Shown: positions 1 to 40,470, numbered from the stretch's first letter. The stretch is DNA of 40,470 nt from Bacilli bacterium (GCA_017477845.1 JAFUTR010000033.1:1-40470); one strand, 5' to 3'. Numbers and translations: made by a program. Notes: generated from the sequence alone by a model not told the origin.

Positions 1-87
1 TGACACCAGTGGAATAATATCTCCCTTCTTTATTTTTTTTAATTCATACGAATCTTCTTTAGTAATTTTTTGGTTTAAAAATATCAT
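1..87 (-). CDS. Partial protein, N-terminus only
   Basis: The first 29 codons of a minus-strand gene run off the left edge. The ATG at 87-85 is preceded by a strong AGGAGGG ribosome-binding site with a four-base spacer, which decides the start. The visible peptide begins MIFLNQKITKEDSYEL and is hydrophilic with no signal peptide or membrane segment. It is too short to identify a family. It follows the terminated LCP operon and appears to have its own promoter at 109-137. Confidence 0.6.
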   Translation of the reverse strand, partial: MIFLNQKITKEDSYELKKIKKGDIIPLVS

Positions 88-108
88 AAAACCCTCCTGT
101 TCGTTATG

Positions 109-137
109 ACTTTAACACACATTAAAAATCTTTACAA
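109..137 (-). promoter_or_regulatory. Candidate promoter of the left-edge gene
   Basis: On the minus strand a TTGTAA -35-like box is separated by 17 bases from a TAAAGT -10-like box, about 20 bases before the AGGAGGG of the left-edge gene. The match is by eye to the housekeeping consensus. A perfect AATTCTATATAGAATT palindrome lies further upstream at 183-198, between this promoter and the LCP terminator, and could be an operator or chance AT-rich symmetry. Confidence 0.35.
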
Positions 138-210
138 ATCGGAGTTTTAACATATTTTAATCAGATTCCTTCTTAATTTTATAAATTCTATATAGAATTA
201 TTTTAAATCA

Positions 211-252
211 CAAAAAAACTTCACCTATTTTATAAAAAGTGAAGTTTTTCAA
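211..252 (-). terminator. Rho-independent terminator after the LCP gene
   Basis: On the minus strand AAAAACTTCAC pairs with GTGAAGTTTTTTT across a short AT-rich loop, and the 3' arm runs into a T tract. It begins just after the stop codon of the LCP gene, so it closes the polysaccharide operon. Confidence 0.8.
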
Positions 253-263
253 TTTTTTGATAT

Positions 264-1724
264 TTATTTAGCCTCAAGTACTTCTTTTATTTTAGCTTTA
301 GCATCTTCAATTGATTTTTCATCTGGATACACTACAGAAAGTTTAGTTTCTGGGTATGAATAAGTTTCACTCATTCCTCCTTCTCCAACCATATTAGAGG
401 TTATTACATTCCATCCTCTCATATCATTGATTTGAAACTGAATTAATTCTTGAATATTTTCTGTAGAAATATTTGTGTCGAATGTTCCTTTTAAAGAATC
501 TAGAATACTTCCAAAGTTATTAAGAAGAGTGTTTGTAGATGCTATTTTATCAAGAAGTAGTTTCATAACTTGTTGTTGGTTTTCTGCTCTATGCTCGTCT
601 CCTGTTTTATAAGCATGACGTTCTCTTGCAAATGCAAGTGCACAACGCCCTCCTACATTATTGTTACCTGGATGAATTATACATCCTTGATCTGTCCAAC
701 ACTTAATATTGTAATTAACATCACTGTTAATTGTTATTCCACCAACTGCATCTACTAAGTTAATTACAGCTTTGAAGTTTACTCTAGCATAGTAATCTGC
801 TTCCATACCAACGATATCTTCTACAGTTGATTTAGAAAGAGCAACCCCTCCAATAACACCAGCATGAGTTAATTTATCCTTTTTACCATTTTTACCATGT
901 AGTTGCACTAAATAATCACGCGGAACGTTAACAAGTAAAATTGTCCTAGTTTTAGGATTTACTACAATAAACATATTAACATCACTTAAACTTCTTGAAG
1001 GCATTCCACTACCTCTTGTATCTATTCCACTTAGATAGATTGTAAATGGTTCACTAGTAATTCCAGTTTCTTTAGTAGGTTCTATTTCTACTTCATTTAA
1101 GTATTCTATTTCTCCTACTACTTTTAATTTACCATTATATGCTTCTTCATTTTCTAAAAGCGTGTCATAGTTAATACTGTTAATAAGTATTAATCTTTCT
1201 TTATCAATCAATATATTAGAGAATAATTCATAGTAGTTTTCTACTTCAACTAAATCGACTTTTACTATTTCAAGAACTTGTGTTTTAAACTCTTCTATTT
1301 CATCTAAGTCATTAAAGTAATATAGTTTATGATTTTCGATTGATTCAAGAGAGTTATACTTAGCTTCTTTATTTGCTACTACGTAATATACATCAGTTGT
1401 AGTTTTTACATGTAATCCATTATATAAGAAATCTAAGGTCTGATGAAGCCTAACTGAAGCAAATGCTTCAATTACCATCATTATTATTAGCAATACATCA
1501 AGTCCTATTAATAATTTAGTTTTTGTCTTTTTATATATTGCAAAGAATAAACATATAAATTCTATTAAACAAAGTACAATTACCGCTGGATAAAAGTATT
1601 TTGATGGTACTACATTCATTTTACTTAAGTAATAGACAAAAATTGCAAATATTATTAATGATAGACCTACTATTACTCTGCTTACATTTTTGATTATTTG
1701 TTTTTTTCTTGTGTTTTTTGTCAT
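264..1724 (-). CDS. LytR-CpsA-Psr (LCP) family phosphotransferase
   Basis: LCP proteins transfer undecaprenyl-linked glycopolymers onto peptidoglycan at the outer face of the membrane. The 486-residue protein has three N-terminal membrane helices (about residues 13-32, 40-62 and 70-88), an extracytoplasmic linker, and the LCP domain from about residue 228. Family landmarks visible are SGIDTRG, the conserved arginine in NVPRDYLV, LVDAVGGI, and the FARERH...DEHRAENQQ segment with the catalytic arginines. The three-helix N-terminus resembles streptococcal CpsA rather than single-pass LytR. It is the last gene of the polysaccharide cluster, eight bases after the DUF3048 gene, with AGGAGATATT before the ATG. 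Inference: it attaches the polymer made by this cluster to the wall. Family assignment is very secure; the acceptor is not shown by the sequence. Confidence 0.93.
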   Translation of the reverse strand: MTKNTRKKQIIKNVSRVIVGLSLIIFAIFVYYLSKMNVVPSKYFYPAVIVLCLIEFICLFFAIYKKTKTKLLIGLDVLLIIMMVIEAFASVRLHQTLDFLYNGLHVKTTTDVYYVVANKEAKYNSLESIENHKLYYFNDLDEIEEFKTQVLEIVKVDLVEVENYYELFSNILIDKERLILINSINYDTLLENEEAYNGKLKVVGEIEYLNEVEIEPTKETGITSEPFTIYLSGIDTRGSGMPSRSLSDVNMFIVVNPKTRTILLVNVPRDYLVQLHGKNGKKDKLTHAGVIGGVALSKSTVEDIVGMEADYYARVNFKAVINLVDAVGGITINSDVNYNIKCWTDQGCIIHPGNNNVGGRCALAFARERHAYKTGDEHRAENQQQVMKLLLDKIASTNTLLNNFGSILDSLKGTFDTNISTENIQELIQFQINDMRGWNVITSNMVGEGGMSETYSYPETKLSVVYPDEKSIEDAKAKIKEVLEAK

Positions 1725-1732
1725 AATATCTC

Positions 1733-2830
1733 CTATTCTAAAGTTGTCTTTTTACCTGTTACTTGTACCTCGATATAGGTTCTTCCATCACTAACTTCTA
1801 TTTCTTCACCATTAGTATATGTATATACAGTTTTAGACTTTCTATCTTTTTTACTCCATTTTATTGGAACCGCATACCCATTTGTTATGAAGTATCCTTC
1901 TCCAGTTCCTGTAGTATGTAAATTCCAGTAGTAATTATCATCTGTTACGTTATATGTTAAGCGCTCTACAATTATGTTTTTAGTTGTAAATGCTTCTTTT
2001 GTTTCATGATCTTTCGCTACTGTGTTATTAACTATTCTTGTATACATTTTTGTATTTTCATCATATTGAAAAACTGTTGTAACACTTCCATATGGAATTG
2101 TAACTTTATTTGCTTTTTGAGCATTTTCTTTAGTACTTAAATCAACATCTCCAACATTATATTTAAGTAAGATTGTATTGTCTGATTCTTTCTTATATTT
2201 TTTCTTATCATATGCATACTTCGCTACTGTGTCAAGGTTTGCATATACAGTGTGTTCTGTTGCAAGTTTTTCTGGATTTTCTCTCCACATTCCACCTTCT
2301 CCAACAATTCCTTGAACATAATTTATAATACCTTTTTTCATTTCATCTTCAGCATAATGACTCCATCCATATGCGACAAAAATGGCATCACTTTCGTAAG
2401 CAAAATCTAAGAAATTGTGTCTTGCACTTCTAATTGTACCAGTTTTTACTCCATTTGTATCCTTGAATAACGCCAAAAGTCTAGATGTTGAACCTTCAGT
2501 AGGTATTTCATAAACTATATATGCCTTATTTAATCCTTCTTGTACTTTTACTGCAACTGGAGTGTTATTTATACTTACTGCAAAAGGCCTTGTTTTTGAA
2601 TTAATATCAATTATATCAACTTTCTCTTTAGCAGGTTCTTCTTTTGTATTATCTTCTTCTTTATTATCTACTTTTTCTTCTGTATTATTATTTTCTTTTC
2701 CTTCTTTAGAGTCATCCTTCTTACTTGTGCTATTTATTATTAAGAATGCCAAAAGTCCAATAACAACTAATAAACTAATTATTAATACTATTATTCTCTT
2801 TTTATTAACTTTTCTTACAACTTTTTCCAT
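1733..2830 (-). CDS. DUF3048 (YerB-like) membrane-anchored protein
   Basis: The 365-residue protein has one N-terminal membrane helix (about residues 12-32) followed by a Lys/Glu/Asn-rich linker to about residue 75, then two globular parts matching the DUF3048 N- and C-terminal halves. Recognisable stretches are RPFAVSINNTP, EGSTSRLLALF, GTIRSARHNFLD and VAYGWS. There is no lipobox cysteine, so it is anchored by the helix rather than lipid. DUF3048 proteins such as Bacillus YerB have no established enzyme activity that I can name. It sits between the VanZ-like and LCP genes with AGGAGTAAAAGT before the ATG, consistent with a cell-envelope role. Confidence 0.88.
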   Translation of the reverse strand: MEKVVRKVNKKRIIVLIISLLVVIGLLAFLIINSTSKKDDSKEGKENNNTEEKVDNKEEDNTKEEPAKEKVDIIDINSKTRPFAVSINNTPVAVKVQEGLNKAYIVYEIPTEGSTSRLLALFKDTNGVKTGTIRSARHNFLDFAYESDAIFVAYGWSHYAEDEMKKGIINYVQGIVGEGGMWRENPEKLATEHTVYANLDTVAKYAYDKKKYKKESDNTILLKYNVGDVDLSTKENAQKANKVTIPYGSVTTVFQYDENTKMYTRIVNNTVAKDHETKEAFTTKNIIVERLTYNVTDDNYYWNLHTTGTGEGYFITNGYAVPIKWSKKDRKSKTVYTYTNGEEIEVSDGRTYIEVQVTGKKTTLE

Positions 2831-2850
2831 ACTTTTACTCCTATTTAAAA

Positions 2851-3390
2851 TTATACAACTTCTTTTCTAATATTCAATGCTTTTTTGTATCCTCGTTTAT
2901 AGACATAATAATATGTTCCATAAAACAGTAATCCAACTATTCCACCCATTGTATCTATTATAACGTCTTTTATTTGCCCAGTTCTTCCATCAACAAAAGT
3001 TTGGTGAAATTCATCAAAACTAGCAAAAAGTATTATTAGCACTAAGGATATAGTCATAGGCACTAGATACTTTTGGTGTTTAAATATAAAGCTTACTGCA
3101 AACATAATCATAAATGCTAAGACAAAGTAAACTGAAGCGTGCATCACTTTTCTTAATGGAGCATTCAATAGTCCACTAGCTCGTTCTAATTTAGCATCTG
3201 TTGGATGACTTTTTGTAATTCCTGCTTTATTTGTTATTTCTAAAGTATCTTCAATAAATACTGCTATTATATCTGTACTTTTCCCATTTGAGTTAGTAGT
3301 TGTCATAGCACTTAATTTATATATTAGTAAAACCCAAAGTATGATAAACATTATTGCAACAACTAATGCTATTATTTTCTTTTTACTCAT
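2851..3390 (-). CDS. VanZ-like family membrane protein
   Basis: From the ATG at 3390 the product is about 179 residues with membrane helices near residues 5-27, 82-105, 113-131 and 139-160. The segment around residues 75-145 (RKVMHASVYFVLAFMI, then FASFDEFHQTFVDGR and GQIKDVIIDTMGGIVG) is the VanZ/acetobutylicum-phosphotransbutyrylase-type signature seen in many Firmicutes. VanZ itself confers low-level teicoplanin resistance; the function of most relatives is unknown. I chose this start because AGGAAGTGG lies directly upstream; the longer frame to 3441 would run back through the hairpin at 3416-3444. It lies between the mutase and DUF3048 genes. Confidence 0.85.
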   Translation of the reverse strand: MSKKKIIALVVAIMFIILWVLLIYKLSAMTTTNSNGKSTDIIAVFIEDTLEITNKAGITKSHPTDAKLERASGLLNAPLRKVMHASVYFVLAFMIMFAVSFIFKHQKYLVPMTISLVLIILFASFDEFHQTFVDGRTGQIKDVIIDTMGGIVGLLFYGTYYYVYKRGYKKALNIRKEVV

Positions 3391-3415
3391 ATCACCACTT
3401 CCTATTCTTAAATAA

Positions 3416-3444
3416 AAAATGTTATATATAAAATATAACATTTT
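3416..3444 (-). terminator. Hairpin with T tract between mutase and VanZ genes
   Basis: Minus-strand AATGTTATAT pairs with ATATAACATT and is followed by TTTTATTT, starting just after the mutase stop. It looks like an intrinsic terminator or attenuator inside the cluster, so the VanZ-DUF3048-LCP genes may be expressed at a different level. Confidence 0.6.
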
Positions 3445-3454
3445 CTTTAATAAA

Positions 3455-4546
3455 TTACAATTCTATTTCTAATGCTCTTTTAATAACATCATCCATATCA
3501 TAGTATTTGTATTCAGCAAGTCTTCCACCAAAAATAACATTTTTTTCTTTATTTGCTAAATCTCTATATCTATCTGCTAGTGCATTATTCTTTTCATCAT
3601 TAACTGTATAATATTTTTCAAGTCCTTCTTTATAGTCTTGTGGATATTCATACGTAACAATTGTTTTTTTATTATCTGTTACAAATTCAAAGTGTTTATG
3701 TTCAATAGTTCTTGTATATTCTTGATCATGACTTGTATAATTTACTACAGCATTTCCTTGATAGTTATCAGTATCATATGTTTTATTTACAAATTTTAAA
3801 CTTCTCCACTCTAGTTCTCCTAATGAATAGTTGAAATACTCGTCAATCGGACCAGTGTAAATAACTTTTTTAGCAATAGAGTTATACTTTTCTTTATTTT
3901 TTAAATAATCTGTATTAAGTTTTACTTCTATTCCATCAAGCATTTTTTCTACTAATAAAGTGTATCCACCTATTGGAATTCCTTGATATCTATCATTAAA
4001 ATAATTGTTATCATATGTAAGTCTAACTGGTAGTCTTTTTATTATGAATGCCGGTAAGTCTTTACAATCTCTATTCCATTGTTTTTCAGTATAACCTTTA
4101 ACAAGTTTTTCGTAAATTGTTCTTCCAACTAAGCTAATTGCTTGTTCTTCTAGATTTTTAGGTTCACCTTTAATTTCTTTCTTTTCTTCGTTTATATGAC
4201 GAATTGCATCATCCGGTGTTATTACATCACTCCATATTTTAGAGAATGTATTCATATTAAATGGCATGTTGTATATTTCATTTTTGTATCTTGCTATTGG
4301 ACTATTTGTATAGCGATTAAATTCAACAAAGCTATTAACATAATCCCATACATCTTTATAATCTGTATGGAAAATATGTGCACCATACTTATGAACATTT
4401 ATACCTTCAACGTTTTCAGTATAAACATTCCCTCCAATATGATTCCTTTTTTCTAATACTAATACTTTTTTACCTTCTTTTTTTAGTCTATTAGCAACTG
4501 TTGCACCAAATAGACCTGATCCTACTATTAAATAATCGTACTTCAT
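3455..4546 (-). CDS. glf: UDP-galactopyranose mutase
   Basis: This flavoenzyme interconverts UDP-galactopyranose and UDP-galactofuranose, the donor for galactofuranose in surface polymers. At 363 residues it has the usual length. The FAD-binding Rossmann motif VGSGLFGATVA is at residues 7-17, followed by VLEKRNHIGGN and the family signature HKYGAHIFHTD. Downstream landmarks include EKQWNRDCKDLP, PIGGYTLLVEKML and the closing NVIFGGRLAEYKYYDMDDV. AGAGGAG precedes the ATG. It is set off from its neighbours by a hairpin on each side. Its presence predicts galactofuranose in the polymer and a Galf transferase in the cluster, most simply the GT2 half of the fusion at 10.4-12.4 kb. Confidence 0.96.
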   Translation of the reverse strand: MKYDYLIVGSGLFGATVANRLKKEGKKVLVLEKRNHIGGNVYTENVEGINVHKYGAHIFHTDYKDVWDYVNSFVEFNRYTNSPIARYKNEIYNMPFNMNTFSKIWSDVITPDDAIRHINEEKKEIKGEPKNLEEQAISLVGRTIYEKLVKGYTEKQWNRDCKDLPAFIIKRLPVRLTYDNNYFNDRYQGIPIGGYTLLVEKMLDGIEVKLNTDYLKNKEKYNSIAKKVIYTGPIDEYFNYSLGELEWRSLKFVNKTYDTDNYQGNAVVNYTSHDQEYTRTIEHKHFEFVTDNKKTIVTYEYPQDYKEGLEKYYTVNDEKNNALADRYRDLANKEKNVIFGGRLAEYKYYDMDDVIKRALEIEL

Positions 4547-4588
4547 TTAAAACTCCTCTTTCTAATTGTACATTAATAAATAAAAATG

Positions 4589-4615
4589 AGATATTATATT
4601 ATAAATATAACATCT
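4589..4615 (-). terminator. Hairpin between ugd and glf
   Basis: Minus-strand AGATGTTATATT pairs, with one mismatch, with AATATAATATCT and is followed by CATTTTTATT. It lies 35-60 bases after the ugd stop and resembles the hairpin after glf (both contain TGTTATATT). It may end or attenuate the main transcript; the T tract is imperfect. Confidence 0.45.
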
Positions 4616-4648
4616 TACTATTTTTTTTTCAATTTTTTTGTTTAATAT

Positions 4649-5821
4649 TCAGTCTCTTGAAAAAATATCTCTTGTATAAATCTTGTGTCTAACATTATTC
4701 AGTTCTTGATTATATCTATTCACTAATATTACATCACTTAATGATTTAAAAGCATTTAAATCATTAAGCACCTCTAAATTGTTAAATTCTTTAACATTTA
4801 AAGATGGTTCATATATAATTATTTTTATATTATTATCTTTTAATTTTTCAATTATTCCTTGTATTGCACTAGATCTATAATTATCTGACCCACTTTTCAT
4901 AGTTAATCTATATATTCCAACAACATTAGGTTTTTTATTAGATATTTTTTTTGCTATATGTTCTTTTCTTGTATCATTACTTTTAACGATTGCTCCTATC
5001 ATATTTTGTGGTACATCTTTAAAATTAGCTAGTAATTGTTTTGTATCCTTAGGTAAACAATATCCCCCATAACCAAAGGATGGATTATTATAATAATTTC
5101 CTATTCTTGGATCTAGACAAACGCCTTCTATAATATCTTTAGTATTTAATCCCTTTTCTTCAGCATAAGTGTCAAGTTCATTAAAATAAGAAACACGTAA
5201 TGCTAAATAAGTATTTGCAAATAATTTAACTGCCTCTGCTTCAGTGTTATTCATAAATAACACTTTTACATCTTTTTTCAACGAAGCATCTTTAAGTAAT
5301 TTCGCAAATTTTTTTGCTTTTTTTGTTTTATCTCCAACTATTATTCTAGAAGGGTATAAGTTATCATATAAAGCTTTTCCTTCTCTTAAAAATTCTGGAG
5401 AAAAAAATATTCCTTTAATTCTATATTTTTTCTTCATTTTTTCAATAAAGCCTACTGGTATTGTTGATTTTATCACAATTGAAGTTTTTTTCAAATCACA
5501 CACTTCAATTACTTTTTTTATTATATCTTCGACATTAGATGTATCAAAATAATTTGTTACTTCGTTATAATTTGTTGGAGTACATACTATAACGTAATCA
5601 GCATCAGTAAGTGCTTCTTTATAATCCAACGTTGCCCTCAAATTTAAGTTCTTTTTCTTTAAATATTTTTCAATATATTCATCTTTAATAGGACTTATCC
5701 TATTATTTATCATTTCAACTTTTTGAGGTATTATATCTAAAGCATATACATTATTCCTTTGACTCAATAATATCGCTAAAGATAACCCTACATATCCAGT
5801 TCCGCATAATGCAATTTTCAT
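4649..5821 (-). CDS. ugd: UDP-glucose 6-dehydrogenase
   Basis: This NAD-dependent enzyme oxidises UDP-glucose to UDP-glucuronate, a sugar donor for acidic capsules. The 390-residue product has the N-terminal Rossmann motif [10 protein letters not shown] (residues 7-16), the CTPTNY and IKSTIPVGF segments, [12 protein letters not shown], the central-domain helix [17 protein letters not shown], and the catalytic-cysteine motif [13 protein letters not shown] near residue 255. The C-terminal UDP-binding domain follows with [18 protein letters not shown]. Length and motifs match the streptococcal HasB/Cap3A type. AAAGGAGTAATTAA precedes the ATG. It is the last gene before the hairpin at 4589-4615. 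The related UDP-ManNAc dehydrogenases are less likely given the short length and the motif spacing. Confidence 0.92.
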
Positions 5822-5846
5822 TTAATTACTCCTTTTAATTAAAATT

Positions 5847-6827
5847 TTATTTAAAAATATTAACAATACTTTTATTACTAACTTTTTTTTCTATTATATT
5901 TACTATTTTTTTTTGAATATAAACAATCATTAAGCTTAAAATTATTACTATTATTAATTTTATATACCATGTAAATTTAAATGCGTTCAAGCTATATAGA
6001 ATTAAAATATGCCATAAATATATCCATAGAGAGTTTTCAGATACATATTTCAAGAATCTATTTTCAGAAATATTATATAGTTTTTTATTTTTAGTTAGCA
6101 TTATGAGTAATCCGGTAACAAAAATACCATAGCTTAAATAATAAAATCTAAATGGATATTTAAAAACTTGTGTTGAAATTATAATTCCATCAACTATATA
6201 TTTATAAATTGTATATGTAGCAAAAATAATTAAGCTAATCGATGTAATAATTATATTACATCTTTTGTCATTAAACATTTTTTCAGATATTGTTACTAAT
6301 AATATGCATGGTATGATATATGCAAATAAATAATCTATAATAATATTATTGAATGCATTAAGTTTAAATAATATTTCATATAATATATATAGTAATATGC
6401 TCATAATATATATTACTTTTATATTTATTTTATTTTGCAATAGTTTAAATAATAGCACAATTAATGAAATCATAAAATAGATTCTAATAATCCACACATA
6501 GCCAATTCCATAATTCGATAATGCAAATGATAATAAAATATTTTTCAAAGAAAGATCTATAAATCTTGAAAATATGTTTATAATAAAAAAAATAATTAAA
6601 AAAATCCAAGTGGGTAAAATTAATCTTTTAAACCTTATAAAAGCATATTTTTTCCAGTTATTTATTTTTTTAGATTTTATAGCCAAATTTGCTGAAATAA
6701 GAATCATTAATACTACATCGAAATTCCTAATTCGAAATACTATTTCAGGAGGATTTATATGAGCAATAATTATGCATAATAATCCAATAGATTTCAAAAT
6801 ATCAATATAATTGTCCCTATCTTTCAA
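5847..6827 (-). CDS. Acyltransferase 3 family membrane protein
   Basis: The 326-residue protein is almost wholly membrane helices (about ten). The N-terminus NYIDILKSIGLLCIIIAH carries the family pattern in which the histidine at residue 23 in helix 1 is catalytic, and RFKRLILPTWIF is the typical arginine-containing loop before helix 3. Members O-acetylate or O-acylate exported sugars. It begins with TTG: GGGGGAG lies five bases upstream and the gene overlaps the end of the flippase gene by eleven bases, so translation is probably coupled. Inference: it decorates the polysaccharide repeat unit. Confidence 0.85.
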   Translation of the reverse strand: MKDRDNYIDILKSIGLLCIIIAHINPPEIVFRIRNFDVVLMILISANLAIKSKKINNWKKYAFIRFKRLILPTWIFLIIFFIINIFSRFIDLSLKNILLSFALSNYGIGYVWIIRIYFMISLIVLLFKLLQNKINIKVIYIMSILLYILYEILFKLNAFNNIIIDYLFAYIIPCILLVTISEKMFNDKRCNIIITSISLIIFATYTIYKYIVDGIIISTQVFKYPFRFYYLSYGIFVTGLLIMLTKNKKLYNISENRFLKYVSENSLWIYLWHILILYSLNAFKFTWYIKLIIVIILSLMIVYIQKKIVNIIEKKVSNKSIVNIFK

Positions 6828-8253
6828 TTTTTCTCCCCCTTATTTTTATATATTTTACATTTAAAATGCTGAGAATGTATTTCATATTTAGTAAAAAATA
6901 TATTATACAACCTATTATTACTTGAATGATAATTCTTAACAAACTATTCATTTTTATCATTCTAAAAGTGAAAATAATAAAAAACATTATTGTAGATTTT
7001 ATAAAAAATGGAATTATATTAACTATATATTCTTTTATTGGTAATTCTCTGTTTATGCACAAAATTTGAACAACCATAACTATGAATTCTGCTATTATTG
7101 TTCCTATTGCTGCTCCAATAGAGCTATATTTAGGTATTAAAATATAATTAATTATTAAATTAATCAATGCGCCAAGTATAACAGATAAAATATAAATTTT
7201 ATCCTTTTCTTTTGGCAATAGATATTGAGTTCTTATTACATTGGCAAGTGACAAAAAAATAATAGTTGTAGATAAATAATATACTAAAGTGGATGATTTT
7301 AAAAATTCTTTTCCTAGGAATAATGGTATAAAATCATCAGAGATAGCCATAATTCCCATTGTCATTGGGAAAGCTAAAAACATCATAAAAGTGATTGATT
7401 TTTCTATATATTTTTTTATTTTATTATCATCACCTTTAGAAACTAAATTGGATATTCTTGGTAACATAACCGTCCCTAAGGCAGTTATTATTCCAAATGG
7501 TATATTAACTATTTTTTCGGCCTGTTCATAGAGTCCTACTTCATTTACACTTGACATTATTCCAAGCATAATTTTGTCCATTATTTTATATAAACTTATA
7601 GCAATAACTGGCACAAATAATAATAAGCAAGGTTTTAAATGATTAATTATATCCATTTTTTTTATTTTATAATATTTAATTTCTTTTAATAAAAACGGAA
7701 TTAATACTAACTGACTAGCTAAAGTACTAGTAGCCATTATTATTGTATAGACCCATAAATCATTTTTAGTTTTTACAAATAAAAATATTAAAAATAATGA
7801 AAAGAATTTAATGATAATATTTCTTGTAATAGTAATTTTAAATTTTTCTAATCCAAAAAAAAACCAATTAATGTCAAATGTGCATGATAATAAATGAATT
7901 ATTTGAATAAGTGCTATTGTTTTATAATTATTATTAAAACAGTACACATATATTAGATATAATACAATCATTAGTAGTGACATAAAAAATTGAATTGAGT
8001 AAATACTAAAAAAAGTTTTAGATAATTTTATCTTATTATCTCTCACCTTTGCTATTGACCTATTACCATAATTATTTATACCAAGCATTGATATTATCAT
8101 AAAATAATATACTATTGAATATGTATATGAATATATACCTATTCCTTTAACACCTAATATTCTTGAAACATATGGTACTGTAATCAATGGTAAAATTATT
8201 AGTAAAATTTGATACATGGCATTATAAATAAAATTCTTTTTTATTGAAGTCAC
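6817..8253 (-). CDS. wzx: Wzx-type oligosaccharide flippase
   Basis: The 478-residue protein has 12-14 hydrophobic helices in the pattern of the polysaccharide-export branch of the MOP superfamily, which moves lipid-linked repeat units across the membrane. The start SIKKNFIYNAMYQILLIILPLITVPYVSRILG is typical: an N-terminal helix ending in YVSRILGVKGIG, followed later by the PLFLGKEF and LPKEKDK elements. The start codon is GTG with AAGGAGGTGTAAA just upstream, a strong site that settles the start. It lies between the GT2 and acyltransferase genes. Together with the Wzy-like gene it defines a Wzx/Wzy-dependent pathway. Confidence 0.92.
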   Translation of the reverse strand: MTSIKKNFIYNAMYQILLIILPLITVPYVSRILGVKGIGIYSYTYSIVYYFMIISMLGINNYGNRSIAKVRDNKIKLSKTFFSIYSIQFFMSLLMIVLYLIYVYCFNNNYKTIALIQIIHLLSCTFDINWFFFGLEKFKITITRNIIIKFFSLFLIFLFVKTKNDLWVYTIIMATSTLASQLVLIPFLLKEIKYYKIKKMDIINHLKPCLLLFVPVIAISLYKIMDKIMLGIMSSVNEVGLYEQAEKIVNIPFGIITALGTVMLPRISNLVSKGDDNKIKKYIEKSITFMMFLAFPMTMGIMAISDDFIPLFLGKEFLKSSTLVYYLSTTIIFLSLANVIRTQYLLPKEKDKIYILSVILGALINLIINYILIPKYSSIGAAIGTIIAEFIVMVVQILCINRELPIKEYIVNIIPFFIKSTIMFFIIFTFRMIKMNSLLRIIIQVIIGCIIYFLLNMKYILSILNVKYIKIRGRKIER

Positions 8254-8289
8254 TTTACACCTCCTTAGTTTAATTCTCTTTATTTAACA

Positions 8290-9210
8290 TTATATAAAAT
8301 ATAAAATTTTCTTTATGAATATTTTAAATCTAAGGCTATAATATAATTTACATTTATAGCAATCATTCATATTTATAGTACTAAAACAATATTTAAAAAA
8401 ATTATAAAGAGCATGTCTTTGCTTATACTTTTTTAATTTTCTTGTTTTATTAAATTGAGTGTTATAATTAATTAATTCTACAAGAGAAACATATTTTGAA
8501 TAATTATTCATATTATTTTTCATTTTATAGTATTTCTTTACATTGCTAAATGTATTATATATGTCCATAAAATTAATATTATTACTTCTTGTCATACTTG
8601 TATCTAAAATTCTATATTTATAAAAATTATAATCTACTATTTCTATAGAGCTAACAACACTTAAATATTTTAAATAGAAATTCAAGTCTTGTCCTATTCT
8701 TACATTATCAAAATATAATCCATTATTATCAATAACGCTTTTTTTGTAAAGTTTGTTTGATGGTACTGGTGATATCAAACAATATTTATAAAAATCAGTT
8801 ACGTCAAGTTGTTTATCATTTTCTAAATGGTATGACTCAAGCTTATTACTATTTTTATCTATTATAATATAGTTTCCTATTAATAAATCTTTCTCCCCAA
8901 TATCTTTAATCATTTTTTTCAAAGTATTTTCATCAAAAAGTTCATCATCACTATCAAGAAAGTAAATGAGTTCTCCTTTCGCAATTTCTAATCCCCTGTT
9001 TCTTGCTACTGCTGCATTTTGATTATATTGTTCAATAAGTTTAATTCTTTTATCTTTAAATAATTTTATTATTGATTTAGATTCATCATTACTACCATCA
9101 TCAATAATTATTAATTCAAAATCAGTAAATTTTTGTTTTAGGATTGAAATAATACACCTTTTTATATATAAATCATTATTATAATTTGGAACTATTATAC
9201 TTAATTTCAT
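8290..9210 (-). CDS. Glycosyltransferase family 2
   Basis: A 306-residue GT-A enzyme of family 2. The domain begins at residue 3 with LSIIVPNYNNDLYIKRCIISIL, carries the nucleotide-binding IIIDDGSNDES, and has the metal-binding ELIYFLDSDDE near residues 80-90. NQNAAVARNRGLEIAKG is also diagnostic. The C-terminal 100 residues are basic and rich in Tyr/Lys and Asn, probably membrane-associating. It adds one sugar to the lipid-linked repeat unit in the cytoplasm; donor and linkage cannot be read from the sequence. The ribosome-binding site (GTGAGAGTG) is weaker than its neighbours'. It lies between the polymerase and flippase genes. Confidence 0.9.
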   Translation of the reverse strand: MKLSIIVPNYNNDLYIKRCIISILKQKFTDFELIIIDDGSNDESKSIIKLFKDKRIKLIEQYNQNAAVARNRGLEIAKGELIYFLDSDDELFDENTLKKMIKDIGEKDLLIGNYIIIDKNSNKLESYHLENDKQLDVTDFYKYCLISPVPSNKLYKKSVIDNNGLYFDNVRIGQDLNFYLKYLSVVSSIEIVDYNFYKYRILDTSMTRSNNINFMDIYNTFSNVKKYYKMKNNMNNYSKYVSLVELINYNTQFNKTRKLKKYKQRHALYNFFKYCFSTINMNDCYKCKLYYSLRFKIFIKKILYFI

Positions 9211-9235
9211 AATTTCACTCTCACTTTATAATATT

Positions 9236-10444
9236 TTATTGCTCGTTTAACTTATCAATATTATATACAATTCCAATTAGAAAAAACAAACCAGGATATA
9301 TCATTGTATCAAAAATACCTAATAATAAAATAATTGAAAAAGAAATTAATATTGGTAAAATAAATTTGTTTTGTTTTTCTTTTTTTAATGTACTGATAAG
9401 ATAGCATATTATAGTAATAAATATTAGGACTCCAATAAATCCATATCTATAAATAATATCAATATATGTATTATGAGCATGATTAACAGAGTACACCTCC
9501 CCTATTTTGTTCCCAAAATAAGTCATATCATATAATTCTGATTGCATACCAATTCCTAACCAGAAATTATTTGGAACAATAAAATCAAAAATATTATTCC
9601 AAATTAATACTCTTCCACTTATATGGGGAAATTTACCAAAATAATTTAATATATTGCTAAACATATATGATAATCTATATCTGACAATTAGTATGTCCAA
9701 CAAAAAAATACTATTAAATACAACATTTATTTTATTTATTAAAAGTTTTTTTAAATGTTTATTTTTGATAAATAAAGGGACAATCCATATAGTAAAAATT
9801 ACCATAGCAGCAGTAGTTTGTACAAGTAGTAAAGAAATCTCAATTAAAAAAAAGATAATTTTACTTGTTTTAGTTATTTTATTATTATTATGTATATCAA
9901 CTAATGCTTCTGATAGCATCCAAGCAAAAAAAGGAAAAATGAACCTATTATCTATACCTAAAAAGCATATATAATGAATTCCACTTGATTTAAATATGAT
10001 TTTAGCAATGATTGTAAAAAAATTAACTATATAGCATATTCTAAAATACATGTTTATTTTTTTTAATGTAGTAAAAAATAAATTGTAATTTATAAGTAAT
10101 TCAACAAGCATTAACATTGCGATTGAAGAAATTGCTGGTCCTATAAATCTTACAAAGTCTCCATTTTTTAACAATGTAATTACTCCACAATATACTTGAA
10201 AAATGATTAAAGCATATAACACTATGGATTTTTTAAAATCTCTTTTTTTTATTTTATGTATAAAATAAACTAACATAATAATAAAAATAAAAAATATCTT
10301 TAAAATATCATATATTGTATCTATGTTTTGAAAATTTTTTTCTTTGAATATACCTGGTTCAAATAATAAAAGTAATAAAATTAATCCAAAAATATTTATT
10401 ATTTTTTTCCATTTTATATCAAACTGCTGTATCATTTTCATCAT
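9236..10444 (-). CDS. wzy: Wzy-like polysaccharide polymerase (O-antigen ligase family)
   Basis: About 402 residues with 10-12 membrane helices and one larger loop near residues 290-330 containing GIGMQSELYDM and SVNHAHNTYIDIIYRYG. That loop, with the HAHN histidine motif before a helix, is the hallmark of the O-antigen ligase/Wzy polymerase family. It joins repeat units at the outer face of the membrane. In a cluster with Wzx and no second candidate, polymerase is more likely than ligase. The gene overlaps the preceding glycosyltransferase by 26 bases. ATGs at 10444, 10441 and 10435 are all possible; AAGGA abuts the first, so one of the later two may be used. Confidence 0.82.
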   Translation of the reverse strand: MMKMIQQFDIKWKKIINIFGLILLLLLFEPGIFKEKNFQNIDTIYDILKIFFIFIIMLVYFIHKIKKRDFKKSIVLYALIIFQVYCGVITLLKNGDFVRFIGPAISSIAMLMLVELLINYNLFFTTLKKINMYFRICYIVNFFTIIAKIIFKSSGIHYICFLGIDNRFIFPFFAWMLSEALVDIHNNNKITKTSKIIFFLIEISLLLVQTTAAMVIFTIWIVPLFIKNKHLKKLLINKINVVFNSIFLLDILIVRYRLSYMFSNILNYFGKFPHISGRVLIWNNIFDFIVPNNFWLGIGMQSELYDMTYFGNKIGEVYSVNHAHNTYIDIIYRYGFIGVLIFITIICYLISTLKKEKQNKFILPILISFSIILLLGIFDTMIYPGLFFLIGIVYNIDKLNEQ

Positions 10445-12443
10445 TCCTTAAATATTCTTTTTCTATATGCTTAGCATATTTTTTAGTATCATATTGCAAC
10501 ATATTTATATTTTTGTTGTTTCTTACTCTTATATTAATCTTTGTTATTAAGTTAATCCAATCATTCTTTTCATTGATTGGTAAAAAAAATACATTATCAT
10601 TTATTTTACACTCTTCAGTTATTTTATCTGAAAAAATGCAAGGTAAGCCGTTTGCTTGAGCTTCGATAGCAGTTACAGGAAATCCTTCATATATTGATGG
10701 TAGTACAAAAACATCCATAATATTAAGTAATTCATTAACATTACTACGTTTCCCAAGTAAGATTACATTTTTAATATTTTCTTTCTTTATTTTATTCTCA
10801 ATTTCATTTTTTAACATACCATCGCCAATAATTAATAGATAATAGTTATTATTTTTTTCATTAATTTCCTTCATGATGTCTAACAAGAATAATTGATTTT
10901 TTTCGGCAGACATTCTTCCAATTGTTCCAATTACAACATCATTAGTAGATATTTTTAATTCTTTTCTTTGTTCATTTCTTAATCTAGAATTATATAAATA
11001 TTTATCAACATCGATTGTATTTTTAATTATCTTTACTTTATTGGAATCAATCATCTTATTAGGATATTTCCAATAAGCGGCTATTTTTGAGCAAGCCCAT
11101 AGATCTGTTGGATATTTATAAAAGAATTTAGAAAAAAGAATTTTGCTTATAGTATGTTTTATGTTATTGTACCCTGCACTATGAGAATGAACTATTATTT
11201 TTTTTATTCCATATTTTTTCGCAATTTTTGCTCCAATTGCTAAAGAAAAAATACTTCCTGAATGGATGTGTATCACATCATATTTATTTTTATACTCTCT
11301 TAAAAATTTCCTAACCTTTTTTTTAAAAATTTTTTTTCTAAACATACTGTTAAATTTTCCATTTCCAGCGTATAAAAATCCACCACTATTTATAATCTCA
11401 TTTTTATATTTTTCATTATCACAGTAATAAGGAGTATAAAAATCTAGTTTAACTTTTGATAAATCAAGATTTCTATAAATATTCATTATAAAAGATTCTT
11501 GCCCTCCATTTGAAAATGGTTCTCCAAATAATTCCAATACCCTTTTTATCTCTGGTACATATTCTATTTTCGGATTAAATTTAATTCCATCAAGTGAAGA
11601 TTTTATAATGATTTTACATTTTTTTATTTTGTCTTTTTTTGACTGAAATAATACCTTGATTATATGGAAATTAACCTTAAGGAATTGTCTTATTTTATAT
11701 TTCAATCCATTCATTCTTGCAACATAAACTTCATTTCTATAAGCATATTTGTATCTATCTATACGATTATCATCAAGTGCAATATTACTTCCTACATTAT
11801 CCTTAGTTTTATGAATTACAATACTTTCTTTTACTACATAGTTCTTGTATTTTTTTGAAATTCTATTTGAATATTCTACATCATCTCCCCATATAAAAAA
11901 GTCTTTGATAGGTAAACCAATTTCTTCAACAACTTCTTTTTTTATAAGCATAGAAACGAAAGTTGACATATATGTTTCTACTAGAGTTGTATCATTAGAA
12001 TAGTATTTATTATATGTTTTTTGGATATTCATTTTGCACAAAGTTAAATCTTTCCATAATGCTACGCTAGATAAATAGCCATAGTCACCTTTTATTTTTT
12101 TATCAGCTTCTATTAATTTAGACAAGCTATCATTTCTTACGATAGTATCATCATCCATAAGCCACATAAAATCACACCCAATTTTATACGCTTCTTTCAT
12201 ACCATAATTAAATCCACCAGCACCACCAATATTAGCACCTGTATTAGTGTAATGAACTTTTTTATTTTTTAATTCTTTAGTGATGTATTCTTTAGTTCCA
12301 TCTATAGATGCATTATCAACTATTAATATTTCACAGTTTTTATAATCTTGTGTGAGTAATGCGTTAATGCACTCCTTCAATAATTCTTTTCTGTTGTATG
12401 TAACAACAATAGCAATTACTTTTTTGTTAGAAACTTTTGTCAT
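10419..12443 (-). CDS. Fused GT2-GT4 bifunctional glycosyltransferase
   Basis: About 674 residues carrying two complete glycosyltransferase domains. The N-terminal half (to about residue 280) is family 2: VTYNRKELLKECINALL, LIVDNASIDGT, and the metal site WLMDDDTIVRND near residues 92-103, a form seen in rhamnosyl- and galactofuranosyl-transferases. The C-terminal half (from about residue 295) is family 4 GT-B: FGEPFSNGGQESFIMNIYRNL, IHIHSGSIF, VIGTIGRMSAEKN, and the donor-site LPSIYEGFPVTAIEAQANGLP. With glf in the same cluster, the GT2 half is a reasonable Galf transferase (inference). The ATG at 12443 overlaps the end of the DUF4422 gene by 17 bases and has no clear ribosome-binding site, suggesting coupled translation. 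Confidence 0.9.
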   Translation of the reverse strand: MTKVSNKKVIAIVVTYNRKELLKECINALLTQDYKNCEILIVDNASIDGTKEYITKELKNKKVHYTNTGANIGGAGGFNYGMKEAYKIGCDFMWLMDDDTIVRNDSLSKLIEADKKIKGDYGYLSSVALWKDLTLCKMNIQKTYNKYYSNDTTLVETYMSTFVSMLIKKEVVEEIGLPIKDFFIWGDDVEYSNRISKKYKNYVVKESIVIHKTKDNVGSNIALDDNRIDRYKYAYRNEVYVARMNGLKYKIRQFLKVNFHIIKVLFQSKKDKIKKCKIIIKSSLDGIKFNPKIEYVPEIKRVLELFGEPFSNGGQESFIMNIYRNLDLSKVKLDFYTPYYCDNEKYKNEIINSGGFLYAGNGKFNSMFRKKIFKKKVRKFLREYKNKYDVIHIHSGSIFSLAIGAKIAKKYGIKKIIVHSHSAGYNNIKHTISKILFSKFFYKYPTDLWACSKIAAYWKYPNKMIDSNKVKIIKNTIDVDKYLYNSRLRNEQRKELKISTNDVVIGTIGRMSAEKNQLFLLDIMKEINEKNNNYYLLIIGDGMLKNEIENKIKKENIKNVILLGKRSNVNELLNIMDVFVLPSIYEGFPVTAIEAQANGLPCIFSDKITEECKINDNVFFLPINEKNDWINLITKINIRVRNNKNINMLQYDTKKYAKHIEKEYLRNDENDTAV

Positions 12444-13218
12444 ATTTTTTACCAAAGAACTTAGCTTTTAAGAAACTAGTCCCTTTCTTTCTCCAATTAA
12501 TATTTTCCATATCCATAAACTTGACTTCTGTATATTTCATTTCATTTGTTCTTAAGTATACATCAAGTAATAATTCTGAAACTCTACCATAGAATCTATT
12601 GTGAAAAGCAGTGTAATTTGTTGTATCAACCCTTTTTTCAAGTTCAAATAATATGTCATATAACCACTCACAATAATCATCTAATTTTTCTTTTTTCATA
12701 ATAAACATATTAAACATATGTGCTTTTTTTCTTTTTTTCAAATTATCAAATTCTTTTAAATATTTTGGATATTTTTCTTCAATAATCTTTCTTGTTTCAT
12801 CAAGTGGCTCTATATACATAGTGTGTTTGTAATGATTATATAAATTTTCTATATAATAATTTCTTTTTGTTGGAAGAATTATATCAAACCTTTTTAAAAG
12901 GCTATCAACTTCTTTCAAAGTTAAAACACATTCAAATTTTTCCTTTGTTGTTTTTGGTACTTTTTTTGCAAGTGTTAGATGTCTTCTATAGTGGACAAGC
13001 CCAATATAATCAGCATCAAGGTTCTTCCACGCCCAATAAAGTCCTGTTAATTCGCAAAAATAAGGGTTTTTTTCACTTATATTCTTTTTTGTGTCATCTC
13101 TTGTAAATCCAATACTATCTTTTCCTTTTGCTCCGACTTGAACAGGCAAATAAAGTTCATCTTTCGGCATTTGATAATCTTTATGAGTTGCGACTATTAC
13201 TTTTATTTTCTTTTTCAT
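12427..13218 (-). CDS. DUF4422 family glycosyltransferase-like protein
   Basis: A 263-residue soluble protein of the DUF4422 family, found in many capsule loci and treated as a sugar (often galactosyl) transferase. Family stretches seen are VIVATHKDYQMP at the N-terminus, the ENPYFCELTGLYWAWKNL segment, YIGLVHYRRHL near residues 85-95, and later MFNMFIMKKEKLDDYCEWL and FHNRFYGRVSELLLDVYL. I place the start at 13218 because GGAGGAATGTAGC lies before this ATG; the longer frame starts with a TTG inside that ribosome-binding site. It follows the priming transferase gene by 16 bases, so it probably adds the second sugar. Confidence 0.88.
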   Translation of the reverse strand: MKKKIKVIVATHKDYQMPKDELYLPVQVGAKGKDSIGFTRDDTKKNISEKNPYFCELTGLYWAWKNLDADYIGLVHYRRHLTLAKKVPKTTKEKFECVLTLKEVDSLLKRFDIILPTKRNYYIENLYNHYKHTMYIEPLDETRKIIEEKYPKYLKEFDNLKKRKKAHMFNMFIMKKEKLDDYCEWLYDILFELEKRVDTTNYTAFHNRFYGRVSELLLDVYLRTNEMKYTEVKFMDMENINWRKKGTSFLKAKFFGKKYDKSF

Positions 13219-13234
13219 GCTACATTCCTCCAAA

Positions 13235-13909
13235 TTACTTAGCTCCAGCTTTTGTAAATATTACTTTTATTGTTTTAAAAATACATAAAAAATCTATTTT
13301 AAAGCCTCTATGTTCAACATAATAATACTCAAGTTCTAGTCTTTTTTCATAGTCAGTAGCGCTTCGCCCGTTAACTGCCCACCATCCTGTAATACCAGGT
13401 TTAACGCTTTCATAAATCTCATGAATTCCATTATGAGCATCAAGTTCTCCTGGCACTAATGGTCTAGGTCCAATTAAGGAAATATCTCCAAGAAACATAT
13501 TAATAAATTGTGGAGTTTCGTCAATTGATGTTTTTCTTATAAATTTACCTATTTTCGTTATTCTTGGATCATTATCAAGTTTTTGATTTGCTTCCCATTC
13601 TTTCTTATACTTTTTTTGTTTAAGTAATTTTTTTAATTCTTCATCTGCATTTGGAACCATGCTTCTAAATTTATACATTTTAAAAACTTCCCCATTTTTT
13701 CCTACTCTATTATGAGAATAGAAAATAGAATGAAAGTCTCCAGTTAACATGAATGAAATTTTTAAAATTATTGTAATTGGAACTAAAAAAACTATTCCAA
13801 TTAATGAAACTAATATATCAAATAATCTTTTTATAAATGAATAAAAGTATTTCCTTGATTTCTTTTTATTTAATGACGCAACTTTTGCATCTTTTTTCTT
13901 ATTACTCAT
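13235..13909 (-). CDS. Priming undecaprenyl-phosphate sugar-phosphate transferase
   Basis: A 224-residue short-form polyprenyl-phosphate sugar-1-phosphate transferase (bacterial sugar transferase family, as in the C-terminal half of WcaJ/WbaP, or PglC). After a basic N-terminus there is one membrane helix near residues 30-52, then GKNGEVFKMYKFRSM, the RKTSIDETPQFINMFLGDISLIGPRPL core with catalytic acidic residues, and GITGWWAVNGRS. It loads the first sugar phosphate on undecaprenyl phosphate. It is the first gene after the promoter at 13,997-14,024, as expected for the initiating step. Which sugar (glucose, galactose or GalNAc phosphate) cannot be told. Confidence 0.93.
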   Translation of the reverse strand: MSNKKKDAKVASLNKKKSRKYFYSFIKRLFDILVSLIGIVFLVPITIILKISFMLTGDFHSIFYSHNRVGKNGEVFKMYKFRSMVPNADEELKKLLKQKKYKKEWEANQKLDNDPRITKIGKFIRKTSIDETPQFINMFLGDISLIGPRPLVPGELDAHNGIHEIYESVKPGITGWWAVNGRSATDYEKRLELEYYYVEHRGFKIDFLCIFKTIKVIFTKAGAK

Positions 13910-13996
13910 TTTTTACAACACCTACATCTTTTAAAATAATCTTTTCCTACCCTTTTTAGTGCAATAAAAAGAAGTGATTTCTTTAAACCTGTATAC

Positions 13997-14024
13997 ATTA
14001 TATCATAAAATGATATTTAATCAA
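13997..14024 (-). promoter_or_regulatory. Promoter of the polysaccharide operon
   Basis: On the minus strand TTGATT is separated by 16 bases from a perfect TATAAT preceded by TGA. It lies about 85 bases before the ATG of the priming transferase gene, giving a short untranslated leader. No other promoter this good is visible between here and the LCP terminator at 211, so it probably drives most of the cluster. Confidence 0.7.
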
Positions 14025-14129
14025 ATAAAAAGGTGAAATTTGACATATTATAAGCCAAAAAATAATTATTTCACTCTTTTTTTTCATTGAATTTGTGATT
14101 TTACATCTTTTACTATTATTTATTAACAT

Positions 14130-14157
14130 TTAAAAAAACTGCATTTTCAGCAGTTCT
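14130..14157 (-). terminator. Intrinsic terminator
   Basis: Minus-strand AACTGC pairs with GCAGTT around a TGAAAAT loop, followed by a run of T. It ends transcription coming from the 14.2-15.5 kb genes before the polysaccharide promoter. Confidence 0.65.
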
Positions 14158-14223
14158 TTTTATTATTAGTTTTCGTCTTTAATAGTAGATAGAGTTTCAA
14201 TTACTGTTTCTTCATTTTTATTA

Positions 14224-14333
14224 TTATTCTTTGCTAAAAATCACAACATATTCCTAGTCATCATTATTTAATTTGATGTTTGCTGTGTAAGCATTTTTCT
14301 CTTTTAATTGTTTTTTTATTAAACTTCTATCAC
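14224..14333 (-). pseudogene. Decayed gene tail
   Basis: The 409-base stretch 13,910-14,318 has no intact gene; besides the promoter and terminator it holds this remnant. One minus-strand frame reads LIKKQLKEKNAYTANIKLNN, then DD, a TAG, then EYVVIFSKE and two stops. A single TAG interrupts otherwise protein-like sequence, and it overlaps the end of the 138-residue gene in another frame. The parent family is not recognised. A further open stretch ending ETVIETLSTIKDEN at 14165 in another frame may be part of the same wreck. Confidence 0.35.
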
Positions 14334-14735
14334 TTTTATATCATATTTATAATCATGTACTATCTTATCCGTTGTAAACGTTCCAATAAGTGTTACAGAA
14401 GAAAATAAAAGTAAAACTGATGCGATAAATAATACTAAATTATTATTACCAAAGGTTTCTTTAATACTTTTTATATTTAAATTTGACATTATAAGATAGA
14501 TTAGTATTAAAGATACTATTAAAACTTGCAATGAAAATAAAACATAAAATAATAAATTATTATTTTTTTCACTATTTTCATTAATAATTATATTCCTTTC
14601 ATAAGTATTGCTATCTAATTCTAAACTTCTTCTTTCTTTTGAATTATCAATTACTGTTTTTAATGTTATTAAACTCGTTATTATAAATATTACTATTATT
14701 AAACTCATTATTATATTTTTTATTATTCTATTCAT
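14319..14735 (-). CDS. Small membrane protein, unknown
   Basis: 138 residues from the ATG at 14735, chosen because AGGAGATAATT lies just before it; the longer open frame to 14810 has no such site. It has three hydrophobic helices: residues 5-27, about 63-85 and about 98-118, with a hydrophilic Arg/Glu/Asn-rich segment between the first two. No family is recognised. It follows, with a terminator between, the Ig-like protein gene, so the two are probably separate transcripts. Confidence 0.6.
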   Translation of the reverse strand: MNRIIKNIIMSLIIVIFIITSLITLKTVIDNSKERRSLELDSNTYERNIIINENSEKNNNLLFYVLFSLQVLIVSLILIYLIMSNLNIKSIKETFGNNNLVLFIASVLLLFSSVTLIGTFTTDKIVHDYKYDIKVIEV

Positions 14736-14807
14736 AATTATCTCCTCATATATGGAAGTATAATTATTGAATATGTGAAAATTGTGTTTATTAAATGAAT
14801 TTATTTT

Positions 14808-14842
14808 CACAAAAAAGAATATGAAATTACAACATATTCTTT
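14808..14842 (-). terminator. Intrinsic terminator after the Ig-like protein gene
   Basis: Minus-strand AAAGAATATG pairs perfectly with CATATTCTTT across a nine-base loop, then T tract. It begins eleven bases after the stop of the gene at 14853. Confidence 0.75.
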
Positions 14843-14852
14843 AATTAACTTT

Positions 14853-15473
14853 TTATTTAATATCAAACTCTGCATACACAGTATATGTTCTTGATTCAGG
14901 ACTTTTTGACTTTCTTAAATCACTTTTTACTAATCTATATGTACCACTTTTTAATTCTCCATATCCTAAAGACCAATCTATATATAGTTCTTTTTCTTCA
15001 CCTGGTTTTAATTTATAAATAACTGAATTCCATGTTAATGGATCCCCTGTTAATGTATTAATTTCTTCCCAAGAATTATTTTCAAACTTTTCAATTGTAT
15101 ATACTGGCCCATAGCTATACTCATCATCAGTATTATTCTTAATTACAAATGTTGCTCCTTTTCTAGTTCTTGTATCTTCTTTAACTTCTAATAAAATGCT
15201 ACCAATATTTTTTTGTTCATTATTTTCATTAGGTTTTACATGAATATCAGCATCTATATTTCCAAAAGTCATAATTCCTAATATTTTAAGTTCCCATCCA
15301 TCTTCATATCCAGTAAACGACATTTCATTTAAACGATGTATCTTAGTATATTTATATAATAGTGCCTTATATTCAACTGATCCACCATCTTTATATCTAG
15401 TTATAGAAAAAGGTATTAAAGTTATAATAAAAAGTATTATTGCAACAATAATTATTATTCTTTTCTTTGACAT
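14853..15473 (-). CDS. Exported immunoglobulin-like (Big_14-type) domain protein
   Basis: 206 residues from the ATG at 15473, where GGTGGTGG precedes the start. Residues 4-24 form a membrane anchor (IIIIVAIILFIITLIPFSI), followed by a short segment RYKDGGSVEYKALLYKYTKIHRL that is common in small Firmicute exported proteins. The C-terminal half has the Ig-like pattern FVIKNNTDDEYSYGPVYTIEKF, a Trp, LKPGEEKELYIDWSLGYGEL, and SGTYRLVKSDL. Such domains are uncharacterised but widespread in gut Firmicutes. It is bounded by a terminator downstream and degenerate sequence upstream. Confidence 0.75.
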   Translation of the reverse strand: MSKKRIIIIVAIILFIITLIPFSITRYKDGGSVEYKALLYKYTKIHRLNEMSFTGYEDGWELKILGIMTFGNIDADIHVKPNENNEQKNIGSILLEVKEDTRTRKGATFVIKNNTDDEYSYGPVYTIEKFENNSWEEINTLTGDPLTWNSVIYKLKPGEEKELYIDWSLGYGELKSGTYRLVKSDLRKSKSPESRTYTVYAEFDIK

Positions 15474-15492
15474 ATATTCCACCACCATTACA

Positions 15493-15603
15493 TTATTTAA
15501 TTATAGATTCTAATAAATTAATAAATTCTTCTTCTTTTACATCTATTCCTTCTATATCAATATTATAACCTTTATATGAAAAAGATGAAAGATAATAATT
15601 ACT
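15493..15603 (-). pseudogene. C-terminal remnant of an unidentified gene
   Basis: An open minus-strand frame without a start codon encodes LSSFSYKGYNIDIEGIDVKE followed by EEFINLLESIIK and a TAA. It is out of frame with the ORF6N remnant just upstream and has no ribosome-binding site, so it looks like the surviving tail of a deleted gene. Family not recognised. Confidence 0.4.
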
Positions 15604-15999
15604 TCCTTATTTTAATACTAACTTCTTCAACAACTTCAGTATGAAGAACAGATGCAAGCATCGCAACTCCCTGTTGTTCTGTAAAAGCATATGGTAAGTA
15701 TTTGATATTGTATCCTTGTTTTGTTTTCAAGGTTTCAAATTGAAACCTTGAAAATATGTTTTTTGTTTCTTCATCTTTTGTTTGATATTCCAATTTGGAA
15801 TATCAAACTTTTATATTCATCATCATTTAATTGAAACATAAAACTTTCAGGAAATCTCTTAATATTTCTTTTAACAGCCTTATTTAAATTACCTGTTAAA
15901 ATCCCATACAATTTAGCTAAATCACTGTCAAGCATAACTTGTTTCCATCTAATTTCATAAATCATGTTTTCTATTTTTCTCTTTGTTTAATTCTTCCAT
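15599..15999 (-). pseudogene. ORF6N-domain protein, frameshifted
   Basis: Two overlapping frames together give an ORF6N domain, a DNA-binding domain of phage and mobile-element proteins. The first (15771-15965) has IENMIYEIRWKQVMLDSDLA, KLYG, VKRNIKRFPESFMFQLNDDE; the second (15599-15793) continues with NIKYLPYAFTEQQGVAML and VEEVSIKI. In intact members these run on in a single frame. A ribosome-binding site GGGAGGG and ATG at 15999 begin MEELNKE in yet another frame, implying a second indel near the N-terminus. The normal C-terminal part is missing. The gene is dead, a relic of an earlier mobile element next to the present insertion. Confidence 0.8.
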
Positions 16000-16042
16000 T
16001 AACCCTCCCATAATAATTATAGAACGTTCATTTATTTTTTCC

Positions 16043-16135
16043 CTAATTTTTGGAAATATTTATTAAAATTCCTACACTTATCATGCTTATTAACAAACTA
16101 CTTCCCCCATAACTTAAAAAAGGCAGTGTAACACC
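16043..16135 (-). pseudogene. 3' end of an FtsW/RodA (SEDS) family gene, cut by the element
   Basis: Thirty in-frame codons ending in TAG encode [20 protein letters not shown] then [10 protein letters not shown]. The [10 protein letters not shown] motif is the diagnostic last periplasmic loop and helix of FtsW/RodA peptidoglycan glycosyltransferases. Upstream of the first GGT the homology stops abruptly at a TAG, exactly where the family should read (V/P)TG. The remainder of the gene should lie at the far end of the inserted element, outside this window. I take 16135/16136 as the left junction of the element. Confidence 0.8.
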
Positions 16136-16209
16136 CTAAGCAAAGAATTTGGGGGATTTTGCTTATTTTGGCACCATTTTTGGGGGCGAAAATTATTTTT
16201 AATAATAAG

Positions 16210-17802
16210 CTATCTAGCGTAGCTTGTAAGTTCAGCAAATGTAAAGAATAACTTTACGTTTTTTTCATTATCGACTTCCACCTTATTTACTAAAGACATT
16301 ATCAATTCTCTAGAAGGATTCTCTGTTGATAAATATTTTTTTATATATTCAGCGCATTTTCCATAATCTAAATTTTTGATTTTTGTTATCAACTCAGTTT
16401 TTTTAGATTTTAAATATTCTTTATCCTTTTCTGCATTTTTTAAACTATCATTATATGTTTTTAATAAACAATCATATACATTAATCGGTATTTTTTCTTG
16501 CATTTTATCTAAATATAAATTTTCAATTGCTCTATTATATTTAGTTATTTCTTTTGATAGTGAATCAATATCTTTTTGAATTTTTTCAGTTTGTTCATTA
16601 AGTATCAAAGTTGCTTCTTCTTTCAATGATTTATCACTATATTCTTTTAAAAATGAACTACAAATATCATTTATTGTTGTTAATAAGTCTTCCTCTAATA
16701 ATTTATAATCTAAAAGATGATTATTGCATAAACCATATCTCCCTTTTTTAACAAACAAATTACACTGAGTGTATATTGAGTTATTACCCTTATTATGTCT
16801 TTCACGTATACTTAATTTATGTCCACATTCTTTACAATACAATAATCCTCCAAATAAAAATCTATTTGGTTCTTTATTTAAAGGTTGTTTAGATAATGAC
16901 TTTAATATTTTTTGAACTTTATCAAATACATCTCTTTCAATAATAGGCTCATGTGTATTTTCAACCTTTATATATTCATCTTTATCAAGTTTTCTAATTT
17001 TTTTTGAATTGTACCTAACCTTTTCAAACATGTTTTGAACCATAGTTCCTAAATACATTTCACTTGTTAAAATATCTTTGATTGTTTGCTTTCTCCAAAT
17101 ACCAAATCCATCATTTTCAGTTACTAGCGCACCTCTTGATTCTTTTTTATATACAATAGGTATAGGCACTTTTTCATCACTCAATTGTCTAGCTATTTTA
17201 CAACATCCATTTCCATTAAGTGCCATATTATATATCCTTTTAACTACTAACGATGCAACTGGATCTGGAATTAAGTGATGATGATCATTAGGATCCTTCA
17301 AATATCCATACTTTGGTATTGAACCAATATATTGTCCATTTTGTTTTCTTGCTGTTAGTGAACTTTTAACTTTTCTTGATGTATCTCTTAATGTATAGTC
17401 ATTAAAAGTTAATTTCATTGATATAAATCCATCTGTCTCTTTAGATGAATCGTATCCATCATTAATTGCAATGTATCTTACTCTTTTTTCATTAAAATAG
17501 TCTTCAATATAAGTTCCTGTTTGATATAATTCACGGCCAAGTCTTGAAAAATCCTTTGTAATTACACAATCAATTAAGCCATTTTCAATATCTCTAATCA
17601 TTTCTCTAAATGCAGGTCTATCAAAGTTACTACCCGAATATCCATCATCAACATAATCCTTAACTATTTCTATTTTATTAAACTTACAAAATGACGTATT
17701 TATCATTCTCTGTCCTTCTATAGACATACTCTCGTCACTTTTTAATTTATTAAAATCTTCTTTTGATAGTCTTTCGTATATAGCAGCTTTATTGTTTTTC
17801 AA
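16210..17802 (-). CDS. Large serine recombinase (site-specific integrase)
   Basis: 530 residues with the large serine recombinase plan. The resolvase-type catalytic domain starts AAIYERLSKED (nucleophile Ser13), followed by VDDGYSGSNFDRPAFREMI and VITKDFSRLGRE with the catalytic arginines. The recombinase domain (about 160-280) has IPKYGYLKDP and GIWRKQTIKDIL. A zinc ribbon CKECGHKL...CNLF...CNNH lies near 325-365 and a long coiled coil follows to about 480. It integrates and excises the element, and sits 75 bases from the junction with the ftsW/rodA remnant as expected. The start is TTG at 17802, with AGGAGGAG upstream. No early stop or frameshift is seen, so it may be active. Confidence 0.95.
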   Translation of the reverse strand: MKNNKAAIYERLSKEDFNKLKSDESMSIEGQRMINTSFCKFNKIEIVKDYVDDGYSGSNFDRPAFREMIRDIENGLIDCVITKDFSRLGRELYQTGTYIEDYFNEKRVRYIAINDGYDSSKETDGFISMKLTFNDYTLRDTSRKVKSSLTARKQNGQYIGSIPKYGYLKDPNDHHHLIPDPVASLVVKRIYNMALNGNGCCKIARQLSDEKVPIPIVYKKESRGALVTENDGFGIWRKQTIKDILTSEMYLGTMVQNMFEKVRYNSKKIRKLDKDEYIKVENTHEPIIERDVFDKVQKILKSLSKQPLNKEPNRFLFGGLLYCKECGHKLSIRERHNKGNNSIYTQCNLFVKKGRYGLCNNHLLDYKLLEEDLLTTINDICSSFLKEYSDKSLKEEATLILNEQTEKIQKDIDSLSKEITKYNRAIENLYLDKMQEKIPINVYDCLLKTYNDSLKNAEKDKEYLKSKKTELITKIKNLDYGKCAEYIKKYLSTENPSRELIMSLVNKVEVDNEKNVKLFFTFAELTSYAR

Positions 17803-17879
17803 TTTTATTATCTCCTCCTATCTTAACCACTTTATATATTCCTTTGACGACTACAAAGAAATCTTAACAAATAATTTAT

Positions 17880-18035
17880 CTAGTTCAAAATGTGCGATTC
17901 TTTTAATTTATCTGCTATTATCGTTTGCTTTAAATGTAATAAAAAACTATCTTTTAAAATATCTTCAAGTTTTTTGCCATTATCCTCATAACATACAGTT
18001 ACATTATAATGTAATTTGTTTTTTTTATTATCCAT
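17880..18035 (-). CDS. Small protein next to the recombinase, unknown
   Basis: 51 residues from the ATG at 18035, where GAGGAACGAA precedes the start; the longer frame lacks a ribosome-binding site. The sequence begins MDNKKNKLHYNVTVCYEDNG and continues KKLEDILKDSFLLHLKQTI: a short strand, a turn and an amphipathic helix. Small proteins of this shape are common beside ICE recombinases (TnpW-like in size and position), but I cannot assign the family. It could be an excisionase-like or regulatory factor; this is inference from position only. Confidence 0.6.
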   Translation of the reverse strand: MDNKKNKLHYNVTVCYEDNGKKLEDILKDSFLLHLKQTIIADKLKESHILN

Positions 18036-18054
18036 TTCGTTCCTCATTTTAATA

Positions 18055-18264
18055 TTATTCAATTTCAATATAGTAATTACCATCAAATTCAACTTTTGTT
18101 AAGTCACAACTAAACTTTTTCATATTTGAGATAACACCTGTTTTGTAATAAAACTTAGCTAGGAACTTTTTTACAGATTTTTTATTTCTACCATCAATAA
18201 TAAAAGTGTCATATATTTTATTATTGATTTTAACTATTGCCTTATATTTTTTATTTTTCAACAT
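18055..18264 (-). CDS. Small basic protein, unknown
   Basis: 69 residues from the ATG at 18264. GGAGGAAGATT immediately precedes this ATG and settles the start. The protein is rich in Lys and aromatic residues, with alternating hydrophobic positions (YKAIVKINNKIYDTFIIDG) suggesting a small beta-rich fold. It overlaps the end of the 37-codon gene upstream by 14 bases and ends 19 bases before the next small gene, so the three small genes and the recombinase form one transcript. Confidence 0.6.
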   Translation of the reverse strand: MLKNKKYKAIVKINNKIYDTFIIDGRNKKSVKKFLAKFYYKTGVISNMKKFSCDLTKVEFDGNYYIEIE

Positions 18265-18364
18265 AATCTTCCTCCATATTATCATCACAAATTGATGCCA
18301 ATCTACATGCTGAAAAAACAAATAGTAATAACAATAACAATATAAATAGACTAATTATTATCAT
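18251..18364 (-). CDS. 37-residue small membrane or lipoprotein-like peptide
   Basis: A short gene with a near-perfect AAAGGAGG site five bases before its ATG. The product is MIIISLFILLLLLLFVFSAC followed by RLASICDDNMEEDYVEK: a hydrophobic segment ending in VFSAC, close to a lipobox (Leu/Val at -3 is replaced by Phe), then a short acidic tail. Its last 14 bases overlap the next gene, whose ribosome-binding site lies inside this coding region, a sign of coupled translation. It heads the small-gene and recombinase operon. Function unknown. Confidence 0.6.
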   Translation of the reverse strand: MIIISLFILLLLLLFVFSACRLASICDDNMEEDYVEK

Positions 18365-18566
18365 TTTTACCTCCTTTATCTATTTTTATTTATCTATCTT
18401 TATCAAACGAACTTATTAGTTTACCACTGGAATTTCACCACCAATAATTGGATATTCTCAATTGTTGCGACGGATCATATATCAACTATATTTCAACGCT
18501 CGACTGTTGACTAAACATGCGTATCATTATCTGTATTTGATAAAAATTATTTAGTTTTCAAAGAAC
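18365..18566 (-). other. Leader region of the recombinase operon with a boxA-like motif
   Basis: No gene is visible between the sigma-factor terminator and the 37-codon gene. At 18,551-18,567 the minus strand reads TGTTCTTTGAAAACTAA, very like the boxA-containing sequence of Firmicute rRNA leaders and spacers, which recruits NusB/S10 antitermination factors. About 180 bases of leader follow, including two near-copies GTTGAAATATAGTTGATATAT of a GTTGANATAT unit. Antitermination into the recombinase operon is an inference. Confidence 0.35.
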
Positions 18567-18600
18567 AAAAAAATTGGTGAGAGAAATTCTTCTCTCACCA
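18567..18600 (-). terminator. Strong intrinsic terminator after the sigma-like gene
   Basis: Minus-strand TGGTGAGAGAA pairs perfectly with TTCTCTCACCA (11 pairs, four-base loop) and is followed by ATTTTTTTG. It lies 30 bases after the stop of the sigma-like factor gene. Confidence 0.88.
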
Positions 18601-18629
18601 TTAGTAGTGAAATAATCAAAAAGTATAGT

Positions 18630-19091
18630 CTATTTTTTTAATTTTTTTGAAATTTTATTAATTGCAGAATCTATACTAAATTTAACAGCCATTTTAGTAC
18701 ATTTTTCTTCTTTTGCAATTTCATCTAGAGTCATATCATAAAAATAGTATTTTATTATTCTTCTTTTTTGAACAATAGTTAAATTGTTTAATTCTTTTTT
18801 TAACTCTTTTATTTTTAATGCGTTAATTACTTCATCCTCCAAAGAGTAATCACTAGCAATAACCTCTGAATTAAAGTTTTCGTGTAACAAGTGCTTTGAA
18901 TATTCGTAAAATCTAGCATTTTCAAATTTTTCATTTTCATCAAACAAATTAAATACTTCTCTACTTACTTCAACTTTTTGCATTACCCCTTTATTATCAT
19001 AAAAGTTAATAATGTATATATTCTTATCCTTAATGCTATTTAATATATAAGGATTATCTCTAAATCTTCTTCGTATGGGACGCTTGTCCAT
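18630..19091 (-). CDS. Sigma-70 region 4-like transcription factor of the element
   Basis: 153 residues. The last 55 (about 98-150) match sigma region 4: LTIVQKRRIIKYYFYDMTLD, EIAKEEKCTKMAVKFSIDSAINKI, a helix-turn-helix that would contact a -35 box. The N-terminal half is charged, with NIYIINFYDNKGVMQKVEVSREVFNLFDEN, and lacks a recognisable region 2, so it may be a regulator rather than a full sigma factor. Such proteins are typical of Firmicute ICEs, beside the integration genes. The ATG has GAAAGGAG upstream, but this site is enclosed in a 10-bp hairpin. A strong terminator follows. Confidence 0.8.
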   Translation of the reverse strand: MDKRPIRRRFRDNPYILNSIKDKNIYIINFYDNKGVMQKVEVSREVFNLFDENEKFENARFYEYSKHLLHENFNSEVIASDYSLEDEVINALKIKELKKELNNLTIVQKRRIIKYYFYDMTLDEIAKEEKCTKMAVKFSIDSAINKISKKLKK

Positions 19092-19098
19092 TTTTATC

Positions 19099-19129
19099 TC
19101 CTTTCAATCTCTTCTCAAAATTGAAAGGA
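19099..19129 (-). promoter_or_regulatory. Hairpin enclosing the ribosome-binding site of the sigma-like gene
   Basis: On the minus strand TCCTTTCAAT pairs perfectly with ATTGAAAGGA over an 11-base loop. The 3' arm includes the GAAAGGA that serves as ribosome-binding site, seven bases before the ATG at 19091. Folding would hide the site, so translation may depend on melting, on a bound protein, or on transcript processing. Confidence 0.65.
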
Positions 19130-19164
19130 TGGTGGACTCCTTATATTTTTAATACTAATTTAAA

Positions 19165-19198
19165 GCACAAAAAAACTATGCTTTTTCAAGCATAGTTC
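19165..19198 (-). terminator. Intrinsic terminator of the second secreted-protein cassette
   Basis: Minus-strand AACTATGCTT pairs with AAGCATAGTT around GAAA and is followed by TTTTTTG. It ends transcripts coming from the cassette at 19.4-20.9 kb and from the promoter near 19,350. Confidence 0.85.
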
Positions 19199-19281
19199 AT
19201 CCAATAAATGATTAAATCTTGTTTTTTTATCGTAGTTTTTAACCACAATATTGTTAAATAAATCCACACAATATATAACAT
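19186..19281 (-). CDS. Candidate 31-residue membrane peptide
   Basis: The 19,092-19,388 gap holds, besides regulatory sites, a short minus-strand frame from the ATG at 19281 to a TGA that falls inside the terminator stem. It encodes MLYIVWIYLTILWLKTTIKK then QDLIIYWMNYA: a hydrophobic helix followed by a basic stretch. A GGGGATGG six bases upstream is a mediocre ribosome-binding site. A promoter with paired 17-base repeats (19,350-19,386) points into it, and the transcript would be about 150 bases. It could equally be a non-coding RNA. A second overlapping frame starting MVVYVIYCVDLF runs through the terminator and is less likely. Confidence 0.35.
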   Translation of the reverse strand: MLYIVWIYLTILWLKTTIKKQDLIIYWMNYA

Positions 19282-19349
19282 ATACAACCATCCCCAAAAG
19301 AAAGTTTTTTCTTTTGTTGGCTATAATAAAACATATATATGTTGTTTTT

Positions 19350-19386
19350 AGTATCTTTTTTGGCGAATAAGTATCTTATTTTTCTA
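19350..19386 (-). promoter_or_regulatory. Paired 17-base direct repeats, set 1
   Basis: On the minus strand TAGAAAAATAAGATACT (19,370-19,386) is followed exactly 20 bases later by a copy ending CCAAAAAAGATACT (19,350-19,366). About 20 bases downstream is TATTATAG, a possible -10. The same unit and spacing occur upstream of the secreted-protein gene at 20.1 kb, so this is probably a binding site for a dimeric regulator on one DNA face. Confidence 0.55.
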
Positions 19387-19388
19387 TT

Positions 19389-20132
19389 TTACCATGAACC
19401 TGTCCAAGTCGCTACTGCTTCAGCAATTGAATCGTAGTAACTAGAGACACTTGTATCTAACACTATTCCACCAGATTGTATAACAGAATATTTTTTTGAA
19501 TTTGCTAGTGAAATACTACTCGTTGCATGTGCATAATCTGAATATGCTTTTTGAGTAATAATAGTACTTGATGTATTTTTTTCTACATCAAAGTAAAAAG
19601 TTTGTTTTAATGTATTTAGATCCCCAGTTGGTAATTTAAAACTCGTTCCAGCTCCAGATACAAATATTTGAGGATAATTTGTACTTGTTGTATAACAACT
19701 TCCACCATTATAGCAATAATACTGTTCAAAATATGTTGTATTATTATGAACCTTTACAGATTGTAAAAAACCTATACCAATTATGTCATAACTTCTAACT
19801 GCTGGCATATTTTTCCATGATAAAACATTTTTATATCGATAATAACTTCCGTTAGTTAAAATATAAGAGGTCATTCTTTTGTAAGTAGTCTCACTTACTG
19901 TTGGATTACTTTTTGTATTATTTACATCTGCTTCATTATATTCTTTTTCAGTTATTTCAACAGTAACTGAATTGTTTAAAGCTGACAATTTTTGAGAATC
20001 ATATTTGCTATATGTAATTGTTTTATAGTATTTTGTCTCTTCTGAAATTAATACAAAATCATCTTGTGCATTAACTTTAAATGGAATTATAGATAAAACC
20101 GAAACAAGTATCAATAAAAAAAATTTTCTCAT
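19389..20132 (-). CDS. Secreted protein, family shared with the gene at 27.5 kb
   Basis: 247 residues with a Sec signal peptide (basic MRK, hydrophobic core to residue 18, cleavage likely after VNA at 22). The mature part is rich in Ser, Thr, Tyr and Asn and looks all-beta, with a CYNGGSC pair. Its C-terminal 140 residues align with the protein at 27495-28241: VRSYDIIGIGF against IRSYDVIGARF, GAGTSFKLPTGD against GFGTSVKLPTGA, a following YF/YT strand, and YAHATSSISLANSKKYSV against YQHATSNISLPDSYYYTI. No cell-wall anchor or catalytic motif is seen; the function is unknown. GAAAGGAGGAATAGT before the ATG is almost the same as at the paralogue. It follows a membrane-anchored HTH gene, as does the paralogue. 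Confidence 0.8.
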   Translation of the reverse strand: MRKFFLLILVSVLSIIPFKVNAQDDFVLISEETKYYKTITYSKYDSQKLSALNNSVTVEITEKEYNEADVNNTKSNPTVSETTYKRMTSYILTNGSYYRYKNVLSWKNMPAVRSYDIIGIGFLQSVKVHNNTTYFEQYYCYNGGSCYTTSTNYPQIFVSGAGTSFKLPTGDLNTLKQTFYFDVEKNTSSTIITQKAYSDYAHATSSISLANSKKYSVIQSGGIVLDTSVSSYYDSIAEAVATWTGSW

Positions 20133-20179
20133 ACTATTCCTCCTTTCAATAATATAATAATGTATTTTATTGAAATAAA

Positions 20180-20216
20180 AGTATCTAATTTTTCTACATA
20201 GTAGCCAATTTTTCTA
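20180..20216 (-). promoter_or_regulatory. Paired 17-base direct repeats, set 2
   Basis: On the minus strand TAGAAAAATTGGCTACT (20,200-20,216) and TAGAAAAATTAGATACT (20,180-20,196) start 20 bases apart, just upstream of the secreted-protein gene at 20132. Candidate -10 sequences TACATT and TATTAT lie downstream. The unit matches set 1 at 19,350-19,386, indicating co-regulation. Confidence 0.6.
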
Positions 20217-20218
20217 TT

Positions 20219-20950
20219 TTAATTTAAAAAATACTTTTTTTGAATTCGTTCTTCATTCACATAGTAACTTATTACAAGTGAAATATTATCTGTATCTAAT
20301 TTATGCTCACTTTCACAAGCAAATGAATAGTTGGAAAAAGATTCATAAAGAGTAACATCATCAGGATAATTGTTTTCATTAGAACAGATTAACTCATCAT
20401 TGGAATAAAAATCAACATTAATTTTGTTGGTTTTTATTTCATTTTCTGTTCCTGCATTAGTATCGTCAAATATAATTTTATTAATTACTATCTTCGCTTC
20501 AGAATTATTTTGAAAAAAATAACCTGAAATATGAAAAATGTCATCAACACTAAATTTATTAATAGACCATCTATAATGATGATCAACTAAGAAAATTGTT
20601 GTAAAAGTAAATACAAGCAACGAAAATATCAACACAACTATCCTTATTGATTTTTTCTTTGTTTGTTCAGAATATATTTTTACTGCTGTAATTGTAGCTG
20701 ATTCTTTATTATCATAATTATTTTCAAATGATTCACCATTTATAATTTCCTCAACACTAACATTAAATAATTTAGACATACTTTTAATAATATCAATGTC
20801 AGGAGCAACAATACCACGTTCCCATTTTGAAACTGTTTTCTCCCCAACAAATAATTTTTCCGACAATGTTTTTTGAGTATAGCCATTTTCTTTTCTTAGT
20901 TTTGCAATGTATTCACCAATTCTAACAAGAGTTGTTTTATTTGTACTCAT
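20219..20950 (-). CDS. Membrane-anchored XRE-family regulator
   Basis: 243 residues: an XRE helix-turn-helix at about 9-64 (IGEYIAKLRKENGYTQKTLS, WERGIVAPDIDIIKSMSKLF), a linker, one membrane helix at about 99-121, and an extracellular domain of about 120 residues that looks like a beta sandwich (IVINKIIFDDTNAGTENEIK). This plan lets an outside signal alter DNA binding. The gene precedes a secreted-protein gene by 86 bases, exactly as the homologous regulator at 28.3-29.4 kb precedes the paralogous secreted protein. TATAAT at about 40 bases upstream of the ATG and a palindrome at 20,997-21,013 form its control region. Target and ligand are not known. Confidence 0.82.
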   Translation of the reverse strand: MSTNKTTLVRIGEYIAKLRKENGYTQKTLSEKLFVGEKTVSKWERGIVAPDIDIIKSMSKLFNVSVEEIINGESFENNYDNKESATITAVKIYSEQTKKKSIRIVVLIFSLLVFTFTTIFLVDHHYRWSINKFSVDDIFHISGYFFQNNSEAKIVINKIIFDDTNAGTENEIKTNKINVDFYSNDELICSNENNYPDDVTLYESFSNYSFACESEHKLDTDNISLVISYYVNEERIQKKYFLN

Positions 20951-20996
20951 ATCATCACACCTCTTACATAATTATAGTCTAAAAAAAGAAATTTTA

Positions 20997-21013
20997 GTTT
21001 ACAATTTGTAAAC
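20997..21013. promoter_or_regulatory. Perfect 17-base palindrome between divergent regulators
   Basis: GTTTACAATTTGTAAAC has eight-base arms around one base and lies between the divergent genes at 20950 (minus) and 21094 (plus), upstream of the TATAAT of the minus gene. It is the best candidate operator for one of the two XRE-type regulators. Confidence 0.65.
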
Positions 21014-21093
21014 ATTATTAATTATTTTTTCGTATTTCCCAGACTTTTGAATAATAAAACAACTTGGATGGAATAATAATTTTGGTGAGAGAT

Positions 21094-21528
21094 ATGTATT
21101 TACCAAAATTAAAAGAATTTTTTGAAGAATACAATTTAAAGCAAAAAGATGTAGCAACTAAATTGGGAATATCTCCAAAAACAATTTCAGGCTGGGCTAA
21201 TTATCATGATATTATCCCACTAGAAAAATTAGTGAAGCTATCAAACGAATATAAAATTAGTATTGATTATTTAATTGGAAAAACAAGAAATAATAATTAT
21301 AAAAAATTATGTACTGATAAGGTAATTATTGGTAAAAGATTAGCTAAGGTAAGAAAAGATAATGACAAAACAATTGAATATATAAGTAAGAAAATAAATA
21401 TATCTAATGGTGCTTATTGTGATTATGAAAATGGAAGAAATCTAATTAAAACAATTTATTTGTTAAGTCTAATAGACACATATCATAATTTATCAATTGA
21501 TGAATTATTAAAAGAAAAAAATAGTTGA
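21094..21528 (+). CDS. Tandem helix-turn-helix (XRE) regulator
   Basis: 144 residues from the ATG at 21094, with GGTGAGAG upstream; the longer frame begins at a TTG without a ribosome-binding site. It is one of very few genes on the plus strand. Two XRE domains are visible: residues 5-62 (FEEYNLKQKDVATKLGISPK, TISGWANYHDIIPLEKLVKL, SIDYLIGK) and residues 76-139 (IGKRLAKVRKDNDKTIEYIS, ISNGAYCDYENGRNLIKTIY, SIDELLKE). No sensor or membrane part. Placed between the two parts of the secreted-protein cluster, it may control them or the element; the nearby palindrome is a likely site. Confidence 0.85.
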   Translation: MYLPKLKEFFEEYNLKQKDVATKLGISPKTISGWANYHDIIPLEKLVKLSNEYKISIDYLIGKTRNNNYKKLCTDKVIIGKRLAKVRKDNDKTIEYISKKINISNGAYCDYENGRNLIKTIYLLSLIDTYHNLSIDELLKEKNS

Positions 21529-21546
21529 AATCAACTATTTTTTTTA
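21514..21546. terminator. Bidirectional terminator between convergent genes
   Basis: AAATAGTTG pairs with CAACTATTT around AAAT, with T tracts on both strands. The stop of the plus-strand regulator is inside the stem and the stop of the minus-strand gene at 21544 abuts it, so it serves both. Confidence 0.85.
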
Positions 21547-21831
21547 TCCTTTAATTATTGTTTCTTCATTTATTTTGATTCCAAGTAAATAAAAAGTATA
21601 CTTATTTACTCCATAATTTTTGTCCTCTGGATTGAAATTACCCTCAATATCAAATGAATATCCGAGACACACATAATGACCCGAACCATTATCCTTTTTC
21701 AATTCTGTACCAATACACATTATTGGCTTATTCCTATTATTTAACCTACAAAGATTTATTATTAAAAATAAACACCAAAGAAATGCTAATATTCCAATTA
21801 AGATTAATATATTTTTTTTCTTTTTAATCAT
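21544..21831 (-). CDS. Small membrane-anchored exported protein
   Basis: 95 residues with a membrane helix at 8-28 after a KKKK start, then a small extracytoplasmic domain with two cysteines (CIGTELKKDNGSGHYVCLGY) and SFDIEGNFNPEDKNYGVNKY, TFYLLGIKI. I recall similar small exported proteins in gut Firmicutes but know no function. TAGGAGGTCAA precedes the ATG. Its promoter shares a 24-base element (21 identities) and -10 spacing with the promoter of the secreted-protein gene at 27.4 kb, which ties it to the cluster. It might be an immunity or accessory protein (inference from co-regulation only). Confidence 0.68.
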   Translation of the reverse strand: MIKKKKNILILIGILAFLWCLFLIINLCRLNNRNKPIMCIGTELKKDNGSGHYVCLGYSFDIEGNFNPEDKNYGVNKYTFYLLGIKINEETIIKG

Positions 21832-21848
21832 TTGACCTCCTAATTACA

Positions 21849-21888
21849 TATATACCATCATTCAAATCATAAATCGTTCGCATTTTAT
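21849..21888 (-). promoter_or_regulatory. Shared promoter element, copy 1
   Basis: On the minus strand ATAAAATGCGAACGATTTAT followed by GATT (21,865-21,888) is ten bases upstream of TATATA (21,849-21,854). The upstream copy at 27,434-27,473 has the same layout with 21 of 24 bases identical. The hexamer at the -35 position is ACGATT, far from TTGACA, so an activator or special sigma factor is likely needed. Confidence 0.65.
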
Positions 21889-21989
21889 TATTCGAAATGT
21901 TATCTAGTTTTAAACCAAAAAGTATAGTTCTAATCATAAAATAATTCAATTATGTTTTTCTTTTCAACTAAATTTTAATATGGCAAATT

Positions 21990-22054
21990 TTAAAAATAAA
22001 GAGCGAATGTTTCACATAAAATAAAACTTTAAAATATGAAACATTTGCTCTTTT
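21990..22054 (-). terminator. Long-stem terminator after the second ABC transporter
   Basis: Minus-strand AAAAGAGCAAATGTTTCATA pairs, with few mismatches, with ATGTGAAACATTCGCTCTTT, then ATTTTTAAAA. It lies about 110 bases after the transporter stop. Its stem resembles the hairpin at 28,281-28,345. The rest of the 333-base gap 21,832-22,164 shows only the promoter element described and AT-rich sequence. Confidence 0.75.
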
Positions 22055-22164
22055 AATAAATATATGTATATATATCGAAATTATATTTTATAACAAAATA
22101 ATATATACAAACCATTTTTTTACCATTTTTGTATGTTATGTAAATTGAATTAGTTTCTCTATCT

Positions 22165-23997
22165 TCAATTAATTAAATCAATAATATTCATCTTTAAGTA
22201 TCTTCTTAATGGAATATAGACTACAATTGCACTATATGATATTAATATGACTAACACAAAAACTAATAAATATATTGGTATCATAATATCGATGCTTAAA
22301 ATAATATTTAAAATAATAGAAATAAATAAATATGTAATAATAGATAGAAATAACATTTTAAATATGTTTAGTAAATACTCACTAATTATAATAATTGATA
22401 TTTCCAACTTACTAATGTTAAAAATTTGTAAGAAGCCTATTTCTTTTTTTCTATAATATAGCTTTAAACTTAATCCATTACTAATGAAAATTATAGCAAT
22501 TACACCAAAAACAAGAAATGACAAAATACTTATATTTGCTACAAATTCTGCATCTTTTGAAATCATCAATATTCTATTTTCCCATGTATTATAAACGCTA
22601 TCTTTGGGACCATTTGAGGAATTAAATATACTTCCATTATAGATATCAACTAAATATTGTTCTTTAATTTTAACTATTATCTTATCAGTATTGTAATCAG
22701 GTTTTTTTTCACCAATAGATTTCATTAAATCATAAGGAATAAAAATTGATGGTAATGATTCGCCTCTTCCACTCTTATTTATATTTCTGTAAAAATAATT
22801 AGACGCATATAACTCAATATAATTTTCATCTGTAAGTTTAACAATTCCACTGATAACCAGTTCATTATTTTTTAATATTACTTTTTTACCAATGATTTTT
22901 GAATAATCAACATTTTCAAATTTAATTTTCGCAAACTCTTCATTGACTAGAATTTCATTATCACTTTTTGGAAATGAACCATAAGCAATTATTCCTGGTA
23001 AGTTCAAATTGCTGTCTTCTCTGTGCAACAGGTTATATGCTGTATAGTCCTTTTCATAAATATTATATTCATAATATTTATATTCGATCAAGTCATCAAC
23101 ATAATCTGACTCACTTAATGTCAAATCAATGATATCGTAGTTTTTTTGTTTTGCAATAAGTTTGATATACTCATTTTTAAAATTTATTTTTAAAGAGAGC
23201 GAAAAGAATAGTATTAAAAATAGTATTATCATAAAAACGTTTACAATTATATTTTTCTTTTTATTCTTTTTTAAAATAAATTTAAAGTCATTTATAATAC
23301 TTCTGCTATCATGTTCTTTTAAACTTCTTGATTTACTTCTACCTTTGTAATTATTTAAAAAACATTTTGAATCGTTTTTGACTATATTAACTTTTCCATA
23401 TTCAATTTCAATTTTAAAATCACATAATTCAGAATAAATATCTTTGTGAGTTGCAATTATTATTATTTTGTCTGATATATCTATTTTTTTCAAATAATTA
23501 ACAAAATTAATAGAATTATTATAATCCAAAGCTGATGTAGGTTCATCTGCAATAATAATTTCATTATCATTTAGTAAAGCTCTTATTAATGATATACGCT
23601 GTCTTTCCCCACCAGACAATTGATAAGGGAATTTGTCTAGTAAATCATATACATCAAATTTTTTTGATAATGATATTATTTTCTCTTCATTATTTTCTAT
23701 AAACTTCAAATTTTCAATTATACTAACATTTTTGAATAATAAACTTTTTTGAGTAACATAACCTATTTTTTTTCTATATAATTCGAGGAAGTCACTATTA
23801 TTTTTTACAGAAATAGATTCGTAAAACAACTCCCCATCAAAGTTAATATCCAGTCCTGAAATTATATTTAACAATGTTGTTTTTCCACTACCACTAACAC
23901 CTTTAATTACATATATATTTCCTTTATCAAAGGATAAATTAATATTATCTAGAATTTTTTTATCGTATGTCTTACTTATATTAACTAAGCTAATCAT
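22165..23997 (-). CDS. MacB-like ABC transporter (ATPase-permease fusion), second of pair
   Basis: 610 residues. The ATPase is N-terminal: Walker A GVSGSGKTT at 33-41, signature LSGGERQR at 127-134, Walker B IIIADEP at about 148-153, H-loop His184. The permease follows: a helix near 248-270, an extracytoplasmic domain of about 210 residues, then three helices near 488-510, 525-560 and 565-600. This four-helix plan with a large outer domain is that of MacB/FtsX-type transporters, which act on outer-surface substrates rather than by channel transport. The ATG overlaps the stop of the partner gene (ATGA), so the two are made together and probably form a heterodimer. Likely clients are the secreted proteins upstream or a harmful peptide (inference). 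Confidence 0.88.
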   Translation of the reverse strand: MISLVNISKTYDKKILDNINLSFDKGNIYVIKGVSGSGKTTLLNIISGLDINFDGELFYESISVKNNSDFLELYRKKIGYVTQKSLLFKNVSIIENLKFIENNEEKIISLSKKFDVYDLLDKFPYQLSGGERQRISLIRALLNDNEIIIADEPTSALDYNNSINFVNYLKKIDISDKIIIIATHKDIYSELCDFKIEIEYGKVNIVKNDSKCFLNNYKGRSKSRSLKEHDSRSIINDFKFILKKNKKKNIIVNVFMIILFLILFFSLSLKINFKNEYIKLIAKQKNYDIIDLTLSESDYVDDLIEYKYYEYNIYEKDYTAYNLLHREDSNLNLPGIIAYGSFPKSDNEILVNEEFAKIKFENVDYSKIIGKKVILKNNELVISGIVKLTDENYIELYASNYFYRNINKSGRGESLPSIFIPYDLMKSIGEKKPDYNTDKIIVKIKEQYLVDIYNGSIFNSSNGPKDSVYNTWENRILMISKDAEFVANISILSFLVFGVIAIIFISNGLSLKLYYRKKEIGFLQIFNISKLEISIIIISEYLLNIFKMLFLSIITYLFISIILNIILSIDIMIPIYLLVFVLVILISYSAIVVYIPLRRYLKMNIIDLIN

Positions 23998-25964
23998 AAT
24001 AAATCGTCTCCTTCTTTAACTGTTAGTAACCATCCTTTCTTTTTTTGCTTAAGTAGCATAATTGAAGTATAAACTATGGTTACAAACAATAATGAAAAAA
24101 ACAAGTATAAGATCATGTAATTGTCTATTTGAAAAACTTTAAAATTATAAATATGATTTTCAAAAATTACCATATTTAAAATTGGAACAAGTATTACTGA
24201 AAGTGTAACAGATATAAGATATTTATATATTACTGATAATACAGATATAAAGGAATTTGTAATTAAGATTTTAATCCAACTATATCCATAATAATAATAT
24301 ACTGATAATATATGCCCTGTATATTCATCTTGAATGGTTTTAGTTTGAAAATAAAAAACTATAGCGCTTATAAATGCAATTATTATTATTGGATATGATA
24401 ATAATTTTAACATTTCTATATCCTGCTGATAATTGATGAAATTCAGTGAAAAGTCATAAATCTTAATTGGAGAATTATTATTACTATCTTGAAAATCATT
24501 ATAAAAATTAATTAAATTTGATGAATTATCAAAATAAACATAAAGAGACGTAGCTTTGTAATTATTTAATTCCCCATATCCTAATACATCATCATATAAA
24601 TATTTTTCTAGGTATTTACTATTTATATAAGTATACATGTTATAATCTAATTCCCCAAACATACTTTTCATGTAAATATTATCATCTGATATATACTTAA
24701 AAATCCCAGAAACTGTAAATTCCTCCTCCTTATCAGGTAATTTGATTTTAATTTTTGTACCTATTAATTTCTGAATATTTGAATCTATTTGTTTTGCTTG
24801 CTTATATCCTAAAATTATGTCATTTTGAGTTGTAAAATAATTTCCATACAACATTAAATTTTCCGAAATATTGAATAAGTCTTGTTCATATGGAAGTGTA
24901 AGTAATGTTCCGTCAAAATCAATTATTGGACTACCATCATCATTTGTTTTTATAGGAATGTTTTCAGAATAATTATATACAATTGACTTATAATCATATT
25001 TTTCTAATATATCTTTGCAATAATTTTGACTTTCAATCGAACAATATAGTTTAACAACATTTACATCATACTTATTTAATAAACTCTCAAGCAGTTTTTC
25101 TTTATAACTGCTACACGCAAATGATAATAAAAGAATAATAATCAAAAACAATATTAAAAAATAGTCAGATTTTTTTTCACGTTTTTTATAAAAGATTTTT
25201 TTTATCATAAACAAAAATAAATTATTCTTTTTATTATGTTCATTTATTTTACTATTTTCAAAATTCAATTTATAATCATTTTCATATTTGTTATTTTTTT
25301 TCTTTTCAATTAATGCTGATATTTTCTCTATATTAATTACTTCATCAATAGATTCAATTAAGCTATCATCATGTGAAGCACAAATAATTAAATGATCCTT
25401 TTTTATTTTCTTAATAATGCTAAATAATATTTGTTTATTTCTTTTATCTAACGAAGCAGTAGGTTCGTCTAAAAGTATGACTTTTTGATTTTTTAATAAT
25501 GCTTGGATTATTGATACACGTTGTTTTTCACCACCAGACAATTGATAGGGGTATTTATGCAAAACTTCAGTTAGTTGAAATTCATTTAAATATTCGTAAA
25601 TTTTTTTATAATCATTTTTATCAGTCAAACATAATTTAAGATTATCTTCTATTGTCAAGTAATCAACAAAATACAAATTTTGAGTAATATAAGCAATTGA
25701 CTCTCTACTTATTTTTTCTGAAACTTGATTATTAAAAGTATAATTAAAAAAATAAATTATTCCATTTTCAAAGTTTATAGCACCACTTATAATATTCAGT
25801 AAAGTTGTTTTTCCACTACCACTAACACCAGAAATAAAATAGGCTTTGTTTTCCTCAAAATCATAGGAAAAGTTATCAATTATTCTTTTATTATCAAATG
25901 ATTTACAAACATTTCTACATCTAATAATTACTTTTTTTCTATCACTGTTCATCATAACCATCAT
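23994..25964 (-). CDS. MacB-like ABC transporter (ATPase-permease fusion), first of pair
   Basis: About 656 residues with the same plan as its downstream neighbour. The ATPase has GVSGSGKTT near 46-54, LSGGEKQRVSIIQALL, VILLDEPTASLDKRN and an H-loop CASHDD. After a helix near 270-285 (YFLILFLIIILLLSFACSS) comes an outer domain of about 230 residues and three C-terminal helices ending in ILYLFFSLLFVTIVYTSIML. Several near-start ATGs occur (25964, 25961, 25955, 25952) overlapping the end of the previous gene; no ribosome-binding site stands out, so coupled translation is likely and the exact start is open. It may pair with the 610-residue protein. The single-pass protein upstream occupies the place of the membrane-fusion subunit in YknXYZ-type systems but does not resemble it. 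Confidence 0.87.
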   Translation of the reverse strand: MMVMMNSDRKKVIIRCRNVCKSFDNKRIIDNFSYDFEENKAYFISGVSGSGKTTLLNIISGAINFENGIIYFFNYTFNNQVSEKISRESIAYITQNLYFVDYLTIEDNLKLCLTDKNDYKKIYEYLNEFQLTEVLHKYPYQLSGGEKQRVSIIQALLKNQKVILLDEPTASLDKRNKQILFSIIKKIKKDHLIICASHDDSLIESIDEVINIEKISALIEKKKNNKYENDYKLNFENSKINEHNKKNNLFLFMIKKIFYKKREKKSDYFLILFLIIILLLSFACSSYKEKLLESLLNKYDVNVVKLYCSIESQNYCKDILEKYDYKSIVYNYSENIPIKTNDDGSPIIDFDGTLLTLPYEQDLFNISENLMLYGNYFTTQNDIILGYKQAKQIDSNIQKLIGTKIKIKLPDKEEEFTVSGIFKYISDDNIYMKSMFGELDYNMYTYINSKYLEKYLYDDVLGYGELNNYKATSLYVYFDNSSNLINFYNDFQDSNNNSPIKIYDFSLNFINYQQDIEMLKLLSYPIIIIAFISAIVFYFQTKTIQDEYTGHILSVYYYYGYSWIKILITNSFISVLSVIYKYLISVTLSVILVPILNMVIFENHIYNFKVFQIDNYMILYLFFSLLFVTIVYTSIMLLKQKKKGWLLTVKEGDDLL

Positions 25965-26850
25965 CAAAAGTACTAATTATTTTATATAAACGCATTATTT
26001 TTTCATTTTTATAATCAGGGAACTCTTCTAATATATCAATTTTTTGATTTTTAATAATATATTTTTCTATTTCTTTTACTTGATTATACAATTTTATTTG
26101 CTCTTGATTAGCCTTATTGTTATGTATTAAATCAGACAAAAAAGTGTTGTCAGAATATACTATATCTATTCTTAATGCTATAATATTCCCACGGAAAGCA
26201 AGAATGCCAACATTCCAAAAATATCCATCTTTTAATTCATCTTTTTTTATAGAGCAAGGATCCATAAGATATGGCCCAACTTTTTTTGTAAATTTTTTTG
26301 ATACAGCATTATTGTAAAGATTTATAATAGTATTTTTGTCAAAATTATACACATCTATATCCTTCATATCTTCAAAATCAATTTTTTTATTGAATTGTTT
26401 TTCATCAAACCAATTTTCTATTTTAGTAATTTCATCATTTGCTCTTATGCCATTTGATTCTTTTTTTGAAATTGATAAAGTTGGAAATCCATCTATTTCA
26501 CGAACAACTTCTGTATAAGTATCATCTTTATATACTCTCAATTTGTAATTATCTAATTTTTCATACTTTAAATTACAGCCATTAAAAAAGTTTGATGTTA
26601 TATCTTGTTTTTGTTCAATTGTCGTAATCAAAAAATAATAAAACCATCCATCTTCTCCTGATATTTCAGTTGAGATTTCTTCTGCATACATTTTAGTAGC
26701 ATAATTTTTAGCGGCATTTTCGGATTCTTTCATCTTTTTATTATAATAACTATCACTTGATTTTGAATCAATAAAAAGAAAAATGCCCGAAATAACAAAT
26801 ATAATAATGATAATGCCAAAAATCACCCTAGCTTGCAATTTTATATTCAT
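25942..26850 (-). CDS. Single-pass membrane protein of the transporter operon, unknown
   Basis: 302 residues from the ATG at 26850 (AAAGGAGTAAGT upstream; the longer frame has no site). One membrane helix at about 8-30 is followed by an extracytoplasmic region of 270 residues. A helical stretch KMKESENAAKNYATKMYAEE comes first, then a mixed domain with GEDGWFYYFLITT, two single cysteines (FFNGCNLKY and YLMDPCSIK) and a charged C-terminal helical part. No family recognised. It overlaps the first ABC gene and follows the 167-residue secreted protein, so it is probably a structural partner or substrate receptor of the transporter. Confidence 0.72.
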   Translation of the reverse strand: MNIKLQARVIFGIIIIIFVISGIFLFIDSKSSDSYYNKKMKESENAAKNYATKMYAEEISTEISGEDGWFYYFLITTIEQKQDITSNFFNGCNLKYEKLDNYKLRVYKDDTYTEVVREIDGFPTLSISKKESNGIRANDEITKIENWFDEKQFNKKIDFEDMKDIDVYNFDKNTIINLYNNAVSKKFTKKVGPYLMDPCSIKKDELKDGYFWNVGILAFRGNIIALRIDIVYSDNTFLSDLIHNNKANQEQIKLYNQVKEIEKYIIKNQKIDILEEFPDYKNEKIMRLYKIISTFDDGYDEQ

Positions 26851-26911
26851 ACTTACTCCTTTCTTTCTAAATAATAACATAAAAAAGCTAAATTAATAGA
26901 TTTTTTACATA

Positions 26912-27415
26912 TTAATCTACTGCAAATTGATAATAGAACAATTCTCCATTAGTTGCACTTGTATCACCGCTTACAGCATCTAATGAGACCTTAATATATA
27001 ATTCAGCAGTTGGATCACCAGCAGAATCAATATTTCCACTTGTATTAGTAGTTATGCTTTCTACTGCATTTTTCATTTGTAATCCATCAAATCCAAATCT
27101 ATATGTTTTTACTAAATCATCAGCATTTGGATAGACATCATCTTCATACATTCTAATATACACTTTACGACTATTATTAGGAACACAAACAGTACTTCTT
27201 AACCAACCAAATGTTGTTATATAAAAATATGTTCTATCACCTCTAACAGATGTATATGTAGGAGTAGTTATAGATGTAGTGCCAGATTGCACTGTTGCAC
27301 CGGAATATACTTCAGGTCCTTTTAAGTTTGCTGAATATGTAAGTGCTGAAACACCTGCCACACCAACTATCATTATTGATAATGCAAATATTGATAGCAT
27401 TATTTTTTTTATCAT
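26912..27415 (-). CDS. Secreted 167-residue protein, unknown
   Basis: A Sec signal peptide (MIKK, hydrophobic core, cleavage likely after VSA at 24) is followed by a Thr/Ser/Tyr-rich mature domain of about 140 residues with alternating polar and hydrophobic residues, probably all-beta. A single cysteine (STVCVPNNS) is present, and no anchor or catalytic motif. It is not evidently related to the 248-residue paralogues. AAGAAAGGAGAAAAT precedes the ATG. It has its own promoter carrying the element shared with the gene at 21.5 kb, and lies directly upstream of the single-pass protein and the ABC pair, so it is the prime candidate for a product exported, displayed or sensed by that system. Confidence 0.72.
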   Translation of the reverse strand: MIKKIMLSIFALSIMIVGVAGVSALTYSANLKGPEVYSGATVQSGTTSITTPTYTSVRGDRTYFYITTFGWLRSTVCVPNNSRKVYIRMYEDDVYPNADDLVKTYRFGFDGLQMKNAVESITTNTSGNIDSAGDPTAELYIKVSLDAVSGDTSATNGELFYYQFAVD

Positions 27416-27433
27416 ATTTTCTCCTTTCTTTTA

Positions 27434-27473
27434 TCTATAACAAACATACAATTATAAACCGTACGCATTTTAT
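27434..27473 (-). promoter_or_regulatory. Shared promoter element, copy 2
   Basis: On the minus strand ATAAAATGCGTACGGTTTAT followed by AATT (27,450-27,473) is ten bases upstream of TATAGA (27,434-27,439). It differs from copy 1 (21,865-21,888) at only three of 24 positions and keeps the same distance to the -10, in front of an unrelated gene. It includes the CGTACG palindrome. Confidence 0.65.
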
Positions 27474-27494
27474 AATTAATGTTGTTAACTTATT

Positions 27495-28241
27495 TTAAAT
27501 ATTAACACCACCCATACCATCATATATACCTGAAGCATTTCCATAAAAGTTAAATACTCCACCTAATCCTCCAGGACTAATAGTATAATAATAACTATCT
27601 GGTAGTGAAATATTGGATGTCGCATGTTGATAACTTGCATATATATTTCCACCAATATTAGTATAAAACTTTTGATTAACTATGATATTAGTTGCACCAG
27701 TTGGAAGTTTTACAGAGGTACCAAAACCATTTGATAAATATCTATTGTTTGAAAAGTAAGTAGTTCCACTACTTGATGATACTTTAGTAGTAATATTATT
27801 AGTATATAAACTTGTACCATTAAATCTTGCACCTATGACATCATAACTTCTAATAGTAGGATTTGTTAACCAAGTCAGATTAGTTATAACAGTACATTTG
27901 GTTGTATCACATGATCTTGCAATACTTATCTTCTTACTATTGGTTTCATAAGATGGTCCTTTTGTTAATATGTTATTTAATGATAAATTAGATACATCAT
28001 GATATGCATTTATTTCTACTTGCCTATTATTTATATCTAAATCAGCAATCCACTCATAATCTTCTTGTGTCATATTCATAAAATAATTTTCTCCATAAAA
28101 ATCATTAATGAATTTATATTCTTTATCAGTTAGTTCAACACCATTACTATTTATGAATGTTTTATTAACAGTTGCATATACCTTGCTAGAAATCGATATA
28201 ATTAAAATAAGAAATACAAATAACAAAAATTTTTTTTTCAT
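27495..28241 (-). CDS. Secreted protein, family shared with the gene at 19.4 kb
   Basis: 248 residues with a signal peptide (MKKK, hydrophobic core, cleavage likely after VYA at 23). The mature N-terminal part begins with a polar segment (VELTDKEYKFINDFYGENYF, then NMTQEDYEWI) absent from the paralogue, followed by the shared C-terminal domain: IRSYDVIGARF, GFGTSVKLPTGA, YASYQHATSNISL, then a Gly-rich end YTISPGGLGGVFNFYGNASG. A CDTTKC pair could form a disulphide. GAAAGGAGGAATAAT precedes the ATG. The gene follows the membrane-anchored HTH gene, separated by a long hairpin, and no separate promoter is visible, so expression may depend on read-through. Function unknown. Confidence 0.8.
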   Translation of the reverse strand: MKKKFLLFVFLILIISISSKVYATVNKTFINSNGVELTDKEYKFINDFYGENYFMNMTQEDYEWIADLDINNRQVEINAYHDVSNLSLNNILTKGPSYETNSKKISIARSCDTTKCTVITNLTWLTNPTIRSYDVIGARFNGTSLYTNNITTKVSSSSGTTYFSNNRYLSNGFGTSVKLPTGATNIIVNQKFYTNIGGNIYASYQHATSNISLPDSYYYTISPGGLGGVFNFYGNASGIYDGMGGVNI

Positions 28242-28280
28242 ATTATTCCTCCTTTCAAATTTAATTCTAATCCTTGATGT

Positions 28281-28345
28281 AAAAAAAAATAAAGGGCAAG
28301 TATTTCACATTGCAATATTCTAAAGAATGTGAAATATTTGCTCTT
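28281..28345 (-). terminator. Long-stem terminator or attenuator inside the cassette
   Basis: Minus-strand AAAGAGCAAATATTTCACAT pairs, with few mismatches, with ATGTGAAATACTTGCCCTTT, followed by ATTTTTTTTT. It begins within the stop codon region of the HTH gene and precedes the secreted-protein gene. Its stem is related in sequence to the terminator at 21,990-22,054. Confidence 0.78.
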
Positions 28346-29440
28346 TTAATCATTAATATAGTTTAAATATTTTTCTTTTATTTCTGTAACGAAATCTACA
28401 TTGCAATTACCATTTTTACAAGAATTTAAATTTATGCTATATATGTAATTATCAACAATTGTTGAATTCTCAAATTTATTATATTCTAATGTATTGTCAT
28501 TTAAGTCATAAAAAATTTTTTCTTCATAATTTGATTTTTTAATTGTAATAATATATATATTTGTATTGGCGAAATACTCTTCCAGTATATTATTATTTTC
28601 TCTTTCATATGAATCCTTTTCTTCGTCATAATAAAAGTTTGTAGTTACATATTTAGGTACTTTATTTATATTAGATACTTTATCATTATCTGAAATAGGT
28701 TGTTTTAAATCTTCAATTATTTTATTGTTAGAATAATCTTTAGATAAAATCAAATCAATTATAACATTTTCCTCATTGTCTAGTTTTAACTCTAGTTTCA
28801 AGTTTTTTATAATATAATCAAGATCACTATAATTAAATAATTCATTATAATTAAAGTTATTGATAAATAATAGTTTTGTATCAGAATCATTTCCTATAAA
28901 TATATCTTTTTCTTCATTATCTCTTATAAAAAACAACCTAACACTATTTATATTATTACTACTGTTATTTTCAATATCTCCAACCCTAATATAACTTTTT
29001 TCTTTTGAAAATAATAATATACCATTTGACACATAAAAATTACCATTTTCACCATACACTTTATATACATGTATAGAATTATAATTATTTATAAAATAAT
29101 ATATAAAGAAAGAAAAAATTAAACATATAACTATAAGTGAACTAACAATTATTAGTTTTTTAAATCGTTTCTTTTCGTCTTTAATTATTTTAATAGGTAT
29201 CGAATCAACATTATTATTGTTATCATTATTTTTTCTTTCACCATAGATAATTTCATTTATTGTTACATTAAATAATTTTTGCATTTCTAATAATATTTCT
29301 GTATTTGGTATGTATATACCACGTTCCCATTTCGATACCATAGTCCTATCAACCAATAATTTCTCAGCTAAATCTTCTTGTGTCCATTTTTTCTCTTTTC
29401 TGAGTTCACAAATGAATTGACCAATTTTTTTATTATTCAT
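28346..29440 (-). CDS. Membrane-anchored XRE-family regulator with large outer domain
   Basis: 364 residues from the ATG at 29440 (AAGGAG nine bases upstream). XRE helix-turn-helix at about 5-60 (IGQFICELRKEKKWTQEDLA, MVSKWERGIYIPNTEILLEM), close in sequence to the regulator at 20219-20950. One membrane helix at about 93-117 is followed by an extracellular region of about 245 residues, roughly twice that of its relative, with a beta-rich first half (VYGENGNFYVSNGILLFSKE) and a second half ending in CKNGNC. It heads the operon of secreted protein, single-pass protein and ABC pair. A TATAAT about 25 bases before the ATG is its likely -10, and the palindrome GTATCTTTTTTAGATAC lies further upstream at 29,522-29,539. 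Confidence 0.83.
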   Translation of the reverse strand: MNNKKIGQFICELRKEKKWTQEDLAEKLLVDRTMVSKWERGIYIPNTEILLEMQKLFNVTINEIIYGERKNNDNNNNVDSIPIKIIKDEKKRFKKLIIVSSLIVICLIFSFFIYYFINNYNSIHVYKVYGENGNFYVSNGILLFSKEKSYIRVGDIENNSSNNINSVRLFFIRDNEEKDIFIGNDSDTKLLFINNFNYNELFNYSDLDYIIKNLKLELKLDNEENVIIDLILSKDYSNNKIIEDLKQPISDNDKVSNINKVPKYVTTNFYYDEEKDSYERENNNILEEYFANTNIYIITIKKSNYEEKIFYDLNDNTLEYNKFENSTIVDNYIYSINLNSCKNGNCNVDFVTEIKEKYLNYIND

Positions 29441-29521
29441 ACACAACAGCTCCTTATTAAACTAATAATTGAATTATACCATAATTCTCTTAAAAAATAT
29501 GTAGCTGAAAAAGAGAGTTAC

Positions 29522-29539
29522 GTATCTAAAAAAGATACT
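29522..29539. promoter_or_regulatory. GTATCT inverted repeat upstream of the HTH gene
   Basis: GTATCTAAAAAAGATAC forms an inverted repeat upstream of the promoter of the HTH gene at 29440 and just after the end of the CD1108-like gene. Read on the plus strand its AAAAAAGATACT half is the same as in the 17-base repeats at 19.35 and 20.18 kb, so it may bind the same regulator, in the opposite orientation. Confidence 0.45.
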
Positions 29540-29557
29540 TTATATACTATATGTAAA

Positions 29558-31213
29558 TTATTCTTTTATTTTAAAGTAAACAAACTGTGTTGTTTTGTTA
29601 AAATTATACTGTTTCCACATATCAACTTCATAAGTATCTGGATCTAACATATATACTTTATTATTTTCTACTCTATCTACCGCTACCCAATGTTGTGATG
29701 TTTTTGTTGCTCCTAATACTTCTACTGCAAGGTAATATCCATTCTCATAAAATTTTTTTATTTCAGCATATTTTTGCTGCTTAGTCATACCATTTAAATA
29801 AACTCTTCCTTGATAAACAAAATTAGGTACTACTTTTGAAATTGCACCATATTGTAAATTTGCTCCATCAAATCCATACACATTATTAAGTGCAATAACA
29901 AATGTACCAGGATTAAAAGGCTGAATATCTTTTGTTGGTACTTCACTTTTCTTTATAAGAATTGCAATTGAAGTTACTAAACATCCAGCATTACTTATTT
30001 GTTTAGAAGATGTTCCAAGTCTTATATTAGACCATTCTTTTCCTCTTTTCTTCCATTCCGTTATTTCTCCACTAGAGCCATATGTACCATATATAACTGC
30101 ACTCCAAAGAGAATTATGTTCATCTTTCATCAATTCTTCATATTGTTTTCTTTGTTCTTCAGTAAAATTATACTTATCTAGTAAACTGTTTGGATTCACT
30201 CTATCTATAAAAATATGTAATACTTTTGTTGTTGATTCTGTTTCTATATCCACTTGATATTTTTCCATAGCTGATGTAGGTCTTTGAGATATTCCACCTT
30301 CAGTTAATTCAAAATCGTCTCTTGAATCAATTGTTTTTTTGGTATACTTTTCTATCTTTAAATCAGTAGTAATTTTATTCATGTCCCAAAATACTTCTCT
30401 TAGTATTTTTTTCTTTTCTTTGTTCATTGTCATAACTTCTTCTTCATTTCCATTAGAAACTCTAGCAGCATAAACAGATAAAATATCTTTCCAAGGTGCT
30501 CTATTAGATTCAACTATTACTTCATCATGTAATATTTTTCTTTTTAATGAATTTATTTCATTATCCATTTCATTATTTAATTCAATAATACAATCACTCA
30601 TTCTAATTGGATTACTAGAGTCAGATGAAAAGAATATTCCAAAAATAGATGTTATTAATAATCCTATTAAACAAATAACTATTATTGGAATCATTAATAC
30701 AGAGCCACCTGCTAGCAAAATATTCACTAAAGATTTTAAACTAGCTATCATTCCATTAATTGCACTCCTACTTGATTTAAATAATTTTTTACCTACATCT
30801 TTTGATTTATTTTTAACACTTATAGCCAACTTTTTCCCTTGTTCAGTTATTTTCTTACTTACTTTTTTATTTTCATTAGCAACTACATTTTCTACTTTGT
30901 TTATTTTATCTTTTGTTTTAATACCATCTATTTTCTCTTTAATAACTTTTTTATTCTTATTATCTTGTATTACATTTTTGGTTTTATTAACACCTTTTTT
31001 ACTTAAATATAACGCCTCATCTTTTGCCCTATTTGATTCATATTTTAGTTTATCACTAGCATAATCAACTGCGTTAGTGTCTCCAGTAGTATTATCTTTT
31101 ACTTTTTCGTTTAAATAAATAGCTGGATCTTTTATTCTTTCTTTCCATGCTGTTGCTCTATCGAATACTTTTATATCTTTCTTTTTTATTTCTTTTGTTT
31201 TTATATCTTTCAA
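29558..31213 (-). CDS. CD1108-like conjugation protein with C-terminal C39-like peptidase
   Basis: 551 residues. The N-terminal third is a long charged region rich in Lys, followed by KSSRSAINGMIASLKSLVNI and a membrane helix near 168-192 ending LLITSIFGIFFSSD, the layout of CD1108-family transfer proteins in clostridial ICEs. A middle extracellular domain follows. The C-terminal 140 residues look like a papain-fold C39-type peptidase: Cys411 in NAGCLVTSIAI, His508 in QHWVAVD, Asp524 in MLDPD. Many relatives carry NlpC/P60 or lysozyme-like domains instead. It probably opens the wall for the transfer channel. The start is TTG at 31213 with GGAGGTGACATT upstream. It follows the VirB4 gene. Confidence 0.82.
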   Translation of the reverse strand: MKDIKTKEIKKKDIKVFDRATAWKERIKDPAIYLNEKVKDNTTGDTNAVDYASDKLKYESNRAKDEALYLSKKGVNKTKNVIQDNKNKKVIKEKIDGIKTKDKINKVENVVANENKKVSKKITEQGKKLAISVKNKSKDVGKKLFKSSRSAINGMIASLKSLVNILLAGGSVLMIPIIVICLIGLLITSIFGIFFSSDSSNPIRMSDCIIELNNEMDNEINSLKRKILHDEVIVESNRAPWKDILSVYAARVSNGNEEEVMTMNKEKKKILREVFWDMNKITTDLKIEKYTKKTIDSRDDFELTEGGISQRPTSAMEKYQVDIETESTTKVLHIFIDRVNPNSLLDKYNFTEEQRKQYEELMKDEHNSLWSAVIYGTYGSSGEITEWKKRGKEWSNIRLGTSSKQISNAGCLVTSIAILIKKSEVPTKDIQPFNPGTFVIALNNVYGFDGANLQYGAISKVVPNFVYQGRVYLNGMTKQQKYAEIKKFYENGYYLAVEVLGATKTSQHWVAVDRVENNKVYMLDPDTYEVDMWKQYNFNKTTQFVYFKIKE

Positions 31214-31347
31214 AATGTCACCTCCATAAATAAAAAAAGAACTATTAATATTTCTACTAATAGCTCTTTAATTGTTTTATTAATCGAATTAATAAAACCT
31301 CTCCATTCGAGTTTTTCAACTCAAACAACATTATATAACATATTTGT
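31214..31347 (-). terminator. Three consecutive hairpins after virB4
   Basis: In the minus-strand order there are GAGTT-GAAAA-AACTC (31,309-31,322), the perfect GTTTTATTAAT/ATTAATAAAAC stem (31,274-31,298), and GAGCTATTA/TAATAGTTC (31,239-31,266) followed by TTTTTTT. The last is a good intrinsic terminator or attenuator, placed 18 bases before the ribosome-binding site of the CD1108-like gene. Confidence 0.65.
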
Positions 31348-32252
31348 CTATTTTTCATTAAGCTTTGTACTCATCAATTTATATAATTTAGTATCTTTTG
31401 GAAATTCATTTTTAAATGGTATTAATGAGCTTCCTATTTTTAATAATCCCTCTCCGACTTCAACATTTGTAATATATCCCATTTGAGTATCTGATATTGA
31501 TAATAACTTGGATAATTCTTTTGAATCTGTTCCTGCTTGGTTTAACATAACTAAAAATTCTGAATTTGCTAACATTGTTCTTGCTGTATGACTTTGTAAT
31601 AAATCATCAACATTTTGAGTAATTCCAGTACAGAATGCTCCATATTTTCTTACTCTTTTCCACAATGTGAATAAGAAGTTTGCTGAATATTCATGTTGAA
31701 ACAATAAATATATTTCATCAATAAAAATATAAGTGTTTTTCCCTTTTTGTCTATTAACAGTAATTCTATTTAATATGGCATCAAGTACAACTAACATACC
31801 AAAAGTTTTTAAATCTTTATCAAGTTCTAGAATATCATAACAAACTATTCGATTATTTATATCAACATTAGTATTTTTAGAAAATGTATTTAGTGTTCCA
31901 TCAGTATATAATTCCATGGCAACTGCTATATCATTTGCTTCTTTTTCTGGTTGCTTTGCAAGTTCTTCTTTAAAATCATGTAGAGTTGGTGCAACTCCCA
32001 TATAATTTCCTTGCTGATATGCTCTATATACTTTTGATGTACATCTATCTATTATAGATTTTTCTTTTGCTCCTAAACCATTTACTCCTATTAAGTTTTC
32101 ACATAATGATAAGATAAACTCTGACTTTAATATAACTGGATTTCCTTCATCACTATAATCTGCATTTATATCCATTGGATTAATATGGTTATCACTTGTT
32201 GCTGCAAGTCTTACTACTTGTCCACCTAGATTTTCTACTAACTTATAATATT
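31348..32252 (-). CDS. virB4: VirB4-family conjugation ATPase, exon 2
   Basis: This is the C-terminal part of the VirB4/TrsE-type ATPase that energises the type IV secretion channel. It resumes at AATATTATAAG (Tyr-Tyr-Lys) after the intron and reads KLVENLGGQVVRLAATSDNH, INPMDINADYSDEGNPVILK, the Walker B NTYIFIDEIYLLF, and the ITQNVDDLLQS motif. The open frame has an apparent ATG at 32175 but that is an internal methionine; no ribosome-binding site precedes it. Joined with exon 1 it gives 781 codons in frame. Without splicing the protein would lack Walker B and be inactive. Confidence 0.92.
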
Positions 32253-32301
32253 ATAACGATAGGTAAGTTTTTGATATTATCTCCAACTTTTCCCCCGTTC
32301 C

Positions 32302-32335
32302 ACACCGTACGTGAGACTTTCACCTCATACGGCGT
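32302..32335 (-). ncRNA. Group II intron domain V
   Basis: A 34-base hairpin with GCCGTA and TACGGT arms, a GTATGAGG/CTCACGTAC internal bulge and a GAAA-type loop, the most conserved catalytic part of group II introns. The triad position reads CGC. It lies about 50 bases before the 3' splice site, leaving room for domain VI. Confidence 0.9.
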
Positions 32336-32363
32336 TCCATCATTTCCAATTAGTTATTATAAG

Positions 32364-34355
32364 TTAAATTGTTATAGGTTTATTTCCAACTTTTTTTCTT
32401 AAGTTATTTAGTTTTTCGATTTGTTCTTTATTAAGATTTAATGAATTTATAATTGAACTTACTTTTTCTATATTACTTAAATGTATTAACTTATGTATTT
32501 CTTTATCAATTATTACTAAATTGTAATATTTATCATTACCACCTCTTGACAGAGGAATAATATGATGACAATGAATATCATCTATGTTTAATACTTTTTT
32601 GGTAATATAACATTTTCCATATTGTGCAATATATCTTGATATTCTATTATCGTGATATTCAATACTTCTATTGTAGAACTTTGTATTCATTATTTGTAAT
32701 AGTATAATTTTTGGAATTGCTTGTAAATTGTCATGCACCAACAATCTACCATTTTTTGTATAATTACAAATATTTTGGTTAAAGTTCATTGGTGAATAAT
32801 GTTTTACTGCACAAAGTGGTATTAATGGTATATCAAGTATTACATTTATTTTTCTGTAATCTTTAATACCTTTCATAAATCTTTTATAACTTTTATCAAT
32901 TTCTCTAAATCTCTTAATTGTTGAGTTGTTTTTCAACCTATTTTTAATCGATTTTTCTAGGATATAGTTCACATCATCTAAATTATTATAAACATTTGTT
33001 GCTATTTTATAATAATTCTGTATTCCTATTACTGATATATTGTAATTAAGAATTGTATCTTTATTTTGATTTATTTGTATATTTTTGATTTTATCTTTTA
33101 GATTTATTCTAATTTTCTTTATTGACTTAGTGCAAATTTCTGTTTTTGCAACTTTTCCAAATTTTGTACCATTTTTATCTACTACTTTTATCTTAAAGCC
33201 AAGATAATTGGTTGAATTTTTTTTAAGATTGACAATTCCAGATTTTTCTTCACTAATTTGTAATTTTAATCTTGTTTCAATAAAATCTTTGACTGCATAG
33301 AAATATCTTTGAGCGTGTCCGTATGATTTACACATAATTTTAAAATCATCTGCATATCTCACAATATAACCTGCTTTTAGATTTGTGTATTTTCTAGCAT
33401 ATTGGCTAAAACCTTTAGTATTTCCTTTGTGTGGAGTATATGTTTCCCATTGATTAGATACCCACCAATCTAATTCATTTAACACTATATTGGCAAGCAA
33501 TGGAGATATTATACCTCCCTGTGGTGTTCCTTTTGTTGGAACTCCTTCTCCTTCAATTTCAGATTTTAGTATCTTTTTAATAATACAAATAAGTCTTTTG
33601 TCTCTAATTCCTAGAGACCACATTTGTTTTATAAGTTTGCTATGATTAACATTATCAAAGAAACCTTTTATATCTATATCTACACAGTAATTGTATTCAC
33701 CTATATTTATTAAACTAACAACTCTGCTGACTGCGTGATGACAATTTCTGTTTGGTCTAAAGCCATAATTATGTTTATGAAATTTTGCTTCACATATTGG
33801 CTCTAACACTTGCAATATACATTGTTGAATAATTCTGTCCCATATAGTTGGAATTCCCAAAGGTCTTTTATCTCCATTTGGTTTAGGAATGAAAACTCTT
33901 CTTACTGATTTAGGTTTATAGTTTTCAAATTTTCTTCTTATAATTTTAATCATTTTGTTAATAGAAATATTATTTATATCATCTATAGTAAGGTTGTCAG
34001 TTCCTGGCGTTTTACTTCCTTTGTTTGTTTTAATATTTCTATATGCAAGTCTTATATTTTGTTCTGATGTGATAATTTCCATTAACTTATAAAAATTATT
34101 ACCTTTTTGACTTAATGAATATAAGTTGTCAAATTCTTCTTGCATATCATAATATTCATTATGTCGTAGTTTGTTTACTTTCATTTGTGGTCTATATCCC
34201 ACCTTTCTATTCTTGAAAAGTGAACTATATCTTTTGGTCTTACTCGAATCCACAATTAAACAAAGTAATAAACTAATCTTCAATGACTTGTGGCTGTCCC
34301 TCAACTTTTTATTATCAAAGTTTCTTCGGTATATTGCCACTACTTTCACTAACAT
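32364..34355 (-). CDS. ltrA: Group II intron reverse transcriptase-maturase with HNH endonuclease
   Basis: 663 residues, full length for the family. Around residues 40-75 are SKTKRYSSLFKNRKVGYRPQ and MKVNKLRHNEYYDMQEEFDN. Reverse transcriptase blocks follow: PGTDNLTIDDI, FIPKPNGDKRPLGIPTIWDR, NYGFRPNRNCHHA, DIKGFFDNVNHSKL, GTPQGGIISPLLANIVLNEL, and the catalytic YADD in YIVRYADDFKIM. The maturase (X) domain covers about 400-560. A C-terminal HNH nuclease has HCHHIIPLSRGGNDKYYNLV and KEIHKLIH. It splices the intron RNA and copies it into new sites. All catalytic residues are present, so the intron may be mobile. The exact start is uncertain: the ATG at 34355 lacks a strong ribosome-binding site. 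Confidence 0.95.
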   Translation of the reverse strand: MLVKVVAIYRRNFDNKKLRDSHKSLKISLLLCLIVDSSKTKRYSSLFKNRKVGYRPQMKVNKLRHNEYYDMQEEFDNLYSLSQKGNNFYKLMEIITSEQNIRLAYRNIKTNKGSKTPGTDNLTIDDINNISINKMIKIIRRKFENYKPKSVRRVFIPKPNGDKRPLGIPTIWDRIIQQCILQVLEPICEAKFHKHNYGFRPNRNCHHAVSRVVSLINIGEYNYCVDIDIKGFFDNVNHSKLIKQMWSLGIRDKRLICIIKKILKSEIEGEGVPTKGTPQGGIISPLLANIVLNELDWWVSNQWETYTPHKGNTKGFSQYARKYTNLKAGYIVRYADDFKIMCKSYGHAQRYFYAVKDFIETRLKLQISEEKSGIVNLKKNSTNYLGFKIKVVDKNGTKFGKVAKTEICTKSIKKIRINLKDKIKNIQINQNKDTILNYNISVIGIQNYYKIATNVYNNLDDVNYILEKSIKNRLKNNSTIKRFREIDKSYKRFMKGIKDYRKINVILDIPLIPLCAVKHYSPMNFNQNICNYTKNGRLLVHDNLQAIPKIILLQIMNTKFYNRSIEYHDNRISRYIAQYGKCYITKKVLNIDDIHCHHIIPLSRGGNDKYYNLVIIDKEIHKLIHLSNIEKVSSIINSLNLNKEQIEKLNNLRKKVGNKPITI

Positions 34356-34944
34356 AAATCTAAGTTATATATTAACTAATATCATTAATACTTTCCTTAG
34401 AACCGCTTCTTTGAATGTAAGTTCTCTGCGTTATTAGTTTCCCAAGTACCAAAATTGTTATCTATACATATTTACCCTTAGACCATTCCTATGAGCCTGT
34501 TATCTTACTAGTGCCTATAACACTATATGGGCTTTCATAAACGAGACTTTTACTAACCCACAATAACAACACAATTATGTGTTATATACCTTTCGATATA
34601 TTCCCCGTTTAGACCCGTACATTCGGAATTTTGTCAGTATTAATTTTATTCGTGAAATTTCTTTATACATTCTAGTCATAGGTAATTTTTAGACCTCCGG
34701 CATATAGACTACATATCCTACCTCTAGGACACTTTCCTTAATTATATTTCTACAATTATTAGGGTAATTTTCTGCCGACTTTATCGAGCTTAATACACTT
34801 CATTACTTACATAATTTAGTGCATTTCGAAGTCTTAAGGATAGCCTTTCGAGACGTTACTCTCTCATTCGACTATTCACAATTTTAGTTCTACTAAATAG
34901 TTGTCAACCTATTTAATGGGCATATCTTTTCAATATGCAACTTG
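34356..34944 (-). ncRNA. 5' ribozyme part of the group II intron (domains I-III)
   Basis: About 590 bases without an open frame of interest, between the 5' splice site and the reverse transcriptase gene. Its base composition is markedly less AT-rich than the flanking genes, with many short complementary segments, as expected of structured domain I. The stop that ends the unspliced VirB4 frame lies at 34913, inside this part. Confidence 0.75.
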
Positions 34945-34950
34945 TCGCAC

Positions 34951-36388
34951 CTCTTTCTGGATCAATTATAATTATGTCGGCATCTTTGTCTCTTAATGCT
35001 ATTGATACAATCTCATTTTTTGCAGTAAATGATTTACCACTTCCAGATACACCTAATATAAATGAATTTCCATTTAATAGTTTTCTTCTATCTGCTATTA
35101 TCATATTTTTTGATATAACATTTTGTCCATAATATATCCCATTTTCTTCTTGAATTTCTTGTACTCTAAATGGCATAAATACTGCAATTGATTCTGTAGT
35201 TAAAGATCTATTTTGGTCAATTATTAAGTTTCCTATTGGTAAAGATATATTTAGTCCTAAAAGTTGTTGATATTTCATTTTTGCTAACTGACATAAATAT
35301 TTTCTTGATACTGTTAATAAGCTTTCTGTGTCTTCATCTAATTTTTCTTTTGAGTCAGAAATTATTACTATTGTTAATACTGATAAAAACATTCTTTGAT
35401 CTCTTGCTGTCATGTCATTTAAGAAGTCAATCGAGTCTTCTCTCTCTTGCCCCATATCATAAGGAATTATTGCACTAAAATTATTATTGTTATTTTGTCT
35501 TCTTTGCCAGTTAGTTATATTTGTTTCAACTCCTAATCTAACTTTTTCTCCAAGTCTAATTGCTACATCTTTTGGAATTGGTAACACATCAATTGATAAT
35601 ATTAAATTTCTATTTAAGTCTGTTAGTTCTGAAACCATATCATCTCTTATAAAGTTAGCATAATCTTTCAAGAAAAAAACTCTTCCAAATTTATCTCCCA
35701 TTTCAAAATAGTCATCTTTAAAACTAAAAGTATCAGGACAAATATAATCTTTAAAACTATGTCCTTTTCTTAATAAATCTCGACTATCCCAAGTAAAAAT
35801 ATTTTCTTCACCAATTCTATAAAAATCATGAATAAGTCTCATTCTATCTTCTGTATTTAATTCAATACATTTAGAACCTATTTGATTAAATTTCGTATTT
35901 AAATCAATACTTATCCTTCTAAAATATGTCCTTGCTTCTTCTATATTCTTTTTTATAACTGTTACTGTTAAATATTTTTCCTGAATTATAGAATTATTAC
36001 CAATAGATTTACTCATTAACATTTTATTATATTCATCACGATATTCATCTAAAATATCTCCAACTTTTGGAATCATTACATTCTTTTCAAAATCTATTTT
36101 ATTTAATTTTCTATTAAGTATTGTTATTTTTGTAGTTGCTCCTGTATCAAATGAATTTAAAAGTTCAGAATATTTTAAAAATAATTTTGTTTTATCATCA
36201 TCAGATGCAACTGCATAATTTATATCTGTAAATCTAAAACATTTACTATATTTATTATTTGAAAGAAGAAATATTCCATCTTCATATATTGCTTTAATAG
36301 GAATACAATCTTGAACACTTTTTGGAATAACAAATTTTTCTTTATCTTTTTTTAATATTTTTTTTATGTTTATCATTTTTCTTTTCAT
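34951..36388 (-). CDS. virB4: VirB4-family conjugation ATPase, exon 1
   Basis: 479 codons and one base of the VirB4-like ATPase gene. Visible are the N-terminal substrate domain (VPKSVQDCIPIKAIYEDGIF), the Walker A GVSGSGKSF near residue 456, and IIIIDPER at the end. In the unspliced message twelve intron-encoded residues follow and translation stops at 34913. The family is that of CD1110/TcpF-type proteins of clostridial ICEs. It overlaps the PrgI gene by 47 bases. Intron insertion between Walker A and Walker B makes transfer depend on splicing. Confidence 0.93.
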
Positions 36389-36713
36389 CCCCTTCTTTCA
36401 TTAGTTCTTGATACATATTTTTAGGTTTAAATGTTAAATGTATTGGGGTTAGTATTTTTGATTTTATAAAACATGTAGTAAATTCTTCAGCATTCATTTT
36501 ATTAAACTTTATAAAGCCTAAAGCTGCAAAAGGAAATGCACATAATATACATATCCATGATAATATTTCAATACCAAAATATGGTTTTAATAGAAAGTAA
36601 ACAATAACCGCTACTACACAAGCAAGAAGTGAAAAAATGAATTGCCTTAAAGACAGTCCAAAATATACTTTTTCTGTGTAATCTCTTATTTCTTTATTTA
36701 TTTTAACTTCCAT
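36342..36713 (-). CDS. prgI: PrgI family type IV secretion membrane protein
   Basis: 123 residues. The N-terminus MEVKINKEIRDYTEKVYFGL, then SLRQFIFSLLACVVAVIVYF, is the classic PrgI pattern: a short cytoplasmic start and two membrane helices (about 22-44 and 50-70), followed by FAALGFIKFNKMNAEEF and a basic tail. In pCF10 the PrgI protein is a VirB3-like channel component and is encoded next to VirB4, as here. It overlaps both neighbours (one base upstream, 47 bases downstream), so translation is coupled. Confidence 0.92.
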   Translation of the reverse strand: MEVKINKEIRDYTEKVYFGLSLRQFIFSLLACVVAVIVYFLLKPYFGIEILSWICILCAFPFAALGFIKFNKMNAEEFTTCFIKSKILTPIHLTFKPKNMYQELMKEGDEKKNDKHKKNIKKR

Positions 36714-37234
36714 TATCTTTCACTTCTTTCATAATCTTTATCTCTAAACATATCATTTTCTCTATTTTCAATATTATTTGACTCTCTAATAAAATCTGCT
36801 TGTAAGCTTGAATCACTTTTTGCATTTTTATAAGTATCAACTATATCTGTATCTAAAAAATGAAAATTCTTTTTTTCAAAACCTTTCTTTTCATCAACGA
36901 AGTGTGATGTATAATCAAGTGCTATTTGTTCATCAAGTCTTAAATCTTTTGGATTTAGTCCTAAATCAATACATAGCAGTGCTTCTTGAAAATACTTTTC
37001 ATCCTCCTTCTTTAAACTCGATAGTTGATTATACATAATAGTTAGAAATTGTCTTGAAGTTATTTCACTCATATACTTTTCTGTAACTTGATCTAATATT
37101 TTTTCATAATGATTAGCAGGAACTACTGTTGGCTTATCTGTTTCTGGATTTATATATTTATAAGTCATATCGCTTATACTTTTACTCATATCTTTAAGTT
37201 TTAATTGTGTAAAATCATCATATTGTTTTCTCAT
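36713..37234 (-). CDS. Transfer-operon protein, unknown
   Basis: 173 residues, soluble and highly charged, mostly helical, with no signal peptide or membrane segment. It contains EKYMSEITSRQFLTIMYNQL and a C-terminal tail rich in Arg, Asp, Glu and Asn. It lies six bases after the 341-residue gene and its stop overlaps the PrgI start, within the transfer operon. Possibly a cytoplasmic accessory to the channel; no family recognised. Confidence 0.6.
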   Translation of the reverse strand: MRKQYDDFTQLKLKDMSKSISDMTYKYINPETDKPTVVPANHYEKILDQVTEKYMSEITSRQFLTIMYNQLSSLKKEDEKYFQEALLCIDLGLNPKDLRLDEQIALDYTSHFVDEKKGFEKKNFHFLDTDIVDTYKNAKSDSSLQADFIRESNNIENRENDMFRDKDYERSER

Positions 37235-37240
37235 AGTTAA

Positions 37241-38257
37241 TTATCTCTCCATTTCTTTATTTTTTTGTTTTTTCTTTGAATCATTTTTTTCATATAGAGT
37301 TTCTTTTCCATATGTTATTTTTTTAATATGTGAAAATTCAAAATCATTTAGGTATCTATCATATTTTTCATTATTACTATTTTCTTTAATAAAATCTGAT
37401 ACAACTCGATAACTATTACCACTATCGCATGTTCCACTATCACAATTTAATAATGATTCTTTCATTTTCATGTAATCTGTTTTAAAAGATAGCTCTTTAC
37501 CACCATATTCAATTGTTACTGTAATTCTTGAAGCATAAACATTTTTTACTGAATCTAATATCCTTTTATTAATATTTATACTTTCATATTTTCCATCTTT
37601 ATTTTTTATAATATCTTCTAAGACTCTTTTTTCTTCTCTCATATTTATTAAAGCAAGTCCAATGTCTTCTTTCTTTGAATCAATATACTTTAAAGTTGAA
37701 TTATTTATATATTTATCTGGTGAATACAAATATTTCATTAATGACTGTCCTTTATTGTAATTAATTATTTGAAATAATTCCCACTTATTAATTGACATAT
37801 CTAAATCGACATTTGGATTATCATATTTAATAAATAATCTACATGCTTTCCTTAAAATGTTTTCTCTATCTTTATTTGTTTGATAAGAGAATTTCTCTTT
37901 ACCATATTTCATATACTCAATTGGATTTTCAAGAACAACTTTTTTAACTTCATCATTTATCTTTGAATATATTTCAGTTTCAAGATTTGAATAATTATTT
38001 GTTTTTAGTATTGAGTCTTTTGGAATCATATCATCAAATATATATGTAGGATTATATAGACATTTTTCTTCTATATCTAAAATCCCTACAACATCATATT
38101 TTTCCTGTTCAAGATTATCTGAATAATTTTTTCCATAAATAATAATAAATCTATCATCAATCTTTTCTTTATGAAGAGATATTGTTTTATAACTTTCTTT
38201 TATAACAGTATCCATTTCTTCATTATTTAATATAAATTTTGTAATATTGTTTTCCAT
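37241..38257 (-). CDS. Transfer-operon protein, unknown
   Basis: 338 residues from the ATG at 38257; an upstream GTG at 38266 is too close to the AAAGG site. Soluble, charged, with no membrane helices. The first third looks alpha/beta (FIIIYGKNYSDNLEQEKYDV), a helical middle follows, and the end has a beta segment (SRITVTIEYGGKELSFKTDY) and a CDSGTCDSG motif with two cysteines. The C-terminus is strongly basic. No family recognised. It overlaps or abuts both neighbours, so it belongs to the transfer operon; a DNA-processing or regulatory role is possible but unproven. Confidence 0.6.
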   Translation of the reverse strand: MENNITKFILNNEEMDTVIKESYKTISLHKEKIDDRFIIIYGKNYSDNLEQEKYDVVGILDIEEKCLYNPTYIFDDMIPKDSILKTNNYSNLETEIYSKINDEVKKVVLENPIEYMKYGKEKFSYQTNKDRENILRKACRLFIKYDNPNVDLDMSINKWELFQIINYNKGQSLMKYLYSPDKYINNSTLKYIDSKKEDIGLALINMREEKRVLEDIIKNKDGKYESININKRILDSVKNVYASRITVTIEYGGKELSFKTDYMKMKESLLNCDSGTCDSGNSYRVVSDFIKENSNNEKYDRYLNDFEFSHIKKITYGKETLYEKNDSKKKQKNKEMER

Positions 38258-38265
38258 ATTTATCA

Positions 38266-38646
38266 CTACCTTTCTATCTCTCTTTTTTTACTATTTAATA
38301 ATATTGACATAATTTTATTTTCTGTTTGTTTAATACTATTTTTGTCAAATCTAATTTTGTATTTTAATATTTGTTCTTCTGTTAATGATTTGAAATCAGC
38401 ATTTTCATAATCATTTCCTACAATTAAAAAAGGACCGGCAATTATGTCGTATCCTATATCTCTATTTAAAGGCATGTTATTTATTTTACCTTCATCATTA
38501 CAAATTAATACTATATCATTATCATTTTGAAGATATACACATTCTATATATCCATCAACTAATGATTGTAAATTATCAAGTGTATTTTCTATTTCTATTT
38601 CTTTTGGTAGTTTATAAGGTTCTACCAATAAACCTTTAATTTTCAT
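38266..38646 (-). CDS. DUF3846 domain protein
   Basis: 126 residues. The first 85 match DUF3846: LVEPYKLPKEIEIENTLDNL, QSLVDGYIECVYLQND, ICNDEGKINNMPLNRDIG, IAGPFLIVGND. This small domain is common in Firmicute plasmids, phages and ICEs, without known activity. The gene has GGAGGTGTAAAAA before the ATG and heads the transfer operon in this window, just after a terminator-like hairpin. Confidence 0.85.
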   Translation of the reverse strand: MKIKGLLVEPYKLPKEIEIENTLDNLQSLVDGYIECVYLQNDNDIVLICNDEGKINNMPLNRDIGYDIIAGPFLIVGNDYENADFKSLTEEQILKYKIRFDKNSIKQTENKIMSILLNSKKREIER

Positions 38647-38654
38647 TTTTTACA

Positions 38655-38690
38655 CCTCCAAAAAAATAAGATATAAATTCAATCTTATTA
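38655..38690 (-). terminator. Terminator-like hairpin abutting the DUF3846 ribosome-binding site
   Basis: Minus-strand AATAAGAT pairs with ATCTTATT and is followed by TTTTTTGGAGG. The T tract runs directly into the ribosome-binding site of the DUF3846 gene, so it may act as an attenuator for the transfer operon rather than a simple end. Confidence 0.6.
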
Positions 38691-38695
38691 ATCTC

Positions 38696-39112
38696 TTATT
38701 CAACATAATATAAATAATCATAATATGTAATTATTTCATTTGCAAAGTTCAATAAAGTCTGTGTCCATTCAAAAGAAAAGTCTGGAATATAATCATTAAT
38801 TTTTTCTATTTCAAAATTTTTAAAATTAAAGCTATTGACTTTTGATAGTAGTTCATCAAGTGTATCAAATACACCATGAGCATCTATAAAAACACAATTT
38901 TTAGTACAATAATAATGAACACCAGGTCCATCCTTGTTACTTGCTTTAAATAAAATGTAATTATCAAATCTACTTCTTAAAGCATAGGCAAAAATATCAC
39001 AAGCACCTTTAACAAAAATTTCCCCATCAACAATAGGACATTCTTCCTTTATTGTTTTATCATTTGAAATAAAAGAATCATCGAAAATTATTTTTTTTAA
39101 ATCAATATGCAT
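38696..39112 (-). CDS. Unknown protein with a possible Cys-His-Asp site
   Basis: 138 residues, soluble. The pattern GACDIFAYALRSRF (Cys38 at the start of a helix), GVHYYC (His66) and FIDAHGVFDT (Asp77) has the order and spacing of a papain/transglutaminase-like Cys-His-Asp site, in which the cysteine starts a helix and the His and Asp lie on adjacent strands. This could be a small peptidase, amidase or deamidase, or a toxin or antirestriction factor; I recognise no specific family. TTGAGGTGAAATAG precedes the ATG. It stands between the TIR-like operon terminator and the transfer operon, apparently its own unit. Confidence 0.6.
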   Translation of the reverse strand: MHIDLKKIIFDDSFISNDKTIKEECPIVDGEIFVKGACDIFAYALRSRFDNYILFKASNKDGPGVHYYCTKNCVFIDAHGVFDTLDELLSKVNSFNFKNFEIEKINDYIPDFSFEWTQTLLNFANEIITYYDYLYYVE

Positions 39113-39177
39113 AACTATTTCACCTCAATTATTATTGTACTATATTATCATTTTGAATTTATAATTATTAACAATAT

Positions 39178-39216
39178 AAAAATGATGGCTTAATAATAAA
39201 TCATCATTTTCTAAAC
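39178..39216 (-). terminator. Terminator of the TIR-like operon
   Basis: Minus-strand AAAATGATG pairs with CATCATTTTT across a loop of about 15 bases, followed by TATATTG. It lies about 15 bases after the stop of the TIR-like gene and separates it from the next unit. Confidence 0.7.
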
Positions 39217-39229
39217 TAAATTAATCTAA

Positions 39230-39664
39230 TTAGTGTACCATTAAATTAGATATTGCATTTTTAACTTTTTCTAATTCTAAACCTATTATATCTTCTCGTT
39301 TAATACCAAGTAATTCTGTTGGAATTTTACTATCACTATGAAGCTTAACAAGTATAATTTTCTTACCTAATTCAACAGCTTTTTTACACTCCCAGTTTTG
39401 CCAATTTATACAACCTATTTCATATCTATCTCTATGTGGTGAATTAATATATTCGCCACTAATTACAAGTAATATATTTGATTCACTAATTTTTGATGTT
39501 AAACCAGCTTTTATTCTACTTATACTGTAAGAATCTATTTCGTTTGGGGTCTTATCAATAACATCAAAATCTATGTTATCATTATAGTTCCACAACCTAA
39601 TAGCATTCCTCAAATTCTTATCGTTTTCATAATCAAAACTGATACATATTTTTGGTCTTGCCAT
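39230..39664 (-). CDS. TIR-like (MTH538/ThsB-type) domain protein
   Basis: 144 residues, essentially one TIR-like domain of the MTH538/DUF1863 type, which includes ThsB of Thoeris defence. Landmarks in order: strand 1 PKICISFDYENDKNLRNAIR with the Asp-rich turn, an acidic DFDVIDKTP, IKAGLTSKISESNILLVISG, and NWECKKAVELGKKIILVKLH carrying the Trp-Glu helix and the last strand. ThsB proteins sense phage and make a cyclic ADP-ribose signal for an effector. The gene directly follows, at one base, a membrane-protein gene under one promoter and one terminator, so the two work as a pair. No ThsA-type partner is seen before the window ends. Enzyme activity cannot be judged from sequence alone. Confidence 0.82.
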   Translation of the reverse strand: MARPKICISFDYENDKNLRNAIRLWNYNDNIDFDVIDKTPNEIDSYSISRIKAGLTSKISESNILLVISGEYINSPHRDRYEIGCINWQNWECKKAVELGKKIILVKLHSDSKIPTELLGIKREDIIGLELEKVKNAISNLMVH

Positions 39665-40255
39665 TTATTTACCTCCTTTCCTTATTTTATAATTAAAAAC
39701 TACATATGAGATATTTATTATAGTTAGACAAAATGTTGATAAAATGGAAATTATTAGAAAAGGTAAACTCAATTTATTATTAAAGTTGAATATATTTTTA
39801 ACAATAATACAAATAGTAAATGAAATAGGAAAAACATACTTATAAAAAACATAAGATAATGTCAAAAACATTGGATATTGTCCTAAATAATTAGCTCCTT
39901 CCCTATTAATAGATAACTTAAATTTATTTTCTAATTCTTTTTCAAGATTATGAATATATTTGTAATTTTTTTCTATATTTGCATTTAGTTGGTAATATCT
40001 TATTGTAAGATATGATATTATGAACCAATTAAATGCTTCTAATATTTTTAATTCTAATTTTATATTTACTCCAAACTTATCGGATAATAATTCCTGCATA
40101 TTTTGATAAATATTGTTTGGGTATACAATCATTAACATCAATAATAGCACACAAATACAAATAGCCACAAAAAGTCTATTTCTTACTTTTTCATCATGCT
40201 TTTGTAATAGAATGGTATCTTTATAATGGTCATATAATATATTCATCTTTTCCAT
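39665..40255 (-). CDS. Four-helix membrane protein paired with the TIR-like gene
   Basis: 196 residues. A cytoplasmic start (NILYDHYKDTILLQKHDEKV) precedes membrane helices near 27-45 and 69-90, a charged helical segment (NANIEKNYKYIHNLEKELEN), and helices near 128-153 and 162-188. No transporter or enzyme motif is seen; SLATT-like or other small defence membrane effectors have a comparable size and layout, but I cannot claim membership. It is the first gene of the pair, with AGGAGATAAGGT before the ATG and a good promoter. A plausible role is a membrane-damaging effector or the sensor partner of the TIR-like protein (inference from pairing). Confidence 0.65.
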   Translation of the reverse strand: MEKMNILYDHYKDTILLQKHDEKVRNRLFVAICICVLLLMLMIVYPNNIYQNMQELLSDKFGVNIKLELKILEAFNWFIISYLTIRYYQLNANIEKNYKYIHNLEKELENKFKLSINREGANYLGQYPMFLTLSYVFYKYVFPISFTICIIVKNIFNFNNKLSLPFLIISILSTFCLTIINISYVVFNYKIRKGGK

Positions 40256-40277
40256 ACCTTATCTCCTATGACTTACT

Positions 40278-40305
40278 ATTATATCATAGCTTTATTATAA
40301 TTCAA
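40278..40305 (-). promoter_or_regulatory. Promoter of the membrane protein/TIR-like operon
   Basis: On the minus strand TTGAAT is separated by 16 bases from TATAAT preceded by TGA, about 22 bases before the start codon of the membrane-protein gene. It shows the same quality and spacing as the polysaccharide promoter at 13,997-14,024. Confidence 0.75.
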
Positions 40306-40401
40306 AGTAATTTGTTATCTAAAAAGAATTATGTTAATTGAAAAGTTAAGTTGGACACTAAATTTATTAATGTTCCACTTAATCTTTCAAACATCACGTG
40401 T

Positions 40402-40407
40402 TATAAT
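40402..40407 (+). promoter_or_regulatory. Probable -10 box of the right-edge gene
   Basis: TATAAT about 40 bases before the plus-strand start codon; the -35 position (TTAATC) is weak. Just upstream, 40,346-40,380, AAGTTGGACA and TGTTCCACTT form an imperfect inverted repeat that might be an operator or an insertion-sequence end. Confidence 0.4.
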
Positions 40408-40446
40408 ATGCTCTGATATATTGTCCACATGAAGGAGGAAATATAA

Positions 40447-40470
40447 ATGACAACTATATCAAATTACAAA
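40447..40470 (+). CDS. Start of a plus-strand gene, cut by the window
   Basis: ATG at 40447 with GAAGGAGGAAATATAA upstream opens a frame reading MTTISNYK to the right edge. Only eight codons are visible, so no identification is possible. Its plus orientation is opposite to nearly all other genes of the element, which suggests either a separate cargo unit or an inserted sequence. Confidence 0.6.

What the first reader, a model, noticed from the sequence alone, without database searches (positions are those of the whole stretch)
19174..29440. Candidate undescribed surface/antagonism system: duplicated membrane-HTH plus secreted-protein cassettes with a MacB-like transporter pair
Seen: two cassettes have the same order, a membrane-anchored XRE regulator followed by a secreted protein of one family (20.95 to 19.39 kb and 29.44 to 27.50 kb). 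Between them are a second secreted protein, a single-pass protein, two overlapping MacB-like ABC genes and a small exported protein. Known: MacB-type pairs act on substrates at the outer face and often serve peptide export or resistance. Inference: the regulators sense a state outside the cell and control secreted proteins that are handled by the transporter; this could be a bacteriocin/immunity, signalling or surface-display system carried by an ICE. The pairing, preserved after duplication, argues for a functional link.
Basis: partly seen in the sequence, partly recalled or inferred. Interest (0 to 1): 0.8.

Follow-up and report, generated by a model that had tools for sequence, protein, structure and literature searches.

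The report
Membrane sensor pairs controlling bacteriocin-type transporter cassettes
A mobile element from an uncultured gut bacterium carries an undescribed two-gene switch, a membrane-anchored DNA-binding protein plus a secreted immunoglobulin-fold protein, that recurs in front of interchangeable bacteriocin-type transporter cassettes and probably tells the cell when to make or resist small secreted proteins.

Summary
The genes are real and placed as described. Survey of relatives shows three separable modules. (1) R-S: membrane-anchored XRE regulator plus secreted protein; 78 of 88 S genes in a named-genome scan sit directly behind an R gene, and R and S co-diverge even within genomes. S has no Pfam family; its confident model has a pilin/MSCRAMM-like Ig domain. 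R1-S1 and R2-S2 are old, separate lineages, not a recent duplication. (2) E167-SP312: small exported protein plus single-pass protein. (3) ABC1-ABC2: MacB-like pair. Homologous R-S pairs stand before different cassettes, including a true lactococcin-972-type operon and lantibiotic-protection-like and LolD/BceAB-like transporters. In another genome R sits directly before SP312-ABC1-ABC2 without S; SP312's outer domain is fused to membrane-XRE regulators in three loci. Best reading: a co-component-like envelope sensor driving swappable bacteriocin-type production/protection cassettes, here on an ICE. New variant of known kinds; R-S-ligand contact and the toxicity of E167 are untested.

The parts
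28346..29440 (-). R2: XRE HTH (res 14-66), TM (~91-113), ~250-residue two-part beta-rich ectodomain; membrane-tethered regulator
   Evidence: AF2 pLDDT 92.6
28242..28345 (-). R2-S2 gap: terminator-like hairpin with T9 tract and a -10-like TAGAAT 22 nt before S2
   Evidence: (z -3.0)
27495..28241 (-). S2: secreted protein, small helical N-terminal part plus C-terminal Ig-like (pilin/MSCRAMM-type) beta-sandwich
   Evidence: (pLDDT 91.2)
26912..27415 (-). E167: small Sec-exported protein, no known family; next to SP312 homologues in all six loci found
25942..26880 (-). SP312: single-pass protein with ~250-residue ectodomain; homologues are single-pass or lipoprotein-like; ectodomain also fused to XRE-TM regulators (L080, L193, L194)
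23994..25967 (-). ABC1: NBD-FtsX-like MacB-topology half transporter, catalytic motifs intact by eye
22165..23997 (-). ABC2: second NBD-FtsX-like half transporter, overlaps ABC1 by 4 nt
20219..20950 (-). R1: short-ectodomain membrane XRE regulator
19389..20132 (-). S1: secreted protein of the S family, subfamily without the helical N-terminal domain
19173..19198 (-). terminator-like stem-loop after S1
16210..17802 (-). serine recombinase of the mobile element; R1-S1-type pairs lie at the recombinase end in this window, L063, L172 and L173

Best explanation
The locus is a mobile, modular surface-response system. R2 is a membrane-tethered one-component regulator whose outer domain is read out together with its partner S2, a secreted Ig-fold protein encoded just behind it (a co-component-like sensor). 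R2 controls the transcript that starts at S2 and runs through E167, SP312, ABC1 and ABC2. E167 is a small exported protein, most likely bacteriocin-like; SP312 is its membrane-anchored receptor/protection protein; ABC1-ABC2 is a MacB-type heterodimer that works on E167-like substrates at the outer membrane face (self-protection or release). R1-S1 is a second, independent pair linked to the recombinase end of the element. Shown: the genes, domain architectures, R-S linkage and co-divergence, cassette swapping, R-SP-ABC linkage without S, SP-XRE fusions. Inferred: R-S contact, direction of regulation, toxicity of E167, substrate of the transporter.
For: R directly upstream of S in 78/88 cases, median gap 82 nt; R-S tree distances correlate 0.81, above all 999 global permutations (max 0.32) and all 2000 within-genome partner swaps (max 0.8097 vs 0.8099). 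Confident models: XRE-TM-ectodomain and Ig-like secreted partner. In G003, behind the same ICE peptidase gene (92% identical over its end), R2/S2 homologues (55%, 64%) precede a different cassette: secreted 131-aa protein, three 6-TM proteins, lantibiotic-protection-like ATPase. First gene after R-S is a small secreted protein in 25/75 loci versus 10% background, p=1e-7; in 12 of 16 loci with an ABC. L076/L077: above-cutoff TIGR03608 ATPases (273, 267 bits) behind R-S. L152: R-SP-ABC1-ABC2 with no S or E. SP ectodomain fused to XRE-TM in three loci. ECF sigma plus a TM protein in the anti-sigma position replaces R before S (L179, L183) and before E-SP (L071). R-S gap carries a terminator-like hairpin in 61/88 (shuffles 31/264) and a -10-like motif 15-34 nt before S.
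Against: Most R-S pairs (59/75) have no ABC of this kind within five genes and many lie next to housekeeping genes such as spoIVA or secreted protease-like genes, so bacteriocin control is not the general role of R-S. E167 has no match to any bacteriocin family. No operator motif was found. The ABC enrichment after R-S is modest (6.4% vs 3.0% of genes, p=0.01).
Confidence: 0.45

Rival explanations
1. Envelope-stress detoxification: R(-S) senses foreign cell-wall-active peptides and SP312-ABC1-ABC2 removes them (functional analogue of BceRS-BceAB); E167 is an accessory scavenger or sensor, not a toxin.
For: R without S is followed by LolD/BceAB-like ABC genes (10/23 loci); SP-ABC1-ABC2 occurs without E167 in L059, L060, L152; MacB-type transporters in Gram-positives commonly protect against peptides (PMC5985334).
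Against: E167 homologues always adjoin SP homologues, also without any ABC (L057, L071, L195), fitting a dedicated exoprotein/partner pair.
Confidence: 0.3
2. Surface-display/adhesion island: S proteins are pilin/MSCRAMM-like adhesins, R controls their contact-dependent expression, and neighbouring exported proteins are unrelated surface cargo.
For: S fold resembles pilin and MSCRAMM Ig domains (Z about 9); neighbours include secreted matrixin-, trypsin- and caspase-like proteins.
Against: No C-terminal sortase motif, anchor or repeats in S; Ig-like folds are common and Z near 9 is only moderately above background (note); recurrent linkage with ABC cassettes.
Confidence: 0.15
3. Unconnected ICE cargo: R-S pairs and the E-SP-ABC cassette are independent passengers that happen to be adjacent.
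For: Each module occurs without the other.
Against: R directly precedes SP-ABC1-ABC2 in L152; SP-XRE fusions; secreted-protein-plus-ABC pattern behind R-S in 12 loci.
Confidence: 0.1

Closest known systems
Co-component signal transduction systems (ToxR/ToxS, VtrA/VtrC; PMC9214523)
   Same: Membrane-tethered DNA-binding protein with outer domain, partner outer protein encoded immediately downstream, fast-evolving pairs
   Different: XRE instead of CadC-like winged HTH; partner model is Ig-like and secreted, not lipocalin-like; terminator-like hairpin between the genes; Bacilli, not enteric Gram-negatives
Lactococcin 972-type bacteriocin loci (PMC11796350)
   Same: Small Sec-exported protein followed by ABC genes; best NCBIfam hit of both NBDs is TIGR03608; an above-cutoff member stands behind R-S in L076/L077
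   Different: Window ATPases are below the family cutoff and fused to permeases, no TIGR01654 protein, E167 has no Lactococcin_972 match
BceRS-BceAB and MacAB/YknXYZ modules (PMC5985334)
   Same: MacB-type transporter plus membrane sensor plus single-pass accessory protein
   Different: No two-component system, no HlyD/MacA adaptor hit; two NBD-fused half transporters
Transmembrane transcription regulators (PMC10269533)
   Same: One-component regulator acting from the membrane
   Different: A family with a secreted partner of this kind was not found there (text search for XRE/HTH_3 gave nothing)

Membership tests
Co-component signal transduction system | HTH-TM-ectodomain protein with extracytoplasmic partner gene directly downstream | tested here: met
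   78/88 pairs; models
Co-component signal transduction system | CadC/OmpR-like winged HTH | tested here: not met
   HTH_3/XRE; Foldseek top hits are XRE proteins
Co-component signal transduction system | Lipocalin-like partner fold | tested here: inconclusive
   Model resembles Ig-like pilin/MSCRAMM domains, Z about 9
Co-component signal transduction system | Physical heterodimer of the two outer domains | not testable with these tools
   No complex prediction available
Lactococcin 972 export/immunity | ATPase above TIGR03608 cutoff (254.85) | tested here: not met
   157.3 and 176.2 bits; L076/L077 pass with 273/267
Lactococcin 972 export/immunity | Lactococcin_972 structural protein | tested here: not met
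   E167 and four homologues: no Pfam family at E<=1
MacB-type (type VII) ABC transporter | N-terminal NBD fused to 4 TM with large outer domain between TM1 and TM2 | tested here: met
   ABC_tran at N-terminus, TM at ~250 and ~480-610 in both; FtsX E 0.011 in ABC2 only, below cutoff
MacB-type (type VII) ABC transporter | MacA/HlyD adaptor (tripartite members only) | tested here: inconclusive
   SP312 has no Pfam family and no PDB homologue by sequence; its fold was not predicted
BceRS-BceAB | Two-component system next to separate ATPase and 10-TM permease | tested here: not met
   No kinase/response regulator among the genes of the finding; NBDs fused to half-size permeases

The most novel reading that the evidence does not exclude
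A new superfamily of Gram-positive co-component sensors (membrane XRE plus secreted Ig-fold partner) that acts as an exchangeable control head for bacteriocin-like exoprotein/receptor/transporter cassettes, with the receptor domain of the cassette (SP312) also recruited directly into XRE regulators, i.e. a secreted-protein sensing and immunity network carried by ICEs.
Probability: 0.35. Interest if true: 0.78.

Novelty: new variant of a known kind. Interest (0 to 1): 0.56.

Why it matters
If right, it adds an XRE/Ig-fold type to the co-component principle, in Bacilli and outside the enteric Gram-negatives where it was described; gives a genomic handle (R-S) for finding undescribed bacteriocin-type and exoprotein loci in an uncultured gut lineage; and offers a clean case of cassette swapping under a conserved sensor on a mobile element.

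Tried and rejected
Viral contigs: no relatives of S. Whole-family S alignment too divergent for a pattern scan. Solved structures by sequence: no relatives of S, E167 or SP312. Foldseek gave only common Ig-like folds for S with E near 1e-3 and low TM-scores and only XRE domains for R. No conserved dyad operator upstream of R. Idea that R-S is always tied to a ~490-aa recombinase was rejected: in L024, L038, L039 that protein is SpoIVA. Idea of recent duplication of the two cassettes was rejected. No lipocalin-like match for S was listed, which does not exclude one.

Full report
What was checked. The ORFs in the finding are all present on the minus strand. R1 and R2 carry an XRE (HTH_3) domain at the N-terminus and one central TM segment; S1, S2 and E167 have N-terminal signal segments only; SP312 is single-pass; ABC1 and ABC2 overlap by 4 nt and each has an N-terminal ABC ATPase followed by 4-5 TM segments with a large outer region after the first, as in MacB. 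S1 and S2 are related. Neither S, E167 nor SP312 belongs to a Pfam or NCBIfam family.

The window. It is contig 37 of a 1.56 Mb draft genome. One end is a polysaccharide cluster (LCP protein, glycosyltransferases, UDP-glucose dehydrogenase, Wzy); from the serine recombinase at 16.2-17.8 kb through TraG/VirB4-type genes it is an integrative conjugative element. The named records holding relatives are mostly uncultured Bacilli MAGs (labelled Erysipelotrichaceae, Bacillales, Tenericutes, Candidatus Caccenecus), many from animal guts. A profile of S gives strong hits only within the window's own taxonomic family; other families of the class give at most weak N-terminal matches.

R and S are one module. 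A scan of named genomes with an S profile returned 79 loci. Of 88 S genes in them, 78 have an R gene directly upstream on the same strand, median gap 82 nt; most exceptions are tandem second copies, fragments or contig ends. In a wider profile survey of 243 genomes of the family, 38 of 61 R matches were followed by S, and 38 of 79 S matches (many of them divergent) had a profile-recognised R in front; reading the unpaired loci showed further divergent membrane-XRE genes before S, and R genes leading straight into ABC genes. R and S trees agree: distance correlation 0.81, permutation maximum 0.32; swapping partners only among pairs of the same genome always lowers it (0 of 2000), so this is not only shared species history, though the margin over the best swap is small. 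R1/S1 and R2/S2 fall in different clades, each with its own relatives (L172, L173, L185, L189-L191 versus L022, L023, L075-L077); they are old paralogues, and R1-S1-type pairs sit at the recombinase end of elements in this window, L063, L172 and L173.

Structure. AlphaFold2 with 77 and 72 family members gave confident models: S2 (pLDDT 91) has a small helical part and a C-terminal beta-sandwich that resembles pilin and MSCRAMM Ig-like domains (Z about 9 over ~115 residues), a common arrangement that shows no function; R2 (pLDDT 93) has an XRE domain, a long TM helix and a two-part beta-rich outer domain for which only the XRE part found PDB matches.

Transcription. The gap between R and S carries a terminator-like hairpin in 61 of 88 pairs against 12% in shuffles; in the window it folds at z -3.0. 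A -10-like element is enriched 15-34 nt before the S start. So R is probably its own transcript and S starts a second one; in the window no terminator-like site was found between S2 and the end of ABC2, so S2-E167-SP312-ABC1-ABC2 may be one unit. This is inference from consensus scans; the R1-S1 gap does not show the hairpin.

Cassettes are swapped under the same head. The first gene after R-S is a small secreted protein in 25 of 75 loci (background 10%, p=1e-7), and in 12 of 16 loci that have an ABC of this kind within five genes. The ABC genes are of several types: above-cutoff lactococcin-972 ATPases with a weak TIGR01654 permease match in one (L076, L077), lantibiotic-protection-like (L073, L082, L140; below cutoff), LolD/BceAB-like (L085, L094, L118, L119, L151 and others), and the fused MacB pair here. 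The same ICE neighbourhood in G003 (peptidase 92% identical at its end, R2 55%, S2 64%, 153-aa gene 54%) has a different cassette at this position. Other R-S pairs stand before matrixin-like, trypsin-like or caspase-like secreted proteins (the last two by eye) or next to housekeeping genes such as spoIVA, so control of bacteriocin-type cassettes is one use, not the only one.

E167-SP312-ABC. E167 homologues were found in six loci, each with SP312 next to it; three lack the ABC pair (L057, L071, L195). SP-ABC1-ABC2 was found in six loci, three without E167 (L059, L060, L152). Most of these have no R-S, which argues against one fixed system. But in L152 an R gene (no S) directly precedes SP-ABC1-ABC2, and in three loci (L080, L193, L194; the last is a weaker match) an SP-type outer domain is fused behind an XRE domain and TM. 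S and E-SP also occur behind an ECF sigma factor with a TM protein in the anti-sigma position instead of R (L179, L183; L071). These replacements point to a shared role in signalling at the cell surface.

Reading. The best-supported explanation is a co-component-like surface sensor (R-S) that drives exchangeable secreted-protein/transporter cassettes; here E167 is the exported protein, SP312 its surface partner and ABC1-ABC2 a mechanotransmission-type transporter for protection or release. What E167 does is unknown; bacteriocin-like is favoured because true bacteriocin-type operons occupy the same slot elsewhere. A detoxification module sensing foreign peptides is the strongest rival. Known comparators: co-component systems (PMC9214523), MacB family (PMC5985334), lactococcin 972-type loci (PMC11796350).

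Noticed in passing
window 32253-34892 (-): A group II intron (RF00029 and RF02004 matches, reverse transcriptase 32364-34355) splits a VirB4/TraG-like conjugation gene into 34913-36388 and 31348-32175.
   Followed up: partly
L172:2389-6011 (G000 contig 14), L173:1893-5276: A third R-S pair in the same genome lies beside a serine recombinase next to a fragment that looks like the C-terminus of FtsW, suggesting a mobile element inserted in ftsW.
   Followed up: no
L080:6622-10173, L112:2314-3645, L122:8806-11532, L125:8860-10170: R-S pairs followed by secreted matrixin-like metalloprotease (PF00413, 1.5e-8 in L112) and caspase-like proteins with accessory secreted proteins, a recurrent protease set.
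   Followed up: partly
L179:3039-5323, L183:3100-5953, L071:1487-5189: ECF sigma factor plus a TM protein in the anti-sigma position in place of the XRE regulator upstream of S or of E-SP genes.
   Followed up: partly
window 18630-19091 (-): 153-aa protein with no Pfam family, conserved in ICE relatives (54% in L022; similar gene in L195 beside an E-SP locus); its C-terminus looks like a sigma-factor region 4.
   Followed up: no
window 21064-21528 (+): Oppositely oriented double-HTH gene between the ABC genes and R1, probably a separate cytoplasmic regulator of the element.
   Followed up: no
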